NCBI GenBank assembly: GCA_030681475.1
Contig: JAUXWT010000085.1
Location: forward strand, 68,226-115,790
Source: Bacteroidales bacterium
GTDB lineage: Bacteria; Bacteroidota; Bacteroidia; Bacteroidales; FEN-979
Reading direction: 5' to 3'
Length of the DNA stretch: 47,565 nt
Part shown: piece by piece, positions 1 to 47,565 of the stretch
Position numbering within the stretch: the first letter of the stretch is position 1
Layout: each line of letters starts with the position of its first letter
Notes under the pieces: generated by a model
Told to the model about the DNA's origin: nothing
Database searches by the model: none
Seen by the model: only the letters and a program-made list of their open reading frames with translations
Program-made: the position numbers and the translations under genes

Positions 1-611
1 GCGCCAGGGAGAATTGTTGCGGGGAAAGTGTGCGCAAGACAGGCGACGAAGAACTGTTCAGGCACCTGGCGAAAGAAAATATAAAGACCTTTATCGACAG
101 CGGCGTTAAAAGGATCCTCGTCTCTTCCCCGCATTGTTACCACACGTTTAAAAACGAGTATCCAGAATTTATGGTACACTTTGAGGTGGTCCATATCGTC
201 CAGTACCTGTCCGAGCTTATCAACAATGGAAAACTTGTGCTCAGCGGGGCGTACGCGAAAAAAGTCACGTATCACGACCCTTGTTACCTGGGCCGGCATA
301 ACGGCATCTATGATGAACCCCGGAATATATTACAGAAAGTAACCGCACTGGAACTGACCGAAATGGCTGAATCGAAGGAGGATAGCTTTTGCTGTGGCGG
401 CGGCGGCGGCAGGATCTGGATGGACACGCCAAAGGGGGAGAGATTCTCCGATCTCAGGCTGGAACAGGCCGCCGGGACCGGGGCGGAGGAGTTGGTTACC
501 TCCTGCCCGTATTGCATTGCCAATTTTGAGGACAGCTTGCTGTCCCGCAAGGATAGTGAATCCTTTAGGATAAAAGACATTACAGAAATCATTCAGGAAG
601 TGATCTCATGA
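1..611 (+). CDS. HdrD/BamD-like iron-sulfur protein, 5' truncated
   Basis: This is the C-terminal half of a CCG-domain (heterodisulfide reductase D/B type) protein. The frame is open from base 3, so the gene starts left of the window. The visible part begins with an NCCGE motif, the second half of one cysteine-rich CCG domain, followed by SPHCYHTF. A second CCG domain then follows, with HDPCYLGR, SFCCGGGGG and SCPYC. Such domains bind non-cubane [4Fe-4S] clusters and in this family carry out thiol/disulfide-type or electron-transfer chemistry. About 200 residues are visible; BamD is about 390, so roughly half is missing. It lies about 105 bp before the HdrA-like gene on the same strand. Family assignment is firm; the BamD assignment rests on gene order. 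A generic HdrD or glycolate-oxidase iron-sulfur subunit is the alternative. Confidence 0.8.
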   Translation, partial: ARENCCGESVRKTGDEELFRHLAKENIKTFIDSGVKRILVSSPHCYHTFKNEYPEFMVHFEVVHIVQYLSELINNGKLVLSGAYAKKVTYHDPCYLGRHNGIYDEPRNILQKVTALELTEMAESKEDSFCCGGGGGRIWMDTPKGERFSDLRLEQAAGTGAEELVTSCPYCIANFEDSLLSRKDSESFRIKDITEIIQEVIS

Positions 612-716
612 AAGCAAATTCCAAGTCTCGAATTTCAGGAAGGATCTCCCTTGGAGCTTGGGATTTGAGACTTGGGGTTTGGAACTTGAGACTTGGGACT
701 TAGAATTTGTAGAGAA
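612..716. repeat. Degenerate short tandem repeat in operon spacer
   Basis: The spacer between the HdrD-like and HdrA-like genes is largely imperfect copies of a motif built on GACTTGGG plus TTT, for example GAGCTTGGGATTT, GAGACTTGGGGTTT and GAGACTTGGGACTTAG, with a period of roughly 14 bp. No gene or clear ribosome binding site is seen in it. Confidence 0.6.
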
Positions 717-3700
717 ATGACGAAAGAACCATTGGAAGAACAAGTTTTACAGATCACTGCGGACAACAATTTCGGAGATGTTATTGTTGTCGGGGGGGGG
801 ATCAGCGGCATCCAGGCCGCCCTTGACCTGGCCACCACGGGCTATAAGGTGTACCTGGTTGACAAAGCCCCCACCATTGGCGGCAAGATGGCGCAGCTTG
901 ACAAGACCTTCCCCACAAATGATTGTTCCATGTGCATTGAATCTCCCAAGTTTATTGAATGTGACAGGCATCCCAACATCGAAATCCTGACCTATACCGA
1001 AGTGGTCAGTGTTGAAGGGGAAGCCGGGGACTTCACCATAACGCTGAATAAAAAGCCCAGGTACATCATCGAGAGCAAATGCACTGGCTGCACGGTTTGC
1101 GCAGAGTATTGCCCGGTCAGGATCCCAGACCCGTTCAACCAGGAATTGTCTTCGAATAAAGCGATCCATATCTTTTTTTCCCAGGCAGTACCCCTTGTGC
1201 CCTATATTGATGAAAGCTGTCATTTTCTCAGGGACGGTAAATGCACCATTTGCGTCGGCGTTTGTAAAAACAATGCAATTGATCTTCATCAGAAGCCCGA
1301 GAAGCGGGTTGTTAAAGTGGGTGCCATTGTCCTGGCTCCCGGGTACGATGTTTTTCACCCGGAGGTACGGGGCGACTACGGTTACGGGAAGTACCAGAAC
1401 GTTGTCACCAGCCTTGATTTCGAACGGTTGCTTTGCGCCACGGGCCCCCATGTGGGTGAAATTTTACGGCCGTCTGATCATAAGCACCCTAAAAAAATCG
1501 CCTGGATCCATTGTGTGGGCTCCAGGCAGACGACAGATGGAGGCAACAGCTATTGTTCATCAGTCTGCTGCACCTATATCCAGAAACAGGTGATACTGGC
1601 CAAAGACCATGACGCGGATATGCAGGCGATGATCTTTCACAACGACATACGCTCCTATGGCAAGGATTTCGAACGGTTTTATCAAAGGGCTGAAAATCTT
1701 CCCGGGGTAAAATTCATCAGAAGTTATGTAACTGTCGGCAGAGAGGTCCCCGGATCAAAAAATGTAACGATCCTCTATGCAACGACTGATGACGGCGTGA
1801 AGGAAGAAGAGTTCGACCTGGTCGTACTGGGTGTGGGACTGATCCCTCCTGCCAATGTTGAGCGCTTTGCGGAAATTTTCGGGATCGGGCTCAATGCGCA
1901 TCAGTTTTGCAACACCAATGCGGCAACACCGATACAAACCTCCAGGCCGGGCGTCTTCATCAGCGGTGCATTCCAGGGGCCTTTGGACATTCCTGAATCG
2001 GTAGTAGCGGCCAGCGGGGCGAATGCCCTCGTGGGTGAACTCTTGAAAGCCAGGCGGGGAAAACTTTCAAAGGAACGCATTTACCCGGAAGAAAGAGATG
2101 TTTCTGACGAAGAAATCAGGGTCGGAGTTTTTGCCTGTCATTGTGGTGCCAACATCGGCCGCGTGGTGGATATCCCTTCACTGGTTGATTATTCAAAGAC
2201 CCTCAGCAATGTCGTTCACGCCGAAGAGGGCCTTTTTATCTGTTCCACCGACGCCGCCCAGCAGATCTCGAATACCATCAGGGAGAAAAAGCTTAACCGG
2301 GTCATCGTTGCCGCATGCACGCCAAAAACCCATGAACCCCTGTTTCGCGACACGCTGAGGGAAGGAGGACTTAATCAGTACTTTTTCGACATGGCAAACA
2401 TCAGGGAACACTGCTCATGGGTACATTCCAAACAAAAGGAAGAAGCATCGCAGAAAGCAAAGGATATCGTGCGCATGTCTGTCGCCCGTGTTGCCCACCT
2501 GGAACCGCTGCAGGAATTTGATCTGCCGGTTAACAAGACAGCACTCGTAATTGGCGGAGGCCTTGCCGGAATGACCAGCGCCCTCAGCATCGCCAACCAG
2601 GGATTTGAGGTTCACCTGCTGGAAAAGGAGGCAAACCTCGGAGGGATGGCACTGAGAATTCCTGCCACCCTGGAAGGAATGGATGTTCAGGAATATTTGC
2701 GCGACCTGATCCGTAAGATTTATGAGCATCCGTTGGTTCATGTGTCTCACAGTGCGTCCATTACCGATGTTTCAGGTTATGTCGGGAATTTCGTCACCAC
2801 GGTGCGTTCCGAAGGAAGGACCAGGATAATAAAGCATGGTGCCGCCATCCTTGCAACCGGTGCTGTCGAATACAGGCCCGTTGAATACCTTTATGGGAAA
2901 ACCGACCGGGTGATGACCTCGGTGGAACTGGGAGAACAGATTGCGCTGAACGATAAAAAGCTCACGGATGCCCGGACCCTGGTAATGATCCAGTGTGTCG
3001 GTTGCCGGCAGGAAGACAGGAATTACTGCAGCCGTGTGTGCTGTACCCATTCCATAAAGAATGCGTTGAAGCTGAAAGATATTAATCCGGAACTTGATAT
3101 TTATATTCTCTTCAGGGATATCAGGACCTATGGATACAGTGAGGATTATTACCGTGAAGCTTCGGGCCGGGATGTTAAATTCATACGGTATGAACCGGGG
3201 AACAAACCCACGGTGGAAGCTGTAAATAATGGAGGATCAGAAATTTTACGGGTTGGTGTTTCTGACCCGGTTTTAGGCAGGGAGTTTGCCATCGATGCCG
3301 ATATAGTATCGCTGGCCGCTGCGGTTGTTTCCTCTGAAGGAACCTATGAGGCGGCACGGTTGTTCAAGGTGGCGGTGAACCAGGACGGGTTCTTCCAGGA
3401 GGCACACGTAAAATTAAGGCCCGTTGATTTTTCAGCGGAAGGCGTATATCTTTGCGGAACGGCGCACTATCCCAAACACATGTCAGAGGCCATCAGCCAG
3501 GCTTATGGTGCGGCCGGAAGAGCAATTGCCCTGCTCTCCCAGGACACCGTCACCGCTTCAGGCTCAGTGTGCGAGGTGAACCAGGATACATGCGTTTCAT
3601 GCGGCGCGTGCATATCAGTGTGCACCTACGGGGCCATTACCTTCAATGAAACAAATAAAGCAGTTGTCAATTCAGTCCTTTGCAAGGGAGACGGTTTATG

Positions 3701-3815
3701 CAATGTGGTGTGTCCCACCTCCGCAATTTCACTGAAGCACTATACCGATGAGGAATTGCTGAACCAGATCGATGCAGCCATTGACAGGAAACAGTTTGAA
3801 TTCGAAAACCGGTAA
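717..3815 (+). CDS. Double-length HdrA-like flavin iron-sulfur protein (BamE-like)
   Basis: A 1032-residue HdrA-family protein made of two HdrA-like halves. The first half has a GGGISG dinucleotide-binding motif near residue 26, the HdrA motif NDCSMC near 69, and ferredoxin-type clusters CTGCTVC-CP near 122 and GKCTICVGVC further on. The second begins near residue 470 with a second HdrA start (VFACHCGANIG), has GGGLAG near 570, and ends in two more ferredoxin-type clusters (CVSCGACISVC, GLCNVVCP). HdrA carries the FAD that bifurcates electrons. Length fits BamE (about 113 kDa) and exceeds the usual 650-residue HdrA. The ATG at 717 is preferred over an upstream TTG at 693 because the latter lies in the repeat spacer. 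MvhD follows 21 bp later. In the second half the motif equivalent to DCSxC is replaced by LRIPATLEG, so only one half has the full HdrA cysteine set. Confidence 0.85.
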   Translation: MTKEPLEEQVLQITADNNFGDVIVVGGGISGIQAALDLATTGYKVYLVDKAPTIGGKMAQLDKTFPTNDCSMCIESPKFIECDRHPNIEILTYTEVVSVEGEAGDFTITLNKKPRYIIESKCTGCTVCAEYCPVRIPDPFNQELSSNKAIHIFFSQAVPLVPYIDESCHFLRDGKCTICVGVCKNNAIDLHQKPEKRVVKVGAIVLAPGYDVFHPEVRGDYGYGKYQNVVTSLDFERLLCATGPHVGEILRPSDHKHPKKIAWIHCVGSRQTTDGGNSYCSSVCCTYIQKQVILAKDHDADMQAMIFHNDIRSYGKDFERFYQRAENLPGVKFIRSYVTVGREVPGSKNVTILYATTDDGVKEEEFDLVVLGVGLIPPANVERFAEIFGIGLNAHQFCNTNAATPIQTSRPGVFISGAFQGPLDIPESVVAASGANALVGELLKARRGKLSKERIYPEERDVSDEEIRVGVFACHCGANIGRVVDIPSLVDYSKTLSNVVHAEEGLFICSTDAAQQISNTIREKKLNRVIVAACTPKTHEPLFRDTLREGGLNQYFFDMANIREHCSWVHSKQKEEASQKAKDIVRMSVARVAHLEPLQEFDLPVNKTALVIGGGLAGMTSALSIANQGFEVHLLEKEANLGGMALRIPATLEGMDVQEYLRDLIRKIYEHPLVHVSHSASITDVSGYVGNFVTTVRSEGRTRIIKHGAAILATGAVEYRPVEYLYGKTDRVMTSVELGEQIALNDKKLTDARTLVMIQCVGCRQEDRNYCSRVCCTHSIKNALKLKDINPELDIYILFRDIRTYGYSEDYYREASGRDVKFIRYEPGNKPTVEAVNNGGSEILRVGVSDPVLGREFAIDADIVSLAAAVVSSEGTYEAARLFKVAVNQDGFFQEAHVKLRPVDFSAEGVYLCGTAHYPKHMSEAISQAYGAAGRAIALLSQDTVTASGSVCEVNQDTCVSCGACISVCTYGAITFNETNKAVVNSVLCKGDGLCNVVCPTSAISLKHYTDEELLNQIDAAIDRKQFEFENR

Positions 3816-3836
3816 GCTAAACACGAAAGGGATCAT

Positions 3837-4604
3837 ATGAGCGCAGAACATGGCTTTCAACCCAAAATAATAGGCATCATATGTAACTGGTGCTGCTACG
3901 GAGGCGCTGATCTGTGTGGTGTTTCGCGTTTTCAATACCCCCCGCATATAAGACTTATCAGGGTCATGTGTTCGGCCCGTGTTGACATGTTCCATGTCCT
4001 GAGGGCATTCTCGAACGGGCAGGACGGGGTCTTTATCGGCGGTTGCCACCTTTGCGACTGCCATTATGTTACGAATGGAAATTTCACCGCCTTCAGCATG
4101 GTGCAGGTCTTCAGGAAAATACTGAAACTCATCGGCATTTACCCTGAACGGTTGAGGATAGAATGGGTATCTGCCGGCGAGGGGATCCGTTTTGCCAATT
4201 TTATGAATGAATACAGCGAAGAGCTCCTGAAACTGGGACCGGTCGGGAAATCCGAAGGCATGGACGGTAAAACACTGGCATTAAAGCTTGAAGCGGTAAA
4301 AAAGCTCATCCCCTATATCAAGCTCGTGCTGACCCAGCGGCTGCATGTTCCGGTCATGACCGAGGAGGCGTATCACGAATTTTTCAGCAGCCGGGAATTT
4401 GACAGATTGTTTGACGAATTGATTGCTGACAAACTCGCAATAAGCCTGATCACGTCGCTTCTTCGGGAAAAGTCCCTCTCGACGGGCGAGATCGCTGATT
4501 CTTTGGGACTAAGTCCGTCAGAAGTAGCTCGGCACATGATTGGTTCGTCAAGGCAGGGATTAGTCAGGTACGATGTTAACAGTAAATGTTATAATCTTGC
4601 CTGA
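3837..4604 (+). CDS. MvhD-like iron-sulfur protein with C-terminal winged helix (BamF-like)
   Basis: Residues 10-130 form an MvhD domain, which binds a [2Fe-2S] cluster and passes electrons to HdrA. Visible cysteines are CNWCC (16, 19, 20), C45 and CHLCDC (70, 73, 75). The part after residue 140 is an added domain; residues about 190-250 (ISLITSLLREKSLS, TGEIADSLGLSPSEVARHM) read as a winged helix-turn-helix. At 255 residues it is longer than the MvhD-like protein at 13333 (162) and close to BamF (about 30 kDa). Geobacter BamF contains selenocysteine; here there is no in-frame stop and a cysteine pair follows CNW. A GAAAGGGA ribosome binding site lies just before the ATG. Confidence 0.8.
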   Translation: MSAEHGFQPKIIGIICNWCCYGGADLCGVSRFQYPPHIRLIRVMCSARVDMFHVLRAFSNGQDGVFIGGCHLCDCHYVTNGNFTAFSMVQVFRKILKLIGIYPERLRIEWVSAGEGIRFANFMNEYSEELLKLGPVGKSEGMDGKTLALKLEAVKKLIPYIKLVLTQRLHVPVMTEEAYHEFFSSREFDRLFDELIADKLAISLITSLLREKSLSTGEIADSLGLSPSEVARHMIGSSRQGLVRYDVNSKCYNLA

Positions 4605-4650
4605 GGTGATAGTGGACAGCTTCTTAACAATAATAAGTGCAATGGAACGC

Positions 4651-4683
4651 GGATAACGCAGATGAATATGATGAACACAGATA
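4651..4683. repeat. Left flanking repeat of GxxExxY cassette
   Basis: Contains AACGCAGATGA at 4654-4664 followed by AACACAGAT. The first motif is an inverted near-copy (10 of 11 bases) of TCATCAGCGTT at 5081-5091, on the far side of the GxxExxY gene. Similar ACGCAGAT/ATCAGCGT strings are, from memory, common beside GxxExxY genes. Confidence 0.5.
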
Positions 4684-5065
4684 ATTATAAACATTCTGAT
4701 ATTACTGAAATAATTATTAAAGCATTCTACAAAGTCTACAATATCTGGGATATGGTTTTTTAGAAAAAGTCTATGCGAATTCATTATTTATTGAACTTGT
4801 TGAAATGGGTTTGTTTGTTAAAAAACAGGAACAGATAAAAGTTTATTATGAAGGCAAAGAGGTGGGAGAATACTATGTAGATTTAATAGTAGAAGGATGT
4901 GTAATTGTTGAATTAAAAGCAGCAGAAAACTTGTGTGAAGAGCACGAATTTCAGTTAATCAATTATCTGAAAGCAACAGAAATTGAAGTTGGATTGTTAT
5001 TAAATTTCGGAAAGAAGCCGCAATTTAAACGCAAAGTATTTTCAAATCAGAAAAATCTTATCTGA
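4662..5065 (+). pseudogene. GxxExxY family protein, frameshifted
   Basis: The coding sequence opens at 4662 in one frame (M-N-M-M-N-T-D, then ITEIIIKAFYKVYN). It must shift frame near 4743 to continue as LGYGFLEKVYANSLF, which holds the family signature GFLEKVY (GxxExxY). It then runs to the stop at 5063, through conserved VGEYYVDLIVE, IVELKA and HEFQLINYLKA. One missing base between AAT (4740-4742) and CTG (4745) explains the break; without the shift the first frame stops at 4761. The family is about 125 residues, which the joined frames match. The function of the family is poorly known; a nuclease-like fold has been suggested. It is AT-richer than its neighbours and splits the redox operon, so it looks like an insertion. 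An assembly error in the single base cannot be excluded. Confidence 0.75.
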
Positions 5066-5070
5066 TCATA

Positions 5071-5093
5071 ATAATCAGCGTCATCAGCGTTCT
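5071..5093. repeat. Right flanking repeat of GxxExxY cassette
   Basis: ATCAGCG followed by TCATCAGCGTT, starting six bases after the GxxExxY stop. The second copy (5081-5091) is the inverted partner of the motif at 4654-4664. Confidence 0.5.
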
Positions 5094-5136
5094 GTTTTTG
5101 ACTGTTGAGTAGTACCGAAGGAAAAGAGTTAAAAAA

Positions 5137-5595
5137 ATGACCATAGATATTGACAGAATCGATCAGATAATAGATATGCATCAGTGCGAAGCTAGTTCAC
5201 TTATCCAGGTATTGCTGGAGATACAGGGCGAAAATCATTGGCTCCCGAAGGAGGCACTGGACAGGGTCAGCGAAAAATTACAGGTTCCCCTGAGCCGGAC
5301 AATGCATATCGCCAGCTTTTATAAAGCTTTCAGCCTGGTGCCCAAAGGACGTCATGAGGTTCACATTTGCATGGGGACCGCGTGTCATGTCCGCGGCGCA
5401 AAACGCATCCTCGAAACAGTGGAGGACCTCACCGGCATTAAACCCGGCGAAACGGATGCAGATATGAAGTTCAGCCTTGAAACCGTTAACTGCCTTGGAT
5501 GCTGCGCGTTGGGCCCGGTGATGGAAATCAACGGGAAAGCTCACGGGAAGATTTCGGTAAGCGAAACTGCCGCAGTGTTGGAGCGTTATGAATAA
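5137..5595 (+). CDS. NuoE-like [2Fe-2S] thioredoxin-fold subunit (BamG-like)
   Basis: A 152-residue NuoE/HoxE-type subunit. The four cluster cysteines follow the NuoE spacing: CMGTAC (78 and 83) and CLGCC (119 and 122/123). It has the usual N-terminal helical part with SRTMHIASFYKAF. In complex I-like and bifurcating enzymes NuoE docks on NuoF and holds a [2Fe-2S] cluster off the FMN. GGAAAAGAG lies before the ATG. The NuoF-like gene follows after 21 bp. Size fits BamG (17 kDa). The fold call is firm; assignment to a Bam-like complex is by context. Confidence 0.88.
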   Translation: MTIDIDRIDQIIDMHQCEASSLIQVLLEIQGENHWLPKEALDRVSEKLQVPLSRTMHIASFYKAFSLVPKGRHEVHICMGTACHVRGAKRILETVEDLTGIKPGETDADMKFSLETVNCLGCCALGPVMEINGKAHGKISVSETAAVLERYE

Positions 5596-5616
5596 ACAAA
5601 AACAGAAGAGCGAATT

Positions 5617-7536
5617 ATGAAGTTAAATACTCCCGGAGAGGTAGAGAAATTCAGACAGGATATCATATCCCGAAGAGACCCCGGCAAGTCCCGTATTTCA
5701 ATATGTGCTGGCGCCGGTTGTCTTGCTTCCGGGGCAGGGGAAGTCATCGCCACGTTTAAATCAGAGATCGAAAAACAATCCATCAATGCTGAGGTTGATA
5801 TAAAAGGAACGGGATGTCCCGGATTTTGCGAGCGGGGGCCGATCGTGGTGATTTACCCCCGGGAGATATGCTACCTTCAGGTAATGCCAAACGATGTTCC
5901 GGAAATCGTATCTCAGACAATTAAGGAGGGGCAGGTTATAGAACGTCTGATATATGCCGATCCTGCCACGGGCGAAAAAGCAATCCATGAATACGACATC
6001 CCCTTTTATAGAAACCAGGAGCGGAAAATTCTATGCAATAACATTAAAATTGATTCCAAAAGTATCGATGACTACCTGGCCATCGGGGGTTACGCTGCAT
6101 TGACAAAAGTTCTTTCCGGGATGAACTCCGGGGAAGTGGTAGAGGAAGTTAAAAGATCCGGCCTGAGAGGAAGGGGAGGCGCCGGCTTCCCCACAGGGAT
6201 AAAGTGGGAGGGCTCGCGAAATGACCCTGAGAAAACAAAATATGTGATCGTAAATGCCGATGAGGGGGATCCCGGGGCATTTATGGACAGGGCCCTCCTT
6301 GAAGGGAATCCGCATTCGATCCTCGAGGGTTTGATCATCGGGGGTTATGCCATCGGCGCAAGCGAGGGCTATTTTTATGTGCGGCAGGAATACCCCCTTG
6401 CCGTAGTGAATATTACCCTCGCGATCAGGCAGGCTGCTGAGTATGGGCTGCTCGGAAAAAACATCCTTGGCTCCGGGTTCGATTTTGAAGTTAAGGTGCA
6501 CCAGGGAGCCGGCGCTTTTGTTTGCGGTGAATCGACCGCGCTGATGACCGCATTGGAAGGGCGGGTCGGAGAGCCAAGGCCGAAGTATGTCCGTTCCAAC
6601 ATCAAGGGCCTTTGGGATAAACCCACCGTGCTGAACAACGTCGAAACCTGGGCAAACGTGCCGCATATCATCAACAATGGAGCCGGGTGGTTTACCCGGA
6701 CAGGAACTGGTGGAAGCAAGGGAACAAAGATTTTCTCCCTGGTGGGTAAAATTACAAATACCGGGCTTGTGGAAATCCCGATGGGCATTACCCTGAAAGA
6801 CATTATTTACAAGATTGGCGGCGGAATCCCGGGTGGCAGAAAATTCAAGGCAGTGCAGACAGGAGGACCGTCAGGAGGGTGCATTCCCGAAGAGCAGCTC
6901 AATCTGAAGGTGGGGTTTGACGAACTCACAAAGGCCGGCTCCATGATGGGCTCCGGGGGGATGATTGTCATGGATGAAGATACCTGCATGGTCGATGTGG
7001 CCAGATACTTCATCAACTTCCTAACCGAAGAATCATGCGGAAAATGCGTTCCCTGCCGTGAAGGGCTGAGGCAGATGCACAGGATCCTCACGAATATCAC
7101 TGAGGGAAAGGGAAAAGAGGGCGACATCGCCCTCCTGGAAGTGCTGTCCGAGACGGCCATGGAAGCCTCCCTCTGCGCCCTTGGCAAGAGCGCCCCTAAC
7201 CCTTTCCTGAGCACCCTGCGCTATTTCAGGGATGAATACGAGGCGCACATACGGGAAAAAAAGTGCCCCGCCCTCTACTGCAAGGAGCTGATCAGCTATT
7301 ATATTGAACCGGATAAGTGCCGGGCATGTATGATCTGCCTCAAAAAATGCACGTATGGTGCGATTGACGGTGACAGGAAAAAGATACATGTGATCGACCA
7401 GGAGAAATGCACCAATTGCGGCACCTGCTTTGAAGTCTGCCCGGCCCGGTTTGGCGCGGTCAGGAAGATCTCCGGCGAACCGCTGCCTGTTCCTGTAGCT
7501 GAAGAAGAAAGAATGATAACCGGCAAGAACGACTAA
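5617..7536 (+). CDS. NuoF-like NADH-binding FMN subunit (BamH-like)
   Basis: A 639-residue NuoF/HndC-type protein. In order: an N-terminal thioredoxin-like [2Fe-2S] domain (C30, C35, C67, C71), the FMN/NADH site GLRGRGGAGFPTG (182-194) and NADEGDPGAF, an SLBB region, and the NuoF [4Fe-4S] motif SCGKCVPC with C474, C477, C480 and the distant C520. A C-terminal double ferredoxin follows (C568-571-574-578 and C598-601-604-608). Extra N- and C-terminal domains are typical of bifurcating hydrogenase and BamH-type subunits rather than respiratory NuoF. It oxidises or reduces NAD(H) and passes electrons through the clusters. Size fits BamH (about 70 kDa). The next gene starts one base after the stop, indicating translational coupling. 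Confidence 0.92.
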   Translation: MKLNTPGEVEKFRQDIISRRDPGKSRISICAGAGCLASGAGEVIATFKSEIEKQSINAEVDIKGTGCPGFCERGPIVVIYPREICYLQVMPNDVPEIVSQTIKEGQVIERLIYADPATGEKAIHEYDIPFYRNQERKILCNNIKIDSKSIDDYLAIGGYAALTKVLSGMNSGEVVEEVKRSGLRGRGGAGFPTGIKWEGSRNDPEKTKYVIVNADEGDPGAFMDRALLEGNPHSILEGLIIGGYAIGASEGYFYVRQEYPLAVVNITLAIRQAAEYGLLGKNILGSGFDFEVKVHQGAGAFVCGESTALMTALEGRVGEPRPKYVRSNIKGLWDKPTVLNNVETWANVPHIINNGAGWFTRTGTGGSKGTKIFSLVGKITNTGLVEIPMGITLKDIIYKIGGGIPGGRKFKAVQTGGPSGGCIPEEQLNLKVGFDELTKAGSMMGSGGMIVMDEDTCMVDVARYFINFLTEESCGKCVPCREGLRQMHRILTNITEGKGKEGDIALLEVLSETAMEASLCALGKSAPNPFLSTLRYFRDEYEAHIREKKCPALYCKELISYYIEPDKCRACMICLKKCTYGAIDGDRKKIHVIDQEKCTNCGTCFEVCPARFGAVRKISGEPLPVPVAEEERMITGKND

Positions 7537-7537
7537 A

Positions 7538-8152
7538 ATGAATGAGATCCGAATACAGATAGATGGAAAAGAGGTCAGGGTAGGTGAAGGGATGACCGTT
7601 CTCGAGGGCGCCCAAAGCGCGGGAATAACCATTCCTAAACTCTGTCATCACGATAAATTAGTGCCTTTTGGAGGTTGCCGGCTTTGCATCGTTGAAGTTG
7701 GTAACGGCGTTTCAGCTAAGCTCGTCGTTTCCTGCGTTTACCCGGTTGAAGAAAACCTTGTTGTAAGGACCAGGTCTGAGAAAATTGACAGGATCCGCAA
7801 AACGATCCTCGAACTGCTGCTTGCTCATGCTCCCAATTCCCCTGAATTGCAGGTTTTGGCACGGGAGTACGGAGCGGATAAAGATCGTTTTGAAAAAGAG
7901 GCCTCATTCTGCATTCATTGCGGGCTGTGTGTCCGTTATTGTAACGAGGTGAAGAAGCTGAACGCAGTTGGATTTGTTGACAGGGGAATAAGGAAGGAAA
8001 TAGCTTTCATTCCGGGGATAGCTGCCAGGGAGTGCAAAAACTGCATGGAATGTTTTCCACTCTGCCCCACCTCCTATTTACAGGCGGCTTTCGTTTTAAT
8101 TGAAGCCCTCGCATTCTCCACAACTTCTTCCGGAACCGCATCAACGGAATAG
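7538..8152 (+). CDS. Short NuoG/HoxU-like iron-sulfur subunit (BamI-like)
   Basis: A 204-residue protein with an N-terminal [2Fe-2S] ferredoxin fold (C36, C47, C50, C66) followed by two [4Fe-4S] motifs, CIHCGLCVRYC (125-135) and CKNCMECFPLC (166-176). The middle region, where NuoG has a His-Cys cluster motif, reads LLLAHAPNSPELQ and lacks its cysteines, so that cluster is probably absent. There is no molybdopterin domain, as in HoxU and BamI (about 24 kDa). The tail after residue 180 is short and has no cysteines. It likely links the NuoEF module to HdrA. It begins one base after the NuoF-like stop. Confidence 0.85.
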   Translation: MNEIRIQIDGKEVRVGEGMTVLEGAQSAGITIPKLCHHDKLVPFGGCRLCIVEVGNGVSAKLVVSCVYPVEENLVVRTRSEKIDRIRKTILELLLAHAPNSPELQVLAREYGADKDRFEKEASFCIHCGLCVRYCNEVKKLNAVGFVDRGIRKEIAFIPGIAARECKNCMECFPLCPTSYLQAAFVLIEALAFSTTSSGTASTE

Positions 8153-8181
8153 GTGATGATCTTTTCTAAAGCAGCTACCAA

Positions 8182-8745
8182 ATGATCGTAAAATCAAATA
8201 TTCTGATAATTGGATCCACAGGCAGAAATACAGGGAAAACAGAATTTGCCTGCAGAATAATTGAAAAACAGGCAGTCCGGAAAGAAATAATCGGGGTAAA
8301 AGTAATACCCGTAGATAAGAATGAATCAGATTGTCATAGAGGATTGGAGGGATGCGGGTTGTGCAATTCTTTAACCGGGGATTATGAAATTATAAAAGAA
8401 AAGGCAAAGGATACGCCTAAAGACACCTCGAGAATGCTGAAAGCCGGCGCTAAAAAAGCCTACCTGCTGCTGGTCGACAGAAATTCGCTGGAAAAAGGGA
8501 TCAATGCTGTTTTAAGAATATTGCCGGACGACGTGTTGATTGTTATAGAATCTAATTCCATCAGAAAGGTCATAAAACCGGGATTGTTTATTGTAATCAA
8601 TGAATTTACCAATGTTTCGGTGAAACGTACTTGTGCTGAAGTCATAGAATTTGCAGATAAAGTCATTGAATTTGGTGACATAAGTTGGAATTTCGATCCC
8701 GACAAAGTTTTAATACAGGACGAAGGTTGGATAATTAAGGAATAA
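8182..8745 (+). CDS. MobB-like P-loop NTPase
   Basis: A 187-residue protein with a Walker A motif GSTGRNTGKT at residues 11-20. A cysteine cluster, DCHRGLEGCGLC, follows near residue 50, then a KDTSRMLKAGAKKAYLLLVD segment near 77-96 that resembles the D-T-x-R-x-x-x-A-G-A motif of MobB. IVIESNS is the expected second hydrophobic strand. MobB binds GTP and helps attach nucleotide to molybdopterin. The gene starts 29 bp after the BamI-like gene with no terminator between them, so it is probably co-transcribed. BamB-type enzymes carry a tungsten-pterin cofactor, so a cofactor-maturation role would fit but is inference. The cysteine cluster is not typical of MobB, and another SIMIBI-class NTPase is possible. 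Confidence 0.55.
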   Translation: MIVKSNILIIGSTGRNTGKTEFACRIIEKQAVRKEIIGVKVIPVDKNESDCHRGLEGCGLCNSLTGDYEIIKEKAKDTPKDTSRMLKAGAKKAYLLLVDRNSLEKGINAVLRILPDDVLIVIESNSIRKVIKPGLFIVINEFTNVSVKRTCAEVIEFADKVIEFGDISWNFDPDKVLIQDEGWIIKE

Positions 8746-8773
8746 GTTACAGCAATTATTCTTGCCGGGATAT

Positions 8774-9637
8774 CTATTTTTTATCCGGGTATTCTCCTGA
8801 TAAGGCAAGCCTGAACCCCAAGACCAGGGCATTGTTGAAGGGGAGTTCATGGTTCCTGAAGGTAATCGTCATACGCGACTCTCCACTTCTCCAGGAACCT
8901 CCACGCAAAACACGGTAAGTGCCGTGGCCGGGACCGGCAGGATTTTTTTCAGGACTTGTTTTAAAATAGGAATCGCTATACCAGTCGGCACACCACTCTT
9001 CGATGTTGCCCGACATATCATAAATGCCAAGTTCGTTGGGTGTTTTTTTCCCGATCATATGGAGTTTGATTCGGGAATTCCCGATGTGCCAGGCCACTTC
9101 ATCCAGGTTGTTTCCTCCGGCATAGTTAAATCCTTTGGATTTAATTCCTCCTTTTGCAACAAATTCCCATTCGGCTTCAGTGGGAAGCCGGAATTTTTTT
9201 CCGGTTTTTTTACTCAGCCAGCTACAGTATGCCATGGCATCATTCCAACTGATGTTGGCAACAGGATAAAGCGTGTCGGTTGGAGTGACAGGAATCCCCG
9301 TTGCATACCGGTTCCAGGTACCATGGTTTTTTTCCCTGGGAGGCAAACCCTGTTTTATTCTTACTGTATCATGTTGTTCTGCGTCGGTTTTGTATCCGGT
9401 AGAATCAACGAATATTTTATATTCTCCAAAAGTGACCTCGTATTTTCCGATGGAAAAACTGCTTACCATTACCTTATGGGCGGGAGTTTCATTTTCGTTT
9501 CCCGAATTGCTTCCCATCATGAATGTACCACCTTCAACTTGTATCATATCGGGTATTGTAATTCCTTTTTTTTGGGCGTACATAGTACTACAGCTTACGG
9601 TCAGGATTAAAATAATACTTGGCAGATATCTTTTCAT
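8774..9637 (-). CDS. Secreted formylglycine-generating-enzyme-like (SUMF1) protein
   Basis: A 287-residue protein with an N-terminal signal peptide ending around MYAQ. It is followed by a complete FGE-sulfatase (SUMF1) domain: MIQVEGGTFMMGS, SIGKYEVTFGEY, PVANISWNDAMAYCSWLSK, FRLPTEAEWEFVAKGG, YDMSGNIEEWCADWY and RVLRGGSWRSG. True FGE converts a sulfatase cysteine to formylglycine, but many secreted Bacteroidota paralogs use the fold otherwise (as in GldK/PorK), so catalysis is not claimed. It runs opposite to both redox operons and converges on the MobB-like gene, so it is unlikely to share their regulation. Confidence 0.85.
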   Translation of the reverse strand: MKRYLPSIILILTVSCSTMYAQKKGITIPDMIQVEGGTFMMGSNSGNENETPAHKVMVSSFSIGKYEVTFGEYKIFVDSTGYKTDAEQHDTVRIKQGLPPREKNHGTWNRYATGIPVTPTDTLYPVANISWNDAMAYCSWLSKKTGKKFRLPTEAEWEFVAKGGIKSKGFNYAGGNNLDEVAWHIGNSRIKLHMIGKKTPNELGIYDMSGNIEEWCADWYSDSYFKTSPEKNPAGPGHGTYRVLRGGSWRSGESRMTITFRNHELPFNNALVLGFRLALSGEYPDKK

Positions 9638-9790
9638 AGAAAAATTTTTTGATAAAGATACGACAGATTTTTTTTATAAAACACCAGCTTCCATCTGAAG
9701 TAACACCCGATTCTTTATTCGTAAAAACACATGTATATCGCTGAATAACAACACGGAATAATTTAGAATATTTCCTATAAAAACTTTTTG

Positions 9791-9798
9791 TAACTTTG
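9791..9798 (+). promoter_or_regulatory. Candidate Bacteroidota -7 element for hdrC-flxA operon
   Basis: TAACTTTG matches the TAnnTTTG consensus of the Bacteroidota primary sigma factor and lies 33 bases before the hdrC ATG. No clear -33 TTG element is seen at the usual distance. Confidence 0.5.
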
Positions 9799-9831
9799 TG
9801 CTGTTAAAACATTAACAACAGAAACCATACT

Positions 9832-10401
9832 ATGATATCACTTGGATCTCAGGGGAAAAACACATTTATGGAGGCCGTGAATATCAAAAGCGGAGCCAAT
9901 GTGCTGGAATGTTATCAATGCGGCAAGTGTGTGAGCACATGTCCGGTATCTCAATACATGGATTTTCCGCCCCGTGAGATCATGCAGATGATCAAGCTGG
10001 GGCTGAGGAATGAGTGCTATATGGCCAATTCGCATTGGTTTTGCCTTACCTGTTCGGCTTGTTCCGGCCGCTGTCCGCGCGAAATAGATATCCCGGCGGT
10101 GATGGAGGCAATCCGCCACCTGGCCATCGAAGAAAACTATGTCAACGATTCCAAAAAGGTCAGGGAGATTCGTAAATTCCATGAGATCTTCCTAGAGATG
10201 ATCAAACGGTATGGCCGCAATTATGAACTCCGGATGATGGCCGAGTTCAATATCCGTACACGAAACCTCTTCAAAGACGTTCACCTTGCCCCCAAGGCGC
10301 TTCTCAAAGGCAAAATTCCCCTGGGCGTCAAGCCGCTTAAAAGCGCCAAAGCCATCAAGCGCATGTACGCGATGGCCGAAAAACTCGAAAAGAAAAAATA
10401 A
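9832..10401 (+). CDS. hdrC: HdrC-like ferredoxin subunit
   Basis: A 189-residue HdrC family protein with two [4Fe-4S] motifs, CYQCGKCVSTCP (C27-30-33-37) and CLTCSACSGRCP (C71-74-77-81). A basic helical C-terminal tail follows. HdrC carries electrons from HdrA to the HdrB active site in the soluble HdrABC complex. It is the first gene of the hdrCBA-flxDCBA run, with hdrB starting 11 bp after its stop, and it has a promoter element upstream. Confidence 0.93.
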   Translation: MISLGSQGKNTFMEAVNIKSGANVLECYQCGKCVSTCPVSQYMDFPPREIMQMIKLGLRNECYMANSHWFCLTCSACSGRCPREIDIPAVMEAIRHLAIEENYVNDSKKVREIRKFHEIFLEMIKRYGRNYELRMMAEFNIRTRNLFKDVHLAPKALLKGKIPLGVKPLKSAKAIKRMYAMAEKLEKKK

Positions 10402-10412
10402 TCTGACCCAAG

Positions 10413-11360
10413 ATGAAGAAATTAACCTATTTCCCGGGTTGTTCTGCACATGGCACCAGCGAGGAATTTGACAGTACCCTCAAACTGGCGCTCAAAACAC
10501 TGGATGTGGAGCTGGAAGACATTCCCGACTGGAATTGCTGCGGCGCCACCTCTGCCCATGTGATGACTGAGAACCTGGCTTACGCACTTCCTATGAGAAA
10601 CCTGGTGCTGGCCGAAAAACTGGAAAATACAACCATGGGGATCGCCTGCGCATCCTGCTACCAGCGGATGAAGGTGACCAAGGTCCACATGGACGAAAAC
10701 CCGGAGTTGGCTAAACGGATCAACACAACGGTTGTTGAAGAGGGAACCTACCAGGGAACGGTGGATGTAAAATCGATGCTGCAGTATTTTTATGAAGATA
10801 TCGGGGTGGAACCCATCCGGGAAAAGGTAACCAAATCCCTTGCCGGGTTAAAGGTTGCCTGTTATTATGGTTGTTTACTTACCAGGCCTAAAAACATCAC
10901 CAAATTCGATTCGCCGGAGTATCCGGTTTCCATGGACCAGATTTGTGAAGCGCTTGGCGCCACCGCCACCGAATTTGATTATAAGACCGAATGCTGCGGC
11001 GCCTCCTTCTCCATCTCCAATACCGAAGTAGTACTGAACCTAAGCGGCCAGATCCTTGAGATGGCCAAAGAGAGCGGGGCCCATGCCATCGTGGTAGCCT
11101 GCCCGCTGTGCCAGTCGAACCTCGACATGCGCCAACCTGACATTGAAAAGCAACTGGGCGTGAAATATGACATCCCGATTTTTTACATCACCCAACTCAT
11201 GGCGCTTGCCTTCGGTTACCCTGCCAGTCAGTTGAAGTTCCCCAAACACATCGTTCCGGTTGAAGGAGCTTTAGCCAACATCGGGAAAATCGATCCTGAG
11301 GCGGAGAAAAAAATTAAAAAACCCATCAAAGCTGTTGAAGCAGAAAGCGAGGTTGAATAA
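10413..11360 (+). CDS. hdrB: HdrB-like non-cubane cluster subunit
   Basis: A 315-residue protein with two CCG domains. The first has C10, C42-C43 and ACASC near 79-82; the second has ACYYGC, ECCGAS and ACPLC. These hold the two non-cubane [4Fe-4S] clusters that reduce disulfides (CoM-S-S-CoB in methanogens). In bacteria the natural disulfide is not settled; in Desulfovibrio the matching operon was linked to ethanol metabolism. The last base of the stop codon is the first base of the hdrA ATG (TAATG). Confidence 0.93.
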   Translation: MKKLTYFPGCSAHGTSEEFDSTLKLALKTLDVELEDIPDWNCCGATSAHVMTENLAYALPMRNLVLAEKLENTTMGIACASCYQRMKVTKVHMDENPELAKRINTTVVEEGTYQGTVDVKSMLQYFYEDIGVEPIREKVTKSLAGLKVACYYGCLLTRPKNITKFDSPEYPVSMDQICEALGATATEFDYKTECCGASFSISNTEVVLNLSGQILEMAKESGAHAIVVACPLCQSNLDMRQPDIEKQLGVKYDIPIFYITQLMALAFGYPASQLKFPKHIVPVEGALANIGKIDPEAEKKIKKPIKAVEAESEVE

Positions 11361-13333
11361 TGGCAAGAGTAGGAGTTTTCGTATGTTTTTGCGGCGCCAA
11401 CATTGCCGAATATCTTGATGTTCCTCAGGTTGTTGAAGAGGTAAAACGCATCAGGGAGGTCAAGTATGCCGTCGATTATAAGTACATGTGTTCAGACCCG
11501 GGACAGGGGTTGATCCGTGATGCCATCGTGCAGCACAAGCTCACCTCCATCGTGGTGGCAGCCTGTTCGCCGCGCATGCATGAAAAGACCTTCCGAAAGG
11601 CATTATCCGATGCAGGGATGAATCCATATCTGCTTGAGGTTGCCAACATTCGCGAACATTCCTCCTGGGTGCACCAGAAAAATAAAAAGGCAGCCACGGA
11701 TAAAGCAATGGACCTTTGCCGGATGGCGGTGGCCAAATCAATTGCCAATGAACAACTTCATGAAATTTCGGTTCCGGTAACCAAGCGCGCCCTCGTGATC
11801 GGTGGCGGGATTGCCGGTATCCAGGCAGCGCTCGACATTGCCGATGCGCGCATTCCGGTGGTGCTTGTTGAAAAAAGTCCATCCATTGGCGGAAAAATGG
11901 CACAACTTGATGAGACCTTCCCCACGCTCGACTGCTCACAGTGTATTCTCACCCCAAAAATGGTGGATGTGGCCTCCCATCCTTATATTGAGCTCATTCC
12001 ATATGCCGAAGTGATTGAATTGCAAGGGTTTGTCGGCAACTATAAGGCCAAGATCAAAAAGAAAGCATCCTACGTTAATTTCAAGACCTGTACCGGATGT
12101 GGCGCCTGCTGGCAGAAATGCCCCGTGAAGGTCGCCAACGAGTACAACCTTGGACTTGATAAACGAAAAGCCATCTATACCCCCTTTCCGCAGGCGGTGC
12201 CTAACAAACCCGTTATTGATGCCGAACATTGCACCATGCTGTTAAAAGGCAAATGCGGTATTTGTGCCAAGGTATGTCAGCCGGGTGCGATCGACTACCA
12301 GATGCAGGACGAGGTCATTGAACGGGAAATAGGAGCGGTGGTTGTGGCAACAGGTTATGACATGTGGGATCCCACACCCTATGAAGAATATGGCGTGGGA
12401 CGCTTTAAAGACATCATCACTTCGCTGGAATTTGAACGGATGGTGTCGGCCAACGGCCCCACCAACGGTGTTCCTTTGCGTCCGTCGGATGGAAAAGTGC
12501 CGAAAAATGTTGTCTTTATCAAATGCATCGGTTCGCGTGATGAAGCCAAGGGCATTGAATACTGCTCGAAGATTTGTTGTATGTACACCACCAAGCATAC
12601 CATCCTGCTTCACCATAAGGTCCACGATTCACACGCTTATGTCTTTTACATGGATATCCGTGCAGCAGGGAAGGGGTATGAAGAGTTTGTCAAGAAAGCC
12701 CAGACCGACACTGCGGCGACATATCTCCGCGGACGTGTTTCAAAGATCTATAAAAAGGGGGACAAACTGATGGTCCGTGGCGAAGATGCCCAGATCGGTC
12801 AGGTTGTGGAGGTGGAAGCCGACCTTGTTGTATTGGCAACTGCCGTCAGCGCTCCGAAAGATAATCCTGATCTTGCCCGTTTGCTGGGGATATCGTACGA
12901 TAAATATGGATACTTGTCGGAGGCGCACCCCAAACTCCGGCCGGTCGAAACAGCCAAAGCGGGTATATTCCTGGCTGGCTGCACCCAGGCGCCCAAGGAT
13001 ATTCCCGAAACTGTGTCGCAGGCTTCGGCTTGTGCCGCCAAGGTTTGCGGCCTCTTTGCCGGCGACACGATGAAAAAGGATCCTATGGTCTCAACCATCA
13101 ACATCGAGTATTGCTCGGGTTGCCTCAACTGTATCAACGTTTGTCCGTACACCGCCATTGTAACAGATGAGGTTCCCATCGGACACGGGTCAAAAGAATT
13201 GCGCACCGTGGCATATATCAACGAAGGCGTATGCCAGGGTTGCGGTTCATGTGTTGCGATCTGTCGCAGTATGGCCATCAACCTGGCCGGCTTTACCGAT
13301 CCTCAAATCATTAACGAGATAGTTTCAATCTAA
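11360..13333 (+). CDS. hdrA: HdrA flavin-based electron-bifurcating subunit
   Basis: A 657-residue, standard-length HdrA. Order of parts: the N-terminal HdrA domain VFVCFCGANI with C44; FAD-binding GGGIAG (148-153); the conserved DCSQC (C192, C195); ferredoxin motifs C244-247-250-254 and C291/299-302-306; and a C-terminal double ferredoxin (CSGCLNCINVC, CQGCGSCVAIC). The FAD splits electron pairs between ferredoxin and the disulfide site on HdrB. It overlaps hdrB and flxD by one base each, so the three are translationally coupled. It resembles the N-terminal-domain-plus-FAD portion of the double-length protein at 717-3815, so the two are distant paralogs. Confidence 0.94.
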   Translation: MARVGVFVCFCGANIAEYLDVPQVVEEVKRIREVKYAVDYKYMCSDPGQGLIRDAIVQHKLTSIVVAACSPRMHEKTFRKALSDAGMNPYLLEVANIREHSSWVHQKNKKAATDKAMDLCRMAVAKSIANEQLHEISVPVTKRALVIGGGIAGIQAALDIADARIPVVLVEKSPSIGGKMAQLDETFPTLDCSQCILTPKMVDVASHPYIELIPYAEVIELQGFVGNYKAKIKKKASYVNFKTCTGCGACWQKCPVKVANEYNLGLDKRKAIYTPFPQAVPNKPVIDAEHCTMLLKGKCGICAKVCQPGAIDYQMQDEVIEREIGAVVVATGYDMWDPTPYEEYGVGRFKDIITSLEFERMVSANGPTNGVPLRPSDGKVPKNVVFIKCIGSRDEAKGIEYCSKICCMYTTKHTILLHHKVHDSHAYVFYMDIRAAGKGYEEFVKKAQTDTAATYLRGRVSKIYKKGDKLMVRGEDAQIGQVVEVEADLVVLATAVSAPKDNPDLARLLGISYDKYGYLSEAHPKLRPVETAKAGIFLAGCTQAPKDIPETVSQASACAAKVCGLFAGDTMKKDPMVSTINIEYCSGCLNCINVCPYTAIVTDEVPIGHGSKELRTVAYINEGVCQGCGSCVAICRSMAINLAGFTDPQIINEIVSI

Positions 13334-13821
13334 TGGAAGCAGAAGTAAAAGATCAACTCGTAAGCATTGAAAAGCCTGAATTGATTGCCCCTCCCGATTG
13401 GGAACCGGTGATCATGGGCATTCTGTGCAACTGGTGTTCCTATGCCGGATCGGACCTCACCGGGACTTCACGGATACAGTATCCGCCCAACATCCGCATC
13501 ATCCGGGTGCCCTGTTCTTCACGCGTTGATCCGTGGTTCCTGATCAAATCGTTGCAGACCACAGCCGATGGCGTGCTGGTCTCGGGATGCCATCCGGGCG
13601 ACTGCCATTACATCAGCGGGAATTATTATGCCCGCCGCCGCTTCCTGGTGACCAAGAAACTGCTGAATTTCGTGGGATTTCACGAAAACAGGATCCAGTT
13701 TTCCTGGGTTTCGGCAGCCGAAGGCCCCAAATTCGCAAAGGTGGTGATCAAGGTGACCGATGACATCAAGAAGCTCGGGCCACTCCATTTGTATAAAAAA
13801 GAAAATTTCGAAAAGAAATGA
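13333..13821 (+). CDS. flxD: FlxD / MvhD-like [2Fe-2S] electron-transfer protein
   Basis: A 162-residue MvhD family protein with cluster cysteines in CNWCSYAG (C32, C35), C61, and CHPGDC (C86, C91). It mediates electron transfer between the NADH-oxidising FlxA/B/C part and HdrA. Unlike the MvhD-like protein at 3837 it has no helix-turn-helix extension, and the position after CNWC is serine instead of cysteine. It overlaps hdrA by one base and flxC by four (ATGA). Confidence 0.92.
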   Translation: MEAEVKDQLVSIEKPELIAPPDWEPVIMGILCNWCSYAGSDLTGTSRIQYPPNIRIIRVPCSSRVDPWFLIKSLQTTADGVLVSGCHPGDCHYISGNYYARRRFLVTKKLLNFVGFHENRIQFSWVSAAEGPKFAKVVIKVTDDIKKLGPLHLYKKENFEKK

Positions 13822-14678
13822 ACTACACGAAACAGATCCAGGATATAGCAGCGAAGCTGTTTGCCGAAGGAAAGATCGACGTGTTTGTTGGTTACCGTGT
13901 GAATGGTTTCGACGACAACCAGGTTCCGGCGCTGATTACCGATCCGCAGGATGTTCCCAAACTGGTATTCACCGACAAATCGGTTTTTAACCTGGTGAAC
14001 TACCTGAAAAGCGAGCACACCCGCAGAAAACGCGTGGGACTGGTGGTGAAGGGTTGCGACAGCCGTTCGCTGAACCTGATGCTGACCGAAAGCCAGGTGA
14101 AAAGGGAAAACCTCTATGTGATTGGTATCTGCTGTGAAGGCGTTGTGGATGAAACCGGGCAGAAAATGCAGAATTGTGTGGAGTGTGCGGTCCCCGATGC
14201 CGTGGTCAGCGATGAGTTGTTGGGAACACCTATGTCAGGGTCTCTGACCCTGACATACCGGGTAAACGCGGATATTGCAAAGCTCAGCGAAATGCCGCTT
14301 ACCGAGCGTGCTGCCTATTTTGAAGAGGTATTCGAAAACTGCATCCGCTGCAATGCCTGCCGCCATTCATGCCCGCTGTGTTACTGCGCCAAATGCTGTA
14401 TCGACCAGGAAACCGCCACCCTGTATAACGGTGCAAATACCACATCCAGCGCTTTCCATGCGCTGATGACCTGGTCGCTTCACCTGGCGGGCCGCTGTGT
14501 CGATTGCCGCAATTGTGAAAAAGCCTGTCCCAGCCATCTGCCGTTGCATTTGCTGCATAAACAGAATGAAAGTGTGATCTATGAGAACTTCCAGGAACAC
14601 CTGGCCGGGGTGATCCCAGAAGACCGCGGTGCATTCTACAAATACAGTCTGAAAGATCCCGATGATTTTATCATGTAA
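13818..14678 (+). CDS. flxC: FlxC-like iron-sulfur protein
   Basis: A 286-residue protein of the family adjoining FlxD in FlxABCD-HdrABC clusters. The first 150 residues hold a conserved GLVVKGCDSRSLN and VIGICCEGV region, like FrhB-type proteins. Two [4Fe-4S] motifs follow, CIRCNACRHSC and CVDCRNCEKAC, with extra cysteines in CPLCYCAKCC. It probably relays electrons inside the complex. Residues encoded by 14229-14261 (PMSGSLTLTYR) come from an in-frame perfect hairpin repeat and may be an insertion. The stop is 14 bp before the flxB ATG. Confidence 0.8.
   Translation: MNYTKQIQDIAAKLFAEGKIDVFVGYRVNGFDDNQVPALITDPQDVPKLVFTDKSVFNLVNYLKSEHTRRKRVGLVVKGCDSRSLNLMLTESQVKRENLYVIGICCEGVVDETGQKMQNCVECAVPDAVVSDELLGTPMSGSLTLTYRVNADIAKLSEMPLTERAAYFEEVFENCIRCNACRHSCPLCYCAKCCIDQETATLYNGANTTSSAFHALMTWSLHLAGRCVDCRNCEKACPSHLPLHLLHKQNESVIYENFQEHLAGVIPEDRGAFYKYSLKDPDDFIM
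14231..14257. repeat. Perfect REP-like hairpin inside flxC
   Basis: TATGTCAGGGTC, a three-base loop TCT, then GACCCTGACATA: a perfect 12-bp stem. It is 27 bp long, a multiple of three, and lies in frame in flxC. The GTCAGGGTC/GACCCTGAC core looks like an interspersed palindromic element and not like protein-driven sequence. Confidence 0.75.
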
Positions 14679-14691
14679 TCCGATTCAACTT

Positions 14692-15771
14692 ATGAGTTTT
14701 TCAACATTTGTTACCGATAAACCAGGACTGCAGAAGTTTTACGAAGCCGTATTGGCCAGTCACGAAACGTATGCCCCGGCAGAGAAATTCGGCAAATTTG
14801 ATTTTAAATTGGTATCCCGTATTTCGGAATGTGATCCCGAATCGCCCATTGCAAAGACCCAGAGCATCAAACCGTTGTTCTTCCCGCGATCGGCAAAGGT
14901 GATGAAATACGTTGCAACCAGCGCCGGAACGGATGTTTCAGAGGTGGATGAAGATCCGCTGGCCGTAAAACGAATTATAATTGGCGCGAAACATTGCGAT
15001 GCCCGCAGCCTGCAGGTTCTCGATAAAGTGTACAACTGGGACTACATCGACACCGATTACCAGAAACGCCGTGAAAACACTGTAATCATCTCCACCCGTT
15101 GCGACAAGGCCGATACCCATTGCTTCTGCACCTCGCTCGATTATGATGTGGAGAACCTCGATGCCATGGATGTGCTGGTTGTGAATGGAGCCGAAGGGAA
15201 AATTTACCTCAGGGCGAGAACAGAAAAAGGAGAAACTTTTTTAAAGGAGAATTTCAGTCAGCAGTTAGCAGTCGGCAGTGAGCAGTCGGAAGTTGGCAGT
15301 CGGCATTCGGCGGAGGAAGAGATGAAGAAGCAGTACGCTGCCTTTGCAGAATCTTTCCGCCTGAAGATGAATTACAAAGAGGTTAATGAAAGACTTTCAA
15401 AGATCTTTGATACGCCCGAATTTGAAAAAGTATCGGCCAACTGTGTGAGCTGCAATACCTGTGCGTTTATTTGTCCGACATGTCACTGTTTCAAGATCTC
15501 CGACGAAAAGGTAAAGGACACCGGATTGCGTTACAAGAGCTATGACTCCTGTAACAACGGTTATTTTACCCTGATGGCCGGCGGCCACAATCCGCGCCCG
15601 GCAAAGTATCGCCGTTGGCGGCAGCGTGCCATGCACAAATTTGTTTACTACAAGGAACGTTTTGGCGAAAACCTCTGTGTGGGATGCGGAAAATGCACCA
15701 TCGCATGCCCGGTGAACATCAGTATTTTTGAAGTCGTTAACCAGGTTGCCTCTGCGGGAATTCAGGAATGA
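14692..15771 (+). CDS. flxB: FlxB-like iron-sulfur protein
   Basis: A 359-residue 4Fe-4S dicluster protein related to the beta subunits of sulfhydrogenase/anaerobic sulfite reductase A. It has conserved KRIIIGAKHCDARSLQVLDK and YQKRRENTVIIST in the first half. The C-terminal half has ferredoxin motifs CVSCNTCAFICPTCHC and CVGCGKCTIACP, with the YDSCNNGYFTLMAGGHNPRP segment between them. In FlxABCD it connects FlxA to the other iron-sulfur subunits. The ATG at 14692 is preferred over 14662, which would overlap flxC by 17 bases. An in-frame tandem repeat (15255-15310) adds a Ser/Gln/Gly-rich stretch around residues 188-206 that looks like a linker insertion. Confidence 0.85.
   Translation: MSFSTFVTDKPGLQKFYEAVLASHETYAPAEKFGKFDFKLVSRISECDPESPIAKTQSIKPLFFPRSAKVMKYVATSAGTDVSEVDEDPLAVKRIIIGAKHCDARSLQVLDKVYNWDYIDTDYQKRRENTVIISTRCDKADTHCFCTSLDYDVENLDAMDVLVVNGAEGKIYLRARTEKGETFLKENFSQQLAVGSEQSEVGSRHSAEEEMKKQYAAFAESFRLKMNYKEVNERLSKIFDTPEFEKVSANCVSCNTCAFICPTCHCFKISDEKVKDTGLRYKSYDSCNNGYFTLMAGGHNPRPAKYRRWRQRAMHKFVYYKERFGENLCVGCGKCTIACPVNISIFEVVNQVASAGIQE
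15255..15310 (+). repeat. Eight 7-bp tandem repeats inside flxB
   Basis: Consecutive heptamers CAGTCAG, CAGTTAG, CAGTCGG, CAGTGAG, CAGTCGG, AAGTTGG, CAGTCGG and CATTCGG. They are translated as part of flxB without breaking the frame. Confidence 0.85.
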
Positions 15772-15816
15772 AAACAATGCAAACAATGCAGGCAATGCAA
15801 ACAATGCAAGCAATGA
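15772..15816. repeat. Five 9-bp tandem repeats in flxB-flxA spacer
   Basis: AAACAATGC, AAACAATGC, AGGCAATGC, AAACAATGC and AAGCAATGA follow the flxB stop codon directly. No gene is seen in the 109-bp spacer. Confidence 0.85.
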
Positions 15817-15844
15817 ATTCATTTTACTAAGAAGTAAATTTCGC

Positions 15845-15876
15845 CATTTCACTATTTCACCATTTCGCTATTTATT
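15845..15876. repeat. 8-bp tandem repeats just before flxA
   Basis: CATTTCAC, TATTTCAC, CATTTCGC and TATTTATT end four bases before the flxA ATG. They displace any normal ribosome binding site. Confidence 0.7.
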
Positions 15877-15880
15877 TTAT

Positions 15881-16714
15881 ATGGAAAAGTTACTCGTCCC
15901 GATGATCTGCAAGGTTGACAAAGTAATCCAGGAAACACCGGATATCCGCACCTACCGTCTGAATTTCAGGGAAGAAGGTTTGATGGAAAATTTCACCTGG
16001 CTGCCCGGCCAGTTTGTAGAATTTTCACTGCTTGGCTCAGGCGAATGTACCTTTTGCATTGCCTCTTCCGTCACCCGGAAGGGATATTTCGATTGTTCCA
16101 TCAAAAAAGCGGGCGTTGTAACGGCCGATATTCACACCAGTCTTGAAGAGGGTGATGATGTGGGCATTCGCGGGCCATTCGGAAACTGGTTCCCGCTGGA
16201 AGATATCAAAGGCAAAAACGTGCTGTTTGTCGGCGGCGGGATCGGGCTGGCGCCCTTGCGTTCGCTGATCCAGTACTGCATCGACAACCGTGGTGATTAC
16301 AACGATTTCACCATCCTTTATGGCGCCCGTACCTCGGCCGACATGTGTTACAAGGATGAGATCAAAGAGTGGCAGGATAACAAAACGCTGAATGTGGTCC
16401 TCACCATTGATAAGCCTGAAGAGACCTGGACCACCAATGTCGGCGTTGTACCGAAGATCCTCGAAGAAGTGGTAAAGCCTGAGATCGAAAACACCAAGGT
16501 GATCACCTGCGGTCCCCCCATCATGATCAAATACACCATCCAGTCATTGTTAAAGCTTGGTTTTGCAGACAGGGACATCATCACCACCCTGGAGATGAAG
16601 ATGCAATGCGGCCTGGGAAAATGCGGCCGGTGCAACATCGGTTCGACCTACGTATGCAAGGATGGGCCGGTATTCACCAATGAACAGTTGAAGGGTTTAC
16701 CGGACGAGTTTTAA
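15881..16714 (+). CDS. flxA: FlxA-like FAD/NAD(P)H-binding reductase
   Basis: A 277-residue ferredoxin-NADP reductase family protein. The N-terminal FAD-binding barrel has LPGQFVEFSLLG and IRGPFGNWF; the NAD(P)-binding part has LFVGGGIGLAPLRSLI (near 115-130) and VITCGPPIMIK. At the end a [2Fe-2S] cysteine motif, CGLGKCGRCNIG...C, is typical of HydG/DHOD-electron-transfer subunits. It oxidises NAD(P)H and feeds electrons to FlxBCD and HdrA. The ATG at 15881 starts the conserved domain; the frame is open further upstream only through the repeat spacer. No terminator is recognised after it. Confidence 0.9.
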   Translation: MEKLLVPMICKVDKVIQETPDIRTYRLNFREEGLMENFTWLPGQFVEFSLLGSGECTFCIASSVTRKGYFDCSIKKAGVVTADIHTSLEEGDDVGIRGPFGNWFPLEDIKGKNVLFVGGGIGLAPLRSLIQYCIDNRGDYNDFTILYGARTSADMCYKDEIKEWQDNKTLNVVLTIDKPEETWTTNVGVVPKILEEVVKPEIENTKVITCGPPIMIKYTIQSLLKLGFADRDIITTLEMKMQCGLGKCGRCNIGSTYVCKDGPVFTNEQLKGLPDEF

Positions 16715-16866
16715 TAACCTCTTTTATTTCACAGAGTTACAGGCGAAAGCACAGTAATCCACAGAGCTGTTTGTCCCCTTGTTGCCGTCGCACAACAAAT
16801 GGAGTTACTATTCCGGTAATTCTGTATTTATTTTTTCTTCAGACCATACATTTTCACAATATTTAA

Positions 16867-16874
16867 TATTTTTG
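16867..16874 (+). promoter_or_regulatory. Candidate -7 element upstream of decayed gene
   Basis: TATTTTTG fits TAnnTTTG and lies 20 bases before the ATG at 16894. Confidence 0.35.
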
Positions 16875-16893
16875 AGTATAAATTCCGGGCTCC

Positions 16894-17219
16894 ATGAAAA
16901 GGATAATAATCTTTTTGTTTATGATCTCGCTGACCGGCAGCATGCTCATGGGTCAGAATACTGTTGAACCGAAGAAACGAGATACACTGGCGCCGGGGGA
17001 TGGGAACTGGTTGAATTGGGCTGGAATGTCGGCTGCCTGGGGCGCCTCATCCCTGCCGACGGAAGACATCAGGCAAGACCTTACCTGATGGCCATGTATG
17101 GCGTTTACGGGGCTACAACAGTCAGCGGAAAAAAAGGATAAAAAGCGACCCACAGGTTAAAATGAACAATTCACCAATCCCAATCGCAGTATCAATCGGG
17201 TATCATATTGATTTTCAAT
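16894..17219 (+). pseudogene. Decayed secreted/outer-membrane protein remnant
   Basis: An ATG at 16894 opens a signal peptide (MKRIIIFLFMISLTGSMLMGQ) and runs 64 residues to a stop at 17086-17088. The next frame carries YLMAMYGVYGATTVSGKK from 17082 to a stop after an A-rich run near 17138. The third frame then carries RIKSDPQVKMNNSPIPIAVS and GYHIDFQ to a stop at 17217-17219. Each step fits one lost base. Joined, they read like a short beta-rich protein ending in an aromatic strand, as in outer-membrane barrels. No family is recognised. The alternative is a genuine 64-residue secreted peptide followed by noncoding DNA. The remaining bases to 17295 show nothing clear. Confidence 0.4.
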
Positions 17220-17295
17220 GATCAGATTTAATATATTTATCAGATGATTCTGCATTTGTTGTCCAGCCGGATCAGCCTGTTCAGGTGGATTTCAA

Positions 17296-18222
17296 TCAAT
17301 TTTTAATTAGTTTCTGTTGTATTGTTCCCCACCCCCCGGTAATTTTTATAAGATAAATACCATTCGGTAAAGAGCTGATATCTAAATTGGTGGTGATTTC
17401 AGTCAACGCTTTCTGCATTACTATTTCTCCGGAAATATTGTAAACCAGGAGAAGCGAACCCTGATATTCAGCGGATTCAACTGTTATCCTGTTAATTGAT
17501 GGATTTGGGTAAGTTTTTATTTTTCCAGGATGGTTATCATTTCCTGACCCGGTGGCAAGATCTTTCATGCAGCGCACACTGAACCCGTATCTTTTTGTGC
17601 CGGGGTTATGGTCAACACCGGCGAATAAATACCACATATAAGTACTCCAGGCCATCACCCCGGGATAGGCTGAAGATGTCCACCAAAAGCCGTTTTCACC
17701 CACGGAATTGAAATTATTACTAATCGGGTCACGCATCCCGCCCGGAAGTCCCGTAAAACCGGAGCTGTTTGTCGCCCCGGTATTCGGGCTGTGCCAATGC
17801 AGCGTGCCGGCTTCTTTCATTTTTCCACCGGCGATCATCGTCCCTCCCAGGTATGTTTCAGCAGCGCTCCATTCAGGATCTGTGGGAACGCGCCAGCCCG
17901 AAGGACAAAGATTGTTGATGTTATTCACTGCATACCAATTGTATAAAGAGCCATAAACTGAATCAAATGCAGCCGAATCGTTGTCATAATAACACCTTCC
18001 TCCCGTTGCCAGGCCGGCCCAGGCTGTAGTGCCGGTAACATTGGGGATTGGATCTCCATTATTGTAATGTGTTACTTTCAGGTTTTCCTTTAACCAAACC
18101 TGGGTGCCGATAATTACGGTATCATACACATTACCGTCAAAATCGGTTACCGTTTGAGACTGATTTTTACCTGGTAAAAATGCAAGTCCTGCTAAAAGTA
18201 AAAATATTTTTTTCATGGTCAT
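17296..18222 (-). CDS. FISUMP-domain secreted protein with T9SS sorting domain
   Basis: A 308-residue protein with a signal peptide (MKKIFLLLAGLAFLPG), then a Fibrobacter-succinogenes-major-paralogous (FISUMP) domain. Its hallmarks are GNVYDTVIIGTQVWLKENLKV, YGSLYNWYAV, LCPSGWRVPTDPEW, LPGGMRD, FWWTSS and RYGFSVRCMKD. The C-terminal 75 residues are a T9SS type A sorting domain (IKTYPNPSINRITVE through GIYLIKI to QQKLIKN). It is exported and probably attached to the cell surface; the ligand or function of FISUMP is unknown. Translation may start at the second methionine, six bases in, which gives a better signal peptide. Confidence 0.88.
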   Translation of the reverse strand: MTMKKIFLLLAGLAFLPGKNQSQTVTDFDGNVYDTVIIGTQVWLKENLKVTHYNNGDPIPNVTGTTAWAGLATGGRCYYDNDSAAFDSVYGSLYNWYAVNNINNLCPSGWRVPTDPEWSAAETYLGGTMIAGGKMKEAGTLHWHSPNTGATNSSGFTGLPGGMRDPISNNFNSVGENGFWWTSSAYPGVMAWSTYMWYLFAGVDHNPGTKRYGFSVRCMKDLATGSGNDNHPGKIKTYPNPSINRITVESAEYQGSLLLVYNISGEIVMQKALTEITTNLDISSLPNGIYLIKITGGWGTIQQKLIKN

Positions 18223-18262
18223 GTGGTTATTTGGTTAATGAGACAAAAGGTATTGTCAGTGA

Positions 18263-18667
18263 TCACCTCAGGATAAACGGCACGATCGTCGCAATAACGC
18301 CGGTGCACACCACCACAAGGATAAACAAATTGTACCTGATATTATAATTGCCCAGGAGCGATTCATCGTAGTACTTCGATACATCCTGGTCCTTGTACAT
18401 GGTAATAAGGCCGTTGATCAGCTTCATCCTCGTTTGCCGGCCCTTGATCAGGCCGATGATGACCACGATATTGACCAGAACGATCAGGGTGACAAAAACG
18501 AACATGACGATGAGGGTTGAATTTTCGGTACGCGATTTTTCCACCAGTCCCGAATTGATCGCCAGGGTGATCAGGTTCAGGATGATGGCGGTCAGGATAA
18601 AAATGATATCCGTTTTGGTGTTTTGTTCCAGTTCCCTGGTGATGTGGGTATGAACATGTGCTAACAT
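18263..18667 (-). CDS. Small membrane protein, three predicted TM helices
   Basis: A 134-residue protein that I do not recognise. Hydrophobic segments lie near residues 22-42, 49-73 and 112-133. The loop between the second and third is polar, with KGRQTRMKLINGLITMYKDQD. It has a strong Shine-Dalgarno, which is unusual here. It is followed on the same strand by the FISUMP gene and preceded by the Skp-like gene, and may share a transcript with the latter. Confidence 0.65.
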   Translation of the reverse strand: MLAHVHTHITRELEQNTKTDIIFILTAIILNLITLAINSGLVEKSRTENSTLIVMFVFVTLIVLVNIVVIIGLIKGRQTRMKLINGLITMYKDQDVSKYYDESLLGNYNIRYNLFILVVVCTGVIATIVPFILR

Positions 18668-18673
18668 AAGTTA

Positions 18674-18680
18674 CCTCCTT
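18674..18680 (-). promoter_or_regulatory. Strong Shine-Dalgarno for the 18667 start
   Basis: Reads AAGGAGG on the minus strand, with a spacing of six bases to the ATG. It fixes the start codon and stands out in a genome where most genes here lack such a site. Confidence 0.7.
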
Positions 18681-18715
18681 TTTTCAAGTGATGATTTGTT
18701 GTGTCAAATTTAATA

Positions 18716-19297
18716 CTATTTTTTACCAAATCTCTCGCAATATAAATCCATCATATCCGCTTCCATTCCCAGTTCGTCAATCGGAACAGGTGGTTGTTTG
18801 GAAATTTCACCTGCCGATCGCGAGATATCCTCTTTTGGTTGAAAGAGCTGTGCGACCTGGTTGGTCAGATCAACAATCTCAATCGAAGGATCGCTGAAAT
18901 CAAGCTCCCATTTGCTGAGGATGACACTAACTCCCTCTTTTTTTGCGAGATCAGGAAGTTTATCATTCACCAGTGTCATGACCATTCCGGCAGACCCGTT
19001 GCTGAAAACCATCTGGTGCAATAAATGCTGGAAAGTCATCTGCAGGATCGAGAGTTCTTTAATCATGGCAGTGTCATGAGCTTTCTGTGCCGAATCATTC
19101 TGTTGCTTGAGTTTAATCATGTGCTGTTTAAAGAAATCCGACCTTGACCATGCAAATGTCACGATCCTTGAATCGTAGGCGCCGATCTTCAGGGCTGGCG
19201 TTTTTTTCTGGGCCAATACCTGGGGTGTAATCAGTGCGGTTAGTAACAATGCAACCGCAACTGTTGCCGAAATAATGGTTTTGTTTGTTGATCTCAT
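18716..19297 (-). CDS. Periplasmic protein, possibly Skp/OmpH-like
   Basis: A 193-residue protein with a clear signal peptide ending VLAQ. A polar helical stretch follows (FKQHMIKLKQQNDSAQKAHDTAMIKELS), then KLPDLAKKEGVSVILSKWEL and SIEIVDLTNQVAQLF. The order of helical arm, 'AKKEGVSVIL' strand and 'VDLTNQV..LF' end recalls the OmpH/Skp chaperone family. The early KIGAYDSRIVTFAW segment would be the first strand. Similarity is weak and the tail (residues 160-193) is extra, so the call is tentative. It is divergent from the gene at 19500. Confidence 0.5.
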   Translation of the reverse strand: MRSTNKTIISATVAVALLLTALITPQVLAQKKTPALKIGAYDSRIVTFAWSRSDFFKQHMIKLKQQNDSAQKAHDTAMIKELSILQMTFQHLLHQMVFSNGSAGMVMTLVNDKLPDLAKKEGVSVILSKWELDFSDPSIEIVDLTNQVAQLFQPKEDISRSAGEISKQPPVPIDELGMEADMMDLYCERFGKK

Positions 19298-19303
19298 TGT
19301 TTG

Positions 19304-19310
19304 CTCCTCC
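19304..19310 (-). promoter_or_regulatory. Strong Shine-Dalgarno for the 19297 start
   Basis: Reads GGAGGAG on the minus strand, six bases before the ATG. Confidence 0.65.
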
Positions 19311-19429
19311 TTTTTTTATTGATAATAATATTGTTTCATGCACTTCTTTTTCATATTTTTGATTTGGCATTTCACCAATCTGGTTTTACCTCGCTAAATT
19401 AACCCCGGTTTGCCAGATGAAGGAGAAAT

Positions 19430-19466
19430 ACGCTTGTAAAATGATTGTAAATAGATTTACAAGCGT
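19430..19466. promoter_or_regulatory. Nested palindrome, candidate operator
   Basis: ACGCTTGTAAA (19430-19440) and TTTACAAGCGT (19456-19466) are a perfect 11-bp inverted repeat. Inside it TTGTAAAT (19445-19452), AG, ATTTACAA (19455-19462) is a second perfect palindrome. The half-site TTGTAAA thus occurs three times. It lies between two divergent genes, 34 bases before the TTG start at 19500. Confidence 0.55.
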
Positions 19467-19499
19467 TCTGCATACCAAATTAAATAAATTACAGGAAAT

Positions 19500-20447
19500 T
19501 TGTCCCGGAACGATCAGACATATTTTGAAGCGCTGAAAAACAAGATTGTAGTTATGATGCAGCAATCCTATCCGGGGATTAATCCATCTATTTCAGAATG
19601 GAAAGGCCAGGAGATCACCGATTTCCAGGAGGAACTTCGCATTAAAGTGAATGCCCACCTCAGTGAGAAGTGGTTTTATACCCACATGAAATCAGGTCGT
19701 AATTCTGTTCCAAGGATTGATATGCTCAACCTGTTAAGCCGATATGCGGGTTATGCGAACTGGGATGACTTTGTCTTTGAAAACAACGATATAAAAATCA
19801 ACCCGCCGCTGACAGGTACGTCGCCTAAAAGTGCAAACCGGTTTTTCATTCTTGTTCCATTGCTGACCGTTGTAATTGTATTGATCTTTTACGGCCTGTT
19901 CCGGTTGTTCAACACCCGTGAATATCATTTCACCTTTTATGATGCCGACACCAGGGAACCGATCACAAACAGCACGATTGAGGTTACGGTGCTGCAGGAG
20001 GGAGAGTCCAATGTAAAGAGCCTGGTGTCATCCGATGAGGGTTTTCAATTGAAAACTGACAGGAGCCTGATTAAAATGGTCATTGAAGCGCCATATTATC
20101 ATAGTGATACAATTACGCGTATGGTCAGGAAACTGGACCGTGAAGAAATGGTGATGCTGCATGCCGATGATTATGCCCTTATGATTCACTACTACTCAAC
20201 AATGAAAGTGGATGACTGGCAAAAAAGAAGAGTACGGCTTGAAGAGATGATCGATGATGCGGCGATGATCTGCCAGGTCGTCAACGATCGGGATGCAACA
20301 GGAATGGCGTTGTACAATAAAAGTGAGTTCATCGACAAAATGACCATGCCGGCAGGAAGCCTTAAAAATATTGAAATTTTGAGTTCACAAATGCGGGAAA
20401 ACAAGATCATGGTCCTCCGGTTCCGTATCAACGAGAAGAAAAGATGA
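19500..20447 (+). CDS. Single-pass membrane protein with periplasmic domain
   Basis: A 315-residue protein that I do not recognise. The start is a TTG (19500) with AGGAAA just upstream. Residues 1-110 are soluble, containing LSEKWFYTHMKSGRNSVPRIDMLNLLSRYAGYANWDDFVFEN, a compact helical region. One transmembrane helix follows (about 117-139, FFILVPLLTVVIVLIFYGLF). The rest is a periplasmic part starting with a possible beta-sandwich (YHFTFYDADTREPITNSTIEV, a carboxypeptidase-regulatory-like look) and ending in a mixed region with LRFRINEKKR. The next gene overlaps by four bases (ATGA), so the two form a unit. The inside-helix-outside layout suggests anchoring or signal transfer, but no function is claimed. 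Confidence 0.65.
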   Translation: MSRNDQTYFEALKNKIVVMMQQSYPGINPSISEWKGQEITDFQEELRIKVNAHLSEKWFYTHMKSGRNSVPRIDMLNLLSRYAGYANWDDFVFENNDIKINPPLTGTSPKSANRFFILVPLLTVVIVLIFYGLFRLFNTREYHFTFYDADTREPITNSTIEVTVLQEGESNVKSLVSSDEGFQLKTDRSLIKMVIEAPYYHSDTITRMVRKLDREEMVMLHADDYALMIHYYSTMKVDDWQKRRVRLEEMIDDAAMICQVVNDRDATGMALYNKSEFIDKMTMPAGSLKNIEILSSQMRENKIMVLRFRINEKKR

Positions 20448-21109
20448 GCAGAACGATAAAAATATTTACGTTGATCGTGCTCTATTTCCTGGCATGCGGA
20501 AAAAGCTGTGACAACAGGGAGCGGCACGAGGCTTACAACGAAAAAACAAGGGTAAAAACTGAAACCGACAGTCTTCGTTCCGTCTTCGGTACTGATACGC
20601 TCTCCGATGCAGATCTTCGGGCCTATGAACAGACTGCGGGAATGAAGCTTTCCGACCTCTTTGATTATCTCAGAATACTGACTGATACCAACGCAGCCGG
20701 GCCATTCAGGGAAAAAGCACGGGAGATGATCCGGGCACTTTTCATTTCCGAAGATCAAGTCTTTCTGTTGATGGATTTAGATAAAAAGGAGCGATATAAA
20801 ATCTCGGTAAAACAATTATTGTCCGGGAAAGATTTCCTGTCGGTATTTGGAACGATCATATACGATTCTATCAGGGTTGAACAGGAGTTAGAGAAGGCTG
20901 ATGATGTTATCTATACCGGTAAGCTTAGCTGTTTATTTATCCCTGAAGAGTCAAAATCTGCAAATGGACGGAAACAGTCACCGGCTGACCTCATGGTCGA
21001 CTTCCTCTTAACAAAGCATATAAAGATTTTCGGTGCGGATACATTAATGATCTGGGAGGTATTCCTAGGTAAGATGGAACAGGATGCTATTGTTTCTCAA
21101 AAGCCTTGA
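20444..21109 (+). CDS. Putative lipoprotein of unknown function
   Basis: A 221-residue protein with a short hydrophobic leader and a cysteine in LYFLACGKSC, which fits a lipoprotein signal. The mature part is acidic and helical (LSDADLRAYEQTAGMKLSDLF, EKAREMIRALF). No family is recognised. It overlaps the upstream membrane-protein gene by four bases. It also converges with the helicase gene, whose 3' end it overlaps by 23 bases. Confidence 0.6.
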   Translation: MSRTIKIFTLIVLYFLACGKSCDNRERHEAYNEKTRVKTETDSLRSVFGTDTLSDADLRAYEQTAGMKLSDLFDYLRILTDTNAAGPFREKAREMIRALFISEDQVFLLMDLDKKERYKISVKQLLSGKDFLSVFGTIIYDSIRVEQELEKADDVIYTGKLSCLFIPEESKSANGRKQSPADLMVDFLLTKHIKIFGADTLMIWEVFLGKMEQDAIVSQKP

Positions 21110-23594
21110 ATAATTGCCCGAACAGATTCAAAGCATCAGAAACTACTTTTTCATTTTCCACTGGAAGTTTCAGGTAGGTTTTCCCAGATTCCGGATCTTT
21201 CTCGATGAGGGAGGATACCAACTTTTGAGTGGCTGCCGGAGAAGAAAATGTCCTGGCCAATCCACTCAAAAATTCAAAACCTCCCGCAATGAGCGCGGCA
21301 GGATCAGGAGCCTCTTTAGTCAAGGGCGCTTGCGAAGTGACAGATTCCGGCTCCGAAGCGGAAACATCATCATCACCGGGGATATCCGGAAGAACACTAT
21401 CCTGTTGATATCCCGGTATTTTCTGAACGGATTCCGGATGTTTCAACTCTTCCGATTCGGCCGCTATATCCAGGGGAATCTGAATGTTTGTATCTGAAAT
21501 CGCTGTAGGATCAGTGGTAATTCCCTCTACCGTCTTCATAAATTCACGGAACTTGTCTTCTCCCATGAATATTGAATCTTCCCCGTTATTCAGGATACCA
21601 TCGAAAAGTAAACTCTTAAAATTAAGCACCCCGATCATGCGGTGCTCAATGGTGCCGGTGGAGATAAAATTAATGACCGAAACTTTATTTTTCTGGCCAT
21701 ACCGGTGAACCCGGCCAATGCGTTGCTCGAGGACTGCCGGGTTCCACGGAATATCGAGATTGATGATCATCGAGGCCGATTGAAGATTCAGCCCGGTGCT
21801 GCCAGCATCGGTCGACAGGAATACCCGGCAATCAGGGTTGTTGTTGAAATGGTCAAACAACTCTTTCCGTTTACGGCTGGGCACATTGCCATTCAGGTAA
21901 CGGTAGCCGATGTTTTGTTCGTCAAGTTCACGGGCAACCAGTCGGGTCATCCTTTCCCACTGACTGAATACCACCACTTTTTCATCATTCCCGTCGAGGT
22001 ATTCTTCGAGAATGTTCATCAACTCACCGATTTTTGTGTCATGTCTTGTTTGCTGATCAACAATATAGGTGCTGTCGCATACCATCCGCATCAGGTTGAG
22101 GTTTATCATCAGGCGCTGACGGTCTTGTTCGTTCAGAAACCCCAGTTTTTTCCACTTGTTCACCAGCCTGGCCACCATATCGGAGAATTCATTGTGCATC
22201 CCCTTTTGTTGCTCTGTCATCGAAACAAAGAGATTCTTATCTATCCGTTCGGGAAGTTGGGAAAGTACCTCTTTTTTTGTCCGGCGGAGCATGATATCCG
22301 AAAGCTTCCTGGTTATTTCATGAAGGTGGTTGTATCCGACCACCCGGCCGGTTTCGTTTTTAACCTGATAATAATCAAGGAATTTATAATACGGACCCAG
22401 TTTGAAAGGATCAACAAACTGAACGATGGAATAGAGTTCCTCAAGTTTGTTTTCGAGAGGTGTCCCGGTAAGCACCAAGGCATATGGGGAATGGATTTTT
22501 TTCACACTCTGTGCTATTCTCGTTTTCCAGTTCTTGATCCGCTGGGCTTCATCAAGGATCACAAGATCAAATTCAACCGAATTGATCGATTGAAGGTCAT
22601 TGCTCAGCGTGTGGTACGATACGATTTTGTAAAAAGCATCCGATTCATATTGTTCCCGGCGTATATGCGGAAGTCCTTCGATAACATGGGCCATACAGGA
22701 TGTAAATCGTTGAATTTCAGATTGCCACTGGTATTTCAGGGAAGTGGGGCAGATGATCAGTACATTCGAAATCCCGTTTTCCTTCTTCATGACTTCCGCT
22801 ACTCCAATGGCCTGTATGGTCTTACCCAACCCCATTTCATCCGTGATGAGACTGCGTCCGGCTTTCACGGCAAACAGAATCCCTTTTTGCTGGTATGGGA
22901 ATAACTGAGTTTCCAGGATCCCGTCTAGATCTTCCCCGGTCGGGTAATGATCATCAATCCACTGACATCTGTGTTGTTTCTCCCTGGATTCAAGAATAAA
23001 TTGAAGGGCATCATCATAACAGCGGAAATCGATATCAATTGCGCTGGCACGGGAACGGAAATGGTCAAAGTTTGCAAATCCAAAAGAAGTTAATGTCATC
23101 TCTTGATCAAAATATTCCCAGGCAAAGTTTTTAAATTTTACTGCTGAATCTGTGCCGATCCTGAGTTTTACTTTTCTTTCTTTGCCATATTGCAGGTAAA
23201 CGGAAGTGTAGGGTGGGGTGTACCCTTTTTTAAGCATCGCAGCCAATCGGGGAGTAGATCGAATTCTGAGCAAGACCGATTCAATATGTTTACACGTTCC
23301 CAGGTGGTTTGTTTTAAAGTCAAGGCAGGAGCAAAAGTTCATCGCCTGGTCATTATTACGGAGTGCAACTTTATAGGTGTTCTTTGTTTCCGGGTTGTAC
23401 ACCGTATAGTCACTGAAAACAGGGTGTCCGTCAAGTTTTTTAATTTCGAAATTTTTCCCGGTCACAAATTGTTTCCGCAAGGCGATCTGCCAGGCTTCGA
23501 GTGATAAATCAACCGGTTTTCGATGATATGGAACGGTGGGAATATTTTTTTCGTTCGTGTTTTTTGTTCCTTTGTTTTTTTTCTTTTTGTACAT
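21087..23594 (-). CDS. SNF2-family DNA helicase with SWIM zinc finger
   Basis: An 835-residue bacterial SNF2/RapA-type ATPase. A lysine-rich start is followed by a SWIM zinc finger (CSC at 88-90 with C101 and H103). The helicase core then shows DEMGLGKT (252-259, Walker A), DEAQ (348-351), LTGTPLENKLEELYS, and helicase-C motifs STDAGSTGLNLQ and QRIGRVHRYGQ. The last 170 residues are a less conserved acidic tail with no clear motif. Such proteins translocate on double-stranded DNA and remodel protein-DNA or transcription complexes; many sit near defence genes, but none is visible here. It stands alone on the minus strand. Confidence 0.9.
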   Translation of the reverse strand: MYKKKKNKGTKNTNEKNIPTVPYHRKPVDLSLEAWQIALRKQFVTGKNFEIKKLDGHPVFSDYTVYNPETKNTYKVALRNNDQAMNFCSCLDFKTNHLGTCKHIESVLLRIRSTPRLAAMLKKGYTPPYTSVYLQYGKERKVKLRIGTDSAVKFKNFAWEYFDQEMTLTSFGFANFDHFRSRASAIDIDFRCYDDALQFILESREKQHRCQWIDDHYPTGEDLDGILETQLFPYQQKGILFAVKAGRSLITDEMGLGKTIQAIGVAEVMKKENGISNVLIICPTSLKYQWQSEIQRFTSCMAHVIEGLPHIRREQYESDAFYKIVSYHTLSNDLQSINSVEFDLVILDEAQRIKNWKTRIAQSVKKIHSPYALVLTGTPLENKLEELYSIVQFVDPFKLGPYYKFLDYYQVKNETGRVVGYNHLHEITRKLSDIMLRRTKKEVLSQLPERIDKNLFVSMTEQQKGMHNEFSDMVARLVNKWKKLGFLNEQDRQRLMINLNLMRMVCDSTYIVDQQTRHDTKIGELMNILEEYLDGNDEKVVVFSQWERMTRLVARELDEQNIGYRYLNGNVPSRKRKELFDHFNNNPDCRVFLSTDAGSTGLNLQSASMIINLDIPWNPAVLEQRIGRVHRYGQKNKVSVINFISTGTIEHRMIGVLNFKSLLFDGILNNGEDSIFMGEDKFREFMKTVEGITTDPTAISDTNIQIPLDIAAESEELKHPESVQKIPGYQQDSVLPDIPGDDDVSASEPESVTSQAPLTKEAPDPAALIAGGFEFLSGLARTFSSPAATQKLVSSLIEKDPESGKTYLKLPVENEKVVSDALNLFGQLFKAFEKQ

Positions 23595-23661
23595 GATTAT
23601 AACATATTGGAAAGATCACTTGTCTGATTGATATAAAAACACCTCATTAATATTCTGCGGG

Positions 23662-23949
23662 CTAATGAATAAACCGCTCAAACCCTTCCGCAAAACTCTT
23701 TACCTCGAACTCAATGACCGAGTATTCGGCCACACCGTTGATCACGTAAGGATCGTTTTTCATGATCTCCAAAGCCTCTGTTTTGGTGGTTGCATTCATC
23801 AGGATAAATCCCCCTGTGCGAGGGATTTGCGGGCCGGAACAAATGGCAATCCCTTTGTTATAAAGGGTTTTCAGGAACGCACGGTGTGCATCGAGGTGCT
23901 TGTCAACTTCTTCAATAGGTTTCAAATATATTGAGTGTATGGCGAACAT
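23662..23949 (-). CDS. YciI-like protein
   Basis: A 95-residue YCII-family (dimeric alpha-beta barrel) protein. The typical features are DAHRAFLKTLYNKGIAICSGP, GGFILMNATTKTEALEIMKNDPYV and a final EYSVIEFEV strand. The conserved histidine of the H-x-x-F/Y-L segment is present in LDAHRAFL. YCII domains occur as small enzymes or ligand-binding proteins of unclear substrate. It has its own promoter element, divergent from the BNR protein. Confidence 0.82.
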   Translation of the reverse strand: MFAIHSIYLKPIEEVDKHLDAHRAFLKTLYNKGIAICSGPQIPRTGGFILMNATTKTEALEIMKNDPYVINGVAEYSVIEFEVKSFAEGFERFIH

Positions 23950-23965
23950 ATTTGTTTGTTTGAAG

Positions 23966-23973
23966 CAAAAATA
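23966..23973 (-). promoter_or_regulatory. Candidate -7 element for YciI-like gene
   Basis: TATTTTTG on the minus strand (TAnnTTTG) lies 16 bases before the ATG at 23949. Confidence 0.4.
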
Positions 23974-23995
23974 CCATTTTATGGTAAAAATCTTG

Positions 23996-24003
23996 TAATT
24001 TTG
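23996..24003 (+). promoter_or_regulatory. Candidate -7 element giving a very short or absent leader
   Basis: TAATTTTG fits TAnnTTTG and ends four bases before the ATG at 24008. With the usual -7 to start distance, transcription would begin at or next to the start codon. Confidence 0.4.
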
Positions 24004-24007
24004 TGAT

Positions 24008-25720
24008 ATGAAAGATTTTACAACCCGATTAACAGTTTATATGGCAATTCTGCTTATATTCCCACAAGCGTCATTCAGCCAGGAGGTTAAGGTAAGCGGT
24101 GCCGAAAAATCACGGATGCATCACGAAGTGCCTGATCAAGAATATCTTGCTCCTCAGTCAGCAACGCCAAAAACATCACCTTCCCCGCAGGTGAGAGGCG
24201 CCGGCTTTTTCACCAAACAGGTCAATGTTGACATCAATGGCGACAATATTATCGGCGATGCGGCCAACGAGCCATCCATTGCCGTTGACCCGGTCAATCC
24301 CGACAAAATGGTTATCGGCTGGCGGCAATTTGACAACGTGGGCAGTAATTTCAGGCAGGCCGGATATGGTTATTCATCTGACGGCGGACAAACCTGGACA
24401 TTTCCCGGCGTGATCGACCCCATGGTTTTCCGATCAGATCCCGTTCTGGGTTTCGATGCCGATGGAAAATTTTATTATAACAGCCTGACAAACATTACTG
24501 GATTTTACACGTGCACGGTATATAAAAGCATCAATGGCGGGGCAGGATGGGACCAGGGTACTGATGCCCGGGGCGGGGACAAACAATGGATGGCCATTGA
24601 CCGTACCAGCGGGCAGGGCAACGGGAATATCTATTCCTGCTGGAACGCCTCTTTCAGTTCCTGCTTGCCCGGATTTTTTACCCGTTCGGCCAATGGCGGA
24701 GCAAGTTATGAAGATTGTATCGAGGTTGACGGTTATCCCTACTGGGGCACGATGGCAGTCGGCCCATCAGGCGAATTGTATATATCCGGCGCCGGTTCTT
24801 TTGACGGCGCAACAGTTATAAAATCAAACAATGTTCAAATACCAGGTTCAACGATCGGATGGGATTATGTAACCCAGGTCGGCCTGGATGGATATATTGT
24901 CGGCCAGGATCCGATCAATCCTGTTGGAATCCTTGGCCAGGTTAATGTCGGGGTTGACCATTCCAACGGGCCAGGCCATGGGAATGTTTACGTACTGGCC
25001 TCCGTTGCAAGGATCTCCTCGGCTGATCCTGCCGATGTGATGTTTGCCAGAAGTACCGACGGCGGGGCGACATTCGATCCGCCCAAACGGATTAATACGG
25101 ATGTGAGTACTTTAAACTACCAGTGGTTCGGAACCATGTCTGTTGCGCCAAACGGACGTATTGATGTAATTTGGCTCGATACCCGTGATGATTTCCCCGG
25201 CTCGTTCATGTCGGCGCTCTATTATTGTTATTCCGAAGACCAGGGCGAAACATGGTCGATCAACAAAAGGCTTTCCGATTCATTCGATCCGACGGTAGGG
25301 TATCCGCAACAGGCAAAAATGGGAGATTATTTCGATATGGTGTCGGATAACGACGGTGCACATCTCGCATGGGCCAATACCCTGAACGGGGAACAGGATG
25401 TTTATTATACCCACATCATTTCCACCATTGTCGGAATGAATGAAAATCAGGAGAATAACGAACTTTTTTCGCTGACCGCTTCTCCAAATCCATTCCGCGA
25501 TCATGCTGAAATCAGGTATAAACTTCCGAATAGCGGAAACGTGAAGATGGTCATCTGTGACCTTTATGGCGTGGTGAAACGTACTTTAGTTGATAAAGAT
25601 CAACCGGCAGGCGCCCGTTCCGTGACTTTTTATGACAAATCACTTCCTCCCGGATTCTATATATGCCGGTTGTCATTTGGATCACATACAAACACGACCC
25701 GGCTGATAAAGTTGAAATGA
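24008..25720 (+). CDS. BNR-repeat (sialidase-fold) secreted protein with T9SS sorting domain
   Basis: A 570-residue protein with a signal peptide ending ASFSQ, a beta-propeller with BNR/Asp-box repeats, and a T9SS type A domain. The Asp boxes are SSDGGQTWTF, SINGGAGWDQG, SANGGASYED, STDGGATFDPP and SEDQGETWSI. The sorting domain runs from SPNPFRDHAEIRY to TNTTRLIKLK. Asp boxes are structural and occur in sialidases and other glycan-binding propellers; no catalytic arginine triad can be assigned by eye, so enzymatic activity is not claimed. The carboxypeptidase gene starts 23 bp after its stop, so they probably share a transcript. Confidence 0.85.
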   Translation: MKDFTTRLTVYMAILLIFPQASFSQEVKVSGAEKSRMHHEVPDQEYLAPQSATPKTSPSPQVRGAGFFTKQVNVDINGDNIIGDAANEPSIAVDPVNPDKMVIGWRQFDNVGSNFRQAGYGYSSDGGQTWTFPGVIDPMVFRSDPVLGFDADGKFYYNSLTNITGFYTCTVYKSINGGAGWDQGTDARGGDKQWMAIDRTSGQGNGNIYSCWNASFSSCLPGFFTRSANGGASYEDCIEVDGYPYWGTMAVGPSGELYISGAGSFDGATVIKSNNVQIPGSTIGWDYVTQVGLDGYIVGQDPINPVGILGQVNVGVDHSNGPGHGNVYVLASVARISSADPADVMFARSTDGGATFDPPKRINTDVSTLNYQWFGTMSVAPNGRIDVIWLDTRDDFPGSFMSALYYCYSEDQGETWSINKRLSDSFDPTVGYPQQAKMGDYFDMVSDNDGAHLAWANTLNGEQDVYYTHIISTIVGMNENQENNELFSLTASPNPFRDHAEIRYKLPNSGNVKMVICDLYGVVKRTLVDKDQPAGARSVTFYDKSLPPGFYICRLSFGSHTNTTRLIKLK

Positions 25721-25743
25721 AATTTATCTAATGTGATTTCCTG

Positions 25744-28700
25744 ATGAAAAGAACACTTGTATTATTAATTCTATCCGTTCTGCTTACCGGGATGTTGTTA
25801 CACGCACAAGAAATTCCTGAAACCCTGAAGAAAAGGAATGAGGTTTATTTCACCTTCCAGGTAAAAGACAAAGCTGAATTTAACACGCTTACCCGCCTGA
25901 TCTCCATTGATAACGTGAAAGATAAAACGGTATGGGCCTACGCCAACATCAAACAATACCTTAAATTTCTGGAACTCGGGTATGATGTCACACTGTTGCC
26001 TGCCCCCGGTGATGGTCCCGGTGTCGAAATGGCTGACCATGTCATCTTAAGTCCGCTGACCACCTGGAATTATTATCCCACCTACACCGCTTATGAAAGC
26101 ATTATGGCCCAGTTTCAGACGATGTATCCGACCCTATGCAAACTCGATACGATCACCACATTGGCAAGCGGAAGAAGGCTGTTGGTGCTGAAAATCTCAG
26201 ACAATGTAGCAACAGACGAGTCAGAACCGGAGTTTTTTTATTCTTCGACCATGCATGGGGATGAAACGACCGGTTATATCCTGATGCTTCACCTCGCCGA
26301 TTATCTGCTATCGAATTACGGAACCAATCCCGAGGCAACAGATCTGATCAATAACATGGAGATCTATATTTGTCCCAATGCAAATCCCGACGGCACTTAT
26401 TACGGAGGGAACAGCACCGTAACCGGAGCACGCCGGTATAACATCAACGGGGTGGACCTGAACCGGAACTATCCCGATCCAAATGCCGGGCCGCATCCCG
26501 ACGGCAATGCGTGGCAACCTGAAACGGTGGCCTTCATGGATTTTGCCACCCAGCGCCATTTTGTCGCAGGGGCAAATTTCCACGGGGGGGCAGAAGTGGT
26601 CAATTACCCATGGGATACGTGGGCTGCGCTTCATCCCGACAACAATTGGTACTTTTACGTGAGCCGGGAATATGCTGATACGGTTCATATCCACGCCCCT
26701 GCAGGTTACATGGACTATCTGAACAACGGAATAACCAACGGATATGCATGGTACCCGGTTTACGGAGGCCGGCAGGATTACATGAATTACTACCGGCATT
26801 GCCGGGAGATCACCATCGAATTATCCGATACAAAACTTCTTCCTGCATCCCTGTTGCTGGCTCACTGGGATTACAACTGGCGTTCGCTGATCCTTTGGCT
26901 CAAAGAGGCACGGTATGGAATTCATGGGATCATCACCGACCAGGTGACCGGCAATCCGGTTGCCGCAAAAGTATTTATCATCGGGCATGACAACCTTAAC
27001 ACAGAGGTTTACTCCTCGGCTGGCAACGGGGATTATCACCGGCCGGTGAAAGCAGGCACATACACCCTTGAGATCAGCGCTCCCTGCTATCAGACCCAGA
27101 CCATCAGCGGGGTTTCCGTAACTGATCATGCCACTCTGACGTTGAATATCCAGCTTGTTCCAGGACCTTCAGCAGCAGTTACCACCGCAGCAATTACCTC
27201 GATTTCGTCGTCGGGCGTCGTATCGGGAGGAAATGTAATCTGTACCGGAAATACGCCGGTAACAGCACGAGGCGTTTGCTGGAGTACCTCGTTAAACCCT
27301 GTAGTGACAGGCAACCATTCAACAAACGGATCTGGCCCCGGCATATTTACCAGCCAGATCACGGGTTTATCTTCCATCACCACCTATCACGTGAGGGCTT
27401 ACGCGACCAACATATCGGGAACATACTATGGCGACGACATCCAGTTTACCACCTCCTGCGGGGCGGTCACTGCTTTTCCATGGAATGAAGGATTTGAGAA
27501 TGGCGGATCAATCCCAGGGTGCTGGACGCAGGAGCAGGTAAACAGCTCGGGTGTTAACTGGACTTTCATTACGGGCAGCGGCAACAGCCATCCCGCCCTT
27601 GCTCATAGCGGAAGCTACAATGCCTGTCTCAAGGATGGTTCAGCCGGGGATAACAAAACCCGTTTGATCACCCCGCCATTAAACCTTACCCAGGTTCCCA
27701 GCCCGCAGCTCAAATTCTGGCATACACAGGCTGTCTGGTCGGGCGACCAGGACCGGCTGACGATATTCTATAAAACATCATCCTGCGGTACATGGACACA
27801 GTTAACAACCTATACTGCCAGTATAACTACATGGACACAGGAAACAATACCATTGCCCGCAACATCCGGAGAATATTACATCGCTTTCGAGGGAAATGCA
27901 AAATGGGGATATGGAGTTTGTGTTGACGATGTAGAGGTTTCGACCTCCTGCTCCACAACGTTCCCGGTCAGCATTTCAATTACCGCTTCGGAAAACCCGG
28001 TCAATCAGGGCAGCAGTGTTTCTTTTACAGCATCACCCGTCAATGGGGGATCTGCTCCGGCATACCAGTGGAAAGTGAATGGAAACAATGCGGGGATCAA
28101 CAATTCGGTTTTCACATATACCCCGGCATCCGGTGACCAGATAACCTGCATGCTTACCTCGAATGCCTCCTGCGTTACCGGCAACCCGGCCGTTTCCAAC
28201 CAGGTGACCATGACCGTGATCAGCATTCCTTCTGAACTGGAACTTCAAAACCTTTCCATTTCAGATGACCAATGTTATAATGCCAATCAAACCATCACCG
28301 TCGCCGGAAACGAAACTTCTTTTATAGTCTCGAACACCGGAACCGCCACGATGATCGCGGGAGAAAATATTCTTTATTACCCGGGAACTGTTGTAGCCCA
28401 GGGTGGCCATATGCATGGATATATTGCACCGGGCGGTCCCTGGTGTGCTGTTCCTGCGATAGCGATCACAACTACGGGAACAATTGAGATGCATCAGGAA
28501 ACAGATGCACAGTTTTACAAGATCTATCCCAACCCGGCGACCAATCAGTTCACGCTAGAAATAACCGATTCGCCTACCCGGGAAAAATGCGTGATTGAAA
28601 TCTACGATATATTGGGACGAATGAGGTTGACTTCAAAGCTGGCAGGTAAACTGAAACATGAAATCTCTTTATCCGGGATTCCGGCAGGTATTTACCTGAT

Positions 28701-28755
28701 GCATTTCAGATCAGGGAATTACAATACTACGTCAAGAATCGTCAAACAAGACTGA
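25744..28755 (+). CDS. Secreted M14 zinc carboxypeptidase with T9SS sorting domain
   Basis: A 1003-residue protein. A signal peptide (to LLHAQ) precedes an M14 peptidase domain at about 100-385: zinc ligands HGDE (H171, E174) and H280 in ANFHGGAEVVNYPWD, substrate-site GVDLNRNYP, and probable catalytic E359 in ITIEL. Then come a carboxypeptidase-regulatory-like domain (about 395-475), a fibronectin-III-like region, a MAM/lectin-like region (about 580-735), and one Ig-like unit of the type repeated in the two following genes. A short beta-stack module (LQNLSISDDQC to GPWC) and the T9SS domain complete it. It cleaves C-terminal residues or peptides at the surface. A hairpin terminator follows. 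Confidence 0.92.
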   Translation: MKRTLVLLILSVLLTGMLLHAQEIPETLKKRNEVYFTFQVKDKAEFNTLTRLISIDNVKDKTVWAYANIKQYLKFLELGYDVTLLPAPGDGPGVEMADHVILSPLTTWNYYPTYTAYESIMAQFQTMYPTLCKLDTITTLASGRRLLVLKISDNVATDESEPEFFYSSTMHGDETTGYILMLHLADYLLSNYGTNPEATDLINNMEIYICPNANPDGTYYGGNSTVTGARRYNINGVDLNRNYPDPNAGPHPDGNAWQPETVAFMDFATQRHFVAGANFHGGAEVVNYPWDTWAALHPDNNWYFYVSREYADTVHIHAPAGYMDYLNNGITNGYAWYPVYGGRQDYMNYYRHCREITIELSDTKLLPASLLLAHWDYNWRSLILWLKEARYGIHGIITDQVTGNPVAAKVFIIGHDNLNTEVYSSAGNGDYHRPVKAGTYTLEISAPCYQTQTISGVSVTDHATLTLNIQLVPGPSAAVTTAAITSISSSGVVSGGNVICTGNTPVTARGVCWSTSLNPVVTGNHSTNGSGPGIFTSQITGLSSITTYHVRAYATNISGTYYGDDIQFTTSCGAVTAFPWNEGFENGGSIPGCWTQEQVNSSGVNWTFITGSGNSHPALAHSGSYNACLKDGSAGDNKTRLITPPLNLTQVPSPQLKFWHTQAVWSGDQDRLTIFYKTSSCGTWTQLTTYTASITTWTQETIPLPATSGEYYIAFEGNAKWGYGVCVDDVEVSTSCSTTFPVSISITASENPVNQGSSVSFTASPVNGGSAPAYQWKVNGNNAGINNSVFTYTPASGDQITCMLTSNASCVTGNPAVSNQVTMTVISIPSELELQNLSISDDQCYNANQTITVAGNETSFIVSNTGTATMIAGENILYYPGTVVAQGGHMHGYIAPGGPWCAVPAIAITTTGTIEMHQETDAQFYKIYPNPATNQFTLEITDSPTREKCVIEIYDILGRMRLTSKLAGKLKHEISLSGIPAGIYLMHFRSGNYNTTSRIVKQD

Positions 28756-28811
28756 TCAATTTTATATACTTTCCCCTTACCATTCAGATAAATGTGTCTG
28801 AACCTTGGAGG

Positions 28812-28840
28812 CAGATGGCGTGATTCCTTCACGCCATCTG
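28812..28840 (+). terminator. Hairpin terminator after carboxypeptidase gene
   Basis: CAGATGGCGTGA, loop TTCCT, TCACGCCATCTG: a perfect 12-bp stem followed by TATTTATT. It lies 57 bp after the stop codon. The rest of 28756-29022 shows no gene. Confidence 0.7.
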
Positions 28841-29022
28841 TATTTATTACTCCCTGATAATGAGAAACATATCTCTTGTCTTAACGCAATAGATTGCGGG
28901 TTCACGGTATTGTATTTTATGGATTTCCAACATTGTTACCCTTCTTGGAATCCAATATCTTTTCACCTTTAAGTTTTATGTAAAAATTTCAGTTTAACGA
29001 TATTAATTTTATAACAATCGAA

Positions 29023-32000
29023 ATGAAACGCGGGACACAAATTTTTTGCATTGCACTGGTTGCACTTGCCCAGATGCTTATGAAGGCAGACAACACTTTT
29101 GCCGTTATTGCGAACCCCGATCCGATCAGTTATACCCAACCTGACGGTTCTGTTCTGACAATTTTGCTGAAAGGCGATGAATTCATCCATTGGGCTGTAA
29201 CGACAGACGGTTATACCATCATGACGAATTCAAAAGGAACCTATGAATATGCTGCCACTGATAATTCAGGCAGGCTTACCTTTTCCGGCATCCAGGCCAA
29301 TGATCCGGGAAAGCGCAGTAATGCAGAGACCACCTGGTTAAAAAGGACCGGAACAGGTCTGTTTTTCAGTGAAACACAAATAAAGGAAATGAAAGGAATC
29401 CTGATCAACGGTGGGGCGCCAAAGGCGCCATTGATGGGAGGCTTCCCATCAACCGGAACCAGAAAATTGCTAATGATCCTTGCGAATTTCAGCAATACAA
29501 CGACCACCTATACCCAAACCAACTTCAATAATTACATGAATCAGGTAAATTACAATAGTACCGGAAGCTTCAGGGACTATTACATTGAAGTTTCCTACGG
29601 ACAGCTTACCGTAAACACTACAGTAACTGTTTGGGTCACACTTCCAAATACACATGATTACTATGGTCCTGACACCAAGTGGGGCGAGTTTGCCTATCAA
29701 TCCGTAGTTGCGGCAGACAACCAGGCTGCGGTAAATTTTGCGGAATATGATAATAACCTGGATGGAATCGTTGATGGTGTTGCCATCATTCACCAGGGGC
29801 GCGGGCAGGAAGAATCCGGCAACACAAACGATATCTGGTCGCATAGCTGGGATCTTACATCCGCAGGATATTCAGCCGCGCAGAGGACATTCGACGGGGT
29901 AAAGGTTAATGCCTATACCACAATGCCAGAAAAAAATGCCACATCCATGGGAACAATCGGAGTCATGTGTCATGAATTTGGTCATAATCTTGGAGCCCCT
30001 GATTTTTATGATACCGATTACGCAACAGGAGGTTCATATACAGGTACCGGGAAATGGGATCTGATGGCAGGCGGGTCGTGGAATGGCGCTTCAGGAACAA
30101 AACCTGCACACCCAAATGCCTGGGTTAAAGCATTCATGAACTGGACAAACCCTGTTGTGTTAACCACTGCGCAATCAAAAACGCTACGAAACGCACAATC
30201 ATATCCCGACGTTGTCCGGTACAATACGACCACAACAAATGAATATTTCTTATGTGAGAACCGGCAACAAACCGGTTTCGACGTTGGGATCCCGGGCCAT
30301 GGACTGATTATCTACCATGTGGATGGGACATATATTTCAACGCATACATCAACAAATAATATTAACACAACCTCCCATCAGGGATTGTACCCCGTTTGTG
30401 CCAACGCCACCGGAAATCCGCCAACAGTATATGGTACAATCAATGGCGGAGGTTGTCCTTATCCGGGTACAGGAAATAAATCTTCCTTTACTGATGCCAC
30501 AACTCCTCACTCCCGTTCATGGGCAGGAGCCAACACAAGTCTGCCTTTGACAAACATTTCTGAAAATACAACGACCAAGGAGATTTCTTTCTGTTTCATC
30601 AGTTGCGTTGCCACAGATAATCCAACCAATTTCTCAGCCGTTTCCACAGGCTCCGGTCAGATCAATTTAACCTGGATACTAAATGCAACGGGTAACCCTG
30701 TTATGATTGCTTTTAGCACAAATCTGACCTTCGGGACCCCGGTTCAAGGTACAAGCTATACTGCCGGGAATGCCATCCCAGGAGGCGGAACAGTTTTATA
30801 CTACGGAACCAACACAAGCTATAGTCATACCGGGTTAAGTCCCAATACAACATATTATTACAAAGCATGGTCAGTAGGGTCAGGAGCCAACTATTCAACC
30901 GGGGTCACGGCAAATGCGACAACTTCATGCGCTACTTATTATCCGGTTGGTGTATTGATAGCCGCCTCGGTAAATCCGGCTTGTGCCGGCACAAGTGTTA
31001 CTTTTACAGCCACCCCTGTAAATGGAGGCACAACCCCGGCATATCAGTGGAAAGTCAATGGTTCAAATGTGACCGGCGCAACAAATGCCATTTATTCATT
31101 TATTCCGGCAAACAATAATACGATCAGTTGCATTCTAACATCAAACGCTTCATGTGTAACCGGTAACCCTGCTACGTCGAATACGATAACTATGATCGTG
31201 TCCCCTGTGCTTGTTGTTGGGTCGATAAGTTCAGAACAGTCGATCTGTGCAAATACAACACCGTCACAACTAAACGGAGTTGCCCCGTTGAATGGCACGA
31301 ATCCCACATTCCAGTGGCAGAGTTCACTGGATAACCTCACTTTTTACAACATCAGCGGAGCAACGATGCTCAACTATCAGCCAGGAGCGCTGACTGCGAC
31401 AACATATTACAGGCAACTACAAAATGCTGAAGGGACCTGCGGCGGACCACTGCCGACAAATGTTGTAACTGTTTCAGTTAACCCGTTACTATTGGTCAGT
31501 ATAACGATCACGGCCTCGGCCAACCCGGTTTGTGCAGGTACAAGTGTAACCTTCACGGCCGCGCCGGTAAATGGAGGCACAGCTCCGTCATACCAGTGGA
31601 AAGTCAACGGCACAAATGTGACCGGCGCTACAAATGCCACCTATTCATTTATTCCGGATAATAACAATTCGATCGCTTGTGTTCTTACCTCCAATGAAAG
31701 TTGTACCATCGGAAAGTCTGCCACCTCTAATACGGTGACCATGAGCGTGAACCCTATGCTTATCGTTGGATCAATAAGTTCGAACCAGACTATCTGTGCT
31801 AATGTCATTCCTGCTCAATTAAACGGTATTGCACCGTCGAATGGCACGAACCCCACATACCAGTGGCAGAGTTCACTGAATAACCTCACTTTTTACAACA
31901 TCAGCGGAGCAACGATGCTCAACTATCAGCCAGGAGCGCTGACTGCGACAACATATTACAGGCAACTACAAAATGCCGAGGGTACCTGCGGCGGACCTCT

Positions 32001-34197
32001 GCCAACAAATGTGGTAACTGTTACACTTAATCCTTTGTTGCCGGTGAGTGTGGCGATTGCAGCCTCAACGAACCCGCTTTGTGCCGGTACAAATGTTACC
32101 TTCACGGCCAATCCGGTAAATGGAGGCACAACTCCGTCATACCAGTGGAAGGTGAACGGCACGAATGTGACCGGTGCGACCGGCGCGACCTATTCTTATG
32201 TCCCTGCAAACAACAATACAGTATCCTGTCTGCTAACCTCCAGCGAGACCTGCACTACAGGCAACCCGGCCGTCTCAAATACATTGACCATGAGCGTGAA
32301 TCCCATACTTATTGTTGGATCAATAAGTTCAGACCAAACTATCTGCGCTAACGACATTCCGGCTCAATTAAACGGAGTTACACCGTCGAATGGGACGAAT
32401 CCCACATACCAGTGGCAGAGTTCACTGGATAACCTCACTTTTTACAACATCATCGGAGCAACGATGCTCAACTATCAACCAGGAGTATTAACCGCTTCCA
32501 CATTCTACAGGCAGTTACAAAATACTGATGGTACCTGCGACGGACCATTACCGACAAATGTGGTAACCATGACGGTGAACCCGCTGCTGCCGGTAAGTGT
32601 GACGATCGCGGCATCTGCGAACCCTGTTTGTGCAGGTACAAGCGTGATCTTCACGGCCATGCCGGTCAATGGCGGAACAACCCCTGCATACCAATGGAAA
32701 GTAAACGGCACGAATGTGACGGGAGCTACCGGCGCGATCTATTCCTATGTCCCTGCAAACAACAACACGATCTCCTGTGTACTTACCTCCAGCGAGACCT
32801 GCACCACCGGCAACCCTGCCACCTCGAACACGGTGACCATGACGGTGAACCCGTTGCTGCCGGTGAGCGTGACGATCGCGGCCTCGGCAAACCCTGTTTG
32901 TGCAGGTACAAGCGTGATCTTCACGGCCATGCCGGTCAATGGCGGAACAACCCCTGCATACCAATGGAAAGTAAACGGCACGAATGTGACGGGAGCTACC
33001 GGCGCGACCTATTCATTTGTCCCGTCAAACAGCAACACGATCGCCTGTGTGCTGACCTCCAGCGAGACCTGCACCACCGGCAACCCGGCCACCTCGAATA
33101 CGGTGACCATGACGGTGAACCCGCTGCTGCCGGTAAGCGTGACGATCGCGGCCTCGGCAAACCCGGTTTGTGCCGGAACGGGGGTAACGTTCACGGCCAA
33201 CCCGGTTAATGGTGGCACAACCCCGGCATATCAGTGGAAAGTCAACGGCACGATTGTGACCGGAGCTACCAATGTCACCTATTCATTTGTCCCGTCAAAC
33301 AGCAACACGATCGCCTGTGTGCTGACCTCCAGCGAGACCTGCACCACCGGCAACCCGGCAACCTCAAATACGGTGACCATGACGGTGAACCCATTGCTGC
33401 CGGTAAGCGTCACGATCGTGACATCGGCAAACCCGGTATTTGCAGGAACAAGCGTAACTTTTACAGCTTCACCGGTCAATGGAGGAACTGCTCCTGTATT
33501 TTTGTGGAAAGTGAATGGTATAGTTGTACCGGGCGCTACCAGTTCAACTTATATTTATGCACCAGGCAACGGAGATGTAATCATTTGCATTCTTACATCA
33601 AATGCAACTTGTGCGATAAATAATCCGGCTACATCCAATTCAGTTGTGATGACGGTCAACACAGTTCCGGCAACAAATGTGCTTCAAAATCTGAACATTA
33701 CCGGTACTCAGTGTTTCGATGCGCTTCAAACGATCACAGTAGCAGGAGACAGGTTCTTTTTCACGATACAGAATGGCGGACGCGCAACCATGATTGCAGG
33801 ACAAAAAATAAATTACCTGCAAGGAACACGTGTCTATCCCGGAGGTTATATGAGGGGGTATATTACCACAAATGGCCAGTATTGCGGATCTATGGTTCCT
33901 TCAATTCCTACGGTCGTTGAAGGAACAGAACCGATTGTTATCAGCCGGGTTCAGCCCTTCTTCAGGGTATTTCCCAATCCAACTCCGGGAGTTTTTGTCC
34001 TGGATCTGGGCAGGTACGGCAGTTTTGAAACTATCCTGGTTGAATTATATAGTATGACCGGAAAAAAACTGATATCCAACATTTTGACCGGGGGAAGGAA
34101 ATATGATCTGACCCTGAATGGCAATCCTGTGGGCATTTATCTGTTAAAGGTAGGAGCTGGAACGAATTCCGGAACGGTGAGGATCATAAAGCAATAG
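29023..34197 (+). CDS. Secreted M6 metalloprotease with Ig-like repeats and T9SS sorting domain
   Basis: A 1724-residue protein. After a signal peptide and propeptide, an M6 (immune-inhibitor-A-like) peptidase domain spans about 140-500, with zinc motif HEFGH at 317-321 and the nearby GTGKWDLMAGGSW. Next are a fibronectin-like domain (ATDNPTNFSAVSTG to TTSC), ten Ig-like repeats (seven 'A' type and three 'B' type in order A-B-A-B-A-B-A-A-A-A), a beta-stack module (LQNLNITGTQC to NGQYCG) and a T9SS type A domain ending TVRIIKQ. It is probably a surface-bound endopeptidase held away from the cell by the repeats. The downstream giant gene shares everything except the peptidase part. Confidence 0.92.
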   Translation: MKRGTQIFCIALVALAQMLMKADNTFAVIANPDPISYTQPDGSVLTILLKGDEFIHWAVTTDGYTIMTNSKGTYEYAATDNSGRLTFSGIQANDPGKRSNAETTWLKRTGTGLFFSETQIKEMKGILINGGAPKAPLMGGFPSTGTRKLLMILANFSNTTTTYTQTNFNNYMNQVNYNSTGSFRDYYIEVSYGQLTVNTTVTVWVTLPNTHDYYGPDTKWGEFAYQSVVAADNQAAVNFAEYDNNLDGIVDGVAIIHQGRGQEESGNTNDIWSHSWDLTSAGYSAAQRTFDGVKVNAYTTMPEKNATSMGTIGVMCHEFGHNLGAPDFYDTDYATGGSYTGTGKWDLMAGGSWNGASGTKPAHPNAWVKAFMNWTNPVVLTTAQSKTLRNAQSYPDVVRYNTTTTNEYFLCENRQQTGFDVGIPGHGLIIYHVDGTYISTHTSTNNINTTSHQGLYPVCANATGNPPTVYGTINGGGCPYPGTGNKSSFTDATTPHSRSWAGANTSLPLTNISENTTTKEISFCFISCVATDNPTNFSAVSTGSGQINLTWILNATGNPVMIAFSTNLTFGTPVQGTSYTAGNAIPGGGTVLYYGTNTSYSHTGLSPNTTYYYKAWSVGSGANYSTGVTANATTSCATYYPVGVLIAASVNPACAGTSVTFTATPVNGGTTPAYQWKVNGSNVTGATNAIYSFIPANNNTISCILTSNASCVTGNPATSNTITMIVSPVLVVGSISSEQSICANTTPSQLNGVAPLNGTNPTFQWQSSLDNLTFYNISGATMLNYQPGALTATTYYRQLQNAEGTCGGPLPTNVVTVSVNPLLLVSITITASANPVCAGTSVTFTAAPVNGGTAPSYQWKVNGTNVTGATNATYSFIPDNNNSIACVLTSNESCTIGKSATSNTVTMSVNPMLIVGSISSNQTICANVIPAQLNGIAPSNGTNPTYQWQSSLNNLTFYNISGATMLNYQPGALTATTYYRQLQNAEGTCGGPLPTNVVTVTLNPLLPVSVAIAASTNPLCAGTNVTFTANPVNGGTTPSYQWKVNGTNVTGATGATYSYVPANNNTVSCLLTSSETCTTGNPAVSNTLTMSVNPILIVGSISSDQTICANDIPAQLNGVTPSNGTNPTYQWQSSLDNLTFYNIIGATMLNYQPGVLTASTFYRQLQNTDGTCDGPLPTNVVTMTVNPLLPVSVTIAASANPVCAGTSVIFTAMPVNGGTTPAYQWKVNGTNVTGATGAIYSYVPANNNTISCVLTSSETCTTGNPATSNTVTMTVNPLLPVSVTIAASANPVCAGTSVIFTAMPVNGGTTPAYQWKVNGTNVTGATGATYSFVPSNSNTIACVLTSSETCTTGNPATSNTVTMTVNPLLPVSVTIAASANPVCAGTGVTFTANPVNGGTTPAYQWKVNGTIVTGATNVTYSFVPSNSNTIACVLTSSETCTTGNPATSNTVTMTVNPLLPVSVTIVTSANPVFAGTSVTFTASPVNGGTAPVFLWKVNGIVVPGATSSTYIYAPGNGDVIICILTSNATCAINNPATSNSVVMTVNTVPATNVLQNLNITGTQCFDALQTITVAGDRFFFTIQNGGRATMIAGQKINYLQGTRVYPGGYMRGYITTNGQYCGSMVPSIPTVVEGTEPIVISRVQPFFRVFPNPTPGVFVLDLGRYGSFETILVELYSMTGKKLISNILTGGRKYDLTLNGNPVGIYLLKVGAGTNSGTVRIIKQ
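30943..33669 (+). repeat. Tandem Ig-like repeats in the M6 protease gene
   Basis: Ten units. A-type units (about 90-92 codons) carry SANPVCAGT, YQWKVNG and CxLTSxxxC; B-type units (91 codons) carry GSISSxQTIC, YQWQSSLxNLTF and GTCGGPLPTN. The last four A units are each exactly 270 bp (32590, 32860, 33130, 33400). Bases 32620-32737 are identical to 32890-33007, and 31331-31427 to 31880-31976. Confidence 0.92.
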
Positions 34198-34314
34198 TAA
34201 GCAGGGAGAGTCAAAAAATCACCGATAGGTATCTGTTTTCGTTTAATTCCAACGGTACCATGATCAGAACAGTCGTTGTGAAGTAGTAAAAACAGCGAAA
34301 ATTTATGATTTTCC

Positions 34315-34343
34315 TTGACAACAGCAATTAATTGTACTATATT
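34315..34343 (+). promoter_or_regulatory. Candidate promoter for the giant gene
   Basis: TTGACA, a 17-base spacer, TATATT: an almost ideal sigma-70-type arrangement about 200 bases before the ATG. Bacteroidota usually use other elements, so this may be chance. The whole 343-bp gap 34198-34540 has no gene, and no other feature was recognised in it. Confidence 0.35.
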
Positions 34344-34540
34344 TATTGCCCCCAAAAACTTTATTGCAATATAACATCGGCAATGCCATGACGCTTTGGA
34401 AAAATATCCATACTTAGGGAGTTGTCTTTGGTATGTATTGTATTAAAATTGAGCAGGTTCAGTATTTGTTGTTTCCTCACCGAAAATCATCAAAATAATA
34501 TCCCTTAACTATTTTCTGATCCAAAACTTATAAACACGAA

Positions 34541-37500
34541 ATGAAAACGAAAGTCCGACTTCTGTGCATTGCGGTTTTTGCAATGGTGCATTTGACCAGT
34601 ATTTCCGAAAATACAACAGCCAAAGAAGTTACGTTATGCTTTGTCAGTTGTGCTGCAACGGCTGATCCGACTAATTTTTTTGCCGCTTCTGCAAGCATCA
34701 GCCAGATCAACCTTTCCTGGACACCCAATGTTACGGCAGACCCCGTCATGGTTGCTTTCAATATCAATCCGACCTTCGGGACCCCTGTTACAGGAACAAG
34801 TTATACGGCCGGCGACACGATTGCAGGAGGCGGAACCGTGCTCTATAATGGTACCGCCTCTGGTTACATCCATACCGGGTTGAATCCCAATGCAACCTAC
34901 TATTACAAAGCCTGGTCCGTCGCGTCCGGGGACAGTTATTCCGGAGGGGTAACTGCAAATGCAACGACCACCTGCTCCATGTATGACACGGTAAGCGTGA
35001 CCATTACAGCTTCGGCCAACCCGGTCTGTGCAGGTACCGGCGTCACCTTCACCTCCATCCCGGTTAACGGCGGAACCACACCGGCATACCAGTGGAATGT
35101 GAACGGAATTAATGTGAACGGTGCGACCAACGACTCCTATTTCTTTGTCCCGTCCAATGGCATCACGGTCAATTGTATTCTTACCTCGAATGCCCTGTGC
35201 ATAACCGGAAACCCTGCCAATTCGAATACGATTACCATGACGATGAATCCCTTGCTGGCTGTTGGTTCCATAAGTTCTGACCAGACCATCTGCACCAATG
35301 CAATTCCTGCACAATTAAACGGAATTGCTCCATCAAACGGAACCAACCCGACGTATCAGTGGCAGAGTTCACTGAATAACCTGACATTTAATAACATCAG
35401 CGGAGCAACCATACTGGACTATCAGCCCGGCGCGTTATCGACAACGACCTATTACAGGCAGATGCAGGATGCAGCCGGCACCTGCGGCGGTCCATTGCCC
35501 ACCAATACTGTTACCGTTTCGGTTAACCCCTGGCGTCCGGTCAGCGTAACGATCGCCGCCTCGGCAAACCCGGTTTGCCCCGGAACCGTTGTAGCCTTTA
35601 CGGCCACCCCCGTGAACGGAGGATCAGCCCCTGCATATCAGTGGAAGGTTAACGGGACGGATGTGACCGGCATAACCGATAACACGTATTCATTTGTGCC
35701 GGTTAATGACGATACGGTCTCGTGTGTGCTCACATCGGATGAAACATGCACCAGCGGCAACCCGGCCGCTTCGAACATTTTGACCATGACGGTGAACCCA
35801 TTGCTCGTGGTTGGTTCAATAAGTTCGGACCAGACCATCTGCGCGAATTCAGTTCCTGCCCTGTTGAACGGAACAGGGCCATCCAATGGCACAAATCCCA
35901 CTTATCAATGGCAAAGTTCACTGAATAACCTCACTTTTTCCAATATCAGCGGCGCTACGATGCTGAACTATCAGCCAGGGTTACTGACCTCGACAACTTT
36001 TTACAGGCAGTTACAAAATGCAGAAGGTACCTGCGGCGGACCTTTGCAGACAAACACGGTGACAATGACGGTAAACCCGCAGCTTCCGGTGAGTGTGTCA
36101 ATAGCGGCTTCTGTAAACCCTGTCTGTGAAGGCACCAGCGTCACCTACATGGCCACCCCGGTGAACGGAGGTACGGCCCCTGCCTACCAGTGGAAAAAGA
36201 ATGGTACCAGCGTAACGGGAGCCACGAATGCCATCTATACTTACGTACCTGATGATGACAACACCATCTCCTGCGTGTTAACTTCCAGCGAGACCTGTAC
36301 CATCGGCAACCCGGCAACCTCGAATACGGTGACCATGATGGTGAACCCGCTGCTTCCGGTGAGTGTATCAATAGCGGTATCAGAAAACCCGGTCTGCGCG
36401 GGCACCAGCGTTACCTTTACGGCCACTCCTGTAAATGGCGGTATAACTCCCGCATACCAATGGAAAATGAACGGAACAAACGTGACAGGAGCCACGAACG
36501 GCACTTACACTTATGTCCCGGCCAATGGCAACACGATCGCCTGTATGCTGACTTCCAGTGAAACCTGCACCTCCGGGAACCCTGCTACCTCGAACACGAT
36601 GACCATGACGGTGAACCCGTTGCTGCCGGTCAGCGTTACGATCACTGCATCGGCCAACCCGGTCTGTGCGGGCACCATCGTAACCTTTACTGCCACGCCG
36701 GTGAACGGCGGCACGGCTCTTGCCTACCAGTGGAAAAAGAACGGCACAACCGTAACGGGAGCAACCGACGCCACCTACACATATGTCCCGGCCGATGGCA
36801 ACACGATCGCCTGTGTGGTCACCTCGAGTGAAACCTGCACCACCGGAAATCCTGCCATCTCGAATACGGTGACCATGCTGGTGAATCCACTGTTGCCAGT
36901 CGGGGTTACGATCGCCGCATCAGCCAACCCTGTTTGCGCAGGGACTTTGGTCACCTATACCGCTACCCCGGCAAACGGCGGCACATCCAATGGCTACCAA
37001 TGGAAGGTCAACGGTATAAATGTTACCGGAGCCACGAATGCGACCTATATGTTTGTCCCGGCCAATGGAAATACCATCACCAGTGTGCTGACCTCGAGTG
37101 AGACCTGCACCACGGGGAATCCCGCTACTTCAAATACGGTTACCATGACAGTGAACCCGTTGCTGCCGGTGAGCGTGACGATCGCTGCTTCGGCCAACCC
37201 GGTTTGTGCCGGAACCAGTGTCACCTATACCGCTACCCCGGCAAACGGCGGCACATCACCGGGCTACCAATGGAAGGTCAACGGTACGAATGTCACCGGG
37301 GCCACGAATGCGTCCTATATGTTTGTCCCGGCCAATGGAAACACCATCACCAGTGTGCTGACCTCGAGCGAGACCTGCACCACGGGGAATCCGGCCACCT
37401 CCAACACGGTGACCATGACGGTGAACCCGTTGCTGCCGGTGAGCGTGACGATCGCTGCATCGGCCAACCCGGTGTGTGCCGGAACTTCGGTCACTTTCAC

Positions 37501-40500
37501 GGCGACCCCGGCCAATGGGGGTAACACTCCCGCCTACCTGTGGAAGGTCAACGGGACACCGGTTCCGGGTGCGACAAATGCTTCCTATGCATTTATCCCG
37601 GTCAATGGAAATACGGTCGCCTGCATGCTGAATTCCATTGAAACATGCACGAGCGGAAACCCGGCAACCTCCAATACCATTACCATGGCAGTTAATCCGC
37701 TGTTGCCGGCAGGTGTTACGATCGCTGCATCGGCCAACCCGGTATGTGCCGGAACTACGGCCACCTTCACAGCAACCCCGACCAATGGGGGTGCAATTCC
37801 CGCTTACCAGTGGCGGGTCAACGGTTCGCCTGTTGCAGGAGCGACCAATTCTGCCTATTCATTTATTCCTATCAGCGGTAATACAGTCTACTGTGTCCTT
37901 ACATCCAACTCCAACTGTGTAACCGGAAATCCTGCCACATCCAATACGATTACCATGACGGTAAACCCGCTGCTGCCGGTGAGCATCACGATATCTGCAT
38001 CGGCCAACCCTGTCTGTGCAGGGACTCCGGTCACTTTTACCGCGACACCGGCGAACGGGGGTACGACTCCCGGCTACCAGTGGAGTGTCGACGGGACACC
38101 GGTTCCAGGTGCCACAAATTCCTCCTATGCCTTTATCCCGGTCAACGGCAATATGATCATCTGTGTGCTTGCTTCCAGTGAAACCTGCACCAGCGGGAAT
38201 CCTGCCACATCCAATGCCATCGCGATGACAGTAAACCCGCTGTTACCTGTGAGCGTTTTGATTTCCACATCTGCCAACCCTGTCTGTGCGGGGACTTCGG
38301 TCACCTTCACCGCGACACCGGCATACGGTGGTACAACCCCCGCCTACCAGTGGAATGTGAACGGGACACCGGTTGCAGGGGCGACGAATTCCTCCCATAC
38401 CTTTATCCCTGCTAATGGCAATGCGGTCACCTGCGTGCTGACCTCCAGTGAAAACTGCACCAGCGGGAATCCGGCCACATCCAACACTGTGACCATGACC
38501 GTGAATCCGGTTTTGCCGGTCAGTGTCACGATCACGGCATCGGGCAACCCTGTTTGTGCAGGGACCTCGGTCACCTTCACGGCGACACCTGCAAATGGAG
38601 GCACAACTCCGGTCTTCCAATGGAAAGTCAACGGGACAACAGTTGCAGGTGCGACAAGTTCATCATACGCATTTTTCCCGGTCAACGGCAATATGGTTAC
38701 CAGCGTGATGACTTCCAGCGAAGCATGTACCAGCGGAAACCCGGCTACATCCAACACGGTATCTATGTCCGTGAACCCGTTGCTGCCGGTCAGCGTTACA
38801 ATCGCCGCTTCAGCCAACCCCGTTTGTGCCGGAACATCTGTGACCTTTACCGCCACACCTGCAAACGGAGGCCCAACACCTGGTTATCAGTGGGAGGTCA
38901 ACGGGACACCTGTTACGGGGGCCACGAATTCAGCTTATTTATTCATCCCTGCTAACGGCAATGCGGTCACCTGTGTGCTGACCTCCAGTGAAAACTGCAC
39001 CAGCGGGAATCCTGCCACGTCAAACACCATATCCATGACAGTCAATCCGCTGCTGCCGGTGAGCCTCTCCGTTGCTGTATCAGCCAATCCTGTTTGTGTC
39101 GGTACCCCGGTGACATATTCCGCCACGCCGGTTTATGGCGGAATCAATCCCGGTTATCAGTGGAAAGTCAATGCAACCAGTATACCGGGCGCCACAAATG
39201 CAATATACACATACAACCCTTCCAACAATGATGCAGTCACATGCCTTCTGACATCCAGCGAGACCTGCACCAGCGGGAATCCTGCGACATCCAACGCAAT
39301 CGTCATGACGGTGAATCCGCTGTTGCCGGTGAGCGTCTCCATTGCGGCATCTGCCAATCCTGTTTGCGCAGGCACGCAGGTTACCTATACAGCCACCCCG
39401 GTCAATGGCGGAACAAACCCCATCTACCAGTGGAAATTAAATGGTATAACTGTCCCGTTGCCACCAAGTTCATCCTATACCTTCATTCCTGAAAATGGCA
39501 ATACCATTGCCTGCATATTGACATCCAATGAAACCTGTACCTCCGGAAATCCGGCTTCTTCCAATTCGATAACCATGACGGTGAACCCGATCCTGCCCGT
39601 CAGCGTCACAATTTCCGCTTCAGCAAACCCGGTGTGTCAAGGCACGCCGGTGACTTATACTGCAGTTCCCGCGAACGGCGGTTCGATTCCTTCATATCAA
39701 TGGTTGGTCAACACGGTTATTGTAAGCGGGGCGACTAATGCCACCTATGTCTACAACCCTGCAAATAATGATGTGATCACCTGTGTGCTGACTTCCAATG
39801 CAAACTGTACTACTGGAAATCCGGCTATTTCCAACACTGTGGCCATGACGGTGAAGCCAATCCTGCCTGTCAGCGTGTCCATTTCCGCATCTGCAGGTAC
39901 GGTATGCGCCGGAACCACGGTTGTGTTCACGGCTTACCCTGTCAATGGCGGAATTACCCCGGCATATCAGTGGAGGGTCAACGGAACCAATGTGCCGGGG
40001 GCTACAAATGCTTCCTATGGATTCATCCCGGTCAATGGCAATGCGGTTACCTGTGTCATGACCTCCAGCGAAACCTGCACCTCGGGAAATCCCGCCACCT
40101 CCAATACAGTGACCCTGACGGTGAACCCGCTGTTGCCGGTAAGCATATCCATTACAGCCTCAACCAACCCGGTCTGTGCCGGTACCCTGGTAACTTACAC
40201 CGGTACCCCGGTCAATGGGGGAACATCGCCCATTTATCAATGGAAAGTCAATGGGATAAACGTATCCATGCCCTCCAGTCCGTCGCTTTCTTTCACTCCT
40301 GCCAATGGCGACGCAGTCACCTGTATTCTGACTTCCAATGCAAACTGTACAACGGGAAACCCTGCCACATCCAATACATTGATCATGACGGTGAACCCGA
40401 TTCTGCCTGTCAGCGTTTCGGTTGCCGCATCTGCCAATCCAATCTGTGCGGGTACAACTGTCACGTTCACGGCGACACCGGTGAACGGCGGCGCCACACC

Positions 40501-43500
40501 TTCCTATCAGTGGAAAGTCAACGCAGCCATCGTGACCGGAGCTACCAATGCCACCTATGTCTACAACCCGGCAAACACCGATGCGATCACCTGTACATTG
40601 ACATCCGTTGCAGCGTGTACTACAGGAAATCCTGCAACTTCCAATACCGTAAACATGACAGTGAACCCGTTGTTGCCCGTCAGCGTGACGATCGCCGCGT
40701 CGACCAACCCGATTTGTGCCGGCACTTCAGTCACTTTTACAGCTACTCCCATAAACGGGGGCGCCACCCCGGGTTTTCAATGGAAGGTCAACGGTGCAAA
40801 TGTAACGGGAGCCACCAATTCCTCATATGGCTATGTGCCGGTTAACGGAAACCAGGTAACATGCATCCTTACTTCAAGTGAGACTTGCAAGACCGGAAAC
40901 CCCGCCACTTCAAATACGGTTACCATGATGGTGAACCCATTATTACCGGTGAGTGTTTCAATCGCCCCGTCTGCTAACCCCGTTTGTGCGGGGACCCTGG
41001 TGACTTTCACGGCCACGCCGGTCAATGGCGGGACAAGTCCCATATATCAATGGAAGATCAACGGGATAAACGTGTCGCAGCCAAACAGTTCATCCTTTTC
41101 ATTTATCCCGGTCAATGGCTCCGTGGTGACGTGTGTGATGACCTCTGATGCATTGTGCACCACCGGAAATCCGGCTACTTCCAGCCCGGTGACCATGACG
41201 GTGAACCCGGTACTTCCGGTAAGTGTTTCAATTACCGCATCGGCCAATCCAGTGTGCGCTGCCAATCCCGTGACATTCACCGCCACCCCGGTTAATGGCG
41301 GAACCAACCCGCTTTACCAGTGGAAAGTCAACGGAACCTCTGTTTCCGGAGCAACCAGTTCCTACTATACATTTGTTCCTGGTAATGGCAACACGGTTTC
41401 CTGCGCCATGACCTCCAACGCCAGCTGCACAACAGGAAATCCTGCGGCATCCAATACGGTGACCATGACCGTAAGCCCGGTGCTGACGGTAAGCGTTTCT
41501 ATTTCCGCATCTGCCAACCCGATTTGTGCAGGCACCCAGGTATCCTATACGGCTGTCCCCGTCAATGGAGGAACAAATCCAGCCTACCAGTGGAAGGTCA
41601 ATGGATCAAGTATCACCGGTGCCACCAGCGCCACCTACACTTACAGCCCGGCCAATAGTGACGTGGTCACCTGTGTCCTGACTTCCAGCGCAACCTGCAC
41701 AACAGGAAATACGGTCACGTCCAACGCGTTGACCATGACGGTGAACCCGCTGCTGCCGGTGAGTGTTTCTATCACTGCCTTAGCCAACCCCGTATGTGCA
41801 GGAAGTTCAGTCATATATACTGCGATCCCTGTCTATGGCGGAACCGTACCGTCTTTTCAATGGAAAGTAAACGGAACAAGCGTAACGGGAGCCACCAGTT
41901 CCTATTATGAATTTATTCCTGCCAACGGCAATACGGTCACTTGTGTTCTGACTTCCAGTGAAATCTGCACGACCGGAAATCCTGCCACATCCAACACGGT
42001 GACTATGACCGTTAACCCGCAGTTGCCGGTAAGCATATCGATAGCCGCCTCAGCAAACCCGGTTTGCGCAGATACCTCCGTGACTTATACTGCCACGCCG
42101 GTCAATGGAGGAACGACACCCATATATCAATGGAAGGTCAACGGGACGAATGTATCACAGCCTTCCAGCCCGGTCTTCTCCTTTATCCCGGCCAATGGCA
42201 ATACGGTTACCTGTGTAATGACTTCCAGCGCCAATTGCACAACAGGAAATCCTGCCACGTCCAACACGGTGATCATGGCGGTGAACCCGGTACTGACCGC
42301 AGGTGTATTAATTGCACCGTCGGCCAACCCGGTATGTGCCGGTACTTCGGTCACATTCTCAGCAACACCGTTAAACGGTGGCACTTCACCTTCCTATCAA
42401 TGGAAAGTAAATGCCTCCAATGTGACAGGCGCCACCAGTTCGACCTTTGTCTATGTTCCGCTGAATAATGATGTTGTCATCTGCATGATGACCTCCAATG
42501 CAACTTGTACAAGCGGAACCGCTGTCTCCTCTAATGCATTGACGATGGCCATAAATCCATTACAGCCGGTAAGTGTATCCATTACGGCATCAGCCAACCA
42601 GGTGTGTTCCGGCACCCCGGTCACCTTCTCTGCCACACCGGTAAACGGGGGTGCATCGCCTTCCTATCAATGGAAAGTAAACGGGACAAATGTTCCCGGA
42701 GCGACCAACTCCAGTTATTCAATGATCCCGGTCAATGGCAATACGGTCAGTTGTATGATGACCTCCGGCGCGACATGTGCAACCGGAAATCCAGCAACTT
42801 CCAATACCATTGCCATGACGGTGAACCCCCAACTTCCTGTCAGTGTGTCAATCATTGCTTCGGCCAACCCGGTCTGCACAGGCACCCTGGTGACGTATAC
42901 CGCCACGCCGGTCAATGGAGGAACAAATCCCATTTATCAATGGAAGGTCGATGGAATTGACGTGTCTCAGGCATCCGGTCCGTCCTTTTCATTTATCCCC
43001 GGAAATGGCAATGCAATCACGTGTGTGATGACTTCCAGCGCAACCTGCACTACGGGGAATCCGGCCACTTCCAATACGGTGACCATGACAGTGAACCAGG
43101 TCCTTACGCCCGGGGTGTCGATTACTGCTTCTGCGAACCCGGTTTGCAATGGAACTTCGGTCACGTTCACTGCCACCGCCATTAACGGCGGTACAGCCCC
43201 CGGCTACCAGTGGACCGTCAACGGATCCAATGTTGCCGGAGCCACAAATGCCGCCTTCTCCTATATCCCGGTTAGTAATGATGCAGTCATCTGCATCATT
43301 ACAACTAATCTGCCTTGCGCAACCGGAAATACGGCGACATCCAATACCGTGAACATGAGGATCAACCAGGTGCTGCCGGTGAGCGTGTCAATATCTGCTT
43401 CCACCGGTACTGTTTGTGCCGGCACGCCGGTGACATTTACCGCCACACCCGTGAATGGCGGAACAGTTCCAGGATTTCAATGGAAAGTCAATGCAACCAT

Positions 43501-44713
43501 TGTGACCGGGGCCACCAATGCCACATATACCTTCAGCCCGGCAAACAATGACCAGGTCACATGCCTATTGAACTCCAGTGAAATGTGCACGACCGGGAAC
43601 CCTGCCACGTCCAGTGCGGTGACCATGACCGTCAATCCGTTACTGCCGGTGAGTATTTCAATTGCTGCATCAGCCAACCCTGTCTGCGCCGGAACTTTGG
43701 TCACTTATACGGCCACACAAGCCAATGGCGGAACCTCACCATTTTACCAGTGGAAAGTCAATGGTGTCAGTGTACCGTTACCATCTAACCCAACCTATTC
43801 TTTTATTCCTGCCAACGGCAATGTCGTCACATGCGTCATGACCTCCAGTGCTGCCTGCGCATCAGAAAACCCAGCCACATCCAATGCAGTGAACATGTCG
43901 GTCAACCCGGTGCTGCCGGTGAGTGTTTCAGTCGTGGCATCCGCCAACCCGGTAACACCCGGCACGCCGGTAACATTCACTGCCACGCCAGCTAACGGCG
44001 GCAGTGCCCCTGCTTACCTGTGGAAGGTGAACGGAATAAATGTAACAGGAGCTACTGCTGCAGCCTATACCTATACTCCAGCCGACGGCGATATGATTGC
44101 ATGTGTGCTGACCTCCAATGCACCTTGTGTGGTCAATAATCCCGCCACTTCCAATACGGTCACCATGTCGGTCGGCAACATTCCGTCAACGGTCGTGCTC
44201 CAGAACATGGAGATTACCGGCAGCCAGTGTTTCAATGCGATCCAGACCATCACCGTGGCCGGTAGCGGGACCAATTTCACTGTAAAGAACGGGGGAAGTG
44301 CCACTATGATCGCAGGCCTGAGGATCAATTACCTGCCGGGTACAAAAGTGTTTTACGGCGGCTCCTTGCGTGGATATATCACCACCAACGGCCAATACTG
44401 CGGCAGCCAGGTTCCTTCAATCCCAACTGTCATCGAGGGTGTGGAGAACAATACAATCGGCTCGTTCAGTTCGTTTTACAGAGTTTATCCTAATCCTACC
44501 GATGGAATTTTTACCCTGGAACTGAAAGGTTCGAAAGAAAATGAGAAGTTCCGGGTTGAAATCTACAGTTTGACCGGAGAAATGGTATTCTCGGCGAATC
44601 TTTCAGGTGGCGGGAAACATGACCTTTCTTTATCCGGCAAACCTGTTGGCATCTATTTACTAAAGGTTATTTCAGAAACAAATACCGGGACTGCCAGGAT
44701 AATCAAGCAATAG
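34541..44713 (+). CDS. Giant 3390-residue Ig-repeat surface protein with T9SS sorting domain
   Basis: A signal peptide (MKTKVRLLCIAVFAMVHLT) runs directly into a fibronectin-like domain (about 20-145) matching the one in the upstream M6 protease. It is followed by 34 Ig-like repeats, A-B-A-B then 30 A units. A beta-stack module (LQNMEITGSQC to NGQYCG) and a T9SS type A domain (YRVYPNPTDG to TARIIKQ) close the protein. Most A units have cysteines at unit positions 14, 63 and 71 and a tryptophan at 36, an Ig-like C-W-C pattern. Charged residues are few, mostly the lysine of QWK and the glutamate of SSE. No catalytic domain is visible. Likely role is adhesin or surface stalk. It is transcribed apart from the M6 gene, with a 343-bp gap. 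Confidence 0.9.
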   Translation: MKTKVRLLCIAVFAMVHLTSISENTTAKEVTLCFVSCAATADPTNFFAASASISQINLSWTPNVTADPVMVAFNINPTFGTPVTGTSYTAGDTIAGGGTVLYNGTASGYIHTGLNPNATYYYKAWSVASGDSYSGGVTANATTTCSMYDTVSVTITASANPVCAGTGVTFTSIPVNGGTTPAYQWNVNGINVNGATNDSYFFVPSNGITVNCILTSNALCITGNPANSNTITMTMNPLLAVGSISSDQTICTNAIPAQLNGIAPSNGTNPTYQWQSSLNNLTFNNISGATILDYQPGALSTTTYYRQMQDAAGTCGGPLPTNTVTVSVNPWRPVSVTIAASANPVCPGTVVAFTATPVNGGSAPAYQWKVNGTDVTGITDNTYSFVPVNDDTVSCVLTSDETCTSGNPAASNILTMTVNPLLVVGSISSDQTICANSVPALLNGTGPSNGTNPTYQWQSSLNNLTFSNISGATMLNYQPGLLTSTTFYRQLQNAEGTCGGPLQTNTVTMTVNPQLPVSVSIAASVNPVCEGTSVTYMATPVNGGTAPAYQWKKNGTSVTGATNAIYTYVPDDDNTISCVLTSSETCTIGNPATSNTVTMMVNPLLPVSVSIAVSENPVCAGTSVTFTATPVNGGITPAYQWKMNGTNVTGATNGTYTYVPANGNTIACMLTSSETCTSGNPATSNTMTMTVNPLLPVSVTITASANPVCAGTIVTFTATPVNGGTALAYQWKKNGTTVTGATDATYTYVPADGNTIACVVTSSETCTTGNPAISNTVTMLVNPLLPVGVTIAASANPVCAGTLVTYTATPANGGTSNGYQWKVNGINVTGATNATYMFVPANGNTITSVLTSSETCTTGNPATSNTVTMTVNPLLPVSVTIAASANPVCAGTSVTYTATPANGGTSPGYQWKVNGTNVTGATNASYMFVPANGNTITSVLTSSETCTTGNPATSNTVTMTVNPLLPVSVTIAASANPVCAGTSVTFTATPANGGNTPAYLWKVNGTPVPGATNASYAFIPVNGNTVACMLNSIETCTSGNPATSNTITMAVNPLLPAGVTIAASANPVCAGTTATFTATPTNGGAIPAYQWRVNGSPVAGATNSAYSFIPISGNTVYCVLTSNSNCVTGNPATSNTITMTVNPLLPVSITISASANPVCAGTPVTFTATPANGGTTPGYQWSVDGTPVPGATNSSYAFIPVNGNMIICVLASSETCTSGNPATSNAIAMTVNPLLPVSVLISTSANPVCAGTSVTFTATPAYGGTTPAYQWNVNGTPVAGATNSSHTFIPANGNAVTCVLTSSENCTSGNPATSNTVTMTVNPVLPVSVTITASGNPVCAGTSVTFTATPANGGTTPVFQWKVNGTTVAGATSSSYAFFPVNGNMVTSVMTSSEACTSGNPATSNTVSMSVNPLLPVSVTIAASANPVCAGTSVTFTATPANGGPTPGYQWEVNGTPVTGATNSAYLFIPANGNAVTCVLTSSENCTSGNPATSNTISMTVNPLLPVSLSVAVSANPVCVGTPVTYSATPVYGGINPGYQWKVNATSIPGATNAIYTYNPSNNDAVTCLLTSSETCTSGNPATSNAIVMTVNPLLPVSVSIAASANPVCAGTQVTYTATPVNGGTNPIYQWKLNGITVPLPPSSSYTFIPENGNTIACILTSNETCTSGNPASSNSITMTVNPILPVSVTISASANPVCQGTPVTYTAVPANGGSIPSYQWLVNTVIVSGATNATYVYNPANNDVITCVLTSNANCTTGNPAISNTVAMTVKPILPVSVSISASAGTVCAGTTVVFTAYPVNGGITPAYQWRVNGTNVPGATNASYGFIPVNGNAVTCVMTSSETCTSGNPATSNTVTLTVNPLLPVSISITASTNPVCAGTLVTYTGTPVNGGTSPIYQWKVNGINVSMPSSPSLSFTPANGDAVTCILTSNANCTTGNPATSNTLIMTVNPILPVSVSVAASANPICAGTTVTFTATPVNGGATPSYQWKVNAAIVTGATNATYVYNPANTDAITCTLTSVAACTTGNPATSNTVNMTVNPLLPVSVTIAASTNPICAGTSVTFTATPINGGATPGFQWKVNGANVTGATNSSYGYVPVNGNQVTCILTSSETCKTGNPATSNTVTMMVNPLLPVSVSIAPSANPVCAGTLVTFTATPVNGGTSPIYQWKINGINVSQPNSSSFSFIPVNGSVVTCVMTSDALCTTGNPATSSPVTMTVNPVLPVSVSITASANPVCAANPVTFTATPVNGGTNPLYQWKVNGTSVSGATSSYYTFVPGNGNTVSCAMTSNASCTTGNPAASNTVTMTVSPVLTVSVSISASANPICAGTQVSYTAVPVNGGTNPAYQWKVNGSSITGATSATYTYSPANSDVVTCVLTSSATCTTGNTVTSNALTMTVNPLLPVSVSITALANPVCAGSSVIYTAIPVYGGTVPSFQWKVNGTSVTGATSSYYEFIPANGNTVTCVLTSSEICTTGNPATSNTVTMTVNPQLPVSISIAASANPVCADTSVTYTATPVNGGTTPIYQWKVNGTNVSQPSSPVFSFIPANGNTVTCVMTSSANCTTGNPATSNTVIMAVNPVLTAGVLIAPSANPVCAGTSVTFSATPLNGGTSPSYQWKVNASNVTGATSSTFVYVPLNNDVVICMMTSNATCTSGTAVSSNALTMAINPLQPVSVSITASANQVCSGTPVTFSATPVNGGASPSYQWKVNGTNVPGATNSSYSMIPVNGNTVSCMMTSGATCATGNPATSNTIAMTVNPQLPVSVSIIASANPVCTGTLVTYTATPVNGGTNPIYQWKVDGIDVSQASGPSFSFIPGNGNAITCVMTSSATCTTGNPATSNTVTMTVNQVLTPGVSITASANPVCNGTSVTFTATAINGGTAPGYQWTVNGSNVAGATNAAFSYIPVSNDAVICIITTNLPCATGNTATSNTVNMRINQVLPVSVSISASTGTVCAGTPVTFTATPVNGGTVPGFQWKVNATIVTGATNATYTFSPANNDQVTCLLNSSEMCTTGNPATSSAVTMTVNPLLPVSISIAASANPVCAGTLVTYTATQANGGTSPFYQWKVNGVSVPLPSNPTYSFIPANGNVVTCVMTSSAACASENPATSNAVNMSVNPVLPVSVSVVASANPVTPGTPVTFTATPANGGSAPAYLWKVNGINVTGATAAAYTYTPADGDMIACVLTSNAPCVVNNPATSNTVTMSVGNIPSTVVLQNMEITGSQCFNAIQTITVAGSGTNFTVKNGGSATMIAGLRINYLPGTKVFYGGSLRGYITTNGQYCGSQVPSIPTVIEGVENNTIGSFSSFYRVYPNPTDGIFTLELKGSKENEKFRVEIYSLTGEMVFSANLSGGGKHDLSLSGKPVGIYLLKVISETNTGTARIIKQ
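34987..44185 (+). repeat. 34-unit Ig-like repeat array, 270-bp period
   Basis: Two A-B pairs come first (A at 34987 and about 35534; B at about 35262 and 35814). From 36086 there are thirty A units, each exactly 270 bp with no insertion or deletion: unit n begins at 36086 + 270 x (n-3), checked at 37166, 37436 and 43916. Variants recur with spacings of two or three units. Confidence 0.95.
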
Positions 44714-44730
44714 ATCAACACTTAACGTCT

Positions 44731-44796
44731 ATGACGGGAGACTGTCAAGTACGGTTCTGTGAGTGGCTGGGGGTGAAACTCCCCCGGTCTACTCGG
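44731..44796 (+). ncRNA. Group II intron 3' remnant (domains V-VI)
   Basis: GACGGGAGACTGTC followed by GTACGGTTCT matches the 3' part of a bacterial group II intron domain V hairpin. The next part (GGCTGGGGG, TGAAA, CTCCCCCGGTCTACTC) matches a domain VI stem with an unpaired A near the 3' end. The 5' strand of domain V, which should read GAGCCGT, is AACGTCT here, so the catalytic AGC triad is lost. No reverse transcriptase is present. It begins 18 bp after the giant gene's stop. Such 3' ends are what incomplete reverse transcription leaves behind. Confidence 0.65.
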
Positions 44797-44840
44797 TTCA
44801 AATTTTAATAAATAGTGTTTTTTGCATTAACGATTATAGC

Positions 44841-45470
44841 CTAATTAGATCCAATATCACCATGACAAATTGTATTGGCTAAACTTACCGAAGTCTGGTA
44901 AATATTTATGTAACCATCGTATACCAACCAATTATCATAGGTGATATCAAGCCCGCTATCAAGTTTCCTGATGTTGGTAAAACTTTTACCATTGGTTCCG
45001 TCAACATTGCCCAATGACTTTGTAACTGGTCCGCCGCCTATAGTTTGTATTGAACCCAGGTTAATTGTAGCGGGATATGTTTCGCCGGTTATAGTGCCTA
45101 AAAGCGTGATGGTCAACAATGTATTTCCATTTACCCTTTTTTCAAATAGTGACGTTCCGAATACACCGAATGCTCCTATTGTATCCAATGTATAGGTTTT
45201 ATTAGTAGTAGTTATCAAATTACCTCCAATATCGGCCTGGGCTAAAATTACATCGGGTTCGCTTATACTTTTTAGTACCTGGATAAATCCATCGTAAACA
45301 ATCAACTGGTCGTAAGTCTTTGCAGTTGTAACTGTTGAACTGCTACCGGCGGCGTTAACCGGATTAAGCGCAATAACAACTGCACCTCCTTCAACTGCGG
45401 AATTCATGCGCAGTTCTGCCGGATGGGTTCCCGAAGGGGCGCCGGTCAGCGCCATATCTATATTAAATTT
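44841..45470 (-). pseudogene. 5'-truncated CHRD-domain protein remnant
   Basis: Open frame of about 209 codons on the minus strand; the ORF ATG lies at 45455, but in-frame coding sequence (IKFNID) extends to about 45470, where a stop appears. It holds two CHRD-like half-repeats. The first is LTGAPSGTHPAELRMNS to YDQLIVYDGFIQV and QADIGGN. The second is LLGTITGETYPATINLGS to YDNWLVYDGYINIY and HGDIGSN. CHRD domains occur in secreted proteins and their role in bacteria is unclear. There is no signal peptide, and the first repeat lacks its opening strands. An insertion sequence ends 21 bp beyond the truncated edge, so loss of the 5' end was probably linked to that insertion or a later deletion. 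Confidence 0.6.
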
Positions 45471-45491
45471 AATTTACATTTTATTAATAAA

Positions 45492-45504
45492 CATAGATTT
45501 TCAC
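45492..45504. repeat. Terminal inverted repeat, left
   Basis: CATAGATTTTCAC, the exact inverse of 47551-47563. Confidence 0.85.
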
Positions 45505-45524
45505 GGTAAATTACCGGGCGTATA

Positions 45525-47270
45525 TTACGAATAAGTCGCTCCTTCAAAAATAATATTTTTATTTCCGAGCAATTTGTATTTCTGCTGATTAAATTTTTGC
45601 ATCACTTCAAGAATAAGCGGTAGCTCTCTTTTCTTCTTTAATTGCACCGTAATTGTTTTCTTTTCGATTTCTATATCAGCGCCGTTAAGAACAAATTTAT
45701 CATACAGGGTTTGTGCTGAGAGATGCGAGTACCGGCCCAGTTCCATCGCAAACAACCGGTAAAGATTATGGGCAAGGATACTCATGGTGAGATCAAAATC
45801 AACTTTAATGACCATGGATGAAGATACCAGGTTGAGATGAAAAAAATCAATGTGTTCGGATATTTCTTTTTCGACCAACCATCGGCGAGCATATTTTCTG
45901 ATTATTTGTTCAATCGATAAATCATTATCGTTGGTAATAATAATCGCGGGTTTTATTTTTCCATTACCCGTTATGGTAATTTGTCGTATCTCTTTATCGT
46001 AGCCATTGAGAAAAACAATCTCATCATAAACGTGCAACGTCCTGTGTTTATTCCCGGCACATTCCACCTTTACGTCTTTCCATCCTTTGGCAGGGAGTTT
46101 GGCAATCCGATCAAGGATCATTTTGCCTCTTCGGCGGATGGTGATAAATTTGATCTTATCCTTATCCAGCTTCTTTAAGTTTTCGTAATTGGTGAACTTA
46201 CTGTCGAAAACAAGATACCTGAGTTTGTTGTCCTTCTTCGTATTTCCTTCCCGGTAAAAGTCAAGGAACTCAAGCACAACGGCGCTTTCGTCTTTTTGTA
46301 ATACTTTTGCGCTTCCATAATCGATGAGCCCGCTGTCAGGATCATGGGCAAGCACAGCCAGCATACTGCCCAGTGCCTTGCCACGTTTGCCCGACCAGTT
46401 GTTTTCCAGATGACTGTCGTCGCCCCAGTAGGGGATTGTGGTAAAATCAAGGTTAGCCGTATCCTCCAGTAGCCCATACTTCAGCCATAACTGATGAAGC
46501 TGCTTCAAGAAGGCCTGATTCATCTCTGTGGTTACGCGATCAGAATACGAAGTGTACCAAGCCGTTTTTGGCAACACATTGAGACTGGCAAACAATCCCA
46601 TCCCCCGGTCCATGCACCAGGTATCATCCGAAGAATACCGGCGGCGATTGGCCAATTTCAGGGCAAGGAAACACAATATGGACGAAGCTTTGCTTATTAC
46701 CGAGGTTCCGGGATAGTTTGATTGGGCTATCACGGTATCTATCTCATAACGTTTGATAAGCGCTAAAAACATAAGGATTCCCGCATTGGAACTTTTGAAG
46801 GTTTCATTTTCAAAACTCAGGGGAGCAGTTTTTTCTGCCTGTATCTGAACCTTGTCCAATTGCTGTTTAACCAGTTTGGTGCGCCTGGGCAAACGCGAAA
46901 AACCTTCTGCTGCAATGATGTTGTAAATATTCTTTTCTGAAAGTGAATGCCCTAAGCCGTCAAGGGCGACTTTGATGTCGGGCACGGAATAATACTTCTT
47001 ACGCATATCAATGATCACAGATTTGGCCCCAATGGTTTCTGCAGATGTTTTTCTTCCGGGAGTATGCTCAACAAAAAATATGCTTCCAGAAGCGCCATCT
47101 CCAATCTTCTCCCTGAATGAAGATACCAGGGAGGTAAAAGCCCGGTAGGTATAGCCATAATGATCAGCTACTTCCTGGGCCGACAGGTCTTCAACGTAAT
47201 ACATCCGCAGCGCTTCGTATTGTTTGTGTGCCACTGATTTTGGCTTCAAAAAAAAGGATACAAGGTTCAT
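45525..47270 (-). CDS. DDE transposase (IS4/IS1634-like)
   Basis: A 581-residue transposase. The N-terminal part has a helix-turn-helix (LSAQEVADHYGYTYRAFTSLV). The DDE/RNase-H-like core shows candidate acidic residues in NLDFTTIPYWGDD, YLVFDSKFTNYENL and RRWLVEKEISEHIDFF (the glutamate-containing helix). No frameshift or internal stop is seen, so it may be active. The start ATG is near 47270 and the stop 21 bp from the left inverted repeat. It lies wholly inside the element at 45492-47563. Family level is uncertain without a database search. Confidence 0.85.
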   Translation of the reverse strand: MNLVSFFLKPKSVAHKQYEALRMYYVEDLSAQEVADHYGYTYRAFTSLVSSFREKIGDGASGSIFFVEHTPGRKTSAETIGAKSVIIDMRKKYYSVPDIKVALDGLGHSLSEKNIYNIIAAEGFSRLPRRTKLVKQQLDKVQIQAEKTAPLSFENETFKSSNAGILMFLALIKRYEIDTVIAQSNYPGTSVISKASSILCFLALKLANRRRYSSDDTWCMDRGMGLFASLNVLPKTAWYTSYSDRVTTEMNQAFLKQLHQLWLKYGLLEDTANLDFTTIPYWGDDSHLENNWSGKRGKALGSMLAVLAHDPDSGLIDYGSAKVLQKDESAVVLEFLDFYREGNTKKDNKLRYLVFDSKFTNYENLKKLDKDKIKFITIRRRGKMILDRIAKLPAKGWKDVKVECAGNKHRTLHVYDEIVFLNGYDKEIRQITITGNGKIKPAIIITNDNDLSIEQIIRKYARRWLVEKEISEHIDFFHLNLVSSSMVIKVDFDLTMSILAHNLYRLFAMELGRYSHLSAQTLYDKFVLNGADIEIEKKTITVQLKKKRELPLILEVMQKFNQQKYKLLGNKNIIFEGATYS

Positions 47271-47550
47271 AATACTGTTTATTATTGCCGTGATAAAGAT
47301 AATATATATTCACTAAATAACAACAGTAATGCATGGTTTATTTATTAACAAATTGACAGAAAGCTGTTTATAACTCAACTGAATAAAGTTCAACTTATAC
47401 TTTGTATATCGAAACGAGATTGAAACATAATAATAAGCCGTAGATGCAAATTCAACAACGCGTTTAAATGAGAAGTAATAATCTCAATATCAGCAAACAA
47501 TAAGAAATATTTTTAAAGCCTCCAAAAATGAAATACGCTCAATTAATGCG

Positions 47551-47563
47551 GTGAAAATCTATG
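47551..47563. repeat. Terminal inverted repeat, right
   Basis: GTGAAAATCTATG, the exact inverse of 45492-45504. It ends two bases before the end of the window. Confidence 0.85.
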
Positions 47564-47565
47564 AT

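Follow-up and report, generated by a model that had tools for sequence, protein, structure and literature searches.

Class II and class I benzoyl-CoA reductase gene sets facing each other at a Bacteroidales locus: two non-homologous enzymes of predicted alternative use

The window, i.e. the whole stretch of 47,565 nucleotides that was analysed (Bacteroidales bacterium, assembly GCA_030681475.1, contig JAUXWT010000085.1, positions 68,226 to 115,790), opens with the following features:

3..611, + strand: 3' part of bamD (CCG and Fer4 domains), the start of the gene lying left of the window at C44:67667
693..3815, + strand: bamE, double HdrA-like flavoprotein (1040 aa from TTG, 1032 aa from ATG; Pfam: FAD/ferredoxin HdrA-type repeats)
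3837..4604, + strand: bamF, 255 aa (MvhD/FlpD domain, C-terminal winged-helix-like extension)
4805..5065, + strand: 86-aa ORF between bamF and bamG, matching the C-terminal part of PDDEXK_3
5137..5595, + strand: bamG, 152 aa, NuoE-like 2Fe-2S protein (Pfam: 2Fe-2S thioredoxin-like)
5617..7536, + strand: bamH, 639 aa, NuoF-like FMN/NADH subunit with C-terminal 2x[4Fe-4S] (Pfam: Complex1_51K, NADH_4Fe-4S, two Fer4)
7538..8152, + strand: bamI, 204 aa, short NuoG-like protein (Pfam: Fer2_4)
8182..8745, + strand: P-loop protein directly after bamI, without Pfam or NCBIfam match; it follows bamI in locus L008 too (75%)
9832..16714, + strand: separate hdrC-hdrB-hdrA-mvhD genes with FrhB/4Fe-4S-, Fer4_22- and NAD/FAD-reductase-type genes

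The BamD-to-BamI gene order and lengths proposed in a preliminary description of this DNA were borne out: every named ORF was found on the + strand, and the Pfam domains agree. Its "HdrD-like" first gene is indeed bamD (the product being 62-83% identical to the BamD adjoining BamB in other loci), but is in reality a gene of 389 aa cut by the window edge. The 86-aa ORF probably stands outside the Bam complex. Leftward extension revealed BamB, BamC and the missing part of BamD immediately upstream of the window, together with dienoyl-CoA hydratase-, dehydrogenase- and hydrolase-type genes. BamB aligned over its full length with PDB 4z3w_A, the BamB of Geobacter metallireducens (1256.9 bits, 79.6% identity over 651 residues), as did BamC with 4z3w_E (256 bits). 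All five active-site residues checked in BamB are kept (E251, H255, E257, H260, C322); their roles, including that of the tungsten-ligating Cys322, are those given in PMC12096430. The polyferredoxin BamC and the electron-transfer subunits BamD-I sit in one gene set and, judged from sequence, bamE-I of the window plus the upstream genes are a complete bamBCDEFGHI, predicted to encode a class II (tungsten, ATP-independent) benzoyl-CoA reductase in Bacteroidota. All eight genes occurred in this order, with identities of 52-92%, in 33 of the 80 loci that the BamB scan retained; many of the remaining loci are interrupted by the end of a contig or stretch, and 13 of the 80 (some in stretches of ~22 kb) showed bamB-F with no matched G-H-I downstream. 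This eight-gene order is more than chance.

A generic bifurcating module of Hdr/hydrogenase type, acting on an unknown acceptor, would share its subunit types with the genes described here, and another Hdr-Flox-like cluster lies next door; this reading is nevertheless ruled out by the directly upstream BamB and BamC, which already refute it, and by the BamE tree, so that its probability is negligible. In this tree, BamE grouped with Bam proteins apart from the HdrA proteins of the same genome (SH-aLRT 100). BamH likewise fell with Bam, apart from the genome's own NuoF-like proteins, at a support of only 85, with long outgroup branches and a program warning. The statement that such complexes are known mainly from Deltaproteobacteria held broadly, but Bacteroidetes, Chloroflexi/Dehalococcoidia, Acidobacteria and Spirochaetes were also named in the titles of the best 80 BamB loci. 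Compared with the BamBCDEFGHI of G. metallireducens (PDB 4z3w-4z40), all eight genes are present in the same order; the locus differs in its Bacteroidota host, the extra ORF between bamF and bamG, the ADP-forming type of its acyl-CoA synthetase and the opposite class I reductase.

The latter is encoded by a complete bcrCBAD set (ATP-dependent, Bcr-type) on the - strand, divergent from bam across a gap of ~300 bp (302 bp). BcrB (641.1 versus a cut-off of 486.55), BcrC (457.7 versus 421.15) and BcrD (323.2 versus 312.85) all scored above the NCBIfam cut-offs. BcrA remained under its own (425.3 versus 578), as did three other Bacteroidota BcrA (438.9, 441.2, 419.8), in contrast to a BcrA from Desulfuromonadales (695.2); in consequence, the set is named here a Bacteroidota subgroup of the Bcr type and not a textbook Bcr. 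The adjacent bcrC, bcrB, bcrA and bcrD correspond to the Thauera model (TIGR02259-TIGR02263), from which the locus deviates by its BcrA score and by the own deep clade of Bacteroidota. In BcrB, C88, C123 and C366 align with the [4Fe-4S] cluster cysteines C95, C128 and C380 of BzdO; a glutamate is present in the region of the acid/base Glu65 of BzdO, and the position of His131 is occupied by phenylalanine, likewise in MbdO. BcrA contains the cysteine motifs RCAAG and ICSTCTVF, and BcrD QCASG and ICSVLAE, which we take to be the two activase (bridging-cluster) cysteines of each ATPase subunit. Behind bcrCBAD follow an acyl-CoA synthetase gene of the ADP-forming kind, a gene for an ApbA-like dehydrogenase, the ring-opening genes had, oah and dch, and genes of beta-oxidation type (Had and Oah over the NCBIfam cut-offs, Dch under: 213.7 < 292.5). 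The preliminary description had left open whether the module served aromatic degradation or an unknown acceptor: the Bam identity stands by virtue of BamB and BamC, and since a complete class I reductase, outside the view of that description, lies next door, which reductase serves this genome has become the richer question.

That an error in assembly or binning brought the two sets together is very improbable. The bcr-bam junction is known from one assembly, and the G+C content is higher in bamB-D than in bcr (52.3% versus 47.7%); against an artefact, however, both sets lie on one contig of 115.8 kb (nuo genes to the left, T9SS-sorted proteins to the right) of a genome 98.67% complete and 0.48% contaminated, each half of the junction has a counterpart in relatives, and both bam and bcr carry a Bacteroidota phylogenetic signal. 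In the class I tree, the bcr set nests inside the family clade, and the Bacteroidota make up a deep clade of their own, separate from three sequences labelled Desulfuromonadales/Deltaproteobacteria. The eight-gene bam tree placed all 10 Bacteroidota(-like) rows in one clade. The BamB single-gene tree scattered the Bacteroidota (8 changes; 14 rows, several of them unlabelled duplicates of one genome) and, being in disagreement with the eight-gene tree, was discarded as a guide to the origin of bam. The bam operon may be a mosaic, as the BamB of G000 is nearest to L008/L009 and its BamH to L025/L019. An AU test rejected G000, G422 and G428 as a single bam clade (p 0.022), most forks of the Bacteroidota clade being open in that tree. 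The class I set would have been inherited within the family, and bam added to that locus.

Among 42 other genomes of the family, nine contain class I and three BamB, and none contains both; of 393 genomes sampled from the order, nine have class I and six BamB, and both were found only in the genome investigated here. In close relatives, the same benzoyl-CoA pathway backbone is accompanied by either class I or class II, and the tree of the shared backbone genes requires at least three changes between class I and class II. On the basis of these counts and changes, the reductase behaves as an apparently exchangeable module on a conserved benzoyl-CoA locus, with both kinds held by this genome. The edges can be located in pairwise comparisons: G898 (class II) and G680 (class I) are 88.7% identical over 7.3 kb, up to the start of the acyl-CoA synthetase, and the homology between G000 and G428 ends at 11778 and restarts at 16841, leaving out exactly bcrDABC. 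A search of plasmids for class I relatives returned 10 records at 22-25% identity, which are not Bcr, and was of no use.

The rule of one class per genome and the repeated changes on the backbone would also be expected if one reductase were just now being replaced at this locus, bam being the newcomer and one set or the other being due to disappear, without physiological switching. This reading is somewhat unlikely: both sets are fully open and, as the pairwise comparisons suggest, under purifying selection, with pN/pS well below 1 (bcr 0.04-0.15 in 8 comparisons, bam 0.08-0.22 in 20), a measure that is blind to very recent decay and was taken at synonymous sites near saturation. Both classes also occur in four of 80 other BamB genomes, in one of them with bcr 3.9 kb behind bamI. 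A weak point on the same side is provided by the 302-bp gap, which contains one TTG-N-TAnnTTTG and three TAnnTTTG sites (shuffle means 0.069 and 0.466), motifs which we take to be the promoter consensus; the rightward core recurs in G428 and is absent in G422. Divergent promoter-like sites facing both gene sets are only a hint. A swappable dearomatisation cassette in Bacteroidota of this order, in which class I and class II have repeatedly replaced each other at gene-precise edges on one conserved backbone and both were kept here under divergent promoters as an energy- or metal-dependent switch, is put forward as a tentative reading with somewhat under an even chance.

The broader reading, that the window covers the right-hand part of a Bacteroidota locus for benzoyl-CoA breakdown and that this locus carries two non-homologous benzoyl-CoA reductases for predicted alternative use, with use and substrates deduced from gene content, appears fairly probable. 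An aromatic acid would be activated to benzoyl-CoA, and the ring would be reduced to 1,5-dienoyl-CoA by either Bam or Bcr, followed by hydration, oxidation and ring hydrolysis. In the Bam route, ferredoxin electrons would be bifurcated in a flavin-based manner, with the tungsten cofactor of BamB at the ring and NAD+ as the other acceptor through BamGHI; in the Bcr route, the BcrAD ATPase would drive ferredoxin electrons into BcrBC. Bam would save ATP when energy is short, and Bcr would offer an ATP-driven, irreversible route when ATP is ample or tungsten scarce. Reviews associate class I with facultative anaerobes and class II with strict ones, and explain this by ATP yield and metal availability (PMC12096430, PMC11971306).

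Alternatively, the substrates might be split, with Bam acting on benzoyl-CoA and Bcr on a substituted ring (3-hydroxy-, methyl- or halobenzoyl-CoA), or vice versa. Indeed, a class I homologue set of strain NaphS2 serves naphthoyl-CoA beside Bam (PMC2988823), benzoyl-CoA and/or 3-OH-benzoyl-CoA are not clearly allotted between the sets of Desulfotomaculum gibsoniae (PMC4148979), and the locus investigated here holds a 4-hydroxybenzoyl-CoA-reductase-like set (TIGR03194: 948.4, just below the cut-off of 994.55). BcrB, however, is far over the cut-off for benzoyl-CoA reductase subunit B, and in relatives with a single class, the backbone with one dch, had and oah comes after whichever class is present, as though the two led to a common intermediate; a substrate split is considered unlikely.

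Co-occurrence of both classes in one genome, as in D. gibsoniae and, with the naphthoyl-CoA type, in NaphS2, is already known. In contrast to the Bcr type described here, which forms one cluster adjoining bam, the class I-family genes of these two strains are of the Bzd/naphthoyl type and those of D. gibsoniae are not one transcriptional unit (PMC2988823, PMC4148979). More alike is the MAG "Deltaproteobacteria bacterium Dive100_bin10.46" (L078/L183, G613), in which bam is followed by bcrCBAD at the above-mentioned distance on the same contig; there, both sets lie on the same strand with two ORFs in between, and the class I genes are just 45-60% identical. No report of a Bacteroidota benzoyl-CoA reductase locus was recognised in the literature searched, which mostly excluded subscription papers, and the locus would add a Bacteroidota group new to that literature to the anaerobic degraders of aromatic compounds. 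Relatives differing only in the reductase module, such as G680 and G898 with their nearly identical backbones, constitute a natural experiment for the ATP-yield and metal explanation; in a species with both classes, one could directly observe under which circumstances ATP is spent and under which electrons are bifurcated.

Among the remaining candidates, HgdB2 was rejected as a double-cubane protein (NF040772: 45.9 bits versus a cut-off of 350); it is nearer to HadB, also under the cut-off (224.7 versus 750). The Hdr-Flox-like cluster at 9832..16714 is a possible ferredoxin/NADH partner of the reductases, as its gene content suggests.

The window occupies C44:68226-115790, up to the right end of contig C44 (115,790 bases), in a genome of 4.24 Mb (98.67% complete, 0.48% contaminated). 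Extension to the left revealed bamB and bamC upstream and thus bore out the preliminary description, which had proposed a Bam-type module before these two genes were visible. BamB matched the Geobacter metallireducens BamB structure (PDB 4z3w_A) over its full length with 1256.9 bits (next-best PDB entry: aldehyde ferredoxin oxidoreductase, 212.8 bits); 518 of 651 positions were identical (79.6%, counted from the alignment), and all five residues E251, H255, E257, H260 and C322, whose roles are taken from a review (PMC12096430), were retained in the alignment to 4z3w_A. BamC matched 4z3w_E (256.2 bits). In the trees that the same description had called for, BamE was split from the HdrA proteins of the genome itself (support 100) and BamH from its NuoF-like proteins (support 85, with a long-branch warning). 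The identity as a tungsten-dependent, ATP-independent class II benzoyl-CoA reductase is close to certain; the interesting aspect is the possible use of both reductases. The genes of an ATP-dependent class I enzyme (bcrCBAD) and of a shared benzoyl-CoA locus (backbone) run leftward from the gap before bamB.

Genes on contig C44, listed leftward from bamD (window bamE-bamI follow bamD).
67667-68836, plus strand: bamD
67094-67645, plus strand: bamC
65071-67104, plus strand: bamB
63575-64768, minus strand: bcrC
62269-63552, minus strand: bcrB
60827-62200, minus strand: bcrA
60005-60823, minus strand: bcrD
57918-59999, minus strand: ADP-forming acyl-CoA synthetase
56928-57887, minus strand: ApbA-like gene
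55830-56891, minus strand: had
54551-55642, minus strand: oah
53765-54538, minus strand: dch
52334-53587, minus strand: HgdB2, lone HadB-like protein
51476-52279, minus strand: Act2, activase
50153-51421, minus strand: thiolase
between thiolase and acyl-CoA dehydrogenase, minus strand: 3-hydroxyacyl-CoA dehydrogenase-type gene
46448-47626, minus strand: acyl-CoA dehydrogenase
45509-46432 and 42679-45486, minus strand: xanthine-dehydrogenase-family genes

The large xanthine-dehydrogenase-family gene was nearest to the 4-hydroxybenzoyl-CoA reductase alpha subunit (948.4 bits, just below the cut-off of 994.55), and its FAD partner scored higher as XdhB (216.2) than as the beta subunit of that reductase (131.9). 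Farther left, nuo and TonB/ExbD-type genes are located; T9SS-type C-terminal sorting sequences were recognised by eye on proteins to the right of the Hdr clusters of the window. Directly after the bam operon (window 9832-16714), hdrCBA-mvhD and Flox-like reductase genes are found that might supply reduced ferredoxin from NADH, and an 86-residue ORF between bamF and bamG (window 4805-5065) matches only the C-terminal part of PDDEXK_3. A second bifurcation-type island, read by eye from ORFs, is present on another contig of the genome (C64:1-20000). HdrA-like proteins occur there several times, together with a QmoC-like membrane protein, MvhD, and a [NiFe] hydrogenase pair and its maturation protease; next come a large fusion of the FeFe-hydrogenase type and genes of the NuoE/NuoF type.

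BcrC, BcrB and BcrD exceeded the NCBIfam benzoyl-CoA reductase cut-offs, and BcrA remained below (425.3 versus 578). As the BcrA of all three other Bacteroidota tested were also below (438.9, 441.2 and 419.8) and a Desulfuromonadales BcrA was above (695.2), the Bacteroidota proteins are a diverged subgroup, not damaged copies. The nearest solved structures of BcrB and BcrC were MbdO and MbdN of 3-methylbenzoyl-CoA reductase (197.0 and 196.3 bits), which outscored hydroxyacyl-CoA dehydratase and BzdO/BzdN; C88, C123 and C366 of BcrB align with the cluster cysteines of BzdO, and BcrB and MbdO both carry Phe at the position of BzdO His131. In 8 comparisons of bcr genes with two relatives of class I, pN/pS was 0.04-0.15, and in 20 comparisons of bam genes it was 0.08-0.22, with synonymous sites near saturation and infinite in four comparisons; on these ratios, both gene sets look alive.

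The benzoyl-CoA/dienoyl-CoA potential is given as near -622 mV; class I reduction costs one ATP per electron, and the current view of class II enzymes is that ferredoxin electrons are bifurcated and that NAD+ or menaquinone acts as the high-potential acceptor (PMC12096430, PMC11971306). Based on these energetics and on tentative promoter-like sites facing both directions in the divergent bcrC-bamB gap, two separately controlled reductase routes may lead to one product and a single Dch/Had/Oah set. No benzoate-CoA ligase over the cut-off was detected in the genome (best 259.6 versus 375.25), and the ADP-forming synthetase occupies the slot of an AMP-binding ligase in three other genomes (G059, G294, G502); for both reasons, it is plausibly an aryl-CoA synthetase activating benzoate, which would save an ATP equivalent.

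Strong BamB matches were obtained in five of 149 relatives, i.e. the source genome (G000), three genomes from a single different genus (g174) of its family (G422, G428, G431) and one further member of the order, G475; nothing above 76 bits was found in 18 congeners. TIGR02260, searched in these congeners, 24 other family members and G475, was over the cut-off in nine of the 43 (congeners G396, G406, G407, G409; family members G416, G423, G427, G430, G432); none of the nine had BamB, and none of the other four BamB genomes had class I. Among 393 genomes of the order (class I and BamB draws list the same handles and were taken as one), nine had class I over the cut-off and six BamB (E <= 1e-100), with only G000 in both lists. 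Class I was over the cut-off in three of 395 genomes of the phylum (G000, G059, G294), and BamB was absent from G059 and G294. Co-occurrence is uncommon but not unique, since four genomes behind the best 80 of 564 BamB loci also encode a class I BcrB over the cut-off: Bacteroidetes NC_groundwater_1592 (G542, locus L009; separate contigs), a Geobacteraceae (G598, L059), a Desulfuromonadales (G590, L048) and Deltaproteobacteria Dive100_bin10.46 (G613, L078), in which bcrCBAD follows bamI at a distance of 3.9 kb within the same contig. For D. gibsoniae, bam genes are described alongside class I genes of the Bzd type that do not form one unit (PMC4148979), and strain NaphS2 has bam and a Bzd-like set, the latter induced on naphthalene (PMC2988823).

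The backbone is common to the relatives and the reductase differs. Eight of nine class I relatives shared the order bcrC-bcrB-bcrA-bcrD-acyl-CoA synthetase-ApbA-had-oah-dch, into HgdB2 where the stretch extends that far (the ninth contig terminates in bcrA); in G422, G428 and G431, bamB is divergent from this backbone without intervening bcr genes. Genus g318 contains a class I (G680) and a class II genome (G898, bamI directly before the synthetase gene). Exceptions were G059, G294 and G502 (AMP-binding ligase in the synthetase slot), G505 and G763 (bcr and synthetase, then acyl-CoA dehydrogenase in place of had/oah/dch) and G665 (bam without backbone within 18.9 kb); no backbone was present in the retrieved stretches of G682 and G773, which are truncated near bamD/bamC by the contig end or by the retrieval limits.

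In a tree of seven backbone proteins (20 rows; G294 with 40% of columns), the five class II genomes were scattered over three positions, surrounded by 14 genomes of class I, the starred branches forcing at least three class changes. G898 and G680 were sisters (end branches 0.02), and 7.3 kb of their DNA, ending where the synthetase gene starts, are 88.7% identical; past this point, bamI follows in G898 and bcrD in G680. Likewise, the match of G000 to its class I congener G406 extends to 12 bases before the bcrC start codon, and that to class II G428 reaches the synthetase start and resumes 5 bases before the bamB ATG; the segment missing from G428 is exactly bcrD-bcrC. Inheritance of the class I set within the family is suggested by the concatenated class I tree, in which G000 is nested in the family beside G406 (85/96), and bam would have arrived later; the class change counts are unrooted and do not distinguish gain from loss, so that bam loss in the congeners is possible.

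HgdB2 and Act2, about 75-89% identical within the family, are present in the backbone of Bacteroidota with either reductase class; no HadC partner was seen for HgdB2, and class I genomes G505 and G763 gave no second, HgdB2-like TIGR02260 match. HgdB2 is not known to be required for any step of the pathway. In G738, a BRO-N domain ORF is inserted between bcrD and the synthetase gene (L175:9510-10364).

BamB relatives were encoded in 564 stretches from 84,980 species genomes, and the best 80 were analysed: bamB-I occurred in the same order in 33, and six had Bacteroidetes/Bacteroidales titles (L009, L019, L025, L027, L035, L044, of which L025 and L027 nearly duplicate each other). In the eight-gene tree (quick method, LG+G4), the window Bam, the Bacteroidota rows and L008, whose contig label is Deltaproteobacteria, formed a single clade (SH-aLRT 100); a smaller, careful tree gave the same grouping (100/100). 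In G542, open frames of 973 residues between bamB and bamC (L009:6850-9768) and of 635 residues between bamH and bamI on the same contig (L189) form large insertions in the bam operon. In 13 loci, bamB-F had no matched bamG-H-I behind them; five of these were shorter stretches, and the other eight, each of about 22 kb (L013, L015, L028, L036, L049, L056, L063, L072), may represent a variant of class II in which the NADH module is encoded elsewhere or is different.
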